IMG/VR virus record: IMGVR_UViG_3300010430_000127 | Span: 1 to 43,930 of that record | Strand: one strand, 5' to 3' | DNA length: 43,930 nt | Origin: a virus | Part shown: positions 1-43,930 of the stretch, one piece after another | How positions within the stretch are numbered: position 1 is the first letter of the stretch | How the letters are laid out: every line of letters begins with the position of its first letter | Notes under the pieces: model-generated | The model's input: the letters and a program-made list of their open reading frames with translations, nothing else | Databases searched by the model: none | What the model was told of the DNA's origin: nothing | Position numbers and translations under genes: made by a program

Positions 1-137
1 AAGAGATTCCGGCTCCTGACCCTGATCAGGTTCCTGACCCTGAGCCGAAGTTTCCATCAACAGAGACCTTGCTTCGGGCTTCCGAGCTTCTTGATGATGT
101 TAAACCCCCTGGTACTGGTGGAGGTGGCTCGTGGTAG
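1..137 (+). CDS. C-terminal end of gp44-like tail hub protein (partial)
   Basis: An open frame entering from the left edge (codons in phase with position 3) runs 44 codons to a TAG at 135-137. The tail is rich in Pro and Asp and ends in Gly-Gly-Gly-Gly-Ser-Trp. It overlaps the GTG start of the next gene by 7 bases, as tail genes do throughout this genome. In Mu-type tails the gene directly before gp45 is gp44 (P), and the N-terminal part of such a gene lies at the right edge of the window (42909-43930). This is therefore probably the other end of the same gene. Joining the two edges directly puts them out of frame, so at least one base, possibly several codons, is missing. Low complexity of the fragment gives no independent family match. 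Confidence 0.6.
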   Translation, partial: EIPAPDPDQVPDPEPKFPSTETLLRASELLDDVKPPGTGGGGSW

Positions 138-724
138 CCAAACTTAGAAACATGATTGTTCTTGCTGTAAAGAACACTCTCAATAAGTTCGATCTTGCAT
201 ACCCCCAGGCTCAAGCATCCTGGCTCGGGAAGGCTGGCAACCTGATTGTAGTGTTTCCGTATGGAACCCGCTCACAGGCTCCTGTAGGCTCTCAGATGCT
301 CAAGTTCAACATCATGGCTGACGAAGCCAACCGTGTTGCAATAGAGTTCGATACAGACTCTCTCCCGGCTGATGATATGGGTGTCGGTGAGTACGAGTGC
401 GGAAACTTTTTGAAAGGCTCCAGCATTCGCTTCATGGAAGATGGAACCATCAAGATCAAAGCAGTGAATAACCTGGATATTGATATTGAGGGTGATGTCT
501 CAATCAAATCGACAGGAAATGTGTCGATAGAGACAGCTGGCTCCGCATCTGTCGAAGCTAAGACAGTGAATGTTAAGGCTTCAACTGCTACTATTGATGC
601 GAATTGCGAGCTTGGTGGCTCTGGTGGACAAGGGCTGGCTCGGCAAGGAGACACTGTTCAGGTTAATACCGAGACTGGGGCAGGAACAATAACAAGCGGT
701 AGCGGGAACCATACGGCAACATGA
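131..724 (+). CDS. Mu gp45-like baseplate spike / assembly protein V
   Basis: This 197-residue protein looks like the central tail spike that sits under the baseplate and pierces the outer membrane. The N-terminal ~100 residues resemble the OB-fold part of the gp45/gpV family. Residues ~105-155 are short alternating hydrophobic/polar repeats (V-S-I, V-N-V and similar), typical of the trimeric beta-helix shaft. The end (GLARQGD, then a Gly-rich stretch with one His near the terminus) resembles a PAAR-like tip, but the HxH iron-binding pair seen in several phage spikes is not evident. The GTG start overlaps the upstream hub gene and the ATG of the next gene overlaps the stop, matching Mu order 44-45-46-47-48. 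Confidence 0.85.
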   Translation: MVAKLRNMIVLAVKNTLNKFDLAYPQAQASWLGKAGNLIVVFPYGTRSQAPVGSQMLKFNIMADEANRVAIEFDTDSLPADDMGVGEYECGNFLKGSSIRFMEDGTIKIKAVNNLDIDIEGDVSIKSTGNVSIETAGSASVEAKTVNVKASTATIDANCELGGSGGQGLARQGDTVQVNTETGAGTITSGSGNHTAT

Positions 725-1287
725 GCTTTGTAGATTTACAACTTTGCATTGATTCTCTTGGTGACTTCGATCTTGAATTGAACGAGCAAGGTGATTTCGC
801 TCATGTCGAAGGCTACGAAACCGCTATTCAAATGTCGGTTCTCTGTGAGCGCAGAGCTTCAGCCGACCAGGTTCCGGTTCCTTACCTGAGAAGAGGTTGG
901 TGCGGCAATGAAGATTCGGAGTTTGCCGGTTTTGAAATCGGTTCTCTTATCTGGCTTTACTACCAGCAGCGATTGACATCAGAGGTGTCGAATGGAATCG
1001 AAGTGGCTGCCAGGGATGGCTTGCGCTGGTTCCTTGATGACAACCTGGTTGAAGATTTAACAGTCGAAACAAATATCACAAAAGACACTGTATCGCTGAC
1101 AGTTAATTTCTATGTTGCGAATGCTCCGGTTGAGACTCGTGACTTTATTCTTTGGGAAAGAACTAAATCGACAACGATTAAACCAGCTCAAGAAGTGTCA
1201 TCAGGTGTTAGTGGTGACTTGCGTATAGTGTCCGGTGGAGATTACCGCTCTGTTGCCGGTGGTGGATACCGAGAAGTAGGTTTGTAA
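721..1287 (+). CDS. Mu gp46-like baseplate protein
   Basis: A 188-residue protein overlapping gp45 by 4 bases (ATGA). It begins with a short acidic N-terminus followed by a GDFAHVEGYETAIQMSVLCERRA-type segment at about residues 26-47, where phage GP46 proteins have a conserved region that inserts into the baseplate wedge. Position between the spike and the J protein supports the call. The C-terminal ~25 residues are Gly-rich and look like a short extension of the family. It is a structural wedge component, expected in the virion; no catalytic role is expected. Confidence 0.8.
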   Translation: MSFVDLQLCIDSLGDFDLELNEQGDFAHVEGYETAIQMSVLCERRASADQVPVPYLRRGWCGNEDSEFAGFEIGSLIWLYYQQRLTSEVSNGIEVAARDGLRWFLDDNLVEDLTVETNITKDTVSLTVNFYVANAPVETRDFILWERTKSTTIKPAQEVSSGVSGDLRIVSGGDYRSVAGGGYREVGL

Positions 1288-1296
1288 GGAAATGAA

Positions 1297-2607
1297 ATGC
1301 CATTAAATTTGCCAGATACAAGCAAAGAGATTGTTGATAGAAGCAGGGCAGATGTTCAGCGTGAGCTTCAGCAGTCGAATCCTTTTTTGAAGAACTCTGC
1401 AATCGGAGCAATTATTACTGCTACCTGCCGCAGGGTTTTTGATTTCTACTTGCAGCTTCAAATCGCTGTAAAGCAGCTTGTGTGGTCAACGGCAACAGGT
1501 GAGTTTCTTGAAACTTGGGCTTCGATATTTAATATCAACCGGCTCCCAGCTACACCGGCTTTCGGTAATGTTGTTGTCACCGGTATTGCTGGAGCAATAG
1601 TACCGACATCTGCTGCTCTGAAAGCTCCTGAAGGAAGCGAATACAATCCTTTGAGTTCTGCAACGGTTTCAAGAGAAACATCGAATGTCGATACTCTTGT
1701 GTCAGCAGGAACGCTTGCTACATGTCGAATGGTTTCTCCTCATGGATACGCTTCTGGTCTTGAGGTAACAATAGAAGGAGCTAACGAAAGTGTTTTCAAT
1801 GGCAAGTTCGCTGTTACCGTTACTGATATTGATGAATTTACTTATACTCTGCCGACATCTCAGAACGCTCCTGCTACAGGAGCTATAACGGCTTCAGCAG
1901 TATTCGCAAGCCTTGAAGTTGAATCTTCTGATGTTGGTGCTGAAACCAATCAGAACTTTGGTGCTGTGCTTACCTTTATTTCTCCAATCACCGGTATTGA
2001 CGAAAAGGCTACTGTCGATTTCGGTGAGATTGGTGGTGGCACAGACATCGAAAGCGACTCTGATCTTCAGTCTCGTTTCCTTGATCGCACACAAAACCCT
2101 ATTGCTCATTTCAATGAAGCTTCAATATCGGCTAAGGCAAAAGAGGTTAATGGTGTGACCCGAGTATGGGTTCAATCCGTTACCCCGGATGTAGGTCAGG
2201 TTTCGGTTTATTTTGTTCGTGATAATGATGAGTCGATCATCCCTTCGGCATCTGAGGTTTCTCTGGTTAAATGGACGCTATATAACATCATGCCGGTAAC
2301 GATGACAGCATCTGACTTGCTGGTGTTCGCGCCTAATGAGCTGAAGGTTGACTTCAATTTTTCCGGCATTGCTCCTGACACTCCGAGCATGAGAACAGCG
2401 GTAACAAACAGCTTGGAAGCTTTCTTCCGTGATCAAACCGATGTAGGTAAAACGCTGGAGTCTGACGCATACCGCTCTGCTATTTGGGCTACAGTCGATA
2501 TGGAGAACGGACAGCAGATTGAGTCTTTTGATTTGAATACCCCTGCGGGTGACATTGTTGTATCATCCAATGAGATTCAAACACTTGGAACGGTCACATT
2601 CCCATGA
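1297..2607 (+). CDS. Baseplate J / Mu gp47-like protein with an inserted beta module
   Basis: A 436-residue baseplate wedge protein. The N-terminal ~125 residues (P-x-L-P-D-T-x-K start, then a GEFLETWASIFN-like stretch) and the C-terminal half (DxESDSDLQSRFLDR, then VTRVWVQ) follow the baseplate J family. Between about residues 138 and 203 there is an extra module with a G-L-E-V-T-I-x-G, F-N-G-K-F-A-V-T, FTYTLP and PATGAI pattern, which reads as a small beta-sandwich. A similar module occurs twice in the tail-terminator-like gene at 36475-37557. The start is preceded by AAGGAAATGAA. The stop overlaps the next gene by 4 bases. Confidence 0.85.
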   Translation: MPLNLPDTSKEIVDRSRADVQRELQQSNPFLKNSAIGAIITATCRRVFDFYLQLQIAVKQLVWSTATGEFLETWASIFNINRLPATPAFGNVVVTGIAGAIVPTSAALKAPEGSEYNPLSSATVSRETSNVDTLVSAGTLATCRMVSPHGYASGLEVTIEGANESVFNGKFAVTVTDIDEFTYTLPTSQNAPATGAITASAVFASLEVESSDVGAETNQNFGAVLTFISPITGIDEKATVDFGEIGGGTDIESDSDLQSRFLDRTQNPIAHFNEASISAKAKEVNGVTRVWVQSVTPDVGQVSVYFVRDNDESIIPSASEVSLVKWTLYNIMPVTMTASDLLVFAPNELKVDFNFSGIAPDTPSMRTAVTNSLEAFFRDQTDVGKTLESDAYRSAIWATVDMENGQQIESFDLNTPAGDIVVSSNEIQTLGTVTFP

Positions 2608-3212
2608 GTACCCGGCTTTTCAAAAAGCGCAGAATTGATGAGATTGCTACTAGCATTGCTCATTACCTGCCTTCGGGCAATCTCTTTGCAGCGGCTTTCA
2701 GAGAAGGCACTGTTCTCCGCAGCTTTATTAAAGGTCTTGCCGGTGAGTACGAGAGAGCAATTGAGCAGCTTCGGATACTTATCACCGAGTTAGACCCTCG
2801 CACAACAACTTTGTTCATTGCAGAGCTTGAGCGAAATGTGGGTATTCCTGATGGCTGCTTTGATGGTCGTGGTGACATCGAAACACGAAGGCTTCATGTC
2901 CAGGTAAAAATGGCAATGATGAATATCCAGAATCACTTGGAGATGATTGATCTTGCCGAAGCTTTGGGCTTTAGCATCCAGATACTTCACCCTATTGATC
3001 AAGCTCTGCTGCCTCAGCAGGTTCCATTCGTTTTACAGAACCCGAAGCGGCTAAGAAATACGATCATTGTTAAAGGCAACAATCTTGTTCCGAATGCTCT
3101 ACCTCAGCAAGTACCATTTGTTGTCGGGAAGGCTCAAGAGCAAAACATTCTGAAGTGTGTGCTGGATAAGGTTAAACCAGCTCAATCAATTATTATTTAC
3201 CAGAACTCATAG
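2604..3212 (+). CDS. Mu gp48-like (DUF2313/YmfQ family) tail protein
   Basis: A 202-residue protein overlapping J by ATGA. The first ~130 residues match the gp48/YmfQ pattern: YLPSG at the start, AFREGTVLRSFIKGLAGE, then ERNVGIPD and TRRLHVQVKM. This protein follows gp47 in Mu-like tails and probably links the baseplate wedge to the tail fibre. The last 80 residues contain a repeated seven-residue element, PQQVPFV, at about residues 136 and 166, suggesting an internal duplication used to dock the fibre encoded next. Confidence 0.8.
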   Translation: MSTRLFKKRRIDEIATSIAHYLPSGNLFAAAFREGTVLRSFIKGLAGEYERAIEQLRILITELDPRTTTLFIAELERNVGIPDGCFDGRGDIETRRLHVQVKMAMMNIQNHLEMIDLAEALGFSIQILHPIDQALLPQQVPFVLQNPKRLRNTIIVKGNNLVPNALPQQVPFVVGKAQEQNILKCVLDKVKPAQSIIIYQNS

Positions 3213-3223
3213 GTGAGAAGAAC

Positions 3224-4468
3224 ATGTCAGCTACCGACAAGAATTACATTGATGACGAAACAAGCTTTGCTGCTGCTGATGCTAACGGCTTAACTAGGGA
3301 GTTAAACAGGGCTATCCTTTCTACCGGTCAGACACTTGATGAAGGTGACAACGAGCAGACCGGTGTCGCTATGGGTACCTATTCTCACCTTGCTCAAGGC
3401 TACTCCGACTCTGGTTCAGCAAACAACTACATTCTTTCAAACTCATTGACCTCACTTCAGCCGGTGAAGGCTTATGTCAATAGCATGAAGGTTCGTTTCA
3501 AGGCTGGCTCCACTAACACTGGTGGCTCAACTGTAAACGTAGAAGGAATCGGCTCTTCGCCTATTCTTACGTCAGCCGGGGTCGCTTTGATCGGTGGTGA
3601 AATCCAGGCTAACGCATGGATTGAGATGGTTTATGACACCACATCAAATTCTTTCTTGATCACAAGCACATCAGGTGCATCGGCTGCTAAGGTTCCATCC
3701 GGCTACATATCTGGATTCGGAATGGCTAACGATGCTGGTGACACAGAGCATGACATTCTGTTCAATGTTGGTGTTGCTTCTGATGCTGAAGGTCGAGGAA
3801 CGCTTGATAACAAAGCTGGTGCTACGATTGTTAAGCAGATTGATAATACATGGACAGAAGGAAGCGGTCTTGGTGGCAGACCGGCTGCTGTTGCCCTTGC
3901 TCCTGACACTTGGTATCGCTGCTTTGCTATAGCAAAAACAGGTGGTCAGGTTGACTTTGGTTTCGATCAAGCTGATGCAGCAGATGCTGCAAATTTGATT
4001 GCAGCTGCCCAGGTTGCTGACCCAACATGGACATACTACCGGCAGGTTGGTTGGGTTTTAACAGACCCATCTGAAAACATCTTTCAGTTTATTCAAGACG
4101 GTGACTACTTTACATGGTCAAATGCTGATTCACCTTATCATTACCCGTTCACAGGTAGTGTTGGTTCTCGTGCTGCTGTCACTGTTAATGTTCCTCCGCA
4201 TTGTCGATTAGTTGGCAATGCGCAAATTCAACCTAATTCCGTTGGTTCTCATTATTTGAACATAACAAGTGAAGATCAATTTGATTCTGTTCCTGCAAGC
4301 GGGAATTCAACGGCTGCTAGTTTTGCGTCCGGTACTGATGCGGTGAACATTCCCGCCTCAATAAATATTAAAGTTAATTCATCAAGCCAAATTTATCAAA
4401 GGGCTTCATCTGCTCAACCGTGTTCGGTTTGGTTCGATACCTATTTTTATGATCGCGGCAAAGGTTAA
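3224..4468 (+). CDS. Tail fibre / receptor-binding protein
   Basis: A 414-residue protein encoded where Mu-like phages carry their tail fibre (S). It is rich in Ser, Thr, Gly, Asn and Ala. Residues ~45-150 alternate short beta strands with G-S-T-N-x-GG turns, typical of fibre shafts. The middle contains a hydrophobic domain with ALAPDTWYRCFAIAK, a pattern common in phage fibre heads. The start has a good AGGTGAGAAG Shine-Dalgarno. No chaperone gene of the Mu U type follows. It is probably a host-range determinant; a second fibre-like protein lies at 6047-7357. Confidence 0.65.
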   Translation: MSATDKNYIDDETSFAAADANGLTRELNRAILSTGQTLDEGDNEQTGVAMGTYSHLAQGYSDSGSANNYILSNSLTSLQPVKAYVNSMKVRFKAGSTNTGGSTVNVEGIGSSPILTSAGVALIGGEIQANAWIEMVYDTTSNSFLITSTSGASAAKVPSGYISGFGMANDAGDTEHDILFNVGVASDAEGRGTLDNKAGATIVKQIDNTWTEGSGLGGRPAAVALAPDTWYRCFAIAKTGGQVDFGFDQADAADAANLIAAAQVADPTWTYYRQVGWVLTDPSENIFQFIQDGDYFTWSNADSPYHYPFTGSVGSRAAVTVNVPPHCRLVGNAQIQPNSVGSHYLNITSEDQFDSVPASGNSTAASFASGTDAVNIPASINIKVNSSSQIYQRASSAQPCSVWFDTYFYDRGKG

Positions 4469-4471
4469 GCA

Positions 4472-4840
4472 ATGCCTATTCCTGCAATCAACAACACTTT
4501 GAAAACTGCCGGTGGTCTGGTTCTTGCGACTGTGATCACCGGTCTGCTGACAATGTGGCATGATGTGAACGCTTATGATTCGGAAGTTCAAGCGATTGTT
4601 CAACCGCTTGTTGAATCGCAGAAAGCAATCATTGATTCGCTTGATAAGAATGCAGAACAGACAGAACGAAATACGCAAACCTTTCAGCTTTATGTGACCG
4701 GTCAAAGAATCGACAGCATGAAGAACAGAAAGCGCAACCATCCTGAATCATGGTCAGATGATGATGAAAAGGAACTGAAGAAACTTCAAAAGCGGTATGA
4801 CAAGCTTGAAGATGTACTTTGGAATTCGGTGCAACCATGA
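4472..4840 (+). CDS. Small membrane protein of the lysis cassette
   Basis: A 122-residue protein with one predicted membrane segment at about residues 12-30 and a long charged helical tail (residues 40-120, with several heptad-like stretches and a KRxKxP-type basic patch). It starts 3 bases after the fibre gene and its stop is inside the amidase start (ATGA). Proteins of this shape in front of an endolysin are often holin-like, pinholin-like or spanin-related, but no specific family was recognised. No lipobox is visible, so an outer-membrane spanin is unlikely. Confidence 0.55.
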   Translation: MPIPAINNTLKTAGGLVLATVITGLLTMWHDVNAYDSEVQAIVQPLVESQKAIIDSLDKNAEQTERNTQTFQLYVTGQRIDSMKNRKRNHPESWSDDDEKELKKLQKRYDKLEDVLWNSVQP

Positions 4841-5301
4841 CTGAAAGAATCAGAACAGAATTTATTGCTGTTCACTGCTCTGCTACAAAACCGAGCCAAG
4901 ACATCGGTGAAGATGAAATTCGCTTGATGCACAAAAAGCGTGGCTGGTCTGACATCGGATATAACATTGTTATTCGCCGGTCAGGGAAGGTTGATATTGG
5001 CAGACCGCTTGATGCGGTTGGCGCGCATGTGAAATCGTTCAACCATATTTCTCTCGGTGTCTGTATGGTTGGTGGTGTCGCTGAAGATGGCACCCCGGAG
5101 AACAACTTCACACCGGAGCAATGGTCATCTTTGGAGACTGTTTTGCGCTTCTGTAATCTGGTGTATCCTGAAGCAGTTATCCAGGGTCATCGTGACTTCT
5201 CGCCTGATCTTGATGGTGACGGTGTTATCGAACAGCATGAATGGTTAAAAGAATGCCCATGCTTTGATGCAAAAGGATTTGCAAAGGAAATTGGTCTATG
5301 A
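4837..5301 (+). CDS. T7-lysozyme-type N-acetylmuramoyl-L-alanine amidase (endolysin)
   Basis: This 154-residue enzyme cuts the amide bond between N-acetylmuramic acid and L-alanine in peptidoglycan. Motifs of the zinc amidase_2 / T7 lysozyme family are complete: H13 in AVHCSAT, Y42 in the DIGYN segment, H118 in GHRD and C140 in KECPCFD as likely zinc ligands or catalytic residues, with K138 in the T7 K128 position. Residues 124-135 (DLDGDGVIEQHE) form a textbook EF-hand-type calcium loop between two zinc ligands. The ATG at 4837 is preferred over a longer in-frame start because it overlaps the upstream stop (ATGA) and begins just before the conserved core. There is no signal peptide, so release needs the holin. 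Confidence 0.92.
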   Translation: MTERIRTEFIAVHCSATKPSQDIGEDEIRLMHKKRGWSDIGYNIVIRRSGKVDIGRPLDAVGAHVKSFNHISLGVCMVGGVAEDGTPENNFTPEQWSSLETVLRFCNLVYPEAVIQGHRDFSPDLDGDGVIEQHEWLKECPCFDAKGFAKEIGL

Positions 5302-5726
5302 CTGACAAAGTAACAAGCATCAAAGATGATGTTGATGATACCCCGCATGTTCCTTTAGTTCGGAAGAACGGTGAGGTCAACGGAAGGTTCGGTGCATTTT
5401 GCAACAAGATAATGCAGATAGGTGGTGCTGCGCTTGTTATTGCTGCTGTACCATCACTGCTTGCGGTTCTATGGCAGACATACACTATTTCAATTCAGAA
5501 CCAATCGACACAGCAACAGATTCAGATTGCTCTAACTCACATGGTTGGTCAGGGAACCCTCGATGCCGAAATAAAGCGTCTTGATGAAAGCGATAAATCT
5601 CTCCAAGAGAAAGACGCTGACATTGAAAAGACAATGGATAAAAACTATTCGGAAGCGAATGCTCGCTTCGCAAAGCTTGGTGATCTAATTCGTGACCATC
5701 GTTCACTTCACATTAGGAGCAAATAA
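5298..5726 (+). CDS. One-TM coiled-coil membrane protein, lysis cassette
   Basis: A 142-residue protein with a hydrophilic N-terminus (about 37 residues), one membrane helix at about 38-60 and a C-terminal ~80 residues predicted as coiled coil (KRLDESDKSLQEKDADIEKT). It overlaps the amidase by ATGA and precedes the holin. Its topology resembles small helper proteins found next to 3-TM holins. It may be an accessory holin, antiholin or inner-membrane spanin without a recognisable outer partner. The exact role is not decided by sequence. Confidence 0.55.
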   Translation: MTDKVTSIKDDVDDTPHVPLVRKNGEVNGRFGAFCNKIMQIGGAALVIAAVPSLLAVLWQTYTISIQNQSTQQQIQIALTHMVGQGTLDAEIKRLDESDKSLQEKDADIEKTMDKNYSEANARFAKLGDLIRDHRSLHIRSK

Positions 5727-5728
5727 TT

Positions 5729-6034
5729 ATGTTGGGATTGGCTGTTAAGCTTGGTGCCGGTCTGGTAGGACAGGTTATTGGTCTCGTTGGTGACAAAGGC
5801 AAAGCGGCACAAGCTGACCTTGTTGCTCGCGCAGAGAACATGAAACGCTCATGGACAGATGAGGTGCTTGTTATTTACTGGTTCTCTCCGAGTGTCATTG
5901 CCTGGTTCGACAAAGAAAAATCTCTTGAGGTGCAGCAGACTATGACTGCTGACCCGGAGCTTTTTGCTCTCCAGGTTGCTATTACAGCTGCTGTGTTTGG
6001 TCTTGGTAAGATCAATGGTCGCATCGAAAAATAA
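5729..6034 (+). CDS. Holin of the three-transmembrane (GTA-holin-like) type
   Basis: A 101-residue protein starting after an AGGAG site. Three hydrophobic stretches lie at about residues 3-20, 45-60 and 79-94. Between the first two is a charged segment with WTDE followed by VIYWFSPSVIAWF, a pattern typical of the 3-TM holin family of Proteobacteria phages. It would open the inner membrane so that the cytoplasmic amidase can reach the wall. It closes the lysis cassette amidase-membrane protein-holin. Confidence 0.75.
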   Translation: MLGLAVKLGAGLVGQVIGLVGDKGKAAQADLVARAENMKRSWTDEVLVIYWFSPSVIAWFDKEKSLEVQQTMTADPELFALQVAITAAVFGLGKINGRIEK

Positions 6035-6046
6035 ATTGGAAAAATA

Positions 6047-7357
6047 ATGAACGCAAAGGTACGCATTAACGATTTACCTCAAGACGCTCCTAACGATGCG
6101 CCACTTACCCTTGATCGTGACGTAGCGATTGTTGAAATTGAAGTTCCTGACCAGCTCAACTGGAAGGGAACACTTAACCAGATTTCCAATCAATACATTG
6201 TTGTGGTTGATGGTCGAAGATCATGGCACACACTAGCGAACCCAAGCATTAACGCTATTGACCCTGATTCGGGCGTTAACAACAACATTGTTTCTGGTGG
6301 CACAAGTGACCAGCCGGTGTACATTGGCTCTTCAACTGTCGGCATTCTGAATTATGGTGGTGGCAGGGATACCGACCCAACATACCCTGCTGGCTCTGTT
6401 CTTCATGCTTCAATCCTTTCTGGATATGACGGTCTTGTTAATGCAATTGCGTCAACAATGGTCAGCGCATTTCACAACCTTATTGCCTACAGTACCGGCG
6501 GGCATCATTTCATCGGTGGTGGCTCATTCCATCGAATTCTTGGTGGATCAACAAGCGCATCGGCTTACTGTGTCATTGTTGGTGGCACAAGGAATACCAT
6601 CAACGATGGTAAATTCAATTTCATTGGTGGTGGCACTGAAAACTATGTTGACGTTCCTAGCGGTGCTGAAGGTGGTTCTGCGATTCTTGGTGGCAGACTG
6701 AACCGCATAGAAGGTGGTCACTCATCAGCAATTATCTATGGTGCAAACAATCGCATCGGTGCTTCACCATACGCTTTAGCTGGCGGCAACGGTTCGCAAG
6801 CTTTGAATTTTGGCACGATTGCGCTTGGTGAAAATGTCATTTCGCGCAATGTCAATCAGATTTCATTCGGCAAGAACATTGATTGTCCCTCGAATAATAT
6901 GCGAGGCGCGATTGTGACCGGTTTCCGCGAACACACCAATGCAGGTGATTCATTCAGATCGCAAGTGCGCTATGTCGGCACAACCAGCGAACAGACCGCA
7001 CCGGCAGAAGATCTGACGACAGATGGCGGCGTAAATGACATCAAAATGCCGTATGACAACTGCGTGATGACTGGTGTTGCTTTGATCACTGCTCGTGATT
7101 CAACAACCGGTGCTGTTGCGGTGTGGTCTCTGGATTGTGTATTCAAACGTGTAGGTGGAACAACTACCCGGCTGAAGGGTGCTATTGCTGACCGCACAGA
7201 GATTGTCAACGAAGGAAACTGGTACACCGGCAGCGGTGTTCAATGTGGCTTCGGTGGTTCCGTTGGCAACCTCTACTTCCAGGCTTGGGGTATGGCTGAT
7301 CGTGTGATCGAATGGTCAGTCGATATTGATTGGTCTGTTCTTGGTGACGCATCATAA
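6047..7357 (+). CDS. Glycine-rich adhesin-like tail fibre / receptor-binding protein
   Basis: A 436-residue protein. Residues ~100-265 are about a dozen imperfect repeats with the pattern I-x-G-G-x-x-N-x-I (for example VGGTRNTI, IGGGTENYV, LGGRLNRIEGG, YGANNRIG, LAGGNGS). Such repeats build left-handed beta-rolls in YadA-type head domains and phage fibres. The last ~140 residues (from FREHTNAGDSF) look like a compact beta-sandwich tip. It lies between the holin and the end of the late operon, a common place for a second host-range protein. A weak Shine-Dalgarno (TTGGAAAAAT) precedes the ATG. It could alternatively be a head-attached adhesin. Confidence 0.6.
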   Translation: MNAKVRINDLPQDAPNDAPLTLDRDVAIVEIEVPDQLNWKGTLNQISNQYIVVVDGRRSWHTLANPSINAIDPDSGVNNNIVSGGTSDQPVYIGSSTVGILNYGGGRDTDPTYPAGSVLHASILSGYDGLVNAIASTMVSAFHNLIAYSTGGHHFIGGGSFHRILGGSTSASAYCVIVGGTRNTINDGKFNFIGGGTENYVDVPSGAEGGSAILGGRLNRIEGGHSSAIIYGANNRIGASPYALAGGNGSQALNFGTIALGENVISRNVNQISFGKNIDCPSNNMRGAIVTGFREHTNAGDSFRSQVRYVGTTSEQTAPAEDLTTDGGVNDIKMPYDNCVMTGVALITARDSTTGAVAVWSLDCVFKRVGGTTTRLKGAIADRTEIVNEGNWYTGSGVQCGFGGSVGNLYFQAWGMADRVIEWSVDIDWSVLGDAS

Positions 7358-7380
7358 AAAAAGCCCCTCATTGAGGGGCT
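7355..7380 (-). terminator. Rho-independent terminator of the leftward recT operon
   Basis: AGCCCCTC (7362-7369) pairs with GAGGGGCT (7373-7380) around a 3-base loop. The T-tract (AAAAAA on the + strand, 7356-7362) lies on the side used by leftward transcription, just after the recT stop at 7385. On the + strand there is no T-run after the hairpin, so any termination of the late operon here would be weaker. Confidence 0.85.
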
Positions 7381-7384
7381 AGTC

Positions 7385-8194
7385 TTAAAGCTCTAAACCT
7401 GCGTCAGGCTCATCATCTTCCGGTTCTGGGTCATCATCCCAGGGTGGAATATCCGGCATCAGCTCACCCTCAATCACTTCAGGGGCATCAGGAGCATCAG
7501 CAAGCTTGTCTCCACCTGCCAAGCCTTCCGACTCAGCGATAGTATCATCAAGACCAAGATCACTGTTGATGTCGGTTGCGGTTGATGTGGGCTGGCTAGG
7601 TGGCGCACTTGCGCTGATGTCTGTTACTTCATCAGCCGAATGCATGCCCAGCATCACATCAGGCGCGTACAGCCGACCAAAGAAAGCAGCAGCACGATAA
7701 CGAAGCATCAGCTCAGGCATCGTCTTCCACTTCGAGCCAGACTTATCGACCCAGCCTTCAGCCTTCGCCATAGCCATAGTCACTTCAGGAGACTCCAGCA
7801 CTTCGCCAGTTTCCTTACTGGTCGCGTATGCAATGCAGCCGCGATTCATGTTGCCTTGCTCGCCGGTCATCCGGTAGTTGATCACGCTGAAGCGTTTCGA
7901 CTGCTCAAGCGCACCAATGATGAAGGCGCTGCTGAAAGAAGGCTTGCCGTGAATGATATTCATGTTTTGCATGATGGCGATTTCTGACGAGCCAGTACGA
8001 GCAGCCATCTCGACCGCAATCATGCAGTTAGCAACATTGTTTTGATAAGCTGATGGAACAACGCTGGATGAAGCAAGAGCAGATGCTTTCCGCTGAATCA
8101 AGCCAAACCGCTTTTCATCGGCACTCTGAGCTTCGCGCTCAGCCAGCGACATGCGCCGCTCTTCAATAGTTGGTAGTTGTTTTTCTTCGCTCAT
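7385..8194 (-). CDS. recT: RecT-family single-strand annealing recombinase
   Basis: This 269-residue protein has the RecT signature: CMIAVEMAARTG, then NIIHGKPSFSSAFIIGAL, then an RYRAAAFFGRLYAPDVMLGMHSADEVTDI block (about residues 165-195). RecT proteins bind the ssDNA made by a partner exonuclease and anneal it to a complementary strand. Beyond residue ~205 the tail is acidic and rich in Pro and Asp, a typical unstructured end. The start codon overlaps the stop of the upstream 86-residue gene (TAATG), so exonuclease, small protein and RecT are one translationally coupled leftward operon. Confidence 0.93.
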   Translation of the reverse strand: MSEEKQLPTIEERRMSLAEREAQSADEKRFGLIQRKASALASSSVVPSAYQNNVANCMIAVEMAARTGSSEIAIMQNMNIIHGKPSFSSAFIIGALEQSKRFSVINYRMTGEQGNMNRGCIAYATSKETGEVLESPEVTMAMAKAEGWVDKSGSKWKTMPELMLRYRAAAFFGRLYAPDVMLGMHSADEVTDISASAPPSQPTSTATDINSDLGLDDTIAESEGLAGGDKLADAPDAPEVIEGELMPDIPPWDDDPEPEDDEPDAGLEL

Positions 8195-8454
8195 TATTCG
8201 CCCTCGTTATTCTGATTTGCAAACTCTTCGTATGTTCCAACATACACAAGAGCAAAAACATGTTTTTGACCATACTTGTTGCCAAACCGTTTGGCATTTT
8301 CATGAATGTTGTGTTTGGCGGTTTTGTTTACATAGGTTTCCATGATTATCGCACCACTTGATTCGTGCCAAGCTGTATCATGCTCGGTTGCAAGAACAAA
8401 CATCTCTTTGTTTTTGCCGAAGCTCGCAAGGTTTGATTGAATTTTTTTGCTCAT
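8194..8454 (-). CDS. 86-residue protein between exonuclease and RecT
   Basis: Longer in-frame starts exist, but the ATG at 8454 overlaps the exonuclease stop (ATGA) and is preferred. The protein is basic in the first half (KKIQSN, KNK) and has a short alternating beta/alpha pattern with VLATEHDTAW, IIMETYVN and HVFALVYVGTYEEF. No family was recognised. Being locked by overlaps on both sides between exonuclease and annealase, it is likely to work with them, for example as an adaptor or regulator, but this is inference from position only. Confidence 0.75.
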   Translation of the reverse strand: MSKKIQSNLASFGKNKEMFVLATEHDTAWHESSGAIIMETYVNKTAKHNIHENAKRFGNKYGQKHVFALVYVGTYEEFANQNNEGE

Positions 8455-9281
8455 TTGTACCATCCAGGTAATGAGATTTCGTTGACCTTTTCTTCGTAGC
8501 CTTGCCAAACACCGGTCTTTTTACACTGCACAAAATCAAGCAGCAGTGACCGGTATTCATCGTGACCACGAGCAAAAGAATCAGAACTAAGGACATAAGG
8601 AGCAGCCAAGAAAGGCTCTTCCTTTTCAGCTGCAACGAAGATGAATCCCTTCGGCTGCTCACCGAAGCAGTTTAATATACCATCGCTGTAAAGCGCAGCC
8701 TGACGATGGTATTTGTAATTCGCAACTGCTTTTGCGAACCCAGCAGGTGAAGCATCAACCGTTGTCTTTAGATCAATAACGTAGCCATTGAAATAATTAT
8801 CGACCCGGCACTTCATCTTCTCGCCTGTCTCTTCATCGACCCAATAAAGGGTCAGCTCTTTATCACCTTTGGTAAGAACCGATGCAGCAGCTTTGTTGTT
8901 GAAGATGCTTTCGCGCATCAAAAGAATCTTTGCCTGGTCATCGTGCGACACAGGAATCAAACCTTCATTCTCGGCTTCCCATTCCTGCCAAGCTTCAAGA
9001 AGTTCTACCGTTGCCGGTGAAGGATTCTTAGCTCCAATCTGAGCCTTTGTAGGCTTCTTCAGATTTGGTTCGATGCAATAGTTCTTTTCAAAAAGATCAG
9101 GCTCAAGAACGGCACTGTGAAGAGCTGCGCCGAATTCCATTGCAGGAGTTCTTTCATCAGGGGTTTCCATATACGCTTTGCAGTGTGCCGGTGTTGGCAG
9201 CATGTGACCGAGCGTGGTGTTGTTAATGCCTTCGGCTTTGAAGTATTCAACGTCAGGCAAGTTGCGAATAATTTCGCCCAT
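8451..9281 (-). CDS. PD-(D/E)XK exonuclease, RecE/YqaJ-like, partner of RecT
   Basis: A 276-residue nuclease of the RecE C-terminal type. Visible motifs: GAALHSAVLEP (H55), MKCRVD with D161, VIDLKTT with D170 and K172 (the D...DxK catalytic core), and HRQAALY (Q194, Y198), the QxxxY element of phage recombination exonucleases. It would degrade one strand from dsDNA ends to give 3' ssDNA for RecT. First gene of the leftward operon; the start is preceded by AGAGAGGAAAT. The divergent intergenic region 9282-9367 holds its control sites. Confidence 0.9.
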   Translation of the reverse strand: MGEIIRNLPDVEYFKAEGINNTTLGHMLPTPAHCKAYMETPDERTPAMEFGAALHSAVLEPDLFEKNYCIEPNLKKPTKAQIGAKNPSPATVELLEAWQEWEAENEGLIPVSHDDQAKILLMRESIFNNKAAASVLTKGDKELTLYWVDEETGEKMKCRVDNYFNGYVIDLKTTVDASPAGFAKAVANYKYHRQAALYSDGILNCFGEQPKGFIFVAAEKEEPFLAAPYVLSSDSFARGHDEYRSLLLDFVQCKKTGVWQGYEEKVNEISLPGWYK

Positions 9282-9367
9282 TGGTATTTCCTCTCTCTGT
9301 TAGGGTGTTGTAACAGTAACACATGAGATGTTATGCTTGCAACACCTATAACACAACGGAGTAAAGC
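9282..9367. promoter_or_regulatory. Divergent promoter/operator region with repeated GTGTT/AACAC elements
   Basis: This 86-base gap separates the leftward exonuclease operon from the rightward HTH-helicase operon. GGTGTTG (9304-9310) is an inverted match to CAACACC (9340-9346), and GTGTT (9305-9309) to AACAC (9318-9322). Further AACAC copies begin at 9341 and 9350. Several TTG...TA-type -35/-10 candidates exist in both directions (for example a leftward TTGTGT, 17 bases, TAACAT) but none matches consensus well. The repeats look like binding sites for a dimeric regulator; the HTH protein encoded at 9368 is an obvious candidate. Confidence 0.5.
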
Positions 9368-9688
9368 ATGAGTCTCACTAAGATGCGCGCACGACTGAAA
9401 GCCGAGCAGCAGGGTAAAGACCCTGATGCTGCCGGTGACAAGGTTGAGAGCGGTGATGTAATCCAGAAGCCGAGCCGGTATAAAGACTGTCACTTTTGCG
9501 GTCAATCAACCGACAAAATGAAGAACCACATTGCGAAGGTGTTCAAAGAAACCTTTGCCAATGTTTCAAAAACCTGCCGCATTGTCGGTATCTCTCGTGG
9601 TCGATTCTATTCGTGGATAGAGAACGACCCAGAGTTCAAATTTAAGATCAACGGAATCACTGAACGCTGTAACAAGCGTCCAAGATGA
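9368..9688 (+). CDS. Small HTH DNA-binding protein
   Basis: A 106-residue protein. Residues ~55-95 hold FKETFANVSKTCRIVGISRGRFYSWIENDPEFK, the pattern of homeodomain-like helix-turn-helix proteins found in phage small terminases and regulators (split here into FKETFANVSKTC and GISRGRFYSWIEND). A CHFCGQ motif in front may bind metal together with H54. First gene of the rightward operon, overlapping the helicase by ATGA, and next to repeat-rich control DNA, so a regulator is more likely than a packaging protein. A separate small-terminase candidate lies before terL at 26678. Confidence 0.7.
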   Translation: MSLTKMRARLKAEQQGKDPDAAGDKVESGDVIQKPSRYKDCHFCGQSTDKMKNHIAKVFKETFANVSKTCRIVGISRGRFYSWIENDPEFKFKINGITERCNKRPR

Positions 9689-11097
9689 CCAAACTGATAA
9701 CACTTCGGGATTATCAGAACGAGGCTGTTGAGCGCGCAGCAAATGCGCTGCGTGTTCATCAGTCTGTTTTGATTCAAAGTCCAACAGGGACAGGCAAAAC
9801 AGTGATGGCTTCTGCCATTACTCAACGAGCAAACAGAAAGGGCAACAAGGTTTGGTTCACAGTTCATCGTGACTTCCTCTTGATGCAAACTGCCGGAACC
9901 TATAAAAACTTCGCCATTGACTATGGCTTTGTTGCGGCAACCAAAGTTGCTAACGAGCAATCACCGAATCAAATCTGTGCAATTGATACACTCAAGCGCA
10001 GAATCGAAAAACTCCCCCTGCCTGACCTGGTGCTAATTGATGAGGCTCATCATTGCACTGCTGCCGGATGGTCGATGGTCATCAAATATTGGCTTGAGCG
10101 TGGAGTAAAGATAGTCGGTCTGTCAGCAACACCACGCAGACTTGATGGAAAGGGTCTTGGTGGTCACTTTGACTTCATGGTGACATCACCACCTGTCTCA
10201 TGGTTCATCGAACAAGGCTACCTGTCTGACTACACGATGTTTGCGCCAACCATGATCGACACCTCGCATATCCATTCTAGGGGTGGTGACTTTATCAAAT
10301 CTGAGCTTGCTGAAGAAATCGACAAGCCAAGTATTACCGGAGACATCATTCAGCACTGGCGGGAACACGCTGAAGGACTCACATCTGTAGGCTTCGCTGT
10401 ATCAATTGAGCATTCACAGCATCTCACAGCAGCCTTTAATGCCGCTGGCATACCAGCAGAGCATCTGGATGGCAAAACGCCTTCAGCACAGCGTACAGCA
10501 GCCGCAATGAGGCTTGCGTCAGGCGAAACAAAGATACTATGGAACGTAGACCTGTTCGGTGAGGGGTACGACCTCTCAGCGCAAGCAGGAACGGATGTAA
10601 CCATTGACTGTGTGGTTGGTGCTAGACCAACTAAAAGTGAGGCTCTGTGCCTCCAGCAGTGGGGCAGGGCTTTGCGACCGAAGAAGGATGGCTCCAATGC
10701 CATTATTCTTGATCACGCAAGCAACTCAGTTCAACAGGAACACGGTCTGCCTTGCGAGGATAGGAAGTGGTCGCTGAAAGGTGTTGCTCAGGGTAAAAAG
10801 AAAAAGGAAAAGACCGTTCCAATCAGGCAGTGTAAGCAGTGCTTCCATGTTCACAAGCCAAGCCCTCAATGCCCGAACTGCAAATACATCTATCCGGCTC
10901 AGGTTCGTGAAGTAGAAGAGCGCGCAGGTAATCTTGAGCAGGTAAACAAGGAAGAGGTGATTGAGCGCAGGAACAAGCGAAGGGAAGTTGGCATGGCAAA
11001 GACTTTACCTGAACTTCAAGAGATAGCTAGGAACCGAGGCTATAAGCCTGGGTGGGCTGAACACGTTTTTAACTCAAGGAACAGGGCAACGGTATGA
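9685..11097 (+). CDS. Superfamily 2 DEAD/DEAH-box helicase
   Basis: A 470-residue helicase with Walker A SPTGTGKT (32-39), DEAH (119-122), SATPRR (147-152), a LWNVDLFGEGYDL segment and motif VI QQWGRALRPK. These are the UvrB/RecG-like or type-III-restriction-like phage helicases (T4 UvsW-like in role). The C-terminal ~110 residues carry a CxxC...CxxC zinc ribbon (CKQC, CPNC). It would remodel forks or recombination intermediates together with RecT and the exonuclease. Overlaps the genes on both sides. Confidence 0.9.
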   Translation: MTKLITLRDYQNEAVERAANALRVHQSVLIQSPTGTGKTVMASAITQRANRKGNKVWFTVHRDFLLMQTAGTYKNFAIDYGFVAATKVANEQSPNQICAIDTLKRRIEKLPLPDLVLIDEAHHCTAAGWSMVIKYWLERGVKIVGLSATPRRLDGKGLGGHFDFMVTSPPVSWFIEQGYLSDYTMFAPTMIDTSHIHSRGGDFIKSELAEEIDKPSITGDIIQHWREHAEGLTSVGFAVSIEHSQHLTAAFNAAGIPAEHLDGKTPSAQRTAAAMRLASGETKILWNVDLFGEGYDLSAQAGTDVTIDCVVGARPTKSEALCLQQWGRALRPKKDGSNAIILDHASNSVQQEHGLPCEDRKWSLKGVAQGKKKKEKTVPIRQCKQCFHVHKPSPQCPNCKYIYPAQVREVEERAGNLEQVNKEEVIERRNKRREVGMAKTLPELQEIARNRGYKPGWAEHVFNSRNRATV

Positions 11098-11285
11098 GCA
11101 TTATTAGGAAGCCAAAAAGAAGAAGATTGCGATGGTTTACATACAGTTTGCCGTGGTCGCCTTATTATACGAGCATTCTAGCTTACTCAAAGAATGACGC
11201 CATAAGAAGATTGCAGTCTCAGTATTGCTGCTTAAAGGAAAAGAAAATGCTTGATCGCTTAATAATACACAATGGGAGGAACTAA
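11094..11285 (+). CDS. 63-residue basic protein of unknown function
   Basis: Starts inside the helicase stop (ATGA). It begins with a run of Arg/Lys (KPKRRRLRW) followed by aromatic-rich SPYYTSILAYSKNDAIRRLQSQY. The second half resembles short phage proteins built around a [VI]-x-A-x-[ST]-x-x-x-A-x-x-x-[LI] helix. No family was recognised. It ends 1 base before the radical SAM start codon region and lies over the Shine-Dalgarno GGGAGGA of that gene. Confidence 0.6.
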   Translation: MSIIRKPKRRRLRWFTYSLPWSPYYTSILAYSKNDAIRRLQSQYCCLKEKKMLDRLIIHNGRN

Positions 11286-11286
11286 C

Positions 11287-12228
11287 ATGAGTAAAATAGC
11301 ATTACTAGATGTTGATAGTAAGATACCCAATCTTGCTTTAATGAAACTGTCAGCTTGGCACAAGGCTCAGGGTGATAAGGTTGAGTGGTATTCGTCATTG
11401 TTTCGTAATGACTATGACAAGGTTTATGCCAGCAAGATTTTTGATTTCTCTGATGGGTCGATGCTTGACCCTGACCGCATGATTATTGGCGGTACTGGTT
11501 ACGACATGAGCAAGGTTGTTTATCCTGATGCTGAAAGGATGAGTCCTGATTATTCAATTTACGATTACCCGCACAATATAGGGTTTGCTATGCGCGGTTG
11601 CCGATTGAAATGCTCGTTTTGCGTAGTTCCTCGCAAAGAAGGAAAGGCGCGGTCAGAGAATAGGATTGCAGAACTGTGGACGCAAAGAGACTCCAATTTT
11701 CTGATGCTTCTTGATAATGATTTTTTCGGCAATCCTGAGTGGAGCGACCGTATTGATGAAATTGTTGACCTAAATCTAAAAGTGAACTTTTGTCAGGGTT
11801 TGAATATTCGGAATCTAAGACCTGAGCAAGCGCAAGCATTGGCATCAGTCAACTTCCGAAACACAAAAAACACAGCAAAGAAAGTCACATTTGCATGGGA
11901 TGACCCTCGACATGAAAAGCTGATTCACAAGGGCATAAAGACTTGTGTTGATGCAGGGATAAAACCGAGTCAAATGGGTTTTTATGTGCTTATTGGATAC
12001 CAGTCTACGGAGATTGAGGATTTGCATCGAGTCAATGTTTTGCGTGAGTACGGGTGTGACCCTTACGTTATGCCTTTTGACAAGTCAGACCCATATCAAA
12101 AGCGATTTGCAAGATGGGTAAACCATAAGGCTATTTTTAAGTCTGTAAATTGGGGCGATTATAAGTCAGGCGTAAGAAAGAAGTCCTTCAATGAAACCCA
12201 ATCAGATTGGCTGGATGGTGCAGTATGA
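11287..12228 (+). CDS. Radical SAM protein with N-terminal B12-binding-like half
   Basis: A 313-residue protein. C105, C109 and C112 in GCRLKCSFC form the CxxxCxxC motif that holds the [4Fe-4S] cluster reducing S-adenosylmethionine. The first ~90 residues (LLDVDSKIPNLALMKLSAWHKAQG, written here in two parts: LLDVDSK and IPNLALMKLSAWHKAQG; then GGTGYD) look like a Rossmann-type B12-binding-like fold, but the DxHxxG cobalamin-ligand motif is absent. Later LLDNDF and FYVLIGY segments fit strands of the radical SAM barrel. The ATG at 11287 is chosen because GGGAGGA lies 6 bases upstream. The substrate is unknown. It sits in the replication operon between helicase and VRR-NUC nuclease and overlaps the latter by ATGA, so a nucleic acid or nucleotide substrate is plausible but not shown. 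Confidence 0.85.
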   Translation: MSKIALLDVDSKIPNLALMKLSAWHKAQGDKVEWYSSLFRNDYDKVYASKIFDFSDGSMLDPDRMIIGGTGYDMSKVVYPDAERMSPDYSIYDYPHNIGFAMRGCRLKCSFCVVPRKEGKARSENRIAELWTQRDSNFLMLLDNDFFGNPEWSDRIDEIVDLNLKVNFCQGLNIRNLRPEQAQALASVNFRNTKNTAKKVTFAWDDPRHEKLIHKGIKTCVDAGIKPSQMGFYVLIGYQSTEIEDLHRVNVLREYGCDPYVMPFDKSDPYQKRFARWVNHKAIFKSVNWGDYKSGVRKKSFNETQSDWLDGAV

Positions 12229-12593
12229 GCGAACAAAATATTCAAGCCGAAGTTATGATGCAGGATGCAGCTGAGGGCAACCTGGTTTTCCGAAACAACA
12301 CCGGAGCATTAAAAGACAGTACCGGAAGATTGGTTCGTTACGGTCTGTGTGTCGGCTCCTCAGACATCATTGAGGTTGTGCCGATTGTGATCACGCAAGA
12401 GATGGTCGGAAAGACCGTTGGTGTTTTCTGCGCTGAAGAGGTTAAGACCAAGCATGGCAAGGTAACACAGATGCAGACAAACTTTATGGAAGCGGTGAGA
12501 AAAAAAGGCGGCATAGCCGGAGTTGTGAGATGCCCCGAAGATGCCGTTAAACTTCGTTCTGATTTTATTGAATCGCTGAACCGTAGCCGATAA
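12225..12593 (+). CDS. VRR-NUC domain nuclease
   Basis: A 122-residue protein with the phage VRR-NUC layout: an early acidic residue (E10), FRNNTGALKD, GSSDII, then CAEEVKTKHGKVTQMQ with an ExK pair and a later Q, and a basic C-terminus. This is a minimal PD-(D/E)XK-type nuclease; relatives are Holliday-junction or flap nucleases. It overlaps the radical SAM gene by ATGA. Its 3' end overlaps by 29 bases the end of the convergent gene at 12565-12738. Confidence 0.88.
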   Translation: MSEQNIQAEVMMQDAAEGNLVFRNNTGALKDSTGRLVRYGLCVGSSDIIEVVPIVITQEMVGKTVGVFCAEEVKTKHGKVTQMQTNFMEAVRKKGGIAGVVRCPEDAVKLRSDFIESLNRSR

Positions 12594-12738
12594 TCCCTGC
12601 GTCACACGATTGTCGGCAAGCGTCAGGGTTGATGTTGATGTGCTGGCATGGAATGGCTCTCGGTTCTGCCGCTTTAGGCTGCGGCTGAGAGACCAGGTAA
12701 ATGCCGTAAACTATCACTGCGAGATAGATTAGCTTCAT
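12565..12738 (-). CDS. 57-residue small membrane/secreted peptide
   Basis: A short leftward gene. Its ATG (12738-12736) overlaps the stop of the methyltransferase-like gene (ATGA), exactly as in the other coupled pairs, and AGGGAAGAAAA precedes it. Residues 3-17 (LIYLAVIVYGIYLV) are hydrophobic and would form a membrane anchor or signal sequence. The rest is soluble and includes three Cys (CQH, DACRQSC). No lipobox is evident. Function is unknown; a periplasmic or membrane-anchored accessory protein of the adjacent modification genes is possible. It ends inside the convergent VRR-NUC gene. Confidence 0.6.
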   Translation of the reverse strand: MKLIYLAVIVYGIYLVSQPQPKAAEPRAIPCQHININPDACRQSCDAGIIGYGSAIQ

Positions 12739-13481
12739 TTTTCTTCCCTATCTTCAGCGTAGGTTTTTTTGTTACTTTCAAATACTGCTCTCGCAAAACC
12801 TCTTGGTGTTGCTGATCGTATGTTTTTTGTTTTTTGGCTTTTCCCTCCAAGTTTATTATGTTGCCGACTAAAACCTGGTTCTGGCTCAACCTCTTTGCGT
12901 GGTGGCATAACAAAACCATTTCCTGTCCATAAGCAAGTTTTCTTTGGGTAAGCATCTCTTGGTGCAATATATTCAGACCATCTTGGATGCTTGTCGTTTT
13001 CTGGCAAGTAGCCTCCGTATTCATACGGGTTAAATATATGATCAGGTTTTCCACAGTATGTGCTAAAAGTGCTTACTGGATTTTCAATCATATATGGTGC
13101 GCCGCTCCACTCACCAAATTCTTTGCTGGTTGCGAACAAATCTAAGCTCAAGCTTAAAGCTCTAGCACCCTTCTTTAGGAAATGCGCCGCGCCAGAAACC
13201 GCAACATTTGTGCATTCTGGAAAGGCTGCAACGAAAGCGATTCTACCAACGATCTCAGATGGGGGAAGCCAAGATGTTCTTAGATCAGCCCCAACCTTAA
13301 AAAGCTTTGGGTTGCTTTTGTCTTGTGAAATTCCGAAGGGGTGTTGTATATCCACCAAATAGCAAGTATATCCTGCCTCAAGCCAGGGTTTCGCCATGAT
13401 GCCTGTTAGATCAAACAAAAATACTGCTACGTCTTTTGTTTCTGTGTCAATGTTGTTTCCGCATCTTAATAGGTTACTCAT
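12735..13481 (-). CDS. C5-cytosine-methyltransferase-like protein, compact phage type
   Basis: A 248-residue protein. FDLTG (23-27) fits SAM-binding motif I, VDIQHP (44-48) motif II, FPECT (88-91, C90) replaces the usual PPCT/S of motif IV with the catalytic Cys kept, and IENP (132-135) fits motif VI. A later KKTCLW segment is shared with a compact group of phage DNA methylase homologues. It is shorter than full Dcm-type enzymes and has no obvious target-recognition domain. It may methylate phage DNA against restriction, or act on another pyrimidine substrate. Shine-Dalgarno AAGGAGAG; overlaps both neighbours by ATGA. Confidence 0.75.
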   Translation of the reverse strand: MSNLLRCGNNIDTETKDVAVFLFDLTGIMAKPWLEAGYTCYLVDIQHPFGISQDKSNPKLFKVGADLRTSWLPPSEIVGRIAFVAAFPECTNVAVSGAAHFLKKGARALSLSLDLFATSKEFGEWSGAPYMIENPVSTFSTYCGKPDHIFNPYEYGGYLPENDKHPRWSEYIAPRDAYPKKTCLWTGNGFVMPPRKEVEPEPGFSRQHNKLGGKSQKTKNIRSATPRGFARAVFESNKKTYAEDREEK

Positions 13482-13888
13482 TCGCGGCTCTCCTTGTAGT
13501 CAGTTAAATCAATATCAGCTTTGCAAGCTGCTTCGTATTCGGCACGATCAAAGTTTGATTCAAGCTCACGGAACCGATCTTTTGCCAAAGCAATTCCTGA
13601 GTCGATAAGACGCTTACGAATTTTTGCAACGGCAAGCATTACATCATTCATAATGCAGCGTCCGGTCAAAGCTCTCCAGACTTCGTTATCATCGAGCTCC
13701 AAAAGAGCTTCGTTATAAAGGTCATAGTGATTCAGCGCGATTACTGCAATCTCTTCTTTTGTCTTATCGTTCAGACCGTCAATGCAAAGCGCATGGTCAT
13801 TGCCTTCATAGATCAAATCCATTAGTGCGTTATCAAGGTCGGCATCAGATGTAGCCGGTGATAAAAACTCTGTTGGTAAACAGCTCAT
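13478..13888 (-). CDS. 136-residue protein of unknown function
   Basis: First gene of the three-gene leftward operon with the methyltransferase-like gene, preceded by the strong site AGGAGAGAGAG. It is acidic and largely helical in appearance, with LYNEALLELDDNEVW and VAKIRKRLIDSGIALAKDRF. Four Cys are spread without a zinc pattern. No family was recognised. Coupling to the methyltransferase suggests a linked job, such as protection or control of modification, but the sequence itself does not show this. Confidence 0.7.
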   Translation of the reverse strand: MSCLPTEFLSPATSDADLDNALMDLIYEGNDHALCIDGLNDKTKEEIAVIALNHYDLYNEALLELDDNEVWRALTGRCIMNDVMLAVAKIRKRLIDSGIALAKDRFRELESNFDRAEYEAACKADIDLTDYKESRE

Positions 13889-14027
13889 TCTCTCTCTCCT
13901 GTTGTAAGAGCGACAACCTTATCACACCGGTAATTCGTGTCAATACAAATATGGTTCAATAATCTTGTTGACAGAATCTCACACAGGATGTTAGTTTTGT
14001 TATCCCCTACATTTGAGAGAGAGAAGA
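13889..14027. promoter_or_regulatory. Divergent control region between methylase operon and HTH-primase operon
   Basis: Perfect -35 hexamers are present in both directions: TTGACA at 13968-13973 (rightward) and its complement at 13938-13943 (leftward). The matching -10 boxes are poor (rightward TAGTTT at 18 bases; leftward GATAAG only 14 bases away), so activity may depend on an activator. GTTGT...ACAAC (13901-13905 and 13912-13916) is an inverted repeat close to the leftward start. The rightward leader ends in a GAGAGAGAG ribosome-binding site. Confidence 0.5.
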
Positions 14028-14234
14028 ATGTCACTTAAACCTAAGAAAAACCGTAAAGCACTTCGGCTGCTGATGGTGATGCACGACCTTGAGCAAAAGG
14101 ATGTTGCAGAAATCATTGGTCGTGATCGACAGACTGTTGCTGTTTATTGCAGTAAAACTCTGACCGATATTCCAGACAGTCTGCTGAAGAAATTACGCGA
14201 ACACTGCGAATCAAAATCTGAAGAAGAAATCTAA
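14028..14234 (+). CDS. Small Cro/XRE-like HTH protein
   Basis: A 68-residue protein. An upstream in-frame TTG exists, but the ATG at 14028 lies directly after GAGAGAGAGAAG and is preferred. Residues ~14-45 (LLMVMHDLEQKDVAEIIGRDRQTVAVYCS, i.e. two helices around a turn at GRDRQ) fit an XRE/Cro-type helix-turn-helix. The C-terminus is acidic. It starts the primase operon 5 bases before the primase gene and is next to divergent promoters, so it is likely a transcription regulator. Confidence 0.7.
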   Translation: MSLKPKKNRKALRLLMVMHDLEQKDVAEIIGRDRQTVAVYCSKTLTDIPDSLLKKLREHCESKSEEEI

Positions 14235-14239
14235 GCCAG

Positions 14240-16678
14240 ATGCCTTCTTACGACCCCGATAAAATCAAGGCACAAAACCCTATTGAAGCGGTTGTGGGTG
14301 ATCGTGTTGAACTCAAAAAGAACGGCAACGAATATTCTGCTTGCTGCCCGTTTCATAATGAGAACACACCTTCATTTACCGTCAGCCCCGACAAAGGTTT
14401 TTATCATTGCTTTGGGTGTGGAGCGCATGGGGATTCCATAGATTTTGTTACCGAGTATGAGGGTGTGACCTTTCAAGAAGCGTGTGCAATTCTTGTTGGT
14501 GATCAAGACCGCAGAGATACCTCACCGGAGAAACGAAACCACAGACAAGTAGTTGACTACTACGATGGCTACAAGCTTGTACCGGTACCTGAAGGCAAGG
14601 AGATTATTCCGGGCAAAGAATTCACAGCATGGAACCCAAAGCGCAAGCTTGATGGTGTCGTTCCGACTGTGACCTACAAGCCATCAATGGTCTTTCCTTA
14701 CCATGATGAACACGGTGATTTTCTTGGCTACGTTATTCGCCATGATTTTGTAAAAGACAACAAGGTTCGCAAACTCACACCGATGATCGGTTGGGTTAAG
14801 TCTCCTGACGGAACCGAGGGCTGGTCTCACTACCCGTTTCCGAAACCGAGACCGCTATACAATGTCGAAAGCCTGGTCAACGACAAAGAAGGCAAAGCTG
14901 TTCTGTGGGTCGAAGGCGAGAAGTGTGCTGATGCTGCTTCACTGCTAACGGCTTACATTCCGGTTGCAACCTGTGGCGGCACTAACGGTATCAAATACAC
15001 AGACTTCAGCCCGCTCAAGGGCAAGCGTATTTTGATCTGGTGTGACAACGATGAGGTTGGTCAGAAGGCAGCTGAAGAGAAGCTTGTTCCGCTCCTATGG
15101 TCAGTCGGTGTTGAAAGTATCAAAGCCATTGAAGTCGATTCTGAGAAGCCTAAAGGTTGGGATATTGCCGATGCTGTTGATAGCGGCATGTCCGGTACCG
15201 ATATTATCAAGTGGGCTAAACCCAGGGTTGTCACTCTGGAGCAGCCGGAGTACGAGCCTGAAGTCTCTGAGCAGATGAAAGAAGTAATGGCAAGCACCCA
15301 TGATGACAAAGAAGTTGTCTCGGTCAATGCCGTTAATTCTATCCAGACAAAGGATGCTCGCACCTTCCTGCCGACTGATGATGGCAACGATGTGCTACAT
15401 GCTCTGTGTGATCAGTATGTGTATGTGCGCAGCGAGGATTGCGTGTACCGCATTGATGAGCCTGACCTCGGCATCAAGCGTGGTGCATTCATGTTCTCGT
15501 ATCAGCAGCGTCCTAACTTGGATAAGGAGCAGCCCCCGGTATCGAAGCTGTGGGCTAATGACCCTCGCAGAATTGCCGTTGACAACCGCTTATTCACCCC
15601 GGTTCCATACTGGATTGTCGATAACACACTCAACACCTACAGACCCCCGGTTCACCCTGAGCCTTCAGGTGAGGCTGAGACATTTATCGAATTTATTGAT
15701 CATCTGATACCGGATGGCACTGAATCAGCCTGGTTCCTCAAATGGCTGGCGTATAAGGCTCAGAATCTCCACGAGAGGGGTGTTGCTGTTGTTATGGTGG
15801 CTCCGGCTACCCAGGGTACCGGTAGAGGCACCTTGCAGCGTGTGATGGCTCAGATGTTTGGTCAAAAGTATGTGCAGAATGTGTCGATGACCGATGTCTC
15901 CGGTGGCACATCACAGGCTCAGTACAACGATTGGATGTCGGAGTCGCTGTTTGCCTTCGTTGCTGAGACCTCAGAACAAGGTCACGGCTTCAAAGACCGT
16001 TCGACAGCATACGAGACCATGAAAGAAATCGTTGACCCGGCTGAATCGTGGATGAGGGTGAAGCGGAAAGGCATTCAGAATGGCTACGAGCGCATATACT
16101 GCTCTGTGCTGTTCGCTACGAATCACCTTGATGCACTTGCTATCCCACCTGAAGATCGGCGCATGTGCGTGATCAGGAACGGTGAGAAGATGCCTGATGA
16201 CCTCTGGAAGCGTATCGACAGGTGGCGCAAGAACCCGGCAAACATCGCTGCCGCTCTTCACATGCTTGAGTCGCTGAACGTGGAAGATTTCAATTTTGGC
16301 TACGCACCGGAAACCTCAGCCAAGATCGAAATGATTGAAGCCAACAAATCAGACCTCGACAAAGCCCTGGACATGGCTGTGATCGACATGAAGGGAAGCT
16401 TCTTCACCAACTACCAGATGTACACCTACATCGAAAGCGCAGCCCGTGACTACGATTGGTCTCTGAGCGACAAGTGGAGAACGGTTGTAAAGAATCTGGT
16501 CACTCGCAAGTTCAAGAAAGCGTGTAAGGATGACCCGAGGTGGCAGCTGTCAGCCAACGGGAAGCCGGTCATGGTCTATTCGCTGCATGGTGAGCAGTTT
16601 AACAAGTCGTTAATCGACAAGAAGTTGATCAGGGAAGAGGTGATGAAGAACGGTCATCCATACGAGCTTCAATTCTGA
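14240..16678 (+). CDS. CHC2 zinc-finger primase-helicase (TOPRIM + DUF5906-like ATPase)
   Basis: An 812-residue replication protein. Residues 36-60 form the CHC2 zinc finger (C36, H39, C57, C60) of DnaG-type primases. A TOPRIM core follows at about 225-290 (VLWVEGEKCADAAS, then ILIWCDNDEVGQKAA). From about 430 comes a helicase of the D5/DUF5906 type: TQGTGRGT takes the place of Walker A with Arg where Lys is usual, and SLFAFVAETSEQG fits the Walker B region. It would prime and unwind at the phage fork. It is encoded just before the origin-like region 17041-17903. Confidence 0.9.
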   Translation: MPSYDPDKIKAQNPIEAVVGDRVELKKNGNEYSACCPFHNENTPSFTVSPDKGFYHCFGCGAHGDSIDFVTEYEGVTFQEACAILVGDQDRRDTSPEKRNHRQVVDYYDGYKLVPVPEGKEIIPGKEFTAWNPKRKLDGVVPTVTYKPSMVFPYHDEHGDFLGYVIRHDFVKDNKVRKLTPMIGWVKSPDGTEGWSHYPFPKPRPLYNVESLVNDKEGKAVLWVEGEKCADAASLLTAYIPVATCGGTNGIKYTDFSPLKGKRILIWCDNDEVGQKAAEEKLVPLLWSVGVESIKAIEVDSEKPKGWDIADAVDSGMSGTDIIKWAKPRVVTLEQPEYEPEVSEQMKEVMASTHDDKEVVSVNAVNSIQTKDARTFLPTDDGNDVLHALCDQYVYVRSEDCVYRIDEPDLGIKRGAFMFSYQQRPNLDKEQPPVSKLWANDPRRIAVDNRLFTPVPYWIVDNTLNTYRPPVHPEPSGEAETFIEFIDHLIPDGTESAWFLKWLAYKAQNLHERGVAVVMVAPATQGTGRGTLQRVMAQMFGQKYVQNVSMTDVSGGTSQAQYNDWMSESLFAFVAETSEQGHGFKDRSTAYETMKEIVDPAESWMRVKRKGIQNGYERIYCSVLFATNHLDALAIPPEDRRMCVIRNGEKMPDDLWKRIDRWRKNPANIAAALHMLESLNVEDFNFGYAPETSAKIEMIEANKSDLDKALDMAVIDMKGSFFTNYQMYTYIESAARDYDWSLSDKWRTVVKNLVTRKFKKACKDDPRWQLSANGKPVMVYSLHGEQFNKSLIDKKLIREEVMKNGHPYELQF

Positions 16679-16687
16679 TTGAAACCG

Positions 16688-16803
16688 GGGGAGAGTTGTG
16701 TCACAATAGGCTTGCCAGAAAAACAACAACAATGGCAAGCCCAACCAGTGATACTCTCTCTCCCTATCGCCCCGCTGGTTGGGCTTTTTTGTGGAGAGAG
16801 AAA
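16688..16803 (+). promoter_or_regulatory. Attenuator-like leader: antiterminator, terminator and Shine-Dalgarno-pairing loop
   Basis: Three interlocked pairings are visible in the leader of the next gene. GGCTTGCCA (16709-16717) pairs perfectly with TGGCAAGCC (16733-16741). The terminator AAGCCCAACCAG (16737-16748) pairs with CTGGTTGGGCTT (16775-16786), followed by T's; the two stems share 16737-16741, so they exclude each other. The terminator loop holds TCTCTCTCC (16755-16763), complementary to GGAGAGAGA (16793-16801), the Shine-Dalgarno of the gene at 16804; this would be an H-type pseudoknot. GGGAGAG at 16689-16695 can compete for the same loop. TTGTGTCACAA (16696-16706) is palindromic. 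Confidence 0.7.
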
Positions 16804-17040
16804 ATGGAATTCAAAAAGAAAGACAATTATTACTTCGCGTCAGAGTGTGGCTACCGGATAGCCATCTTCCACCTGAAGAGCAAGTCGGTTCTGGTTGCCA
16901 CATCACCGAGACCGGCAAGCCATGTGGTACACCAAGCTGATTACACTCAGGGCTACGAGGGAAGGGTTTTCAACGAGTGTGCGCTTCAGTGTCAGCTGCA
17001 CAAGACCCCCCCTCGGGAAGATACCCCCCCTCTTTTTTAA
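16804..17040 (+). CDS. 78-residue protein of unknown function downstream of attenuator
   Basis: The ATG at 16804 directly follows GGAGAGAGAAA. The frame stays open upstream through the terminator hairpin, to an ATG at 16732, but no ribosome-binding site precedes that start. The protein reads MEFKKKDNYYFASECGYRIAIF at its start (over two helices/strands) and ends in a Pro-rich low-complexity tail made of two copies of a CCCCCCCTC-type DNA element, so the last ~12 residues may be unstructured. Function unknown. Its unusual leader implies tight control. Confidence 0.6.
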   Translation: MEFKKKDNYYFASECGYRIAIFHLKSKSVLVATSPRPASHVVHQADYTQGYEGRVFNECALQCQLHKTPPREDTPPLF

Positions 17041-17108
17041 GAGGCTCCAGAAAAAAAGGTGCCTTCGTTTTCGCGGGGGAAATCCCCTACAGAAACCACC
17101 TCAAATTC

Positions 17109-17133
17109 ACCGGCTTTTTAGCCGGTTTTTTTT
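17109..17133 (+). terminator. Rho-independent terminator after primase operon
   Basis: ACCGGCT (17109-17115) pairs with AGCCGGT (17120-17126) around TTTT, followed by a 7-8 T run. It would stop transcription of the primase operon before the origin-like region. Confidence 0.85.
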
Positions 17134-17286
17134 GCGAAATTGCTTTGTGATCGACTGAGAAATCAGCTGGAAATTGGTGCCGATTCGATTCACTTTTTTT
17201 TGGAAATTGCAGTTAGAAATGCTGCCGGTTTTGCCTGGGATTTTCTGATATTTTTTCTGGTGAGTCGATTTTCAAAACTTCGGTCA

Positions 17287-17295
17287 TTTTCCACA
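17287..17295 (+). other. DnaA-box match
   Basis: TTTTCCACA fits the relaxed DnaA-box consensus TTWTNCACA. One site alone would be weak evidence; its position 56 bases before iterons makes it more interesting. Confidence 0.4.
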
Positions 17296-17350
17296 GACTG
17301 TTTTTTGCGCTTATTTTTCTAAGTTGTTATTTTATAAGAGAATTTTGAAA

Positions 17351-17486
17351 CCTTATATAAATCAATGACTTACAAAACCCTTTATAAAACAGTGACTTAC
17401 AAAAACCCTTTATAAAACAATGACTTGCAAAATACCCTTATAAATCAACACTTTATAAAACCCTTTATAAAACAATGACTTACAAA
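17351..17486 (+). repeat. Iteron array, core TTTATAAA-n-CAATGACTTACAAA
   Basis: Five direct repeats of 26-29 bases start at about 17351, 17378, 17406, 17435 and 17461. Four contain CA(A/G)TGACTT(A/G)CAAA behind a CC(C)TT(T)ATA element; the fourth (17435-17450) is truncated. A further copy is at 17775-17799. Iterons of this spacing (2.5-3 helical turns) are typical binding sites for replication initiators. Confidence 0.75.
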
Positions 17487-17545
17487 CTTAGAACCATTCT
17501 AAAGTGCTGAAACCCAATGATAGCAATGGTTTCAGCGTGTCGCGG

Positions 17546-17665
17546 CTGTCCGGTTGCCAGGCTGCCAGGTTGCCAGGTTGCCAGGTTGCCAGGTTGCCAG
17601 GTTGCCAGGTTGCCAGGTTGCCAGGTTGCCAGGTTGCCAGGTTGCCAGGTTGTCCGGTTGTCCGG
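17546..17665 (+). repeat. Octanucleotide tandem repeat, 15 units of TTGCCAGG type
   Basis: Fifteen perfect-length 8-base units: CTGTCCGG, TTGCCAGG, CTGCCAGG, ten TTGCCAGG, then two TTGTCCGG. The edge units differ from the uniform core by TGTCCGG, on both sides. Frames through the array are open on both strands because of the repeat, but none has a ribosome-binding site. Confidence 0.95.
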
Positions 17666-17903
17666 CTGTCGTGGTTGATACACTCTTATATAGTGTTGCT
17701 TTGAACCTTGCGCGGATTTTGCGCAGATTGTGCGCGTAACGGGTTATCTCGGGCGAGTTATCTCAATTATGATTCTTTATAAATCAATGACTTATAAAAT
17801 AGCGGTCAATATATATATTGAATCAGCCGCGCAATCCGCTATATTTAACTCACTGGCAGCGCATTTATTGCCAGCGACAAACCAATAAAAGGAACCGCAG
17901 AAA

Positions 17904-18044
17904 ATGACCCTCACACAATACAACGCAATAACCGCAACGCTCGCGCTTACATTAGAAGCTGTAACAACATCACAAGGCGCAGCCGGTCTTATTTTCTCGC
18001 TGTGGCTTGTCACACTGCCACTAGCCGCCGGGATTCTTAAGTAA
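17904..18044 (+). CDS. 46-residue membrane protein
   Basis: Preceded by AAAGGAACCGCAG. The second half (residues 26-44, AAGLIFSLWLVTLPLAAGI) is a membrane helix; the first 25 residues are polar and Thr-rich. The TAA overlaps the ATG of the next gene. It opens the orphan cluster 17904-21363. Too short for family assignment. Confidence 0.55.
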   Translation: MTLTQYNAITATLALTLEAVTTSQGAAGLIFSLWLVTLPLAAGILK

Positions 18045-18178
18045 TGACATACCTGCAAACAAGAAAACGCAAAGCCCGTAACAAGGCGCTAGCTAATACC
18101 GCGCTTCTATTCTCTGTAGTAACCCCGCTCTGCCTTTTAATTGGTTATAGCGGCTACCTTGAATATATAAACTTCTAA
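18044..18178 (+). CDS. 44-residue membrane protein with basic N-terminus
   Basis: Start codon overlaps the previous stop (TAATG). A strongly basic N-terminus (RKRKARNK) is followed by a hydrophobic helix at residues 18-37 and a short tail, so it should sit in the inner membrane with the N-terminus inside. Together with the previous gene it looks like a pair of small partner membrane proteins. Function unknown. Confidence 0.55.
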   Translation: MTYLQTRKRKARNKALANTALLFSVVTPLCLLIGYSGYLEYINF

Positions 18179-18194
18179 CCATAGGAAAAAGACA

Positions 18195-19091
18195 ATGAAA
18201 ACAGTTTTCAATAATGACCAATTGCCACATATATTCGCGCAACAAAACCAGAACCACGGTCGCAATAGCGGCGGATCGTTCTATTTTAACGGGAATATCA
18301 TCTATAGCTATGGGCAGCACTTTCCTATCGCTAGAATTTTGCCGGATGACGTGGCGCTAATCACGACACAGAGCTATAGCGTAACAACTGCCGCGCACAT
18401 AAGCCGGACTTATGCCGCACTAAGCCATTACAAATCGTTCTCTGTCAATAATGTATTAGCAGACACCAAACCAGAACACAGGGACAACCTAAAAGGCATT
18501 ATTGCCAGCTATCAGGACGCACTATTAAGCGCCGGACGGGCGCGAACCTATAAACAGATTCACATTGACCGCGCTGACAGGCTCTACAGTCAAGCCGTAG
18601 CATATAGCAAGGCATTCAAGCTAGGCGCAAACATTAAGCGACAAGATATAACAGAGCTTTTAGAAGCCGCCAAAAAACAAGCCAAAAAAGACAAGGCGAA
18701 ACGAGAGCGGCTGGCGAAACAGCGAGAGCGGCTGGCGAAACAGAATGCGGCAAAATACGCCGCGCAGCTTGAACAATGGAAGGCGGGACAGCGCGACTCA
18801 ATCGAACGCCTACAGCATAACGCGCCTGTATGGATGCGACTATCTGATGATAAAAAGACCGTCCAAACCACTAAAGGCGCTTCGTTCCCTGCTAAAGAGT
18901 GCTCGGCGGTTTGGCGTATTGTGCAGCTATGCCGCAAACGCGCAGCGGGCTGGAAACCGGAACCAGGTCAACAAGTAAAACTCGGTCATTTCCGTATTAA
19001 TTCAATTTCCGCAAACGGGCAAGTTATAGCCGGATGTCACACCGTAGATTATCCGGCAATTAAAGAGCTTGCCGGAATTTTGGGTCTTTAG
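18195..19091 (+). CDS. 298-residue phage/plasmid protein of unknown function with YSYG-HFPIA motif
   Basis: Clear AGGAAAAAG site. The first ~75 residues contain IFAQQNQNHGRN, then FYFNGNIIYSYGQHFPIARI and TTQSYSVTTAAHISRTY, a motif set that recurs in many phage and plasmid proteins of unknown function. The middle (about 150-200) is a highly charged helix with two identical seven-residue units RERLAKQ, from a 21-base direct duplication (18702-18743). The end has VWRIVQLCRKRAAGWKPEPGQ, LGHFRINSI and VIAGCHTVDY segments. It may be an accessory protein used in host takeover or defence evasion; nothing catalytic is visible. Confidence 0.75.
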   Translation: MKTVFNNDQLPHIFAQQNQNHGRNSGGSFYFNGNIIYSYGQHFPIARILPDDVALITTQSYSVTTAAHISRTYAALSHYKSFSVNNVLADTKPEHRDNLKGIIASYQDALLSAGRARTYKQIHIDRADRLYSQAVAYSKAFKLGANIKRQDITELLEAAKKQAKKDKAKRERLAKQRERLAKQNAAKYAAQLEQWKAGQRDSIERLQHNAPVWMRLSDDKKTVQTTKGASFPAKECSAVWRIVQLCRKRAAGWKPEPGQQVKLGHFRINSISANGQVIAGCHTVDYPAIKELAGILGL

Positions 19092-19102
19092 GAGCGTTTA
19101 AG

Positions 19103-19402
19103 ATGTCAGGATTAACCATCAAAACTAACAACCATATGCGCGATCTTGTCTGTTATGAAGACTTGCCAGAACGCATCAAGCCGGACTTTGACTATCTAAA
19201 CCAGGAAGAAACCTTAACCCCGAGGTTTGTTAAGTATCGCGGGTTATATATAGATTGTTACGACATGATGCGCACTGATGGCAGCGCGCTATCAAATTGG
19301 GATGGATACTGTGGTGACTCTTATTTCAGCGGTACGCTTGTTAAATTCATTTACGATGATTACGGCTATGAAGCTGTCATTGTCGGGACTTACTACAGCT
19401 AA
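19103..19402 (+). CDS. 99-residue protein of unknown function (DLP motif)
   Basis: Shine-Dalgarno GGAGCG. Contains YEDLPERIKPDF near residue 18 and then an aromatic, acidic C-terminal half (YIDCYDMMRTDG, YGYEAVIVGTYYS). The YEDLPxxI element recurs in two neighbouring proteins (19419 and 20353). No family recognised. Confidence 0.65.
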   Translation: MSGLTIKTNNHMRDLVCYEDLPERIKPDFDYLNQEETLTPRFVKYRGLYIDCYDMMRTDGSALSNWDGYCGDSYFSGTLVKFIYDDYGYEAVIVGTYYS

Positions 19403-19418
19403 AAAAGGGGCTTAACCA

Positions 19419-19823
19419 ATGCATTATATAAACTTAAAAACAATTCACCACGCGACAGAAACAATCGACCAATTCGACAGCTATATGGAAGCGTTCGCAG
19501 CTGTTAAAGAATACCGACTCGCAGACAGTAGCGGGTGTTACTACATAAGCCAACGTGCGACAGAATGTTGGTATCAGTCAAACCAGCAGCCCGCGAAAGT
19601 ATATCGGATTTATGATAACGGATATAAGTCGCCTATGCGTTACACGGTGGTCTTAACTGACAAGAATAACGGGCATCATGCTTGCATAATGGCAGACAGT
19701 GAACCGCGCACAATAACACAAGAGGCGCAATGCAAGCCTGGCGCGCATTTAGGACGGCGCATATCGTGGGATGACTTGCCAGCACAGATTCAACAGGCAG
19801 TAGCGGAACAGGGGGTAAAATAA
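19419..19823 (+). CDS. 134-residue protein of unknown function (DLP motif at C-terminus)
   Basis: Shine-Dalgarno AGGGG. Looks like a small alpha/beta domain (YMEAFAAVKEYRLADSSGCYYISQRAT, given here as YMEAFAAVKEY and SGCYYISQRAT) and ends in ISWDDLPAQIQQAV. Such a terminal WDDLPxxI element is seen in other small phage and plasmid proteins. Its TAA overlaps the ATG of the next gene. Function unknown. Confidence 0.65.
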   Translation: MHYINLKTIHHATETIDQFDSYMEAFAAVKEYRLADSSGCYYISQRATECWYQSNQQPAKVYRIYDNGYKSPMRYTVVLTDKNNGHHACIMADSEPRTITQEAQCKPGAHLGRRISWDDLPAQIQQAVAEQGVK

Positions 19824-20356
19824 TGTCAAAATTACATACAGTAACAACCGAAACATGGAATATAGACGAACATCCGAAGCCGGAATTATGCCTGCAATGG
19901 ATGCGCGAAAACTATCACGACTTATACGGCTGGAACTATGAAAACGCCGACAGCGTCAAAGCCTATGCGTCTGCGATGGATGCAATACTTAAAGATTATT
20001 CTGTGAGCCTGTGCAGTCATTCGTATATAGAATTCGTTAGCCGCTTAGACATAGAAGAATTACACGGCATAATGCTCTGGAAGTATCTACAGAATAATGG
20101 CTATTTCAATCTATTAAAGAGTGAATGCAATCTGACCGGATATTGTGCGGACGATGTTTTACTGCAAAGCCTGCGCAAGTTTCACAAAAACCCAGACGCA
20201 AACACAACAATGAAAGATATTCTGGATTCTGCCGCTTCTGATATGGTTAGCTATTGGCTTGAAGACTGGCAGCACGCCTACTCAGACGAGGCGCTGACAG
20301 ATTCAGCAGAGGCGAACCAATATTACTTTACCGAGAGCGGGAGCGTTTACCAATGA
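19823..20356 (+). CDS. 177-residue acidic protein of unknown function
   Basis: Start overlaps the previous stop and stop overlaps the next start (ATGA). N-terminal ELCLQWMRENYHDLYGW, central GYCADDVLL with FHKNPDAN, and C-terminal EANQYYFTESGSVY. The protein is strongly acidic and mostly helical in appearance. Acidic proteins of this kind can be DNA mimics, but no ArdA- or Ocr-like pattern was recognised. Function unknown. Confidence 0.65.
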   Translation: MSKLHTVTTETWNIDEHPKPELCLQWMRENYHDLYGWNYENADSVKAYASAMDAILKDYSVSLCSHSYIEFVSRLDIEELHGIMLWKYLQNNGYFNLLKSECNLTGYCADDVLLQSLRKFHKNPDANTTMKDILDSAASDMVSYWLEDWQHAYSDEALTDSAEANQYYFTESGSVYQ

Positions 20357-20757
20357 GCAATAAAACCACAACACTGAAAGCCATAGAGCGCGAATATAAC
20401 GCGATAGCAGATAGCGTGTTCAAGCTTCCAAAATACGCGCCAATGAGCTATGACGAATTGCCGCAAGCTATCATCCGGCTTTGTGAGTCCATCAACAATT
20501 ACGCAGACGAACATGACAGCGAGATGCTATGGTATATCGGTGAATGCACCGAATCCGCTCTATCCGACTTTATTGTAGGCGCATACTGGCATTACACGGA
20601 ATGGCACGGAGGGCAGAATTCAGATTCATACGCGGCGCTGTGCGCGCTGGGTGCTATCTTCCAGCCTGGCATGACTTGCCCACCGGATGACGACAGCGAG
20701 CCGGAATACCATACGTTCATAACGCTGGAAGAGATGGCGCAGGGAATTAAATCATGA
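20353..20757 (+). CDS. 134-residue acidic protein of unknown function (DELP motif)
   Basis: Coupled by ATGA on both sides. Contains MSYDELPQAIIRLCESI at about residues 27-43, related to the DLP element of two neighbours, and ends acidic with CPPDDDSEPEYHTFITLEEMAQ (read as CPPDDDSEPEY and ITLEEMAQ). Acidic throughout. No family recognised. Confidence 0.65.
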   Translation: MSNKTTTLKAIEREYNAIADSVFKLPKYAPMSYDELPQAIIRLCESINNYADEHDSEMLWYIGECTESALSDFIVGAYWHYTEWHGGQNSDSYAALCALGAIFQPGMTCPPDDDSEPEYHTFITLEEMAQGIKS

Positions 20758-20966
20758 GCTATTCAGAACAAGCATTAAGAATAGGCAAGGCATCAAACCA
20801 TTTTGAGTCTTTATATGGTGACAAGAGGGACAATTCTAAATTGACGGAAAAAGAGTTGATCAGTGAGCTATTAAGAATATGCAACCAATATGAAGTCGGG
20901 TTTAATGGTTTTGAATATCTTGAAAAGTCTCTTATCACTAACCGCAATAACGGAACAAGGAATTAA
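20754..20966 (+). CDS. 70-residue protein of unknown function
   Basis: Overlaps the previous gene by ATGA. Helical, with GKASNHFESLYGD and LTEKELISELLRICNQYEVGF. More AT-rich codon use than its neighbours. No family recognised. Confidence 0.6.
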   Translation: MSYSEQALRIGKASNHFESLYGDKRDNSKLTEKELISELLRICNQYEVGFNGFEYLEKSLITNRNNGTRN

Positions 20967-20969
20967 ATA

Positions 20970-21194
20970 ATGTTAATTTATGATTTAATATTGACCGGCG
21001 ATGATGCCACGGAAGACAACGCAATACACTTCGCTATGGATTTTGTGTGGAGTGAGAGTGAATGCAGAGAGGAGCCAATGCCACGGCATAGCCACCATAT
21101 CTATACCACCAACGGAATAGCCATTTATTATGATTATGCCGCCGATTATTACTGGTTCGCCGATGCCACCGGGAGCGTTAAACATGAGCAATAG
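20970..21194 (+). CDS. 74-residue acidic protein of unknown function
   Basis: Starts 3 bases after the previous gene, with GGAATTAAATA in front. Acidic and aromatic (DFVWSESECREEP, IYYDYAADYYWFADATG). It overlaps the next gene by 11 bases. No family recognised. Confidence 0.6.
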   Translation: MLIYDLILTGDDATEDNAIHFAMDFVWSESECREEPMPRHSHHIYTTNGIAIYYDYAADYYWFADATGSVKHEQ

Positions 21195-21363
21195 AAACAA
21201 AGAGCTATTATTTCTGTTAAGACAGTGCAGAAAAAACCCTGCACTATTTGCCAACAACGATCAGGCATTGAAACTCCATAGAATAATTAAAAAAACCAAA
21301 GCCCGATTATATAAAGATGATCGCGGGGTTAACCGCCAGTCAATCATACTGTCAACTGACTGA
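21184..21363 (+). CDS. 59-residue basic protein, last gene of the orphan cluster
   Basis: The ATG at 21184 lies within the end of the previous gene after GGGAGCG, a good ribosome-binding site; a longer in-frame start at 21130 lacks one. Basic and helical (LLRQCRKNPALF, HRIIKKTKARLYK). A terminator follows 50 bases later. It could bind nucleic acid. Function unknown. Confidence 0.6.
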   Translation: MSNRNKELLFLLRQCRKNPALFANNDQALKLHRIIKKTKARLYKDDRGVNRQSIILSTD

Positions 21364-21390
21364 AACCGATGCCACCTGGTGCAATAGTCA

Positions 21391-21511
21391 GCACCTCACA
21401 GCACCTCACACAAGCCCCGAAAGGGGCTATTTTTTGTGCATGGTGTTTGTGCCTGTCTCTTGTCTTGAACCACACACAATCCCATCAGAAGCCGCTCACA
21501 AGCCGCTCACA
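21391..21511 (+). repeat. Two short tandem duplications around the terminator
   Basis: GCACCTCACA is repeated perfectly at 21391-21400 and 21401-21410. AGCCGCTCACA is repeated perfectly at 21490-21500 and 21501-21511. The units share a CTCACA end. No function is evident. Confidence 0.8.
21413..21435 (+). terminator. Rho-independent terminator of the orphan cluster
   Basis: AGCCCC (21413-21418) and GGGGCT (21423-21428) around a GAAA tetraloop, followed by ATTTTTT. Ends the 17904-21363 transcription unit. Confidence 0.85.
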
Positions 21512-22455
21512 TATGCCTGAGATCAATACAGCCCGAAAGTCTACGCCGGGCGAGAATTAAGCCTGAATCGACTATAAACAGTGCTATAAACAGCCGTTAT
21601 TGTTGCTTATAGCTTGCTTATAGTTGGTTACTTACTGATTATAATTATGCGACCGCATAGCGGTTTATATAAGCGTTGTAATCACATGATGATTATTCGA
21701 TAAGCGCCTGTTTTATATGCCTTATTTGCTCAACATTACCCTTTATAAGCATATAAGCAATATATTTTATATTATCCTCACTCAATACCTATATATTGCT
21801 GAATATTATACATATATATCTAAAATAGCCTGTTTTTTTAGGGTATAGGAACGGGGCTATTTTGCTTATATGCAATGCAGCATGACGCAATAAGCGAAAC
21901 AAGATAAGAGCAGGGAGAGTGCCCGCGCTCATGCAGATATGCGAGCCGGGCTTGTATGCCGCTCCTAAGCGATTTTTGCGGGCATTGTGTAATCCTGGCT
22001 TGTCTCTGCCTGGAATAGCTGCGCGGGCTTTGCGCGGGCTGTGATCACAGACCCGAACCAGGCGCAACCGCAACCGAGCCGGGGTAAAGCTTGAGCCGGT
22101 GCCGGTGTTTGGCGGTATCCCTGGCAATGCTTGAGCGCCTAACATGGAATGAGACCAATTCTCATTAAACCGAGACCGCGAACCAGGCAAGGCGCACAAT
22201 TCAGAATCGCTATTCACTGCCGGTGCCGGTCTGTATCGGTGGCGAATGCGGGTAGCAGCTGAAACCATTGCGGCACAAGGCTTTCAGAGACCCCCCCACC
22301 CCGAATCCGAAAAACGATTGCGCCGGGCAAAAAAGGGTGAGACCTCCCCTCTCCTAATTGAAACGTGGCTACGGTGTTTGGCTTTGGACACATATATATG
22401 ATTGCTAAAAAATCGCGTGGAGCTCGGCGGCGTTTGTTTTGTTGAAAAAATACTG
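21436..22455. other. Non-coding region: AT-rich repeat zone followed by GC-rich zone
   Basis: No convincing gene. 21570-21870 is AT-rich with many ATAAGC/CTATAA elements: CTATAAACAG at 21572 and 21584, GCTTATAG at 21605 and 21616, and further copies near 21669, 21699, 21744 and 21752; CCCTTTATAA at ~21740 also occurs in the iterons at 17378-17486. AAAATAGCC (~21825) pairs with GGCTATTTT (~21857). 21890-22330 is GC-rich with small repeats such as GCGCGGGCT twice (22021-22040) and the 12-base palindrome CTGTGATCACAG (22039-22050). A 159-codon leftward open frame here looks spurious. Confidence 0.55.
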
Positions 22456-22464
22456 AATCGTGAG

Positions 22465-22702
22465 AAAGGTGTTGCACTTACGACAGAAGGGTGGTAGATT
22501 ACGTTCATGGGGTGTTACCCCACCGAGTATGCAGTTCGATTCTGCTAGGTAGCGACATTTGGTAATAAACGGGGTTCGACTCCCGATTAACATCTGATTG
22601 GACTGTAAAGCCTTGAAGATGTTATGTGTCACAGCGACTGGGAATGCTGGCTTGACAGACCGGAAAGACGGTCACTTTATTTTATCGCCGCGAATTGGCG
22701 GC
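22465..22702 (+). other. Structured leader with two tRNA T-arm-like motifs and stacked hairpins
   Basis: GCAG-TTCGATT-CTGC (22531-22545) and GGG-TTCGACT-CCC (22572-22584) look like T-arms. Before the first, TGGG-GTGTTAC-CCCA (22508-22522) resembles an anticodon arm with a 7-base loop centred on GTT. No complete cloverleaf could be built in normal order. Downstream, TAACATCT (22588-22595) pairs with AGATGTTA (22617-22624), then TGTCA (22627) with TGACA (22653), GACCG with CGGTC (22658-22673) and GCCGC with GCGGC (22687-22702). Confidence 0.45.
22652..22682 (+). promoter_or_regulatory. Putative promoter with internal dyad before gene 22718
   Basis: TTGACA (22652-22657) is a perfect -35 box; TTTATT (22676-22681) 18 bases later matches 4 of 6 of the -10 consensus. 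The spacer contains the dyad GACCG-GAAAGA-CGGTC (22658-22673), which could be an operator covering the spacer. Confidence 0.5.
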
Positions 22703-22717
22703 TAATTGGAGAGAGAG

Positions 22718-23068
22718 ATGAAAAAATTAGGAAGAGGTGAGTTTACCGTTGAGTTAGCCTGGTATGTTTTGGGTAAATACGGAATAGCGATTGATGTTGG
22801 TGTTTTGCGATTGATGCCTTATTTGATGTACTTGGTGGTGAATGGTGAGAGCGTATCTCGCAGAAGGGTAAAGGAGGATGAAGAGAGCATTATTATCGAA
22901 ATGGTTGCTAATGGCTGGATAAAACTTCCATACGATGATTTGAGTGTTACTCGTGAGTTTTACGACATGGCAAATGATATTCTTTGGTATTCGTACATTG
23001 CTCGTGAAAATCCTCCATACATCAGTGAGGATGACTTTGTTCCTGCTGTTGATGTGTTTAAGTTATGA
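22718..23068 (+). CDS. 116-residue protein of unknown function
   Basis: The ATG at 22718 follows GGAGAGAGAG directly; a TTG 12 bases upstream is less likely. Helical N-terminus (FTVELAWYVLGKYGIAID) and a SRRRVKEDEESIIIEMVANGWI stretch (seen as SRRRVKEDEES and IIIEMVANGWI) that could be part of a winged helix. First gene of the operon running to ssb. Overlaps the next gene by ATGA. Not recognised. Confidence 0.65.
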   Translation: MKKLGRGEFTVELAWYVLGKYGIAIDVGVLRLMPYLMYLVVNGESVSRRRVKEDEESIIIEMVANGWIKLPYDDLSVTREFYDMANDILWYSYIARENPPYISEDDFVPAVDVFKL

Positions 23069-23400
23069 GGTTCTACACAGAGGGTTTGTTGAGCAAGTTT
23101 GGTTTTGATGATGGAGACCAGCTTGATCTGTTGCTTTCGGTCGGTGATGTTGAGGAGCATCATGTTCTGGTTGAGGTTGTCCGGCAGTATGTTGTTCCGG
23201 CTCTGCATCAGAGTGTGACTTTGCAAGTTGTGCCCACTCACCACAATCCGGTTCGTGCTGCGACTGTTAATGGCGACAGGGTGAATATTTTTCGTGCGGA
23301 GGAGGTTGGTCGGATTAAGTTGACACCGGAGTTTGTTGATGTGCCTGATGGGTACATTCTGGCGATTGCTGAGTGCTTTGATGGCGATCAAAAATACTGA
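23065..23400 (+). CDS. 111-residue protein of unknown function
   Basis: Coupled to the previous gene by ATGA. Contains FYTEGLLSKFGFDDGDQLD, VVPTHHNPVRAATVNG and VPDGYILAIAECFDGD segments; mixed alpha/beta appearance. Acidic. No family recognised. Its GGT/GTT-rich codon use matches the structural genes rather than the orphan cluster. Confidence 0.65.
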   Translation: MRFYTEGLLSKFGFDDGDQLDLLLSVGDVEEHHVLVEVVRQYVVPALHQSVTLQVVPTHHNPVRAATVNGDRVNIFRAEEVGRIKLTPEFVDVPDGYILAIAECFDGDQKY

Positions 23401-23419
23401 GAGTTGATAGGAGAGGCTA

Positions 23420-23593
23420 ATGAACGAACCAGGAACAAGCGTGACCATTGACGAAAATGGTTTCAAGGAATTGAAAGAAACGTATGCGGCGGCTGTTGAA
23501 GATGGAGAGACCGAATTCTACTTTGAAGGCAATCTCTATGTTGTCAGCTATGCCAAGTACCTGATTGAATATCTTGAGGAGAAGTTCTCGTGA
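23420..23593 (+). CDS. 57-residue protein of unknown function
   Basis: Strong site TAGGAGAGG before the ATG at 23420. Acidic, beta-alpha appearance (FKELKETYAAAVEDGETEFYF then LYVVSYAKYLIEYLEEKFS, quoted in two parts). The TGA overlaps the GTG start of the next small gene. No family recognised. Confidence 0.6.
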   Translation: MNEPGTSVTIDENGFKELKETYAAAVEDGETEFYFEGNLYVVSYAKYLIEYLEEKFS

Positions 23594-23682
23594 CCGAAAA
23601 AATAATCGTTGGCGGCTTGTTAATAGCTGCCTTGATCGGATGGCTTTGGCTCGGGTATGTGGCGGCGAGGGAGGCTGAGTGA
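23590..23682 (+). CDS. 30-residue single-TM peptide
   Basis: A GTG start at 23590 overlaps the previous stop. Residues 4-24 (KIIVGGLLIAALIGWLWLGY) are hydrophobic and the tail is VAAREAE. The stop overlaps the next ATG (TGATG). The tail and the following start are nearly identical to the end of the next gene, so it may be a residue of a recombination event; but frame, start and overlap look intact. Confidence 0.45.
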   Translation: MTEKIIVGGLLIAALIGWLWLGYVAAREAE

Positions 23683-24050
23683 TGAGTGAACTAACAAACG
23701 AACAAATGGCGCGGCTGTTGGGGTGGGATTTTGCGAACCCTGAGTGCAACGAAGATTCAGCACAATGCTGGTCTGACGATAAGGGCGATGTGCTTCGCTG
23801 GACTGCTGCAACCGGCAACCAGTATTACGACTTCAAGAACGACCTTAACGCTTGTGCGCTATTGGATGCCGATGCGTTTGAGCGGGGGTGGTACTTGGTT
23901 TGTGAGCGCACGACAGGCGGGAATTGGTGCGCACTTTACCGGAAAGTGAATGAAATTGGCGACACGATAGCGGAAACGCCAGAGCATTTCGCCACCACCG
24001 AATGCGAGGCGCGTTGTCTTGCGTATATTGCAGCAAGGGAGGCTGAGTGA
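23682..24050 (+). CDS. 122-residue protein of unknown function
   Basis: Starts at ATG 23682 after AGGGAGG. N-terminal LTNEQMARLLGWDFANPE resembles small phage proteins with a helical start; Cys- and Trp-rich middle (GWYLVCERTTGGNWCALY). It ends in YIAAREAE, and its junction with the next gene repeats 18 bases of the previous junction. Function unknown. Confidence 0.65.
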   Translation: MSELTNEQMARLLGWDFANPECNEDSAQCWSDDKGDVLRWTAATGNQYYDFKNDLNACALLDADAFERGWYLVCERTTGGNWCALYRKVNEIGDTIAETPEHFATTECEARCLAYIAAREAE

Positions 24051-24295
24051 TGATTCTTGGTGGCTACGCACTGCATCTGTATTGCGACAATTACGAAGCG
24101 GAAAACAGCGGTGTCGGCAACCATGACTTTCCGCACGAATATGACGAGTTTCCGCATGAATACATCGCTGAAACTGGTGGTGCTTGTCGGAAAGAAGCAA
24201 GGCAAGCAGGCTGGAAATTCAACATCAAAACAGACCGCGCAATTTGCCCCAAGTGCGTTGCACGAGGTCTGAAACTGGAGACATCCAATGACTGA
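24050..24295 (+). CDS. 81-residue putative metal-binding protein
   Basis: Coupled by TGATG. Contains C12 in LYCDNYE, then GACRKEARQAGW and a CPKC motif near residue 66, so a zinc-ribbon-like fold is plausible (CxN, C...CxxC). A FPHEY element is repeated (DFPHEYDEFPHEY). No family recognised. Confidence 0.6.
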   Translation: MILGGYALHLYCDNYEAENSGVGNHDFPHEYDEFPHEYIAETGGACRKEARQAGWKFNIKTDRAICPKCVARGLKLETSND

Positions 24296-24869
24296 CACTA
24301 AACGACCGAGCGCGGGTGAGATTTTAGCAATGCGGATACATCTCAAGCACTTCGACCCTTTCGCACCACAGGGGTCGCAATACTTCACGGACTGGTGTAG
24401 TTGGGAAGGAGAAGGAAAGTGCCTAAAGTGTCAGGCATGGGATATTTTTCAAAGCACGTTAGCAGCCCTCGATGCTGCCGAGGCTAAATCAGAGCGGCTT
24501 TTACAAGAGGCTCAAATTCAAGCGCAGGAAATGCGCACGATGAAGTCTATCGTCAACGAATGCTATCAGGCTGCATCCGATGCTACAGGCGAGGCTGGCA
24601 ACTGGAACGGCAGCAAGCCTGTTGTTGAATGTATCAGCAAGCTCCGCGAACAGGTGGCGCGGTTGGAGGAGCAGGACGTGCCTATGTTGCACACACACTT
24701 TGCGATTGATCTTTATCGACAGTGGTTTGACACGTTGCAGGATACAAACCCCGCGTTTCTTGAGCCTAATGATTATCGACTAGCAATAGCACTGTACAAA
24801 GCTACCCATCACCACGTTCCTCAATCAATCATTGATGGTGCGCAGATCACGGAGCAGGACAATGACTAA
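24288..24869 (+). CDS. 193-residue protein with central coiled coil
   Basis: Overlaps the previous gene by 8 bases. N-terminal part has WCSWEGEGKCLKC (possible metal site), followed by a helical coiled-coil stretch (about 55-90) and a C-terminal helical domain with HTHFAIDLYRQWFDTLQ. Possibly a fusion of two small domains. Function unknown. Confidence 0.65.
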   Translation: MTDTKRPSAGEILAMRIHLKHFDPFAPQGSQYFTDWCSWEGEGKCLKCQAWDIFQSTLAALDAAEAKSERLLQEAQIQAQEMRTMKSIVNECYQAASDATGEAGNWNGSKPVVECISKLREQVARLEEQDVPMLHTHFAIDLYRQWFDTLQDTNPAFLEPNDYRLAIALYKATHHHVPQSIIDGAQITEQDND

Positions 24870-25521
24870 CCAAGAGGAAGGGCTAGTTCATCTAGTCGCA
24901 GGAGTAGGGAGCCGTGTTAATGGCTCACCGGCAGTATCGGTGTGCGGAAGCCTCGGTAAGGCAACAACGAAGCTTGCCGATGTAACTTGCGCGGCTTGCC
25001 ATGAGAGTGATCTGTACAAGCAGATGGTTCGTGATGAAGCTCGGGAATATAAAGCTTTCAACGGTCTCAATTGCGTGGAGCTTGTTGTCGATGAGTCGGA
25101 AGGTCTGACTGTGGAGAGCATCAAAGCTTTGCAAGACACTCTGAGCGAACCGGTTGATCACGGAAGCCCGATACATGGTCTTGAGTCGATGATAGTTTCT
25201 ACTAAGCTGATTTTGCAAATGGCAGAAAAGATCGAAAAGCTTAATGCTGAAGTGAAGAAGTGGGATAGAGTGACCGACATCCAGGGAAGGTCTATTACCC
25301 GGCTTCAGCAGAACAATGCTCACCTTACCGTAAGGAACCGTGATCTTGAGAATTCTCTCAAGCACATTTTTAACTACATAGACGATTGGGATTGTGAGAG
25401 CCAGTTAAGCAGAATCCAAAGCATTGCTGAAGATGGGCTTAAACCAGTTTGTCGTGGTGAAATAGAGGAGAATGAAATTGTCATTTCTGAAGGAATTTAC
25501 AAGGAAGCGGAATATGAGTGA
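24862..25521 (+). CDS. 219-residue protein with zinc-knuckle-like start and coiled coil
   Basis: The ATG at 24862 lies inside the end of the previous gene; a longer in-frame start at 24832 is less likely because it would overlap more and adds a basic stretch. Residues ~10-50 have VCGSLGK and VTCAACHESDLYK, typical of small phage Cys-pair proteins. Residues ~120-180 form a coiled coil (KIEKLNAEVKKW, RDLENSLKHIF). Function unknown. Confidence 0.6.
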   Translation: MTNQEEGLVHLVAGVGSRVNGSPAVSVCGSLGKATTKLADVTCAACHESDLYKQMVRDEAREYKAFNGLNCVELVVDESEGLTVESIKALQDTLSEPVDHGSPIHGLESMIVSTKLILQMAEKIEKLNAEVKKWDRVTDIQGRSITRLQQNNAHLTVRNRDLENSLKHIFNYIDDWDCESQLSRIQSIAEDGLKPVCRGEIEENEIVISEGIYKEAEYE

Positions 25522-25843
25522 GCCGAAAACAACTAAGCCGATAAAGGTAACGGTTACAGAGTTTATTGAACTGCTAAACGAAGAGGTTGCTCTTCTTCGT
25601 GACAGCAAAGAGCCAGTAAACAGTGATCATCGGTACCGGCTCGCAGACATGCTTATTGCGGCTCGTGATGTGATCAGAAAGAACAGCAGCGACAACAACA
25701 TGAGCGATGCTATTCTTGAGCAGCTGACCAGCGAAGATGTTGATGCCTTCATCGGTGATGGCATTTCAGAGACTGTCGTTCTCATTCTTGATCGAAAGAA
25801 AACGATGGATTTTTTAGACGGATACAAAAGGAATCGTGACTAA
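25514..25843 (+). CDS. 109-residue acidic helical protein of unknown function
   Basis: ATG 25514 after AAGGAAGCGG is chosen over a longer start at 25472. Helical ([33 protein letters not shown]). Overlaps the previous gene by 8 bases and ssb by 1 base. Position next to ssb suggests a replication accessory role, not shown by sequence. Confidence 0.65.
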
Positions 25844-26262
25844 TGGCTCGTGGAGTAAACAAAGTAATTTTGATTGGCAACCTGGGTTCAGACCCGGAAA
25901 TTAAACACACGCAATCAAGCGATGCGATTTGCAACCTGGCTGTGGCTACCAGCGAAAGCTGGAAAGATAAAAGCTCCGGTGAGAAGGTTGAGAAAACCGA
26001 GTGGCATCGTGTTGTTGCTTTTGGTCGGCTCGCTGAAGTAATGGGTGAGTACCTGAAGAAAGGCAGCAAGGTTTACATCGAAGGTTCATTGCAGACTCGT
26101 AAATGGCAAGACAAAGATGGCAATGATCGTTACACAACCGAGATTAAAGCTCGTGACATGCAAATGCTTGATAGTCGCGGCAACTCAACTCAGTTGGCAG
26201 CTCCATCTCAGTCGGCACCACAACAGTCATCGCAACAGCTGGATGATGAAATTCCGTTTTAG
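25843..26262 (+). CDS. ssb: Single-stranded DNA-binding protein
   Basis: A 139-residue SSB. The OB fold (residues 1-108) begins [18 protein letters not shown] and contains [22 protein letters not shown] and the [15 protein letters not shown] core of bacterial SSB. The tail is Gln/Ser-rich and ends in the acidic tip DDEIPF that recruits partners. It protects ssDNA for RecT and the primase-helicase. TAATG overlap with the gene before. A structured leader and terminator follow. Confidence 0.95.
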
Positions 26263-26274
26263 CAATAAGGCAAG

Positions 26275-26360
26275 CATCGCATCTTCGGGTGCGTAGCTGA
26301 ATTGCTCCTAGCCCGGTGGGAGTTTGCCGATTAGACCGGGCAATTTTTTTAGGAGAAAAC
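26275..26360 (+). promoter_or_regulatory. Terminator leader with Shine-Dalgarno-complementary arm
   Basis: First a UUCG-type hairpin: CGCATC (26278-26283), TTCG, GGTGCG (26288-26293). Then GCCCGGT (26311-26317) pairs with ACCGGGC (26335-26341), followed by AATTTTTTT, a rho-independent terminator. CTCCTA (26305-26310), directly before the stem, is complementary to TAGGAG (26350-26355), the Shine-Dalgarno of the gene at 26361; CTCC can instead pair with GGAG in the loop (26319-26322). This resembles the leader at 16688-16803. Confidence 0.65.
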
Positions 26361-26561
26361 ATGAGCTACTGTCCAGAATGTGAGGGAAATCACGCTGTAG
26401 AAGTGAAGTGTGATGAGATAATTAACCCTCGCTCCGGTGGCGTTTTCACCATTAAGGATTTTGAGTACACCTACTGTCACGATTGCGGAGTCGAATTTGT
26501 TAATCACGAACAAAGGAAGGCAAATGACAAGAAGATACGAGTCGCAAAAGAAGGGATATGA
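26361..26561 (+). CDS. 66-residue zinc-ribbon-like protein
   Basis: Two Cys pairs, CPEC at residues 4-7 and CHDC at about 39-42, with the layout of a small zinc ribbon (also seen in YgiT/MqsA-like and rubredoxin-like phage proteins). Basic C-terminus. Strong site TTAGGAGAAAAC directly after a terminator. Overlaps the next gene. Likely nucleic-acid or protein binding. Confidence 0.7.
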   Translation: MSYCPECEGNHAVEVKCDEIINPRSGGVFTIKDFEYTYCHDCGVEFVNHEQRKANDKKIRVAKEGI

Positions 26562-26673
26562 TTTCAGTGAGCATTTCATCGACCATGACAACCCCGTTGA
26601 GAGATGGGCTTACCGTGTCGTTATCTGCGCAATAGCTTTCACTTTGATTATCTTGCCAATAGTGATAGATTAG
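26524..26673 (+). CDS. 49-residue single-TM protein
   Basis: ATG at 26524 after AAAGGAAGG, within the end of the zinc-ribbon gene. Residues 30-47 (VVICAIAFTLIILPIVI) form a C-terminal membrane helix; the N-terminal 29 residues are charged. Tail-anchored topology. It ends 4 bases before terS. Function unknown. Confidence 0.6.
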   Translation: MTRRYESQKKGYDFSEHFIDHDNPVERWAYRVVICAIAFTLIILPIVID

Positions 26674-26677
26674 AAAA

Positions 26678-27121
26678 ATGAGCGAAGAAAATGCAAAGAT
26701 CGTAGCGGAGCTGGAGAAGCTTTCATCTGACTGGAAGCAGGTTCTGCTGACTTCATATTCTGATGGCAATCACGATGCAGCTGCCATCGGTCTGATCATG
26801 GAGCTTCGTGCTGAGGCTCTTCACCCTGAAGCTGAAGATGGTGAGACCCCTCTCTTCGGTGACTTCACTCCTGATGATTTCAAAGAGTGGTACGATGGCT
26901 CAGAAGAGTTCCGCAGGGTTATTGACTCTGGTCGGGTTCTTGCGGAGAAGTGGTGGGTCGAGCAGGGTAAGGACGCTGCTCAAGGCAAGAACAACATGAC
27001 ATCAGCCGCTTGGCTTTTTGGCATGAAGAACCAATTCAACTGGAAGGACAAGAAAGAGCTTACCGGCGAAGGTGGTGGCGCAATTCGTGTCCAAGTTTTC
27101 TCTGACGAAGAGGGTGTGTGA
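26678..27121 (+). CDS. terS: Small terminase subunit candidate
   Basis: 147 residues. The order before terL, the HTH-like N-terminus, WLEEDEEF-like GSEEFRRVIDSGRVLAEKWW (read as GSEEFRRVID and GRVLAEKWWVEQG) and AAWLFGMKNQFNWKDKKE match small terminases of phages with P22/Sf6-like terS (the WxFxMKNRFxW element is typical). It recognises the packaging site and regulates TerL. Helical throughout. Followed by an unusual 170-base structured gap before terL. Confidence 0.85.
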   Translation: MSEENAKIVAELEKLSSDWKQVLLTSYSDGNHDAAAIGLIMELRAEALHPEAEDGETPLFGDFTPDDFKEWYDGSEEFRRVIDSGRVLAEKWWVEQGKDAAQGKNNMTSAAWLFGMKNQFNWKDKKELTGEGGGAIRVQVFSDEEGV

Positions 27122-27277
27122 TGGGTGATTCTGGCTCATGCGGAAAAACAACTAATCATTAACGATTCCTATGGTGAGGAAAATTCCAGAAGGATTGGTC
27201 ATCCTTTGCGAGCGGTAGCCTCGCCGCTCTGGTAGAAAGAGGCACGAAAACGCCCCGCTTCATGCGGGGCTTTTTTT
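27121..27277 (+). other. terS-terL intergenic element with hairpins and terminator
   Basis: Three hairpins in a row: AAGGAT/ATCCTT (27190-27206), GAGCGG/CCGCTC (27210-27229; alternatively GCGAG/CTCGC, 27208-27224), and the terminator GCCCCGC/GCGGGGC (27252-27270) followed by seven T's. A possible 13-codon frame (27121-27162) starts in TGATG with the terS stop. The gap may hold a packaging site (cos/pac), a small RNA, or an attenuator that sets the TerS:TerL ratio. Confidence 0.6.
27252..27277 (+). terminator. Rho-independent terminator between terS and terL
   Basis: GCCCCGC (27252-27258), loop TTCAT, GCGGGGC (27264-27270), then TTTTTTT. Strong by eye. It lies only 17 bases before the terL start, where read-through must be needed unless a promoter lies inside the hairpin region. 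Confidence 0.85.
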
Positions 27278-27293
27278 ATGGTAGATTTCGCTC

Positions 27294-28580
27294 ATGTCAG
27301 GAATGCCCCCAAAATTCAAGCGAACACCGAAGCAGGTGGAAGCAACAGCGGTATTCAAAGACCATTTCTACACGATGTTTTTTGGTGGCTCCCGGTCAGG
27401 CAAAACCTTCTTGGCAATGAGACTGATCGTTCTCCGGGCTTCCAAATTCAAATCTCGGCACCTTTGCGTCAGGCTCCGCTTCAGTCACATCAAACAGTCG
27501 GTGGTGTTGGACACGTTCCCGAAGATGATGGCTATCTGCTTTCCTGACCTTCCTTACACGCTCAACAAATCGGATTGGTATGTGACGCTGCCAAACGGCT
27601 CTGAAATCTGGTTTGGTGGTCTTGATGATAAAGACCGTGTTGAAAAAATACTGGGTAACGAATATTCGACCATCTTTGTGAACGAGTGCAGCCAAATCGA
27701 ATACGATTCGATCACGACTGTTGTTACCCGCTTGGCTGAGAACTCGGGCTTGAATCCGAGAATGCTTTTCGACTGCAACCCGGCAGGTAAAAAGCACTGG
27801 ACATACCTCAAGTTCATCAGCGGCATTGACCCGGAATCGAAAGAAGAAATCCGAAACCACAAAGAGACTCACGGCTCTTTGATGATGAATCCGACTGACA
27901 ACCTAGACAACCTTCCAGAACACTATGTCGAAACGCTTCGCAATCTGCCGGAGCGAAAACGAAAACGCTTCCTTGATGGTATGTTCTTGAATGATGTCGA
28001 AGGTGCATTGTGGACAGACCAGATGTGTGAGCGAGCCAAGCTCCGCAAGCGTGGCGATATTGTAAAGACGATTGTTTCTATCGACCCTTCTGTATCTAGC
28101 AACGAGAACTCCGATGAATGCGGTCTCGGTGTGTGTGGTCTTGATCACCGGAAGAACGGTTGGGTGATGAAAGACAAGACAGCGGTGATGACTCCGGAGC
28201 GTTGGTCGCAAACAGCGGTCAATCTGTATCATCGCTACGAGTGTGATTACATCGTTGCAGAGAAGAACCAGGGTGGTGAGCTTGTTCGGTTGGCAATTCA
28301 TGCCATCGACCCGAACATCAAAGTGAAGCTCGTACATGCCTCAAAGAGCAAGTTTGCCCGCGCAGAACCGATCACTGTTTTTTATGAAGATAGGGAAGAG
28401 TCGAAGGATAAGCGTTACATCGGTCACTTCGATGAGCTTGATGAGCTTGAGGAAGAGCTTTGCAGCTGGATACCTGACAAGACAAAAGAATCACCAAACC
28501 GGGTGGATTGGCTTACCTGGGGCATGACAGATTTGATGCTTGAGCCGGTGAAAGAAGTAAGAATGTACATACCCGATTGA
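27294..28580 (+). CDS. terL: Terminase large subunit
   Basis: A 428-residue packaging motor. ATPase: Walker A GGSRSGKT (31-38), Walker B TIFVNE (126-131). C-terminal nuclease of the RNase-H type: IVSIDPSVSSNEN with the first acidic residue, CDYIVAEKNQGG and a late TWGMTDLML. The size and motifs fit the phage terminase_6/XtmB-like group. It pumps DNA into the prohead and cuts it at the end of packaging. No Shine-Dalgarno precedes the ATG at 27294, and a stop at 27282 forbids a longer start, so translation may be leaderless-like or depend on upstream structure. Confidence 0.93.
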   Translation: MSGMPPKFKRTPKQVEATAVFKDHFYTMFFGGSRSGKTFLAMRLIVLRASKFKSRHLCVRLRFSHIKQSVVLDTFPKMMAICFPDLPYTLNKSDWYVTLPNGSEIWFGGLDDKDRVEKILGNEYSTIFVNECSQIEYDSITTVVTRLAENSGLNPRMLFDCNPAGKKHWTYLKFISGIDPESKEEIRNHKETHGSLMMNPTDNLDNLPEHYVETLRNLPERKRKRFLDGMFLNDVEGALWTDQMCERAKLRKRGDIVKTIVSIDPSVSSNENSDECGLGVCGLDHRKNGWVMKDKTAVMTPERWSQTAVNLYHRYECDYIVAEKNQGGELVRLAIHAIDPNIKVKLVHASKSKFARAEPITVFYEDREESKDKRYIGHFDELDELEEELCSWIPDKTKESPNRVDWLTWGMTDLMLEPVKEVRMYIPD

Positions 28581-28629
28581 TTGTTTTATGGTTATGCAAT
28601 CAGCAACCCATCAATAATGGACACATGGC

Positions 28630-30087
28630 ATGGCATGGTATAAACCTTTTTGGTCTAAGAACGAATCTTCCGAGACACCTCTGGAAACAAAAAACCACAT
28701 CACACCACCTGTCGAATTGTCATTTGCCGAATTTTTGATGGTGAATGGTCACTCTGACCTCGGCTTCGCAAGAATCATTCAATTGTACAAACAGATTCTG
28801 CCTTTCCAAAATGCCGTTGACATTCGTGCGCGAGCTTTGTCTGACACACCGACCCGGTTGAAGGATAAGGAAGGCAAGCTCGTTAAATCTCATCCGATGC
28901 TTGATCTGATCAACAAGCCAAACGATGCAGAAACCTCACGGCAATTTAAGTATGCCCTTGCATCGACATACGACATGCTTGGTAACGTATTTGTCCTAGC
29001 TACCGGTGATGTCGATAGAAAGCCACACGAGCTGATTGTTATTCAGCCTCACAAAGTAACAGCCAACGGAATCGACTCACGTTTTGGCTGGCTTAATATT
29101 CCTGCATCATTCTATGTGCGTAACGAAGGTTATGCCGGTGACAGATTCTTCGCTGAAGATAGCGAGCATGGGATTCGCTACATAAACAATCTGCGCGACA
29201 AAGAGCTGATACCGATGATCGGCTTTAATCCGCTTTCTAACAGCGCAAACTACTTCGGCATGAGCAAGGCTCAACCATCTTTATACGAGATGGAGCAGTA
29301 CCTTGAAGGCAACATCAACAACAAATCAAACCTGGTCAGGGGTGCAAGACCAAGCATGATTTGGCAGAACAACCGACCCGAGATGCTTACCCAAGAGCAG
29401 TGGGATAGAGCGAAGGAAATGAGCCAGAAATACTCCGGCTCCAAAAACGCTGGCGGCATTCCTCTGCTTGATGGTCTGGAAGCGAAGCCGATTTCTTCAT
29501 CGAACAACGAAATGCAATTCCGTGATTTGCAGAAGGATATGTTTGAGCGAATCAATGTCTGTTATGACATTCCGTTGCCGATGGTGACAAGTACAGCGAA
29601 CACCTTCAACAACTATGAGACAGCTCAGGTTTCTCTGTGGGATAACGCAATCATGCCTCTTGGTGGTGTTCTTAACGAACACCTTACGAAAGCTCTAGCT
29701 CCACGGTTTGATGCTGAAGGCTACCATTATGCGATTGACGAAGCTGATGTTGAGCCTCTTCGGAAAAGAACCATCGAAACAGCCAAGATTCAAAACGAAA
29801 TCAATGTGAACAGCATTGATGAGATTCGTGAGCTTATTAACTACGCTCCATATCCGAAAGTTGGTGGTGACATCTACGCTCCGTTGAACATCATGCCTCT
29901 CGGCTCTGGTGCAATGGTGATCGGAGACCCTGACGCAAACAATCCTGCTAACCAGGCAGCAGACAAAGATCGTGATGCAGCCGCAAAGAAATTTCGCTTG
30001 CTTTTGTCTGAAATGAAAACCGAAGATGGTGCGCGTAAGTACACTGACAACGAAATCGAAGTCTTGGTGGCTGACAACTATGGCTGA
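28630..30087 (+). CDS. Portal protein (HK97 gp3-like)
   Basis: 485 residues. FARIIQLYKQILPFQNAVDIRA (in two parts FARIIQLYKQ and ILPFQNAVDIRA), then DMLGNVFVLATG, NMxYFGMSKAQPSLYEME-like pairing and FERINVCYDIPLPMV are typical of phage portals of the HK97/SPP1 class. Forms the dodecameric ring through which DNA enters and to which the tail connects. The ATG at 28630 is weakly supported by sequence upstream (GG only). The final 7 codons overlap the next gene. Confidence 0.88.
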   Translation: MAWYKPFWSKNESSETPLETKNHITPPVELSFAEFLMVNGHSDLGFARIIQLYKQILPFQNAVDIRARALSDTPTRLKDKEGKLVKSHPMLDLINKPNDAETSRQFKYALASTYDMLGNVFVLATGDVDRKPHELIVIQPHKVTANGIDSRFGWLNIPASFYVRNEGYAGDRFFAEDSEHGIRYINNLRDKELIPMIGFNPLSNSANYFGMSKAQPSLYEMEQYLEGNINNKSNLVRGARPSMIWQNNRPEMLTQEQWDRAKEMSQKYSGSKNAGGIPLLDGLEAKPISSSNNEMQFRDLQKDMFERINVCYDIPLPMVTSTANTFNNYETAQVSLWDNAIMPLGGVLNEHLTKALAPRFDAEGYHYAIDEADVEPLRKRTIETAKIQNEINVNSIDEIRELINYAPYPKVGGDIYAPLNIMPLGSGAMVIGDPDANNPANQAADKDRDAAAKKFRLLLSEMKTEDGARKYTDNEIEVLVADNYG

Positions 30088-30262
30088 ACAATGTTGGGGT
30101 ATTTACAATACCGACACACAACGATGGCTGATCAACAAGAACAGCGAGATTGTTAATTACGCTCACCGGGAAACCGCTCTGGCGCATATCCAACAGATGC
30201 CTCAGAAGAGCAACCTCATCCCTCAGCAAATAAACGATTGGCAAACAAAGCTGGACGCATAG
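30080..30262 (+). CDS. 60-residue protein of unknown function
   Basis: ATG 30080 overlaps the portal end by 8 bases. Contains CWGIYNTDTQRWL and YAHRETALAHIQQM: a short beta hairpin followed by a helix, a form common among small phage proteins that carry an [A/H]xRExAxxHI helix. Its TAG overlaps the GTG start of the next gene. Small proteins here are often head-assembly helpers; nothing more specific is visible. Confidence 0.65.
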   Translation: MAEQCWGIYNTDTQRWLINKNSEIVNYAHRETALAHIQQMPQKSNLIPQQINDWQTKLDA

Positions 30263-31116
30263 TGGCTATCAATTCGACAGATGAGGAACGTCAGAAACAG
30301 GCTGACAAAGATTTGGCGACTAAGCTTCGGCTTGAGCAGCCATTTGAACGTCAGCTGAACCAGCTGTTTGATAACATCGCTTACGACCTCGGCTTGCAGT
30401 ATGCCGCTACCGGCACCCCGGTATCCATATCCGAGTATGAAGAAGAGCTTGCTGCTGTGATCTTCGGGAGCAACCTTCGCACGAGTAATGCGTTCTCCGG
30501 GCAAGTGATCGAAACATCGGTTGCCGACAAGACGAATGAAGTTGCTATTGCGGTGTTGGCTATTGCTGCCGCAAAAGGACTCAGTATGGATGAGCATGTT
30601 CTTAATATGAGAGTGTTCGCGCGCGAGCATACTCGTAATGTTTTGCGCAACAACTCAAAAGAAGCTGCCAGCGAAATCGTAAACACGCTCCAGAAAGATG
30701 CTGACACAGCCGTTGCTAAGGCAAAGGTCGAAGAAGATTTGACGCGAGCCGGTGTTGGTGCAAAAGCCTCTCAAGATTTTAAGGAGCGAAGCCTGTCTCG
30801 GGCATCAACCATCGCTACAACTGAAACACAGAGAGCTGCGGAAGGCACAAAAGAAATCGAGCGAGGAATATTTGTTCGTGAAAACAGCGGCATGGCTGCT
30901 GCTCTTGCAGGTGTACCGGCTGTTAAGGTTTCAAAGTATTGGATGACCAGGGGTGACAGCAAGGTAAGACCGGCACATATCGCTGCGGATTCACAGGAAT
31001 CTGAAGATGGTTTTTTTTCTGTCGGTGGAGAGCTTTTACGTTTCCCTGGAGACCCTGATGGCTCATCTTGGAATGTAATAAATTGTCGCTGCTCTGCTGT
31101 GGTTGAAGTGTCTTAG
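30262..31116 (+). CDS. Mu F-like / SPP1 gp7-like minor head protein
   Basis: 284 residues from the GTG at 30262, which overlaps the previous TAG; an in-frame TTG 24 bases upstream is less likely. Central helical region, then SRASTIATTETQRAAEGTKE, and the C-terminal TRGDSKVRPAHIAAD...FxVGGExLRFPGDP...NCRCSAV signature of the phage Mu F-like domain (metal-binding Cys pair CRC at the end). Located after the portal as usual. Involved in head morphogenesis or DNA ejection. Confidence 0.88.
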   Translation: MAINSTDEERQKQADKDLATKLRLEQPFERQLNQLFDNIAYDLGLQYAATGTPVSISEYEEELAAVIFGSNLRTSNAFSGQVIETSVADKTNEVAIAVLAIAAAKGLSMDEHVLNMRVFAREHTRNVLRNNSKEAASEIVNTLQKDADTAVAKAKVEEDLTRAGVGAKASQDFKERSLSRASTIATTETQRAAEGTKEIERGIFVRENSGMAAALAGVPAVKVSKYWMTRGDSKVRPAHIAADSQESEDGFFSVGGELLRFPGDPDGSSWNVINCRCSAVVEVS

Positions 31117-31180
31117 TTGTGACACTTGCGCATCAAGTATCAATAGGACAATAATTCGTTGAACTACAAAGGTATCTGCA

Positions 31181-31894
31181 ATGGAACTTGAATATCAGTC
31201 CTACAACCTTGAGGTAAAAAATATCTCTCAGGTTGATAAAGACTTTTTCCAATTTGACGGTTTTGCAAGCACATTCGGCAACACCGATAAAGTTATGGAC
31301 ATCGTTGAGAAAGGTGCCTTTGAGGAGTCTATTAAAAACATGACTCCTACCATTCTCTTTATGCACGACCCGCATCAACCAATTGGAATGCCGGTTGATC
31401 TTAAAGAGACCGAAGAAGGGCTTTACATCAAAGCCAAACTACCCCGTGAAGATTCTCTTGTTCGTGATCGCATAATCCCGCAAATGAAAGTGGGAAGCAT
31501 CGCAAAAATGTCGATTGGTTTTCGTATTGCCGAAGATGGTCGATTTATTGATGACGCTGGTCGCAGACATATTACTAAAGCGCATCTGCGTGAAGTGTCT
31601 TTGGTAACGACAAATTTTGAAGCGAATGATATGGCTGATGTCATGTCGTTCAAATCAAATGGTCAGCACATTGATGTTGATCAATTGAAAGGCATGACTC
31701 AACGACAGCTTGAGAAAAAACTGAGGGATTCAGGCTTTTCTAAAAACGCTGCTGTTGTAATTGCAAGTCATCATCAGAGGGATTCTGAGAGTGACGATAC
31801 GAAGGACGATACTGATTTTGGGTATCTAATTGAGAAGGTTGAAACAGCAAACCTTCATATTAAACTCTCCGAAGCTAACAAAGGAATCTCGTAA
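31181..31894 (+). CDS. Prohead (HK97 gp4-like) serine protease
   Basis: 237 residues. FDGFASTFGNTDKVMDIVEKGAF, H62 in LFMHDP and S111 in KMSIGF match the U35/S78 prohead protease family with catalytic His and Ser. The third residue (Asp/Glu) lies in the following VSLV.T.FEAND segment. It would cleave the Delta domain of the capsid protein. The C-terminal 70 residues contain charged helical and low-complexity stretches. A GACACTTG-cgcat-CAAGTATC dyad lies in the 64-base gap before the gene. Confidence 0.9.
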   Translation: MELEYQSYNLEVKNISQVDKDFFQFDGFASTFGNTDKVMDIVEKGAFEESIKNMTPTILFMHDPHQPIGMPVDLKETEEGLYIKAKLPREDSLVRDRIIPQMKVGSIAKMSIGFRIAEDGRFIDDAGRRHITKAHLREVSLVTTNFEANDMADVMSFKSNGQHIDVDQLKGMTQRQLEKKLRDSGFSKNAAVVIASHHQRDSESDDTKDDTDFGYLIEKVETANLHIKLSEANKGIS

Positions 31895-33219
31895 TGAGTG
31901 AAGATATTAAAAAGCTAGGTGAATCTATCGAAACCATGACCGAAAACGTGGTCAAGTCGCAAGCTCGTTTGGATGAGCTTGAGAAAAAAGGTGACGCTAG
32001 TCGAGCCGAACTTGATACAGAGCTGAAAACGCTCAAAGAAAGTGCAGTCGAAGCTGCTGGTGTTGTCGATGAGCTTAAAGGCAAAATCGAATCCCAGGAG
32101 AAAACTGCTGCAATGATTGAAAAGCAGCTGTCTCGGTTTGATAACACCGATGGCTCTCAGCTTGATGAAACAAAAGAAGCTTGCCGTGAAGCCGTTGTTG
32201 GCTACCTGCGTCAGCCTTCGCAGGGTTTCAGCGAAGAAGCTAAGAGCATGATGGCAGACCTGGCTATCAAGTCAGACTTCGGTCATCTCAGCAAAGGTGA
32301 GCAGGAAGAGGTTCGCAAGACCCTCATCGCTGGCTCAAACACTGATGGCGGTTTCTTCATCTCTCCTGAGAAAGCAAGTAAGCGCATCCAGCGTATCTTT
32401 GAAACCTCTCCAATGCGTCAGCTGGCAACGGTCAACACCATTGCTGGTGATCAGCTGGATTTCATCATTGATGATGATGAGTCTGCTACCGGTGGTTGGG
32501 TAGGTGAGCTGGAAGATCGTGATGACACAGGAACACCGAAGGTCGGTGAGCTGTCAATCGTGACTCACGAGCAGTATGCAATGCCTGTGGCAACACAGAA
32601 AATGCTGAACACTGTCGGCTTCGATGCTGAATCTTGGGTGAATGGTAAGACTCAGCGCAAGCTGATTCGTGTTGAAAACACTGCTCACATCCTCGGTGAC
32701 GGTGCCAAGAAGCCGAAAGGTATCCTGGCGTATCCAAATTGGGATGCTGCTGGTACTTATCAGCGTGGTGCTATTGAGCAGTACAACTCTGGCGTGAATG
32801 GTGCTCCCGATGCGGATGCGCTGAAGAAATTCCAGAACTTGCTGCTGGAATACTACCAGCCGAATGCAACTTGGTTGATGAAGCGCGAAACTTGGAGTGA
32901 AATTATCACTTTGAAAGATGCGAATGGTCGCTATCTTCTGAACCAGCTTGAGCTGTCTGGTTTGTCTGTTAGTGACGGTATGACCTTGCTTGGTCGTCCG
33001 GTTCGCTTTGCACATGACATGCCAGCTCCTGCGACAGGCTCTCTGTCAATTGCGTATGGTGATTTCGCTGAAGGTTACAACATTGTCGATCAGGTTGGTT
33101 TCCGCTTGATTCGTGACAACGTAACCACCAAAGGTAAGGTTAAGTTCTATGTAACCAAATACACTGGTGGTGATGTAACTTCTTACGAGTCATTCAAACT
33201 GATGAAATTCTCTGCCTAA
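31894..33219 (+). CDS. Major capsid protein (HK97 fold)
   Basis: 441 residues. Residues 1-~95 are a charged coiled coil (Delta/scaffold domain) to be removed by the protease. The rest shows HK97 MCP motifs: RKTLIAGSNTDGGFFISPE, FETSPMRQLATVNTI, GGWVGELEDRDDTGTP, AMPVATQKMLNTVGFDAESW (quoted in part) and IAYGDFAEGYNIVDQVGF. It assembles the icosahedral shell. The start overlaps the protease stop (TAATG). Confidence 0.93.
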   Translation: MSEDIKKLGESIETMTENVVKSQARLDELEKKGDASRAELDTELKTLKESAVEAAGVVDELKGKIESQEKTAAMIEKQLSRFDNTDGSQLDETKEACREAVVGYLRQPSQGFSEEAKSMMADLAIKSDFGHLSKGEQEEVRKTLIAGSNTDGGFFISPEKASKRIQRIFETSPMRQLATVNTIAGDQLDFIIDDDESATGGWVGELEDRDDTGTPKVGELSIVTHEQYAMPVATQKMLNTVGFDAESWVNGKTQRKLIRVENTAHILGDGAKKPKGILAYPNWDAAGTYQRGAIEQYNSGVNGAPDADALKKFQNLLLEYYQPNATWLMKRETWSEIITLKDANGRYLLNQLELSGLSVSDGMTLLGRPVRFAHDMPAPATGSLSIAYGDFAEGYNIVDQVGFRLIRDNVTTKGKVKFYVTKYTGGDVTSYESFKLMKFSA

Positions 33220-33233
33220 AGGGGTAATTTGAA

Positions 33234-33635
33234 ATGGCTGTAAAAGAAATTAAAACTCGCGTCAAGTTGGTAAATGTTGGCTCAGAAAGCATTTCCACCA
33301 ACACAACAACTGTATTGGGTTCCGTTGATACTGCCGACTATGATCTTGGTGTCACATTCGGTTTGTATGCTCCGGCATTCAATGCAGGTAGCTTTGCACT
33401 TACCTTTGAAGAGTCAGACGATGACAGCACTTGGTCTGCTGTTCCTGCTGACTACCTTATTGGTGGTGCGATTACGGTGACAGCTGCTTCCGCAGCTGGT
33501 GATGATATTGCTTCAGTCGGTATCATCAGTAACAAGCGTTACATTCGTCCGTCAATCGTATCAACCGGTGCATCTGGTTCTAACACGCTTAACTGCGTGG
33601 CTGAACTGGCAGGTGAACTGAAACCTGTAAGCTAA
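33234..33635 (+). CDS. Putative head decoration / structural protein
   Basis: 133 residues, strong AAAGGGG site. Beta-rich, Ala/Thr/Ser-rich sequence; YDLGVTFGLYAPAFNAG, FALTFEESDDDSTWSAVP and KRYIRPSIV resemble phage proteins that follow the capsid gene and bind the shell. A terminator follows, giving it high expression together with the capsid protein. Decoration versus other head role is undecided. Confidence 0.65.
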   Translation: MAVKEIKTRVKLVNVGSESISTNTTTVLGSVDTADYDLGVTFGLYAPAFNAGSFALTFEESDDDSTWSAVPADYLIGGAITVTAASAAGDDIASVGIISNKRYIRPSIVSTGASGSNTLNCVAELAGELKPVS

Positions 33636-33641
33636 GGTGTT

Positions 33642-33688
33642 GGGGTAGGTGGTGTCGGTTTCGGCTGGCATCATCTATCCCTTTTTTT
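33642..33688 (+). terminator. Rho-independent terminator with G-U rich stem
   Basis: GGGGTAGGTGGTG (33642-33654) can pair along 13 positions with CATCATCTATCCC (33669-33681), including three G-U pairs, around a 14-base loop, followed by TTTTTTT. Because of the G-U pairs the hairpin forms only in the rightward transcript. It probably raises capsid expression over downstream connector genes by partial termination. Confidence 0.7.
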
Positions 33689-33702
33689 GAAAGGAATTTC
33701 CA

Positions 33703-33897
33703 ATGAAATCTGTAAAAGTTTCAAAAACCGATTGGTATGCTTCGACAAACCCTGCGGAAGGTCGCATCTTTTGCGAAGAAGGTAAGACTTATGAAGTCTC
33801 CGAAGGTTTTGCTGAAGTGATCGTTGATCACGAATGCGGTAAGGTTGTTCGCGCCAAAGCCGATGCTAAACCTGATACCGAAGGCAAAGAGCTGTAA
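33703..33897 (+). CDS. 64-residue head-region protein
   Basis: Site AAAGGAATTTCC. VKVSKTDWYAST, FCEEGKTYEV and HECGKVVRA are short beta strands; the C-terminus is a charged tail. Small proteins of this kind (FGxxY-like) often lie between capsid and connector genes. TAATG overlap with the next gene. Confidence 0.6.
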   Translation: MKSVKVSKTDWYASTNPAEGRIFCEEGKTYEVSEGFAEVIVDHECGKVVRAKADAKPDTEGKEL

Positions 33898-34541
33898 TGC
33901 CTTTAGCCCCTACTGAAACTAGGGCTTTCTCATACAGGGTGACTGTGGCTCCCGCAGTCCTCCCTGTTGAGCTTGATGATCTAAAGCTGTGGCTGAAGAT
34001 CACCGGTAACGCGAGCGATGATCTTTTGAACCTGATGCTTGAGTCTGCAACCGAGTATGCAGAGCAAGCGACTGGTCGGTGGTTTATTACACGAACCGCA
34101 GAGACTTACCGTGAACTGTTTCCATCTGTGTGCAATGCAGAGGGTTATTACCGCGAACTCCCGGCATGGGAGATTAAACGATCACCTCTGCAAAGCATTG
34201 AGAAGATCACTTATTTTTCTGAGGGTAGCCAGCTTGAAGTTGACCCCTCTGTTTACTACAACACAACCGAAACTGCTTTCAGCAAGGTCTTGGCTAGACA
34301 AGGCTCTGCTGGTTTTCCTGGTCTTGATGAAGCCCGGTTGCAGAACATAACAATTGAATTCAAAGCAGGTTACGGTGACACTCCAACAGAAGTTCCTTCT
34401 TGGGCTAAAACCGCAATATCAAGTCACGTTATGGCTATGTGGGCTAATCGTGGTGATTGCATGTGTGGAGACTCAGGGGGTGTATTTCTGCCAGCTGCGG
34501 CTGAAGCTGTGTACAGGCAGAATAAAATAATAAATATTTAA
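33897..34541 (+). CDS. Head-tail connector (HK97 gp6-like)
   Basis: 214 residues. VELDDLKLWLKITGNASDDLLNLMLESATEYAEQATGR (in two parts LDDLKLWLKI and LLNLMLESATEYAEQATG) matches gp6/gp15-type connectors: LxxxKxxLRI...DDxLLxxLIxxAxxxxExxTGR. The middle follows the usual beta wing and hydrophobic patch, and the C-terminal half holds FKAGYGDTPTEVPSWAKTAI, typical of the family. It forms the ring beneath the portal. Confidence 0.88.
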   Translation: MPLAPTETRAFSYRVTVAPAVLPVELDDLKLWLKITGNASDDLLNLMLESATEYAEQATGRWFITRTAETYRELFPSVCNAEGYYRELPAWEIKRSPLQSIEKITYFSEGSQLEVDPSVYYNTTETAFSKVLARQGSAGFPGLDEARLQNITIEFKAGYGDTPTEVPSWAKTAISSHVMAMWANRGDCMCGDSGGVFLPAAAEAVYRQNKIINI

Positions 34542-34551
34542 GGTGGCTTCG

Positions 34552-35619
34552 ATGAGTAACGTAAAGAACTATAAAGAGCAAGCCGGTTCAGGCAATGACA
34601 ATCGGCTGATTCTTGAAGGCACTGTGATTCTGAAAGGTTCAGAATTGAGCGTGACCGGTCAGCAAATCAATGATGCGGTTGCTGCATCCGGTGGTGGTGT
34701 CACAAAGCAACTGCTTGACACTGGTGTTCTTGAAGGTGGAAGCCTGACCATCAATTCCGGTGATAATACCAAAGTTGATCTGTCGGCAGGTTTTGCGCGG
34801 ATTGTTGACAACTACACAAACCCGCTTGAACCTGAAGTTGTGGAAATTTCATGGCAGGAAACAACCGGCATCAGTCTTGATTTCTTGCTGACTGACCCAC
34901 TGACCAGATTCAAGATTGATGCGACCGGTGCGCTGCTTCAGCAAACCGATGTGATCACTGATGATGATTACCGTGACTTTGCAGTGATCGGCAATGCGCT
35001 TCATCAGAATCAGACGTTCATCACGGCAACAGTGCCGACCGTATTTATTCCGATTGGTTACTTTGAACTTCTTCAGTTTATTGAAATTTTTGGTGGTCAG
35101 AACATCAGCGGCAATCAGTATCAGCCAAACGGCGCAAACCTGCTGCTTGATAAAGCATCAGGAGAATCATGGCGATTAGGCGGCAACTACAACGGTGATT
35201 CAAAAAACCCGAATGTGATTCAGGATGCTGCGCAGACTGCCATTCAGATAATTCAGTCTTATCAGAATGCCGCTGGTGATGCGCTTGACTTCAATCTGAA
35301 TGCTGCCATTGACCCCACTGTATATGATGACGGTACAGGCACACTGAACAGCTTTGCTGGCAGCAGCAATCAGGCAACTCTGCGTCACATCTATTATTTC
35401 CCAGCAACCGGCGCAACCGTTGTTCGTGTTGGCACTAAAGTATACCAGACACTTGATGATGCGATTGCTGGTGCTGGTTCTGAAATGCCGTTTGTCACTA
35501 GTGACTTCAACACACAAGGTTTCGTCAGGACGGTGCTTGCTGTGACTAAAGGCTGCATTGATTTGACCAACAATCTTGAAGCGGTATTCATCCAAAGAAA
35601 TGAAGTGCGGTTGCGCTGA
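34552..35619 (+). CDS. Head-fibre-like structural protein
   Basis: 355 residues from ATG 34552 (AAGGTGG 5 bases upstream); a GTG at 34543 directly after the previous stop is less likely. Residues 1-45 (VKNYKEQAG ... LILEGTVILKGSELSVTG) resemble the capsid-attachment part of phage head-fibre proteins: K-NY-EQ-G followed by L-x-I-x-G-x-x-x-x-x-G. The rest is beta-rich with TDPLTRFKIDATGALLQQ and VFIPIGYF. Insertion between connector genes is unusual for a tail gene. It may decorate the capsid or bind host surfaces. Confidence 0.55.
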   Translation: MSNVKNYKEQAGSGNDNRLILEGTVILKGSELSVTGQQINDAVAASGGGVTKQLLDTGVLEGGSLTINSGDNTKVDLSAGFARIVDNYTNPLEPEVVEISWQETTGISLDFLLTDPLTRFKIDATGALLQQTDVITDDDYRDFAVIGNALHQNQTFITATVPTVFIPIGYFELLQFIEIFGGQNISGNQYQPNGANLLLDKASGESWRLGGNYNGDSKNPNVIQDAAQTAIQIIQSYQNAAGDALDFNLNAAIDPTVYDDGTGTLNSFAGSSNQATLRHIYYFPATGATVVRVGTKVYQTLDDAIAGAGSEMPFVTSDFNTQGFVRTVLAVTKGCIDLTNNLEAVFIQRNEVRLR

Positions 35620-36008
35620 TGCCCACCTGCGAAAAAGTAAAAATCCGAAATCGCAAGGTTTGTGCCGGAGACATGGACAAGCTGATCATGCTTCAGACAC
35701 GAAACATCGCTGGCGATAGCAATTCGGTTGATTTCCTATTGAACTTTACAAACCAGGGTGAGGTTTGGGCTGCTGTCCAAACTGCTGCTTCCGGTGAAAG
35801 CATCTTTGATGAGGTTGGAACCGAGACCATAATCACGCATCGTTTTTATATCAATTTCATTCCTGATTTCACGGAAGAGATTTGGATTGAATTCAAAGGT
35901 AAGCGATATGACATTGTTAATGTCGAGAACCTTGATGAGCGTGATGAGTTCTTAAAACTCAGCTGCGTTGTGCGAGGCTCAGTAAGCCGTGAGGCAACGA
36001 AAGCATGA
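35619..36008 (+). CDS. Head-tail joining / head closure protein
   Basis: 129 residues. MDKLIMLQTRNIAGDSN, WAAVQTAASGE and HRFYINFIPDFTEEIWIEFKGKRYDIVNVENLDER match the phage head-tail joining (H-T-joining / SPP1 gp16) family, an OB-like beta barrel that closes the portal vestibule. Overlaps both neighbours (TGATG, ATGA). Confidence 0.85.
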   Translation: MPTCEKVKIRNRKVCAGDMDKLIMLQTRNIAGDSNSVDFLLNFTNQGEVWAAVQTAASGESIFDEVGTETIITHRFYINFIPDFTEEIWIEFKGKRYDIVNVENLDERDEFLKLSCVVRGSVSREATKA

Positions 36009-36475
36009 GTGTAAACATGGTTGCCGACTACAAGAACAAGAAGGTCTATGCGCAAATAGACCGGCTTGAGCGGCAATCTCGCAGAGCGGTTCGTCAGGGG
36101 TTCTTTCGTCTTGGTAATGATCTGAAGGAAACCAGCAGACGCTTGATCATCGACCCTCCAAAGACCGGCAGACTCTATCGGATTTCAGGACGCAAAAGAA
36201 AGCATCGAGCTTCCGCTCCTGGTCAGCCGCCAGCAAATATGACCGGCTCTTTGCAACGATCAATCAGCTTCAAGATCAAGGGTGCCGAATCAATGGAGTT
36301 CGGTAGCAACCCTCAGAAAAGTGACTCAGCCAAGAAAACGTGGTTATATGCTCGGAGACTTGAGGTTGGTGACGCAAGAATTGCCCGGAGACCATACCTT
36401 GAGCCATCAGTTAGAAAGAATGCCAGAAACGGCAGAAAGCATTTTGAAAGCGAGCTAAGGAAAGAGCTGAAATAA
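36005..36475 (+). CDS. HK97 gp10-like tail completion protein
   Basis: 156 residues. Basic and with FRLGNDLKETSRRLIIDPPKTGRLYR, ASAPGQPPANMTGSLQRSI and ARRPYLEPSVRKNARN (TG.L..S......A.Y....E.G....ARP.L.PA....) typical of the gp10 / minor capsid-tail family of HK97-type connectors. Located between head closure and tail terminator as expected. Confidence 0.85.
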   Translation: MSVNMVADYKNKKVYAQIDRLERQSRRAVRQGFFRLGNDLKETSRRLIIDPPKTGRLYRISGRKRKHRASAPGQPPANMTGSLQRSISFKIKGAESMEFGSNPQKSDSAKKTWLYARRLEVGDARIARRPYLEPSVRKNARNGRKHFESELRKELK

Positions 36476-37557
36476 TGTACATGGCAGACATCATATCTCA
36501 GTTAAGAAAGGTGGTACCTGGAATAACTGATCTGTTTACTCGGTCTAATGACTGTACAATTACTTCGGCTGCTAACGTAGCAACGGTAACAACCGCTACC
36601 GATCACAACCTGAACCAGGGTGATGTGTTTTCAATATCCGGTGCCTTAACACCTTACAAAGTTGTTTCTCTGGTTCGCACCGGCAACGTGGTTCGCGGAA
36701 CGACAGCAGAAGATCACGACCTAACGGAAGGCTGGCAGGAAAGCATCTCTATCTCTGGAGCATCACCTGCTGAGTACAACGGCATTAAAGAGCTGACTCG
36801 GGTTCCAAACCGAAGATCGTTTGAATACACAATTGATGATTCGGTATCAAGCCCGGCAACCGGCTCCGACATCACGATGGTTGACCCTCTATCAAGTGCC
36901 TATACCGGTGAGCATACTGTTGCGTCTGTGGTTTCACCAACAGAGTTTACTTACGCTGTTCAAGGCAATCCAGACAGCCCGGCTCTCGGTAGTCCGAAGC
37001 TTCAAACCGAAGCACGGATAAGCGGTGCTGTTACCCAAGAGCGTATGACCGAGGCTTACACCAAGCAAGCACCTAACGAGTTCTGGCTGATGGTCGTTGC
37101 TGGAGACACGCTGACAAGCCGTAACCGAGCTATTGAGACTGACGCTATTGAGACTCTGACTGCTGCTGACCTAATGAAGGTGCGACAGGTAGAGACTGTG
37201 GCAGTGTATTGCTTATGTCCGGCAGCTGATGAAATAGCAGCCCGGAGTGTCCGTGATCAGATTGAAGCGGAAGTGAAGCCAGCATTGCTTTCGGCATTGC
37301 TCGGATATACACCGGAATCGGTTTATTTTGATAATAATTGGTGTATGCTTATCCCATCCGGTGACGGTTTTGCTGATTACACAACAGCCACTTACGTTCA
37401 TCGCTTTGAGTTTGAAAGAAGTATTGATCTGCTGAAAGAAGATGGTATCTCCATTTCCCCAACGAAAGCATGGAGAGACACACAGATTCAGTACCTCAAT
37501 GAGCATAATGAAACGATTATGCAATCAGATATTGACATGGATGATGAGCCATTATGA
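36475..37557 (+). CDS. Tail-terminator-like protein with inserted beta modules
   Basis: 360 residues. N-terminus (MADIISQLRKVVPGI) and the C-terminal 170 residues (FWLMVVAGDTLTSRNRAIETDA, given as FWLMVVAGD and SRNRAIETDA; then VRDQIEAEVKPALLSALLG and FEFERSIDLLKEDG) resemble Mu gp37/DUF1834-type tail terminators. Residues ~20-185 are an insertion with repeated H-x-L-x-x-G / I-x-G-A / F-x-Y-T / PATGS elements, two and a half modules like the one in baseplate J. The terminator caps the tail tube and sheath; the inserts probably protrude from the neck. Confidence 0.65.
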   Translation: MYMADIISQLRKVVPGITDLFTRSNDCTITSAANVATVTTATDHNLNQGDVFSISGALTPYKVVSLVRTGNVVRGTTAEDHDLTEGWQESISISGASPAEYNGIKELTRVPNRRSFEYTIDDSVSSPATGSDITMVDPLSSAYTGEHTVASVVSPTEFTYAVQGNPDSPALGSPKLQTEARISGAVTQERMTEAYTKQAPNEFWLMVVAGDTLTSRNRAIETDAIETLTAADLMKVRQVETVAVYCLCPAADEIAARSVRDQIEAEVKPALLSALLGYTPESVYFDNNWCMLIPSGDGFADYTTATYVHRFEFERSIDLLKEDGISISPTKAWRDTQIQYLNEHNETIMQSDIDMDDEPL

Positions 37558-37730
37558 TTAAGATTAAAGTCAACAAGAATTTGGGGGTTCACAAAAAGGG
37601 TGATGTCGTTACTCTTTCACAGCTGACTCCCTTTTGGCGCAGACGTTTGAAAGATGCAGCGTTAGATTTCAACTGCGAAATTATGTCTCAAAAAGGCAAA
37701 GGTAAAAAAACCGGAGAAAATAAAGCATGA
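37554..37730 (+). CDS. 58-residue basic protein before the sheath
   Basis: ATGA overlap with both neighbours (37554-37556 and 37727-37730). Basic, with KVNKNLGVHKKGDVVTLS, SQLTPFWRRRLKDAALD and a Lys-rich tail (KGKGKKTGENK). A short protein in this place is typical of Mu-like phages (gp38 position). Function unknown; likely structural or assembly. Confidence 0.7.
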   Translation: MIKIKVNKNLGVHKKGDVVTLSQLTPFWRRRLKDAALDFNCEIMSQKGKGKKTGENKA

Positions 37731-39298
37731 GTGGTTCAAGCATTGTAAGTCAGCCACGAGTAACAATCGCTATTGAGGGTGCGCGAGAGCTAATCGGCAA
37801 TTCTCCTCAGCAGATTTTAATCGTTGGTGCATTCGACCCTGCAAACGGAACAGCTGTATCTGGAGCATTGACCGAAAATGTTCCTCAAGACGATGCAAGC
37901 ATTAACAAACTGTTTGGTGGAAAATCTCACATTGCGGCTGTTGCTCGTAACGCTCGCAAGATGAATCAGATAAACAAGATTGATGCAATTGCTATTGACT
38001 CAACCAGTTTATCAACTGCTGCTTCGTCAACAATCGGTGCGCTTGGTAACGCTACTGAGAATGGCTCGTTTGAAGTCATCGTTGGTTCAAAGCGTGATCA
38101 TCGTTACACCATTGCTGTAACAAGCGGTGACTCATCGACAGTTATCGGTGACGCTATTGAAGCTGCTATAAATACTGATACATCGCTCCAGGTTTCAGCG
38201 GTGAACGCTGCCGGTGTGGTCACGTTGACAGCAACCGACAAAGGTTTGACCGGCAACGGCATCACCCTTGAGGTCATTGATGGGACTTCAGTAGCCGGTG
38301 TGACAGTAAGCATCGGTGCTACCGGCATGACCGGTGGTGTAGGTGACATCTGCACAGCTGGTATCTTCGATGTTGTTGGTAACGAGCGTTACCAGACCGT
38401 TATCTATCCATCGAACTCTGAAATTCAATTCTTGAAAGACTTCCTCGACCCTCGCTGGAACGCTGACAACCAGGTTCTTGATGGTCTTGGTCTGATGACA
38501 TCAAGCGATACTTACGCTAACAACCTGGCGAAGGTTGAAGGTCAAAACACACAAAGCGTGACGATGCTGCTTGATAAGCTTGTCGATGAAAACTCTCATC
38601 GCGGCAACTCAATGGTTGAGTTCGCGGATTGCATCTCAGCTCAGTTTGGTGGAGCAAGAGCGCGCCGGTTGACGGATGGTGCTTTGATCGCTGACCTTCT
38701 AACTGGTGTTGCTGGTCGTGATGCTTTCGGTGGTGCAGCTCTGGCAAGCCGCCCGATGTTCAACACTCCGTTTGATTACCTGCCAATTGTCGGTATCGGT
38801 AAAGGCTGGACTAACACGGAAATCGAATTGCTTCTGGCTGCTGGCGGCTCTGTCTTGGGTTCAAACCAGACTCGCACAGGGGTAATCGCTGGTGAGATTG
38901 TTACCACCTACAAGACGGACAATGCTGGCAACACCGATGAGTCATTCAACTTCCTCAACAAGGTTGACACATCAAGCCAGTGTCGTGAGTTCATTCACAA
39001 CAATGTTAAGGCTGAGTTCGCTCAGACTCGACTGACAACCGGTTCTCTTGTTGATGGCAGACCGATGGCTAACGAAGCAAGCATTCGTGGCTACCTGATG
39101 AGCCTTTACCGTGAATTGTCTGGTCAAGATTATGCTCTGACGGTTGCCGGTGAAGCAGCTGAGAAGGTGTACGCTGAAAATATGATCGTTGACATCGACA
39201 TGTCGCTTGGTCGGGTTTCGGTTGTGTTTGGTAAGGTACCTCTGGTATCTCAATTCCGTGAGTTCTTAGGCTCATTCCGTATCGCATTTGATGTATAA
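37727..39298 (+). CDS. Tail sheath protein (Mu gpL-like)
   Basis: 523 residues. SQPRVTIAIEGAREL at the start, an internal beta domain with a repetitive Ala/Gly/Thr section (about 100-200), then YQTVIYPSNSE, FLDPRWNADNQV and the conserved C-terminal GRPMANEASIRGYLMSLYREL ... DMSLGRVSVVFGKVPLVSQFREFLGSFR, typical of contractile sheath. It contracts to drive the tube through the envelope. Confidence 0.93.
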   Translation: MSGSSIVSQPRVTIAIEGARELIGNSPQQILIVGAFDPANGTAVSGALTENVPQDDASINKLFGGKSHIAAVARNARKMNQINKIDAIAIDSTSLSTAASSTIGALGNATENGSFEVIVGSKRDHRYTIAVTSGDSSTVIGDAIEAAINTDTSLQVSAVNAAGVVTLTATDKGLTGNGITLEVIDGTSVAGVTVSIGATGMTGGVGDICTAGIFDVVGNERYQTVIYPSNSEIQFLKDFLDPRWNADNQVLDGLGLMTSSDTYANNLAKVEGQNTQSVTMLLDKLVDENSHRGNSMVEFADCISAQFGGARARRLTDGALIADLLTGVAGRDAFGGAALASRPMFNTPFDYLPIVGIGKGWTNTEIELLLAAGGSVLGSNQTRTGVIAGEIVTTYKTDNAGNTDESFNFLNKVDTSSQCREFIHNNVKAEFAQTRLTTGSLVDGRPMANEASIRGYLMSLYRELSGQDYALTVAGEAAEKVYAENMIVDIDMSLGRVSVVFGKVPLVSQFREFLGSFRIAFDV

Positions 39299-39308
39299 GG
39301 TATAAAAA

Positions 39309-39695
39309 ATGTCTGGATTTAACGTAGTACAAATCACGGTCAACAACGAGCCGGTTGCTATCAAGCCAAACTCGTTCAAGTTCAAGCCAGGTGTCGGTGA
39401 TCGAAATGTCCGTCAGAAGATGTCAGGCAACAACATTGCCTCTGTTGTGACTACCGATATTGAAACCTCAAAAGCGATGTGTAGCTTCACGCTGCTGATG
39501 GAAGGTGACACGGTTGAGAAGGTTGTCCAGTGGCAGGACAATGTTGATGCGAATGTGGTCATCGGTCAGGATTCAGAGACCGGCAGAACTTACACTTTTG
39601 TTCGCGCAATCATCGTTACAGACCCTGAGTTCGCAACGGGTGTTGACGGAGAAGTTGAAGTAGAATTTGAATCAAGCCGTGTGGCACAAGGTTAA
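39309..39695 (+). CDS. Tail tube protein (Mu gpM-like)
   Basis: 128 residues directly after the sheath. VNNEPVAIKPNSFKFKPG, TDIETSKAMCSFTLLMEG and the W-Q-D-N-V element match the Mu/P2-type tube protein with a beta-barrel core. Stacked hexameric rings form the inner tube. Confidence 0.88.
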   Translation: MSGFNVVQITVNNEPVAIKPNSFKFKPGVGDRNVRQKMSGNNIASVVTTDIETSKAMCSFTLLMEGDTVEKVVQWQDNVDANVVIGQDSETGRTYTFVRAIIVTDPEFATGVDGEVEVEFESSRVAQG

Positions 39696-39720
39696 AAACT
39701 AAAAAGGAGTTCACCCCAAC

Positions 39721-40179
39721 ATGAACACTGAGATTGACTTTCACCTGGAGACCAAAATTGAAGTTGGTGTCCGGGGAGACATTAAAGAGATTGACCTTCT
39801 GGTATTGAAGGCACCGACATCAAAGCATCGCACACACGCTGCAAAACTGAAGCAGCTCGTTATGCGCGCAATTGATGAAGCAAACCGGTCTGTAACAGAT
39901 GAGCAGCGTGAAGCTGTGATGGAGTCTGCTAAAGACAAGGAATCCGAAGATGAAGATATTGAAGATTCCGGCAAACAGCTTATGGGTGTTCTCAACTTCG
40001 CAAACACGGTTGATATGGCTGTAGTCCATGAAGTGTTTGCAGAGTTCATCAAGAAAGAAGGTGTCTGCTATGTCGATGGTGACTCAGAAGTAAAAATGAC
40101 AAGCCCGATCTATGACAAGCTTCAGTTTGAAGATGTTGAGCGTTTGATCGGAGTTTATCTTGCAAGTTTTTTGATGTAA
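39721..40179 (+). CDS. Tail assembly chaperone (Mu gp41-like), short form
   Basis: 152 residues, preceded by AAAAGGAG. N-terminal FHLETKIEVGVRGDIKEIDLLVLKAPTSKHR (quoted as KIEVGVRGDIKEI and LVLKAPTSKHR) and a charged linker, with C-terminal YDKLQFEDVERLIGVYLASFL. It lies between tube and tape-measure genes, the place of phage tail chaperones that coat the tape measure. The last codons contain the slippery sequence TTTTTTG (40167-40173), see next entry. Confidence 0.8.
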   Translation: MNTEIDFHLETKIEVGVRGDIKEIDLLVLKAPTSKHRTHAAKLKQLVMRAIDEANRSVTDEQREAVMESAKDKESEDEDIEDSGKQLMGVLNFANTVDMAVVHEVFAEFIKKEGVCYVDGDSEVKMTSPIYDKLQFEDVERLIGVYLASFLM

Positions 40180-40367
40180 TCCCTGACTCAGAACAAGATT
40201 GGGTCAGGGTCGAAAGAAACATTTATAACTTGGCTTGCTTTTACGAGGGAACTCCTATATCTGAGTTTGAGAACATGCCGCTACCTAAGCTTAACCAGGC
40301 AGCAGAACACGCTAACAGGATTGGTAGTGAGCGTGAAAAGCAAATGAAGAATAAAAGGTCTAGGTAA
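40173..40367 (+). CDS. Frameshift-encoded C-terminal extension of the tail chaperone
   Basis: At T-TTT-TTG (40167-40173) a -1 shift leaves the stop at 40177 and continues in a frame open for 64 codons to TAA 40365-40367, which overlaps the tape-measure ATG. The extension reads ...SEQDWVRVERNIYNLACFYEGTP and ends in basic KNKRSR. The fusion would be 215 residues (G/GT-type organisation of tail chaperones). No ribosome-binding site or good start exists for a separate gene in this stretch, so frameshifting is the most likely way of expression. Confidence 0.8.
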   Translation, partial: DVIPDSEQDWVRVERNIYNLACFYEGTPISEFENMPLPKLNQAAEHANRIGSEREKQMKNKRSR

Positions 40368-41653
40368 TGTCATTTTCTGTTTCTTACATCATCAAAGCGG
40401 TTGACAAGTACACACCAACTGCAAAGAGCATAACCCGGCAAACGAAGAAAATGGCAAGCAGCTTTGAGCTTGCTGGCAAGAAGTCTCGTTTGTTCGGCAA
40501 GCAGATTGACCTTTCATCGAAGAAGCTAAAAAAATACGGAACCAAGATGCGCAGGTTCGGCAGGGACACTGCGCTCTGGCTTGGTGTTCCTATGGCTGCT
40601 GTCGGTGCCGCATCTGTGAAAGCAGCTTCCGACATGGAAGTGGTTTACAAAAAGTTCGACAGAACATTCAGCGACCTTGATGGAGCCGACACATACGCCA
40701 AACGGTTTATGAAAACCTATGGTGTTATTGAATCGACTGCAAAGCAGATTCAAGGTAATACCGGTGACTTGCTTGTTGGTATCGGCTTCGACCCTAAGCT
40801 TGCTGCGGAACTCAGTGAACGTGTTGGCAACTTGTCTGCCGACCTCTTTGCGGCTAACGCTGAAATGACGGACATGAGCGATACAGCTCATCGACTGAAG
40901 TCTGGTCTGCTTGGTGAGACTGAGGGTATGAAAGCTCTCGGTATTACCGTGAACCAGAACTCAAAGGAGTACAAGCGTTACTTCCGTGAAGCGATGCGCG
41001 TTACGCGAGGCAACCAGCTCCAGGCAAAAGCACTTGCTATTCTCCGCTTTGCTGAAGAGCAGTCTGTTAAATCTATCGGCGCGTTTGCTGATGGCGCAGG
41101 AACGCTCAAGATCGAGCTGTTCAAAACCAATGAGCAGCTGAAGAGAACTCGTGAAATTATTGGTATCCGTCTTACTCCGATGATCATCAGCGCAGCGGAA
41201 AGCGTGACGAAGCTTTCGCAATCGTTTAACAAGCTTCAGCCCGGAACTCAGACAACGATAATCCAGGTAGGAATGGCTGTGATGGCTTTCGCTGCCCTTG
41301 TCGTTGTTCTTGGCATTGTCGTTTGGGCTATCGGTGTTATTGGCGGCACAGCGGCTGCTGTGATCGCTGGTATCGTTATCGGTGGCACAATCCTTTACAA
41401 GTTCTTTATGGGCTTGTGGGAGCTGTTCAAGAACATCGCTTATACACTCGGTGAGTGGAAGCTCGGTGATTACAAGGACATGAAGTTCAGTGTTGAGCAT
41501 TCTATGGCAAGTGCGCCGGTAACGAATGTGAATTCAAACTCGGTCATTGATGTGAATCTATCAGACCCAGGTGGAATGGTGGCAGATACCTCTGTTCGCT
41601 CGGATGGTGCTAAGATTGGTCTTAATCGTGGTAATGGTCTTGGAGCAACTTAA
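40367..41653 (+). CDS. Tail tape-measure protein (short)
   Basis: 428 residues. Helical from the start (VSYIIKAVDKYTPTAKSITRQTKKM), with a VPMAAVGAASVKAASDMEVVYKKF element common to tape measures, LSERVGNLSADLFAANAEMTDMS, and hydrophobic segments at about 300-345 that may insert into the host membrane. The length is small for a contractile phage; at ~1.5 angstrom per residue it predicts a tail of roughly 60-65 nm. Confidence 0.85.
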   Translation: MSFSVSYIIKAVDKYTPTAKSITRQTKKMASSFELAGKKSRLFGKQIDLSSKKLKKYGTKMRRFGRDTALWLGVPMAAVGAASVKAASDMEVVYKKFDRTFSDLDGADTYAKRFMKTYGVIESTAKQIQGNTGDLLVGIGFDPKLAAELSERVGNLSADLFAANAEMTDMSDTAHRLKSGLLGETEGMKALGITVNQNSKEYKRYFREAMRVTRGNQLQAKALAILRFAEEQSVKSIGAFADGAGTLKIELFKTNEQLKRTREIIGIRLTPMIISAAESVTKLSQSFNKLQPGTQTTIIQVGMAVMAFAALVVVLGIVVWAIGVIGGTAAAVIAGIVIGGTILYKFFMGLWELFKNIAYTLGEWKLGDYKDMKFSVEHSMASAPVTNVNSNSVIDVNLSDPGGMVADTSVRSDGAKIGLNRGNGLGAT

Positions 41654-42912
41654 TGTCAATCTTCGTAAGAGCTGGTGTCGGGGAAGATAATCTCGCAAGA
41701 GCCAAAAACAAGCTCCACCAATCAAGCTGGCGCGGGGTTAAGTTTCTCACCGATTCTGTAAAAACAATCGGTGGTCAAAAAACTGTTGTTCACGAATATC
41801 CCAACAGCGATGTCCGAACCATTGAATCTCTCGGCAAGTTTGAGAAGGGCTACGAGGTTCAGGCAATCATCAGCGGTGCCGGATACTTTGAGCTTAAGCG
41901 GAGATTGACTTCGGTTCTGGAGATGCCTGGCGAAGGTGTTTTCGTTCATCCTTTTGACGGTGAAGTAAAGTGCTTTCTGGAAGGCACCTATGACCTTGAA
42001 GAGACTGACCGGAAGCTTGGTGAGTGCATTGTCACGTTCAAGCTACTGGTTGCCGGTGAGCGCAAGAATCCGACAGCAGAACTAACAAGCATCACCAAGA
42101 TCAAGAAGCTCTGTGACGCTTGCAATGACAGCCTGGCAGAGGGTTTTCCAACTGGCTTCAATAACGAGAGCTGGTATCCCGAGAATGTACAGAAGATCAT
42201 CGGCAAGGCTGATGACTTCGGAAAGTTTGTCGATGACAAAAAAGCTGTTTTCAAACAGGCTACCGACAAGATTTCAGATGTGCAGCGCGAGATTGACAAC
42301 TTTGTTGCTGATACAGCCCGGCTGATTAACCTGCCAGCGCAGTTTGGTGTTGCGATAGTCGATCTGTATCAGTCAGTAAAGACTCTCTACACCACCCCGA
42401 GAGACCGTCTGGATGCGATGTTTCAATTCTTTGGCTTCGGTGACGATGACCCGGAGAACCCACCATCGAACACAGTTTCTCGTGCGCAAATAAATGGTTC
42501 GATCAATACCGTAAACAGCACAGCAAATGCTGCTGTGTTGTCTGAGGTCTATCGTTCAGCTGCCGAGATTGAGTATCAGAGCGTTGATGAGATTGAAGCG
42601 GTTCAAGATGCGCTGGAAGCTGAGTACAAAAAGATATTCAAGGATGTGAACCTGAATGACTTCAGCGACACATCGCTGGACATCGACACGATTCGCGCGT
42701 TTGAAGAGCTTCGCTCTGAGATGCAGATTTTTCTCAATCGGGAAAAGCTGACAGCTCCCCGGCTTGTTAGCGTCTATGTTGACATGGTTCCGGCACAAGT
42801 TCTTTCATACCAGTATTACGGTGAAAGCCGTTATGCGTCAGACATCGTTGCGCTCAACGATTTAACCGAACCCTCTTTCGTAGAGGGTGAAACAGACTTG
42901 GTAACAGTATGA
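41653..42912 (+). CDS. DNA circularisation N-like tail protein (Mu gp43-like)
   Basis: 419 residues. The first ~130 residues (SSWRGVKFLTDSVKTIGGQKTVVHEYPNSDVRTIESLGK, read as SSWRGVKF, TIGGQKTVVHEYPN and VRTIESLG, then YEVQAIISGAGYFELKRRL) are the DNA_circ_N domain of Mu gp43. The remainder is a helical region with a disordered segment (GFGDDDPENPPSN). Initiator/baseplate hub component; sits between tape measure and gp44 as in Mu. Confidence 0.88.
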   Translation: MSIFVRAGVGEDNLARAKNKLHQSSWRGVKFLTDSVKTIGGQKTVVHEYPNSDVRTIESLGKFEKGYEVQAIISGAGYFELKRRLTSVLEMPGEGVFVHPFDGEVKCFLEGTYDLEETDRKLGECIVTFKLLVAGERKNPTAELTSITKIKKLCDACNDSLAEGFPTGFNNESWYPENVQKIIGKADDFGKFVDDKKAVFKQATDKISDVQREIDNFVADTARLINLPAQFGVAIVDLYQSVKTLYTTPRDRLDAMFQFFGFGDDDPENPPSNTVSRAQINGSINTVNSTANAAVLSEVYRSAAEIEYQSVDEIEAVQDALEAEYKKIFKDVNLNDFSDTSLDIDTIRAFEELRSEMQIFLNREKLTAPRLVSVYVDMVPAQVLSYQYYGESRYASDIVALNDLTEPSFVEGETDLVTV

Positions 42913-43930
42913 TTACCATTGAGGTCGATGGTCAGGTATATAAAAACTTTACGGAAGCAGAGCTTGACCTGTCTCTGGATAGCCTGTGCGGTGTTTTCAG
43001 CTTCAATGCAACTGAGTCTCCCGGCGAAGATTTAGTTTTCCCCGCTCGTGCTGGTCAGCGTTGCAAGATATTCATTGATGAGCAGCTTGCCCTGACTGGA
43101 GCTATTGATGCAGTAAGCGGAGACTACTCAGACTTTTCTCATTCGATCAACATACAGGGTCGTGATTCAACAGCTGACATCGTTGACAGCACAATCGGTG
43201 GTGACATCGGTCTGAATGCTTTGGAGAAAATTGGAATCGTTGAGCTGTGCCAATTCATCCTGAAGGCTACCAGCATACCGATACCAGTATTTACTAGGGT
43301 TTATGGAATCGAACCGTTTGAGATTGGTGATCTGGAAGATGCAGAGACCGGTGATACGGTTTTCTCTTATCTTGAGAAGCAAGCACGAATGAGGTCTTTA
43401 CTGCTGACCACAGACAATCGTGGCTACCTTGAGCTGCAAAGCGCATCAGGCATTAAAGATAACTCGACAACGATTCTTCATAAGGTCAATAACGATTACA
43501 ACAATGTTCTCCGGGCAGCTTTCACAAACGATATTTCAAAGCTGTTCAATCAGTACATTGTGAGAAGCCAACTCAACATGATCGCTTTGAATGAAGCGGG
43601 CAAGATTGAGAGTGACAGCTTGGTGGATGTTGGTGGTGCAAGAGCGGTTGACGATTTGGTTCGATCAAGCCGGATACTTAACATACTGGCTGAGACAGCA
43701 ACCAACGAGAAGTCTTGCGAAAAAAGGGCTCGCTGGCAGCGCAACATCAATCGTGTGAAAGCCTTTCGCTACACGGCTACCGTCCAGGGTCATTCAAAAG
43801 ATAATGGCGAGATATGGAAACTCAACAGGCTTCACGACATTGATGATGACTTCGCAAAGATTCAGGATGAGATGCTTCTGAATAGTGTTCTGTTCAAGCA
43901 GAGCAACGAGAGCGGCAACACAACTACTCT
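42909..43930 (+). CDS. Mu gp44-like (P) baseplate hub protein, 3' end beyond window
   Basis: 340 codons of an open gene run off the right edge. It begins MITIEVDGQVYKNFTEAELD, with SLCGVFSFNA, ALTGAIDAVSGDYSDFSHSI (in part), NIQGRDSTADIVDST and later GDTVFSYLEKQARMRSLLLTTDNRG, matching the phage tail-hub gpP/gpD-like family. Overlaps gp43 by ATGA. The frame does not continue directly into position 1, but adding the 44-codon fragment at 1-137 would give a normal length for the family. Confidence 0.88.
   Translation, partial: MITIEVDGQVYKNFTEAELDLSLDSLCGVFSFNATESPGEDLVFPARAGQRCKIFIDEQLALTGAIDAVSGDYSDFSHSINIQGRDSTADIVDSTIGGDIGLNALEKIGIVELCQFILKATSIPIPVFTRVYGIEPFEIGDLEDAETGDTVFSYLEKQARMRSLLLTTDNRGYLELQSASGIKDNSTTILHKVNNDYNNVLRAAFTNDISKLFNQYIVRSQLNMIALNEAGKIESDSLVDVGGARAVDDLVRSSRILNILAETATNEKSCEKRARWQRNINRVKAFRYTATVQGHSKDNGEIWKLNRLHDIDDDFAKIQDEMLLNSVLFKQSNESGNTTT

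Follow-up and report, generated by a model that had tools for sequence, protein, structure and literature searches.

What decides whether a phage gene is read when an intrinsic terminator stands directly before it and the loop of that terminator is complementary to its Shine-Dalgarno sequence? We analysed such a locus in a window comprising the whole of a 43,930-base stretch of DNA from an IMG/VR virus record. The window has myovirus-type gene content (baseplate, sheath, terminase, portal, and capsid genes) and also holds RecT-like, exonuclease VIII-like, primase, and helicase genes. The element lies between the stop codon of the primase gene and the start, at 16804, of a small downstream gene:

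14240–16678, + strand: open reading frame for a phage DNA primase/helicase-like protein of 812 aa, with its stop codon at 16676–16678
16804–17040, + strand: open reading frame of the 78-aa gene

The 812-aa protein matches PHROGs DNA primase families (best E 1.6e-36), and the 78-aa protein has no match in Pfam or PHROGs. The leader between the two genes is crossed by open frames: the primase frame stays open for 60 codons past its stop codon (16679–16861), and a second open frame runs on from TTG16696 to take in the 78-aa gene. Scored for codon usage, the in-frame upstream extension reaches −0.11 per codon, less than the value at the 5th percentile for real genes (0.008), and the leader is therefore probably non-coding. 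On the same codon-usage test, we rejected TTG16696 and ATG16732 as starts of the 78-aa gene, ATG16732 additionally being without a Shine-Dalgarno sequence, and rejected translation past the primase stop along the frame that stays open.

The leader contains several segments that can pair with one another:

16687–16695, + strand: segment A, GGGGGAGAG, which on read-through RNA pairs with the CU tract at 16756–16764 (nine pairs, one of them G-U) in the minimum-free-energy fold
16698–16704, + strand: 5′ arm of a middle 7-bp helix, with its partner at 16748–16754 (GUGUCAC with GUGAUAC)
16709–16717, + strand: 5′ arm, GGCTTGCCA, of a 9-bp helix, the antiterminator of the preliminary description, with its partner TGGCAAGCC at 16733–16741
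16737–16786, + strand: intrinsic terminator, with a 12-bp stem, a 26-nt loop, and a T-run at 16785–16790; the best-scoring intrinsic terminator in the window
16754–16763, + strand: segment B, CTCTCTCTCC, part of the terminator loop; its complements are segment A and Shine-Dalgarno sequences of the GA type
16793–16801, + strand: segment C, GGAGAGAGA, the Shine-Dalgarno sequence of the 78-aa gene
16687–16764, + strand: long competing hairpin of 9 + 7 + 9 bp, formed when transcription continues from the primase gene and excluding the terminator

The preliminary description had proposed an attenuator built from the 9-bp stem, the terminator stem, and a loop complementary along nine bases to the Shine-Dalgarno sequence, and each of these pairings is exact. 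In particular, GGCTTGCCA pairs with TGGCAAGCC at nine of nine positions; AAGCCCAACCAG (16737–16748) pairs with CTGGTTGGGCTT (16775–16786) at 12 of 12 positions, followed by the T-run, with a stem of up to 14 bp if weak inner pairs are counted; and TCTCTCTCC (16755–16763) pairs with GGAGAGAGA at nine of nine positions. The five bases said to be common to the first two stems are indeed shared (16737–16741). Dinucleotide shuffles of 16679–16792 reached neither the 9-nt complement to the Shine-Dalgarno sequence nor the perfect 12-bp inverted repeat (0/3000 for each), and the same segment folds at −48.4 kcal/mol, against a shuffle mean of −29.5 kcal/mol (sd 3.5; 0/1000 shuffles as good). In a window-wide scan of both strands, its folding z-score ranks fourth among 1754 segments, which makes the region a clear outlier, though other outliers exist in the window. 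The most extreme folding z-score (−5.3) belongs to 9706–9805, within the first part of the helicase reading frame.

Two helices that the preliminary description did not contain, the 7-bp helix at 16698–16704/16748–16754 and the full 9-bp helix at 16687–16695/16756–16764, join the 9-bp stem to form a single 25-bp hairpin with two internal loops, in which GGGGGAGAG pairs with the CU tract, GUGUCAC pairs with GUGAUAC, and GGCUUGCCA pairs with UGGCAAGCC. In the folding model, this hairpin is complete, at −41.7 kcal/mol, with transcription at 16766, before the 3′ arm of the terminator (16775–16786). For the full-length RNA, enforcing the terminator gives a best fold of −33.4 kcal/mol, against −50.1 kcal/mol without enforcement, a gap of about 17 kcal/mol. 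These energies are computed over nested pairs, with pseudoknots, proteins, and kinetics left out of the model. The leader thus has what an attenuator has, a terminator hairpin and T-run before a gene and a mutually exclusive alternative structure; one part of the earlier proposal that changes is the competitor, which is the 25-bp hairpin and not a 9-bp stem.

The outcome of the competition in the model follows the length of upstream RNA. The probability of the terminator is 0.96–0.98 when the RNA begins 0–20 nt upstream of it, drops to 0.52 at 40 nt, and is 0.0 from 60 nt onward. Among the other five intrinsic terminators in the window, four form whatever the upstream RNA, and the one at 26311 alone varies. 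We also performed a blocking scan, in which bases up to a given point were barred from pairing, mimicking a bound ribosome or a later start. With all bases free, the terminator probability is 0, and the Shine-Dalgarno sequence is 53% unpaired on average. A block that reaches 16690 or farther lets the CU tract pair with the Shine-Dalgarno sequence, which is then 1% unpaired; with the block at 16690, the terminator remains at 0. With RNA polymerase at 16790, blocking 16687–16695 yields the terminator in 65–84% of the ensemble, and blocking bases up to 16694–16712 yields it in 52–94%. Once the block extends to 16711 or past it, the full RNA also has the terminator, in 80–96% of the ensemble and with its loop 92–98% open. 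In this model, therefore, the terminator can form only when the upstream strand is blocked or absent, and segment A sets the terminator and access to the Shine-Dalgarno sequence in the same direction.

These results bear on three further points of the earlier proposal. A second GGGAGAG at 16689 is present as described, and in the blocking scan it acts not as a mere side competitor for the loop but as the sequence that decides the fold. The ability of the loop to mask the Shine-Dalgarno sequence of the next gene holds, given the exact complement and the 1% opening with upstream bases blocked. By an energy argument from a program that models nested pairs, the proposed H-type pseudoknot is plausible only on RNA without the upstream strand, where its geometry is sterically possible (12-bp and 9-bp stems, with connecting loops of 6, 11, and 6 nt); on the full RNA, masking is predicted to occur instead through a nested hairpin that keeps the 9-bp and 7-bp helices intact. 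Candidates for the signal that would select the fold are the transcription start site and ribosome occupancy.

On completing the primase gene, a ribosome is expected to extend over the RNA to about 16688–16690. In the model, its presence at the stop codon would close the Shine-Dalgarno sequence (from 53% to 1% open) without triggering termination, the terminator remaining at 0 with this block; the stop-codon ribosome alone would therefore affect translation, not termination. This result cuts both ways for a plain cis attenuator of the 78-aa gene alone, the kind of device put forward in the preliminary description, in which RNA would come from upstream promoters, a ribosome or protein would select the fold, and pairing of the loop with the Shine-Dalgarno sequence would be a second lock. 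Mutual exclusion coupled with Shine-Dalgarno masking suits such a device, as does the reach of the stop-codon ribosome; against it, the terminator is never populated on the full RNA, inspection by eye revealed no leader peptide whose stop codon lies near the stems, and Rfam identified no ligand or sensor domain in the element. We consider a plain cis attenuator unlikely.

Absence of the upstream strand could also arise from a start site within the leader. A sigma-70 weight matrix, applied to both strands of the whole window, points to such a site:

16679–16707, + strand: sigma-70-like promoter, TTGAAA-17-CACAAT with the TG of an extended −10, weight-matrix rank 5
16714–16791, + strand: predicted terminated RNA of 77–78 nt, a leader or small RNA, from promoter rank, terminator, and fold
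16719–16733, + strand: AAAAACAACAACAAU, five A-R-N triplets in the 5′ A/C-rich loop, noted by inspection and weak on its own

The matrix, built for this analysis, may not suit the host of the phage, and the −10 element, CACAAT, matches the consensus at four of six positions. A simple consensus scan, which also picks up this site, finds 15 promoter-like sites in the window, against 25.7 in shuffles, i.e. fewer than in shuffles. Four of the top-eight promoters by weight matrix (the one here and those ranked 2, at 13968 on the + strand; 7, at 13943 on the − strand; and 8, at 22652 on the + strand) stand a short distance before four of the five genes with a GAGAGA Shine-Dalgarno sequence. By hand, the chance of finding four of the top eight there is about 1 in a million, taking five leaders of about 130 nt as 0.7% of positions, a leader length chosen post hoc.

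The predicted start from this promoter is G16714, and the predicted RNA folds at −28.7 kcal/mol, with the terminator loop CUCUCUCUCC fully open. The promoter, which lies inside the upstream strand and was overlooked in the preliminary description, makes the element a probable short-RNA gene; we infer use of the promoter, and with it the existence of the RNA, from the computed ranks. Segment A sits in the promoter spacer, and the −10 element and start site are both within the 5′ strand of the long hairpin. Such double use of one strand, as promoter and for pairing, is unusual and counts against the short-RNA reading. A-R-N triplets are a motif of the Hfq distal face (PMC4104026). The A-R-N repeats at 16719–16733 and the U-tail at 16785–16790, both seen by inspection, are features of Hfq-type RNAs that are not specific; they give the element a weak resemblance to an Hfq-dependent small RNA, and Hfq may not apply to the host of this phage.

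Our main reading, to which we assign a probability of about 0.5, is that the element encodes a short terminated leader or small RNA with its own promoter between the primase and 78-aa genes, that the start site controls the 78-aa gene, and that the short RNA masks Shine-Dalgarno sequences in cis and perhaps in trans. Specifically, RNA begun at about 16714 would fold the terminator because the upstream strand is absent, and would mostly stop at about 16790, presenting the loop CUCUCUCUCC. On those transcripts from 16714 that pass the terminator, the loop could pair with the Shine-Dalgarno sequence at 16793–16801 and hold translation down. RNA of the primase operon would carry GGGGGAGAG-UU-GUGUCAC-AAUA-GGCUUGCCA, which would lock the CU tract and the terminator 5′ arm in the long hairpin, so that transcription would continue past the terminator with the Shine-Dalgarno sequence largely free. 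The start site, or cover on the GGGGGAGAG strand (given, for example, by a ribosome on the primase stop codon), would thereby set both transcription and translation of the 78-aa gene, a direction of control that we infer from the modelled folds. If this is true, about 130 bases would serve at once as promoter, small-RNA gene, attenuator, and translation lock, and the same nine bases would be used in three ways, with the choice made by transcription start.

A simpler account would take the element as an ordinary end-of-operon terminator followed by an ordinary promoter of the next gene in a compact genome, the hairpin and CU loop having little regulatory meaning. Terminators directly before start codons do recur in the window (26311–26341, 27252–27270, and 33642–33681), and matches between GA and CU tracts are partly a matter of low complexity, since GA-rich Shine-Dalgarno sequences are common at operon heads of this phage. 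However, a terminator serving the primase message would not be overridden by RNA of that same message, and no shuffle attained the 9-nt loop match, the 12-bp stem, or the fold. We regard this account as doubtful.

Two of the recurring terminators have features of their own. At 26304–26355, the terminator at 26311–26341 stands directly before the start codon at 26361, its T-run runs into AGGAG, and immediately before the stem stands a CTCCT able to pair with the AGGAG Shine-Dalgarno sequence, extending the hairpin over it; this is possibly a second, nested form of the same terminator/Shine-Dalgarno idea. At 33642–33703, a strong terminator hairpin and T-run stand directly before the Shine-Dalgarno sequence of a 64-aa gene at 33703.

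The loop of the predicted RNA is complementary over 8–10 nt to the Shine-Dalgarno sequences of five phage genes, one of which is the 78-aa gene itself (9 nt). The other four, which the preliminary description did not note, are:

22708–22717, + strand: possible trans target GGAGAGAGAG, Shine-Dalgarno sequence of the gene at 22727; 10 nt, best predicted interaction, −16.7 kcal/mol
13890–13899, − strand: possible trans target, Shine-Dalgarno sequence of the gene at 13888–13478; 10 nt, −15.6 kcal/mol
14015–14024, + strand: possible trans target, Shine-Dalgarno sequence of the gene at 14028; 9 nt, −13.4 kcal/mol
9290–9298, − strand: weaker possible trans target, GA-rich Shine-Dalgarno sequence of the exonuclease VIII-like gene at 9281–8451; 8 nt, −9.7 kcal/mol

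The next-best genes have a 6-nt complement to the loop. With opening costs included, predicted binding ranks the genes at 22727, 13888, 14028, and 16804 first to fourth among 56 starts, so that three genes fit the loop better than its own gene does (−11.2 kcal/mol), and the gene at 9281 ranks sixth. The four top-ranked genes are the first genes behind the top-eight promoters described above; the one at 14028 encodes a small helix-turn-helix protein and heads the primase operon. Among 12,460 overlapping 26-nt segments, taken away from other starts and with those antisense to gene starts removed, few places match at least four other genes, and the loop is among them.

These matches would allow the RNA of about 78 nt to act in trans, its loop serving as an anti-Shine-Dalgarno sequence that lowers expression of five GAGAGA-type genes, with the primase read-through RNA as antidote. 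The multi-gene fit suits a small RNA acting on several early operons, and it suits equally well a phage habit of GA-rich Shine-Dalgarno sequences together with one local anti-Shine-Dalgarno sequence; because the latter fits equally, we hold action in trans to be a tentative and rather improbable extension of the main reading.

The leaders of the genes at 16804 and 22727 are the best-aligning pair tested, with a score of 56 against a shuffled mean of 29 (0/2000 shuffles), or 42 against 25 (2/2000 shuffles) without the Shine-Dalgarno part. The two leaders share TGTGTCACA, at similar distances upstream, and GGCTTG-CAGA, which may represent a shared promoter or operator. That likeness favours a reading in which the inverted repeats act mainly as DNA, either as an operator (TTGTGTCACAA, 16696–16706, overlapping the −10 element) or as part of a replication origin after the gene, as do origin-like repeat arrays at 17330–17660. 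Against this reading, the window has no excess of near-matches to TTGTGNCACAA (27, with 30 expected); an RNA role agrees with the T-run, with the polarity, and with the match to the Shine-Dalgarno sequence; and an operator leaves the terminator unexplained. A role mainly as DNA is, in our judgement, very improbable.

The repeat arrays lie downstream of the primase and 78-aa genes. They comprise AT-rich repeats of about 27–28 bp, resembling TTTATAAAACAATGACTTACAAAACCC, at 17330–17500, followed at 17544–17660 by some fourteen 8-bp GGTTGCCA repeats, and together they look like a replication origin with iterons.

Searches for relatives covered the leader DNA against a phage collection, the 78-aa protein against phages, viral contigs, and genomes, and exact-pattern scans for the stems; none returned a related leader or, for the 78-aa protein, a relative. 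One match to the A-B-C pattern (L016) was rejected as an unrelated tandem array of hairpins. Searches with the primase, terminase, capsid, and a 298-aa protein returned distant relatives, two fragments with identical proteins, and bacterial matches to a primase-type N-terminal region, none of which spans a related leader. The two fragments, L014 and L095, are viral contigs of sample 3300027828. Because their terminase and capsid proteins are identical to those of the window, and the DNA of L014 is 100% identical over 24807–30999, the same phage occurs in that metagenome; the leader lies outside both contigs.

Rfam gave no match at the gathering threshold over the whole window, none at E up to 5 over 16400–23000, and, at E up to 10 over 16640–16820, only weak, far-below-threshold matches to unrelated families. 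On this ground, we rejected a known riboswitch or ribosomal-protein leader and membership in a curated family of the P4 CI or P1 c4 type. We also rejected a tRNA identity for the element. Elsewhere in the window, a long non-coding region at 22460–22620 contains stretches resembling a tRNA T-arm, GCAGTTCGATTCTGC and CGGGGTTCGACTCCCG; tRNA and Rfam searches of this region gave no match, and it is possibly a tRNA remnant or attachment site.

The short-RNA reading has partial likenesses among known systems. In the Bacillus trp leader (TRAP), one leader controls both termination and access to the trpE Shine-Dalgarno sequence (reportedly Du and Babitzke 1998, cited in PMC4347634). Here too, one RNA rearrangement would affect both transcription and translation, whereas the deciding feature seems to be the presence of the upstream strand, set by the start site, and not a bound protein. 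If the cis part alone is true, the element would be a dual-level attenuator, the principle of which is already familiar. In enterobacterial pyrC, the 5′ end of the RNA picks the hairpin through a shift of a few bases under nucleotide control; the element would likewise select its hairpin by the RNA 5′ end, but with two separate promoters and with a terminator. In Listeria LhrC and in staphylococcal small RNAs with C-rich loops, unpaired C/U-rich loops pair with the purine-rich Shine-Dalgarno sequences of several messages. The element sets a similar C/U-rich loop against purine-rich Shine-Dalgarno sequences; unlike those chromosomal RNAs, it is phage-borne, is present in one copy, and carries its loop in a terminator directly before one of the potential targets.

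The closest comparisons are with phage RNAs. Loops of the P1 c4 RNA pair with its target in the region of the ribosome-binding site (PMC12197685). Like P1/P7 c4 and Salmonella IsrK, the predicted RNA is a short structured phage RNA with a loop complementary to a phage ribosome-binding region, and the predicted yield of short and read-through forms from one promoter is a further likeness to IsrK; unlike c4 and IsrK, its CU/GA repeat fits several genes and not one target, it has no Rfam match, and no antirepressor gene was identified here. In phage P4, CI RNA pairs with seqA upstream and seqC downstream, causing premature termination (PMC4825925). The element shares with P4 CI a short leader RNA complementary to one upstream and one downstream site (A-B-C) and tied to termination, and differs in that an intrinsic terminator carries segment B in its loop, the Shine-Dalgarno sequence itself makes up segment C, the short RNA would be made by initiation and termination where that of P4 arises by processing, and no sequence or Rfam match links the two. 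The predicted RNA has the hallmark of short antisense RNAs of the P4 CI and P1 c4 type, an unpaired segment complementary to sequences before and after it, including a ribosome-binding site. Family membership aside, the element would act in a manner resembling the P4 CI and P1 c4 systems and, if the short-RNA reading is true, would be a phage analogue of P4/P1 antisense control, aimed at a kind of Shine-Dalgarno sequence that several genes have in common and not at one target.
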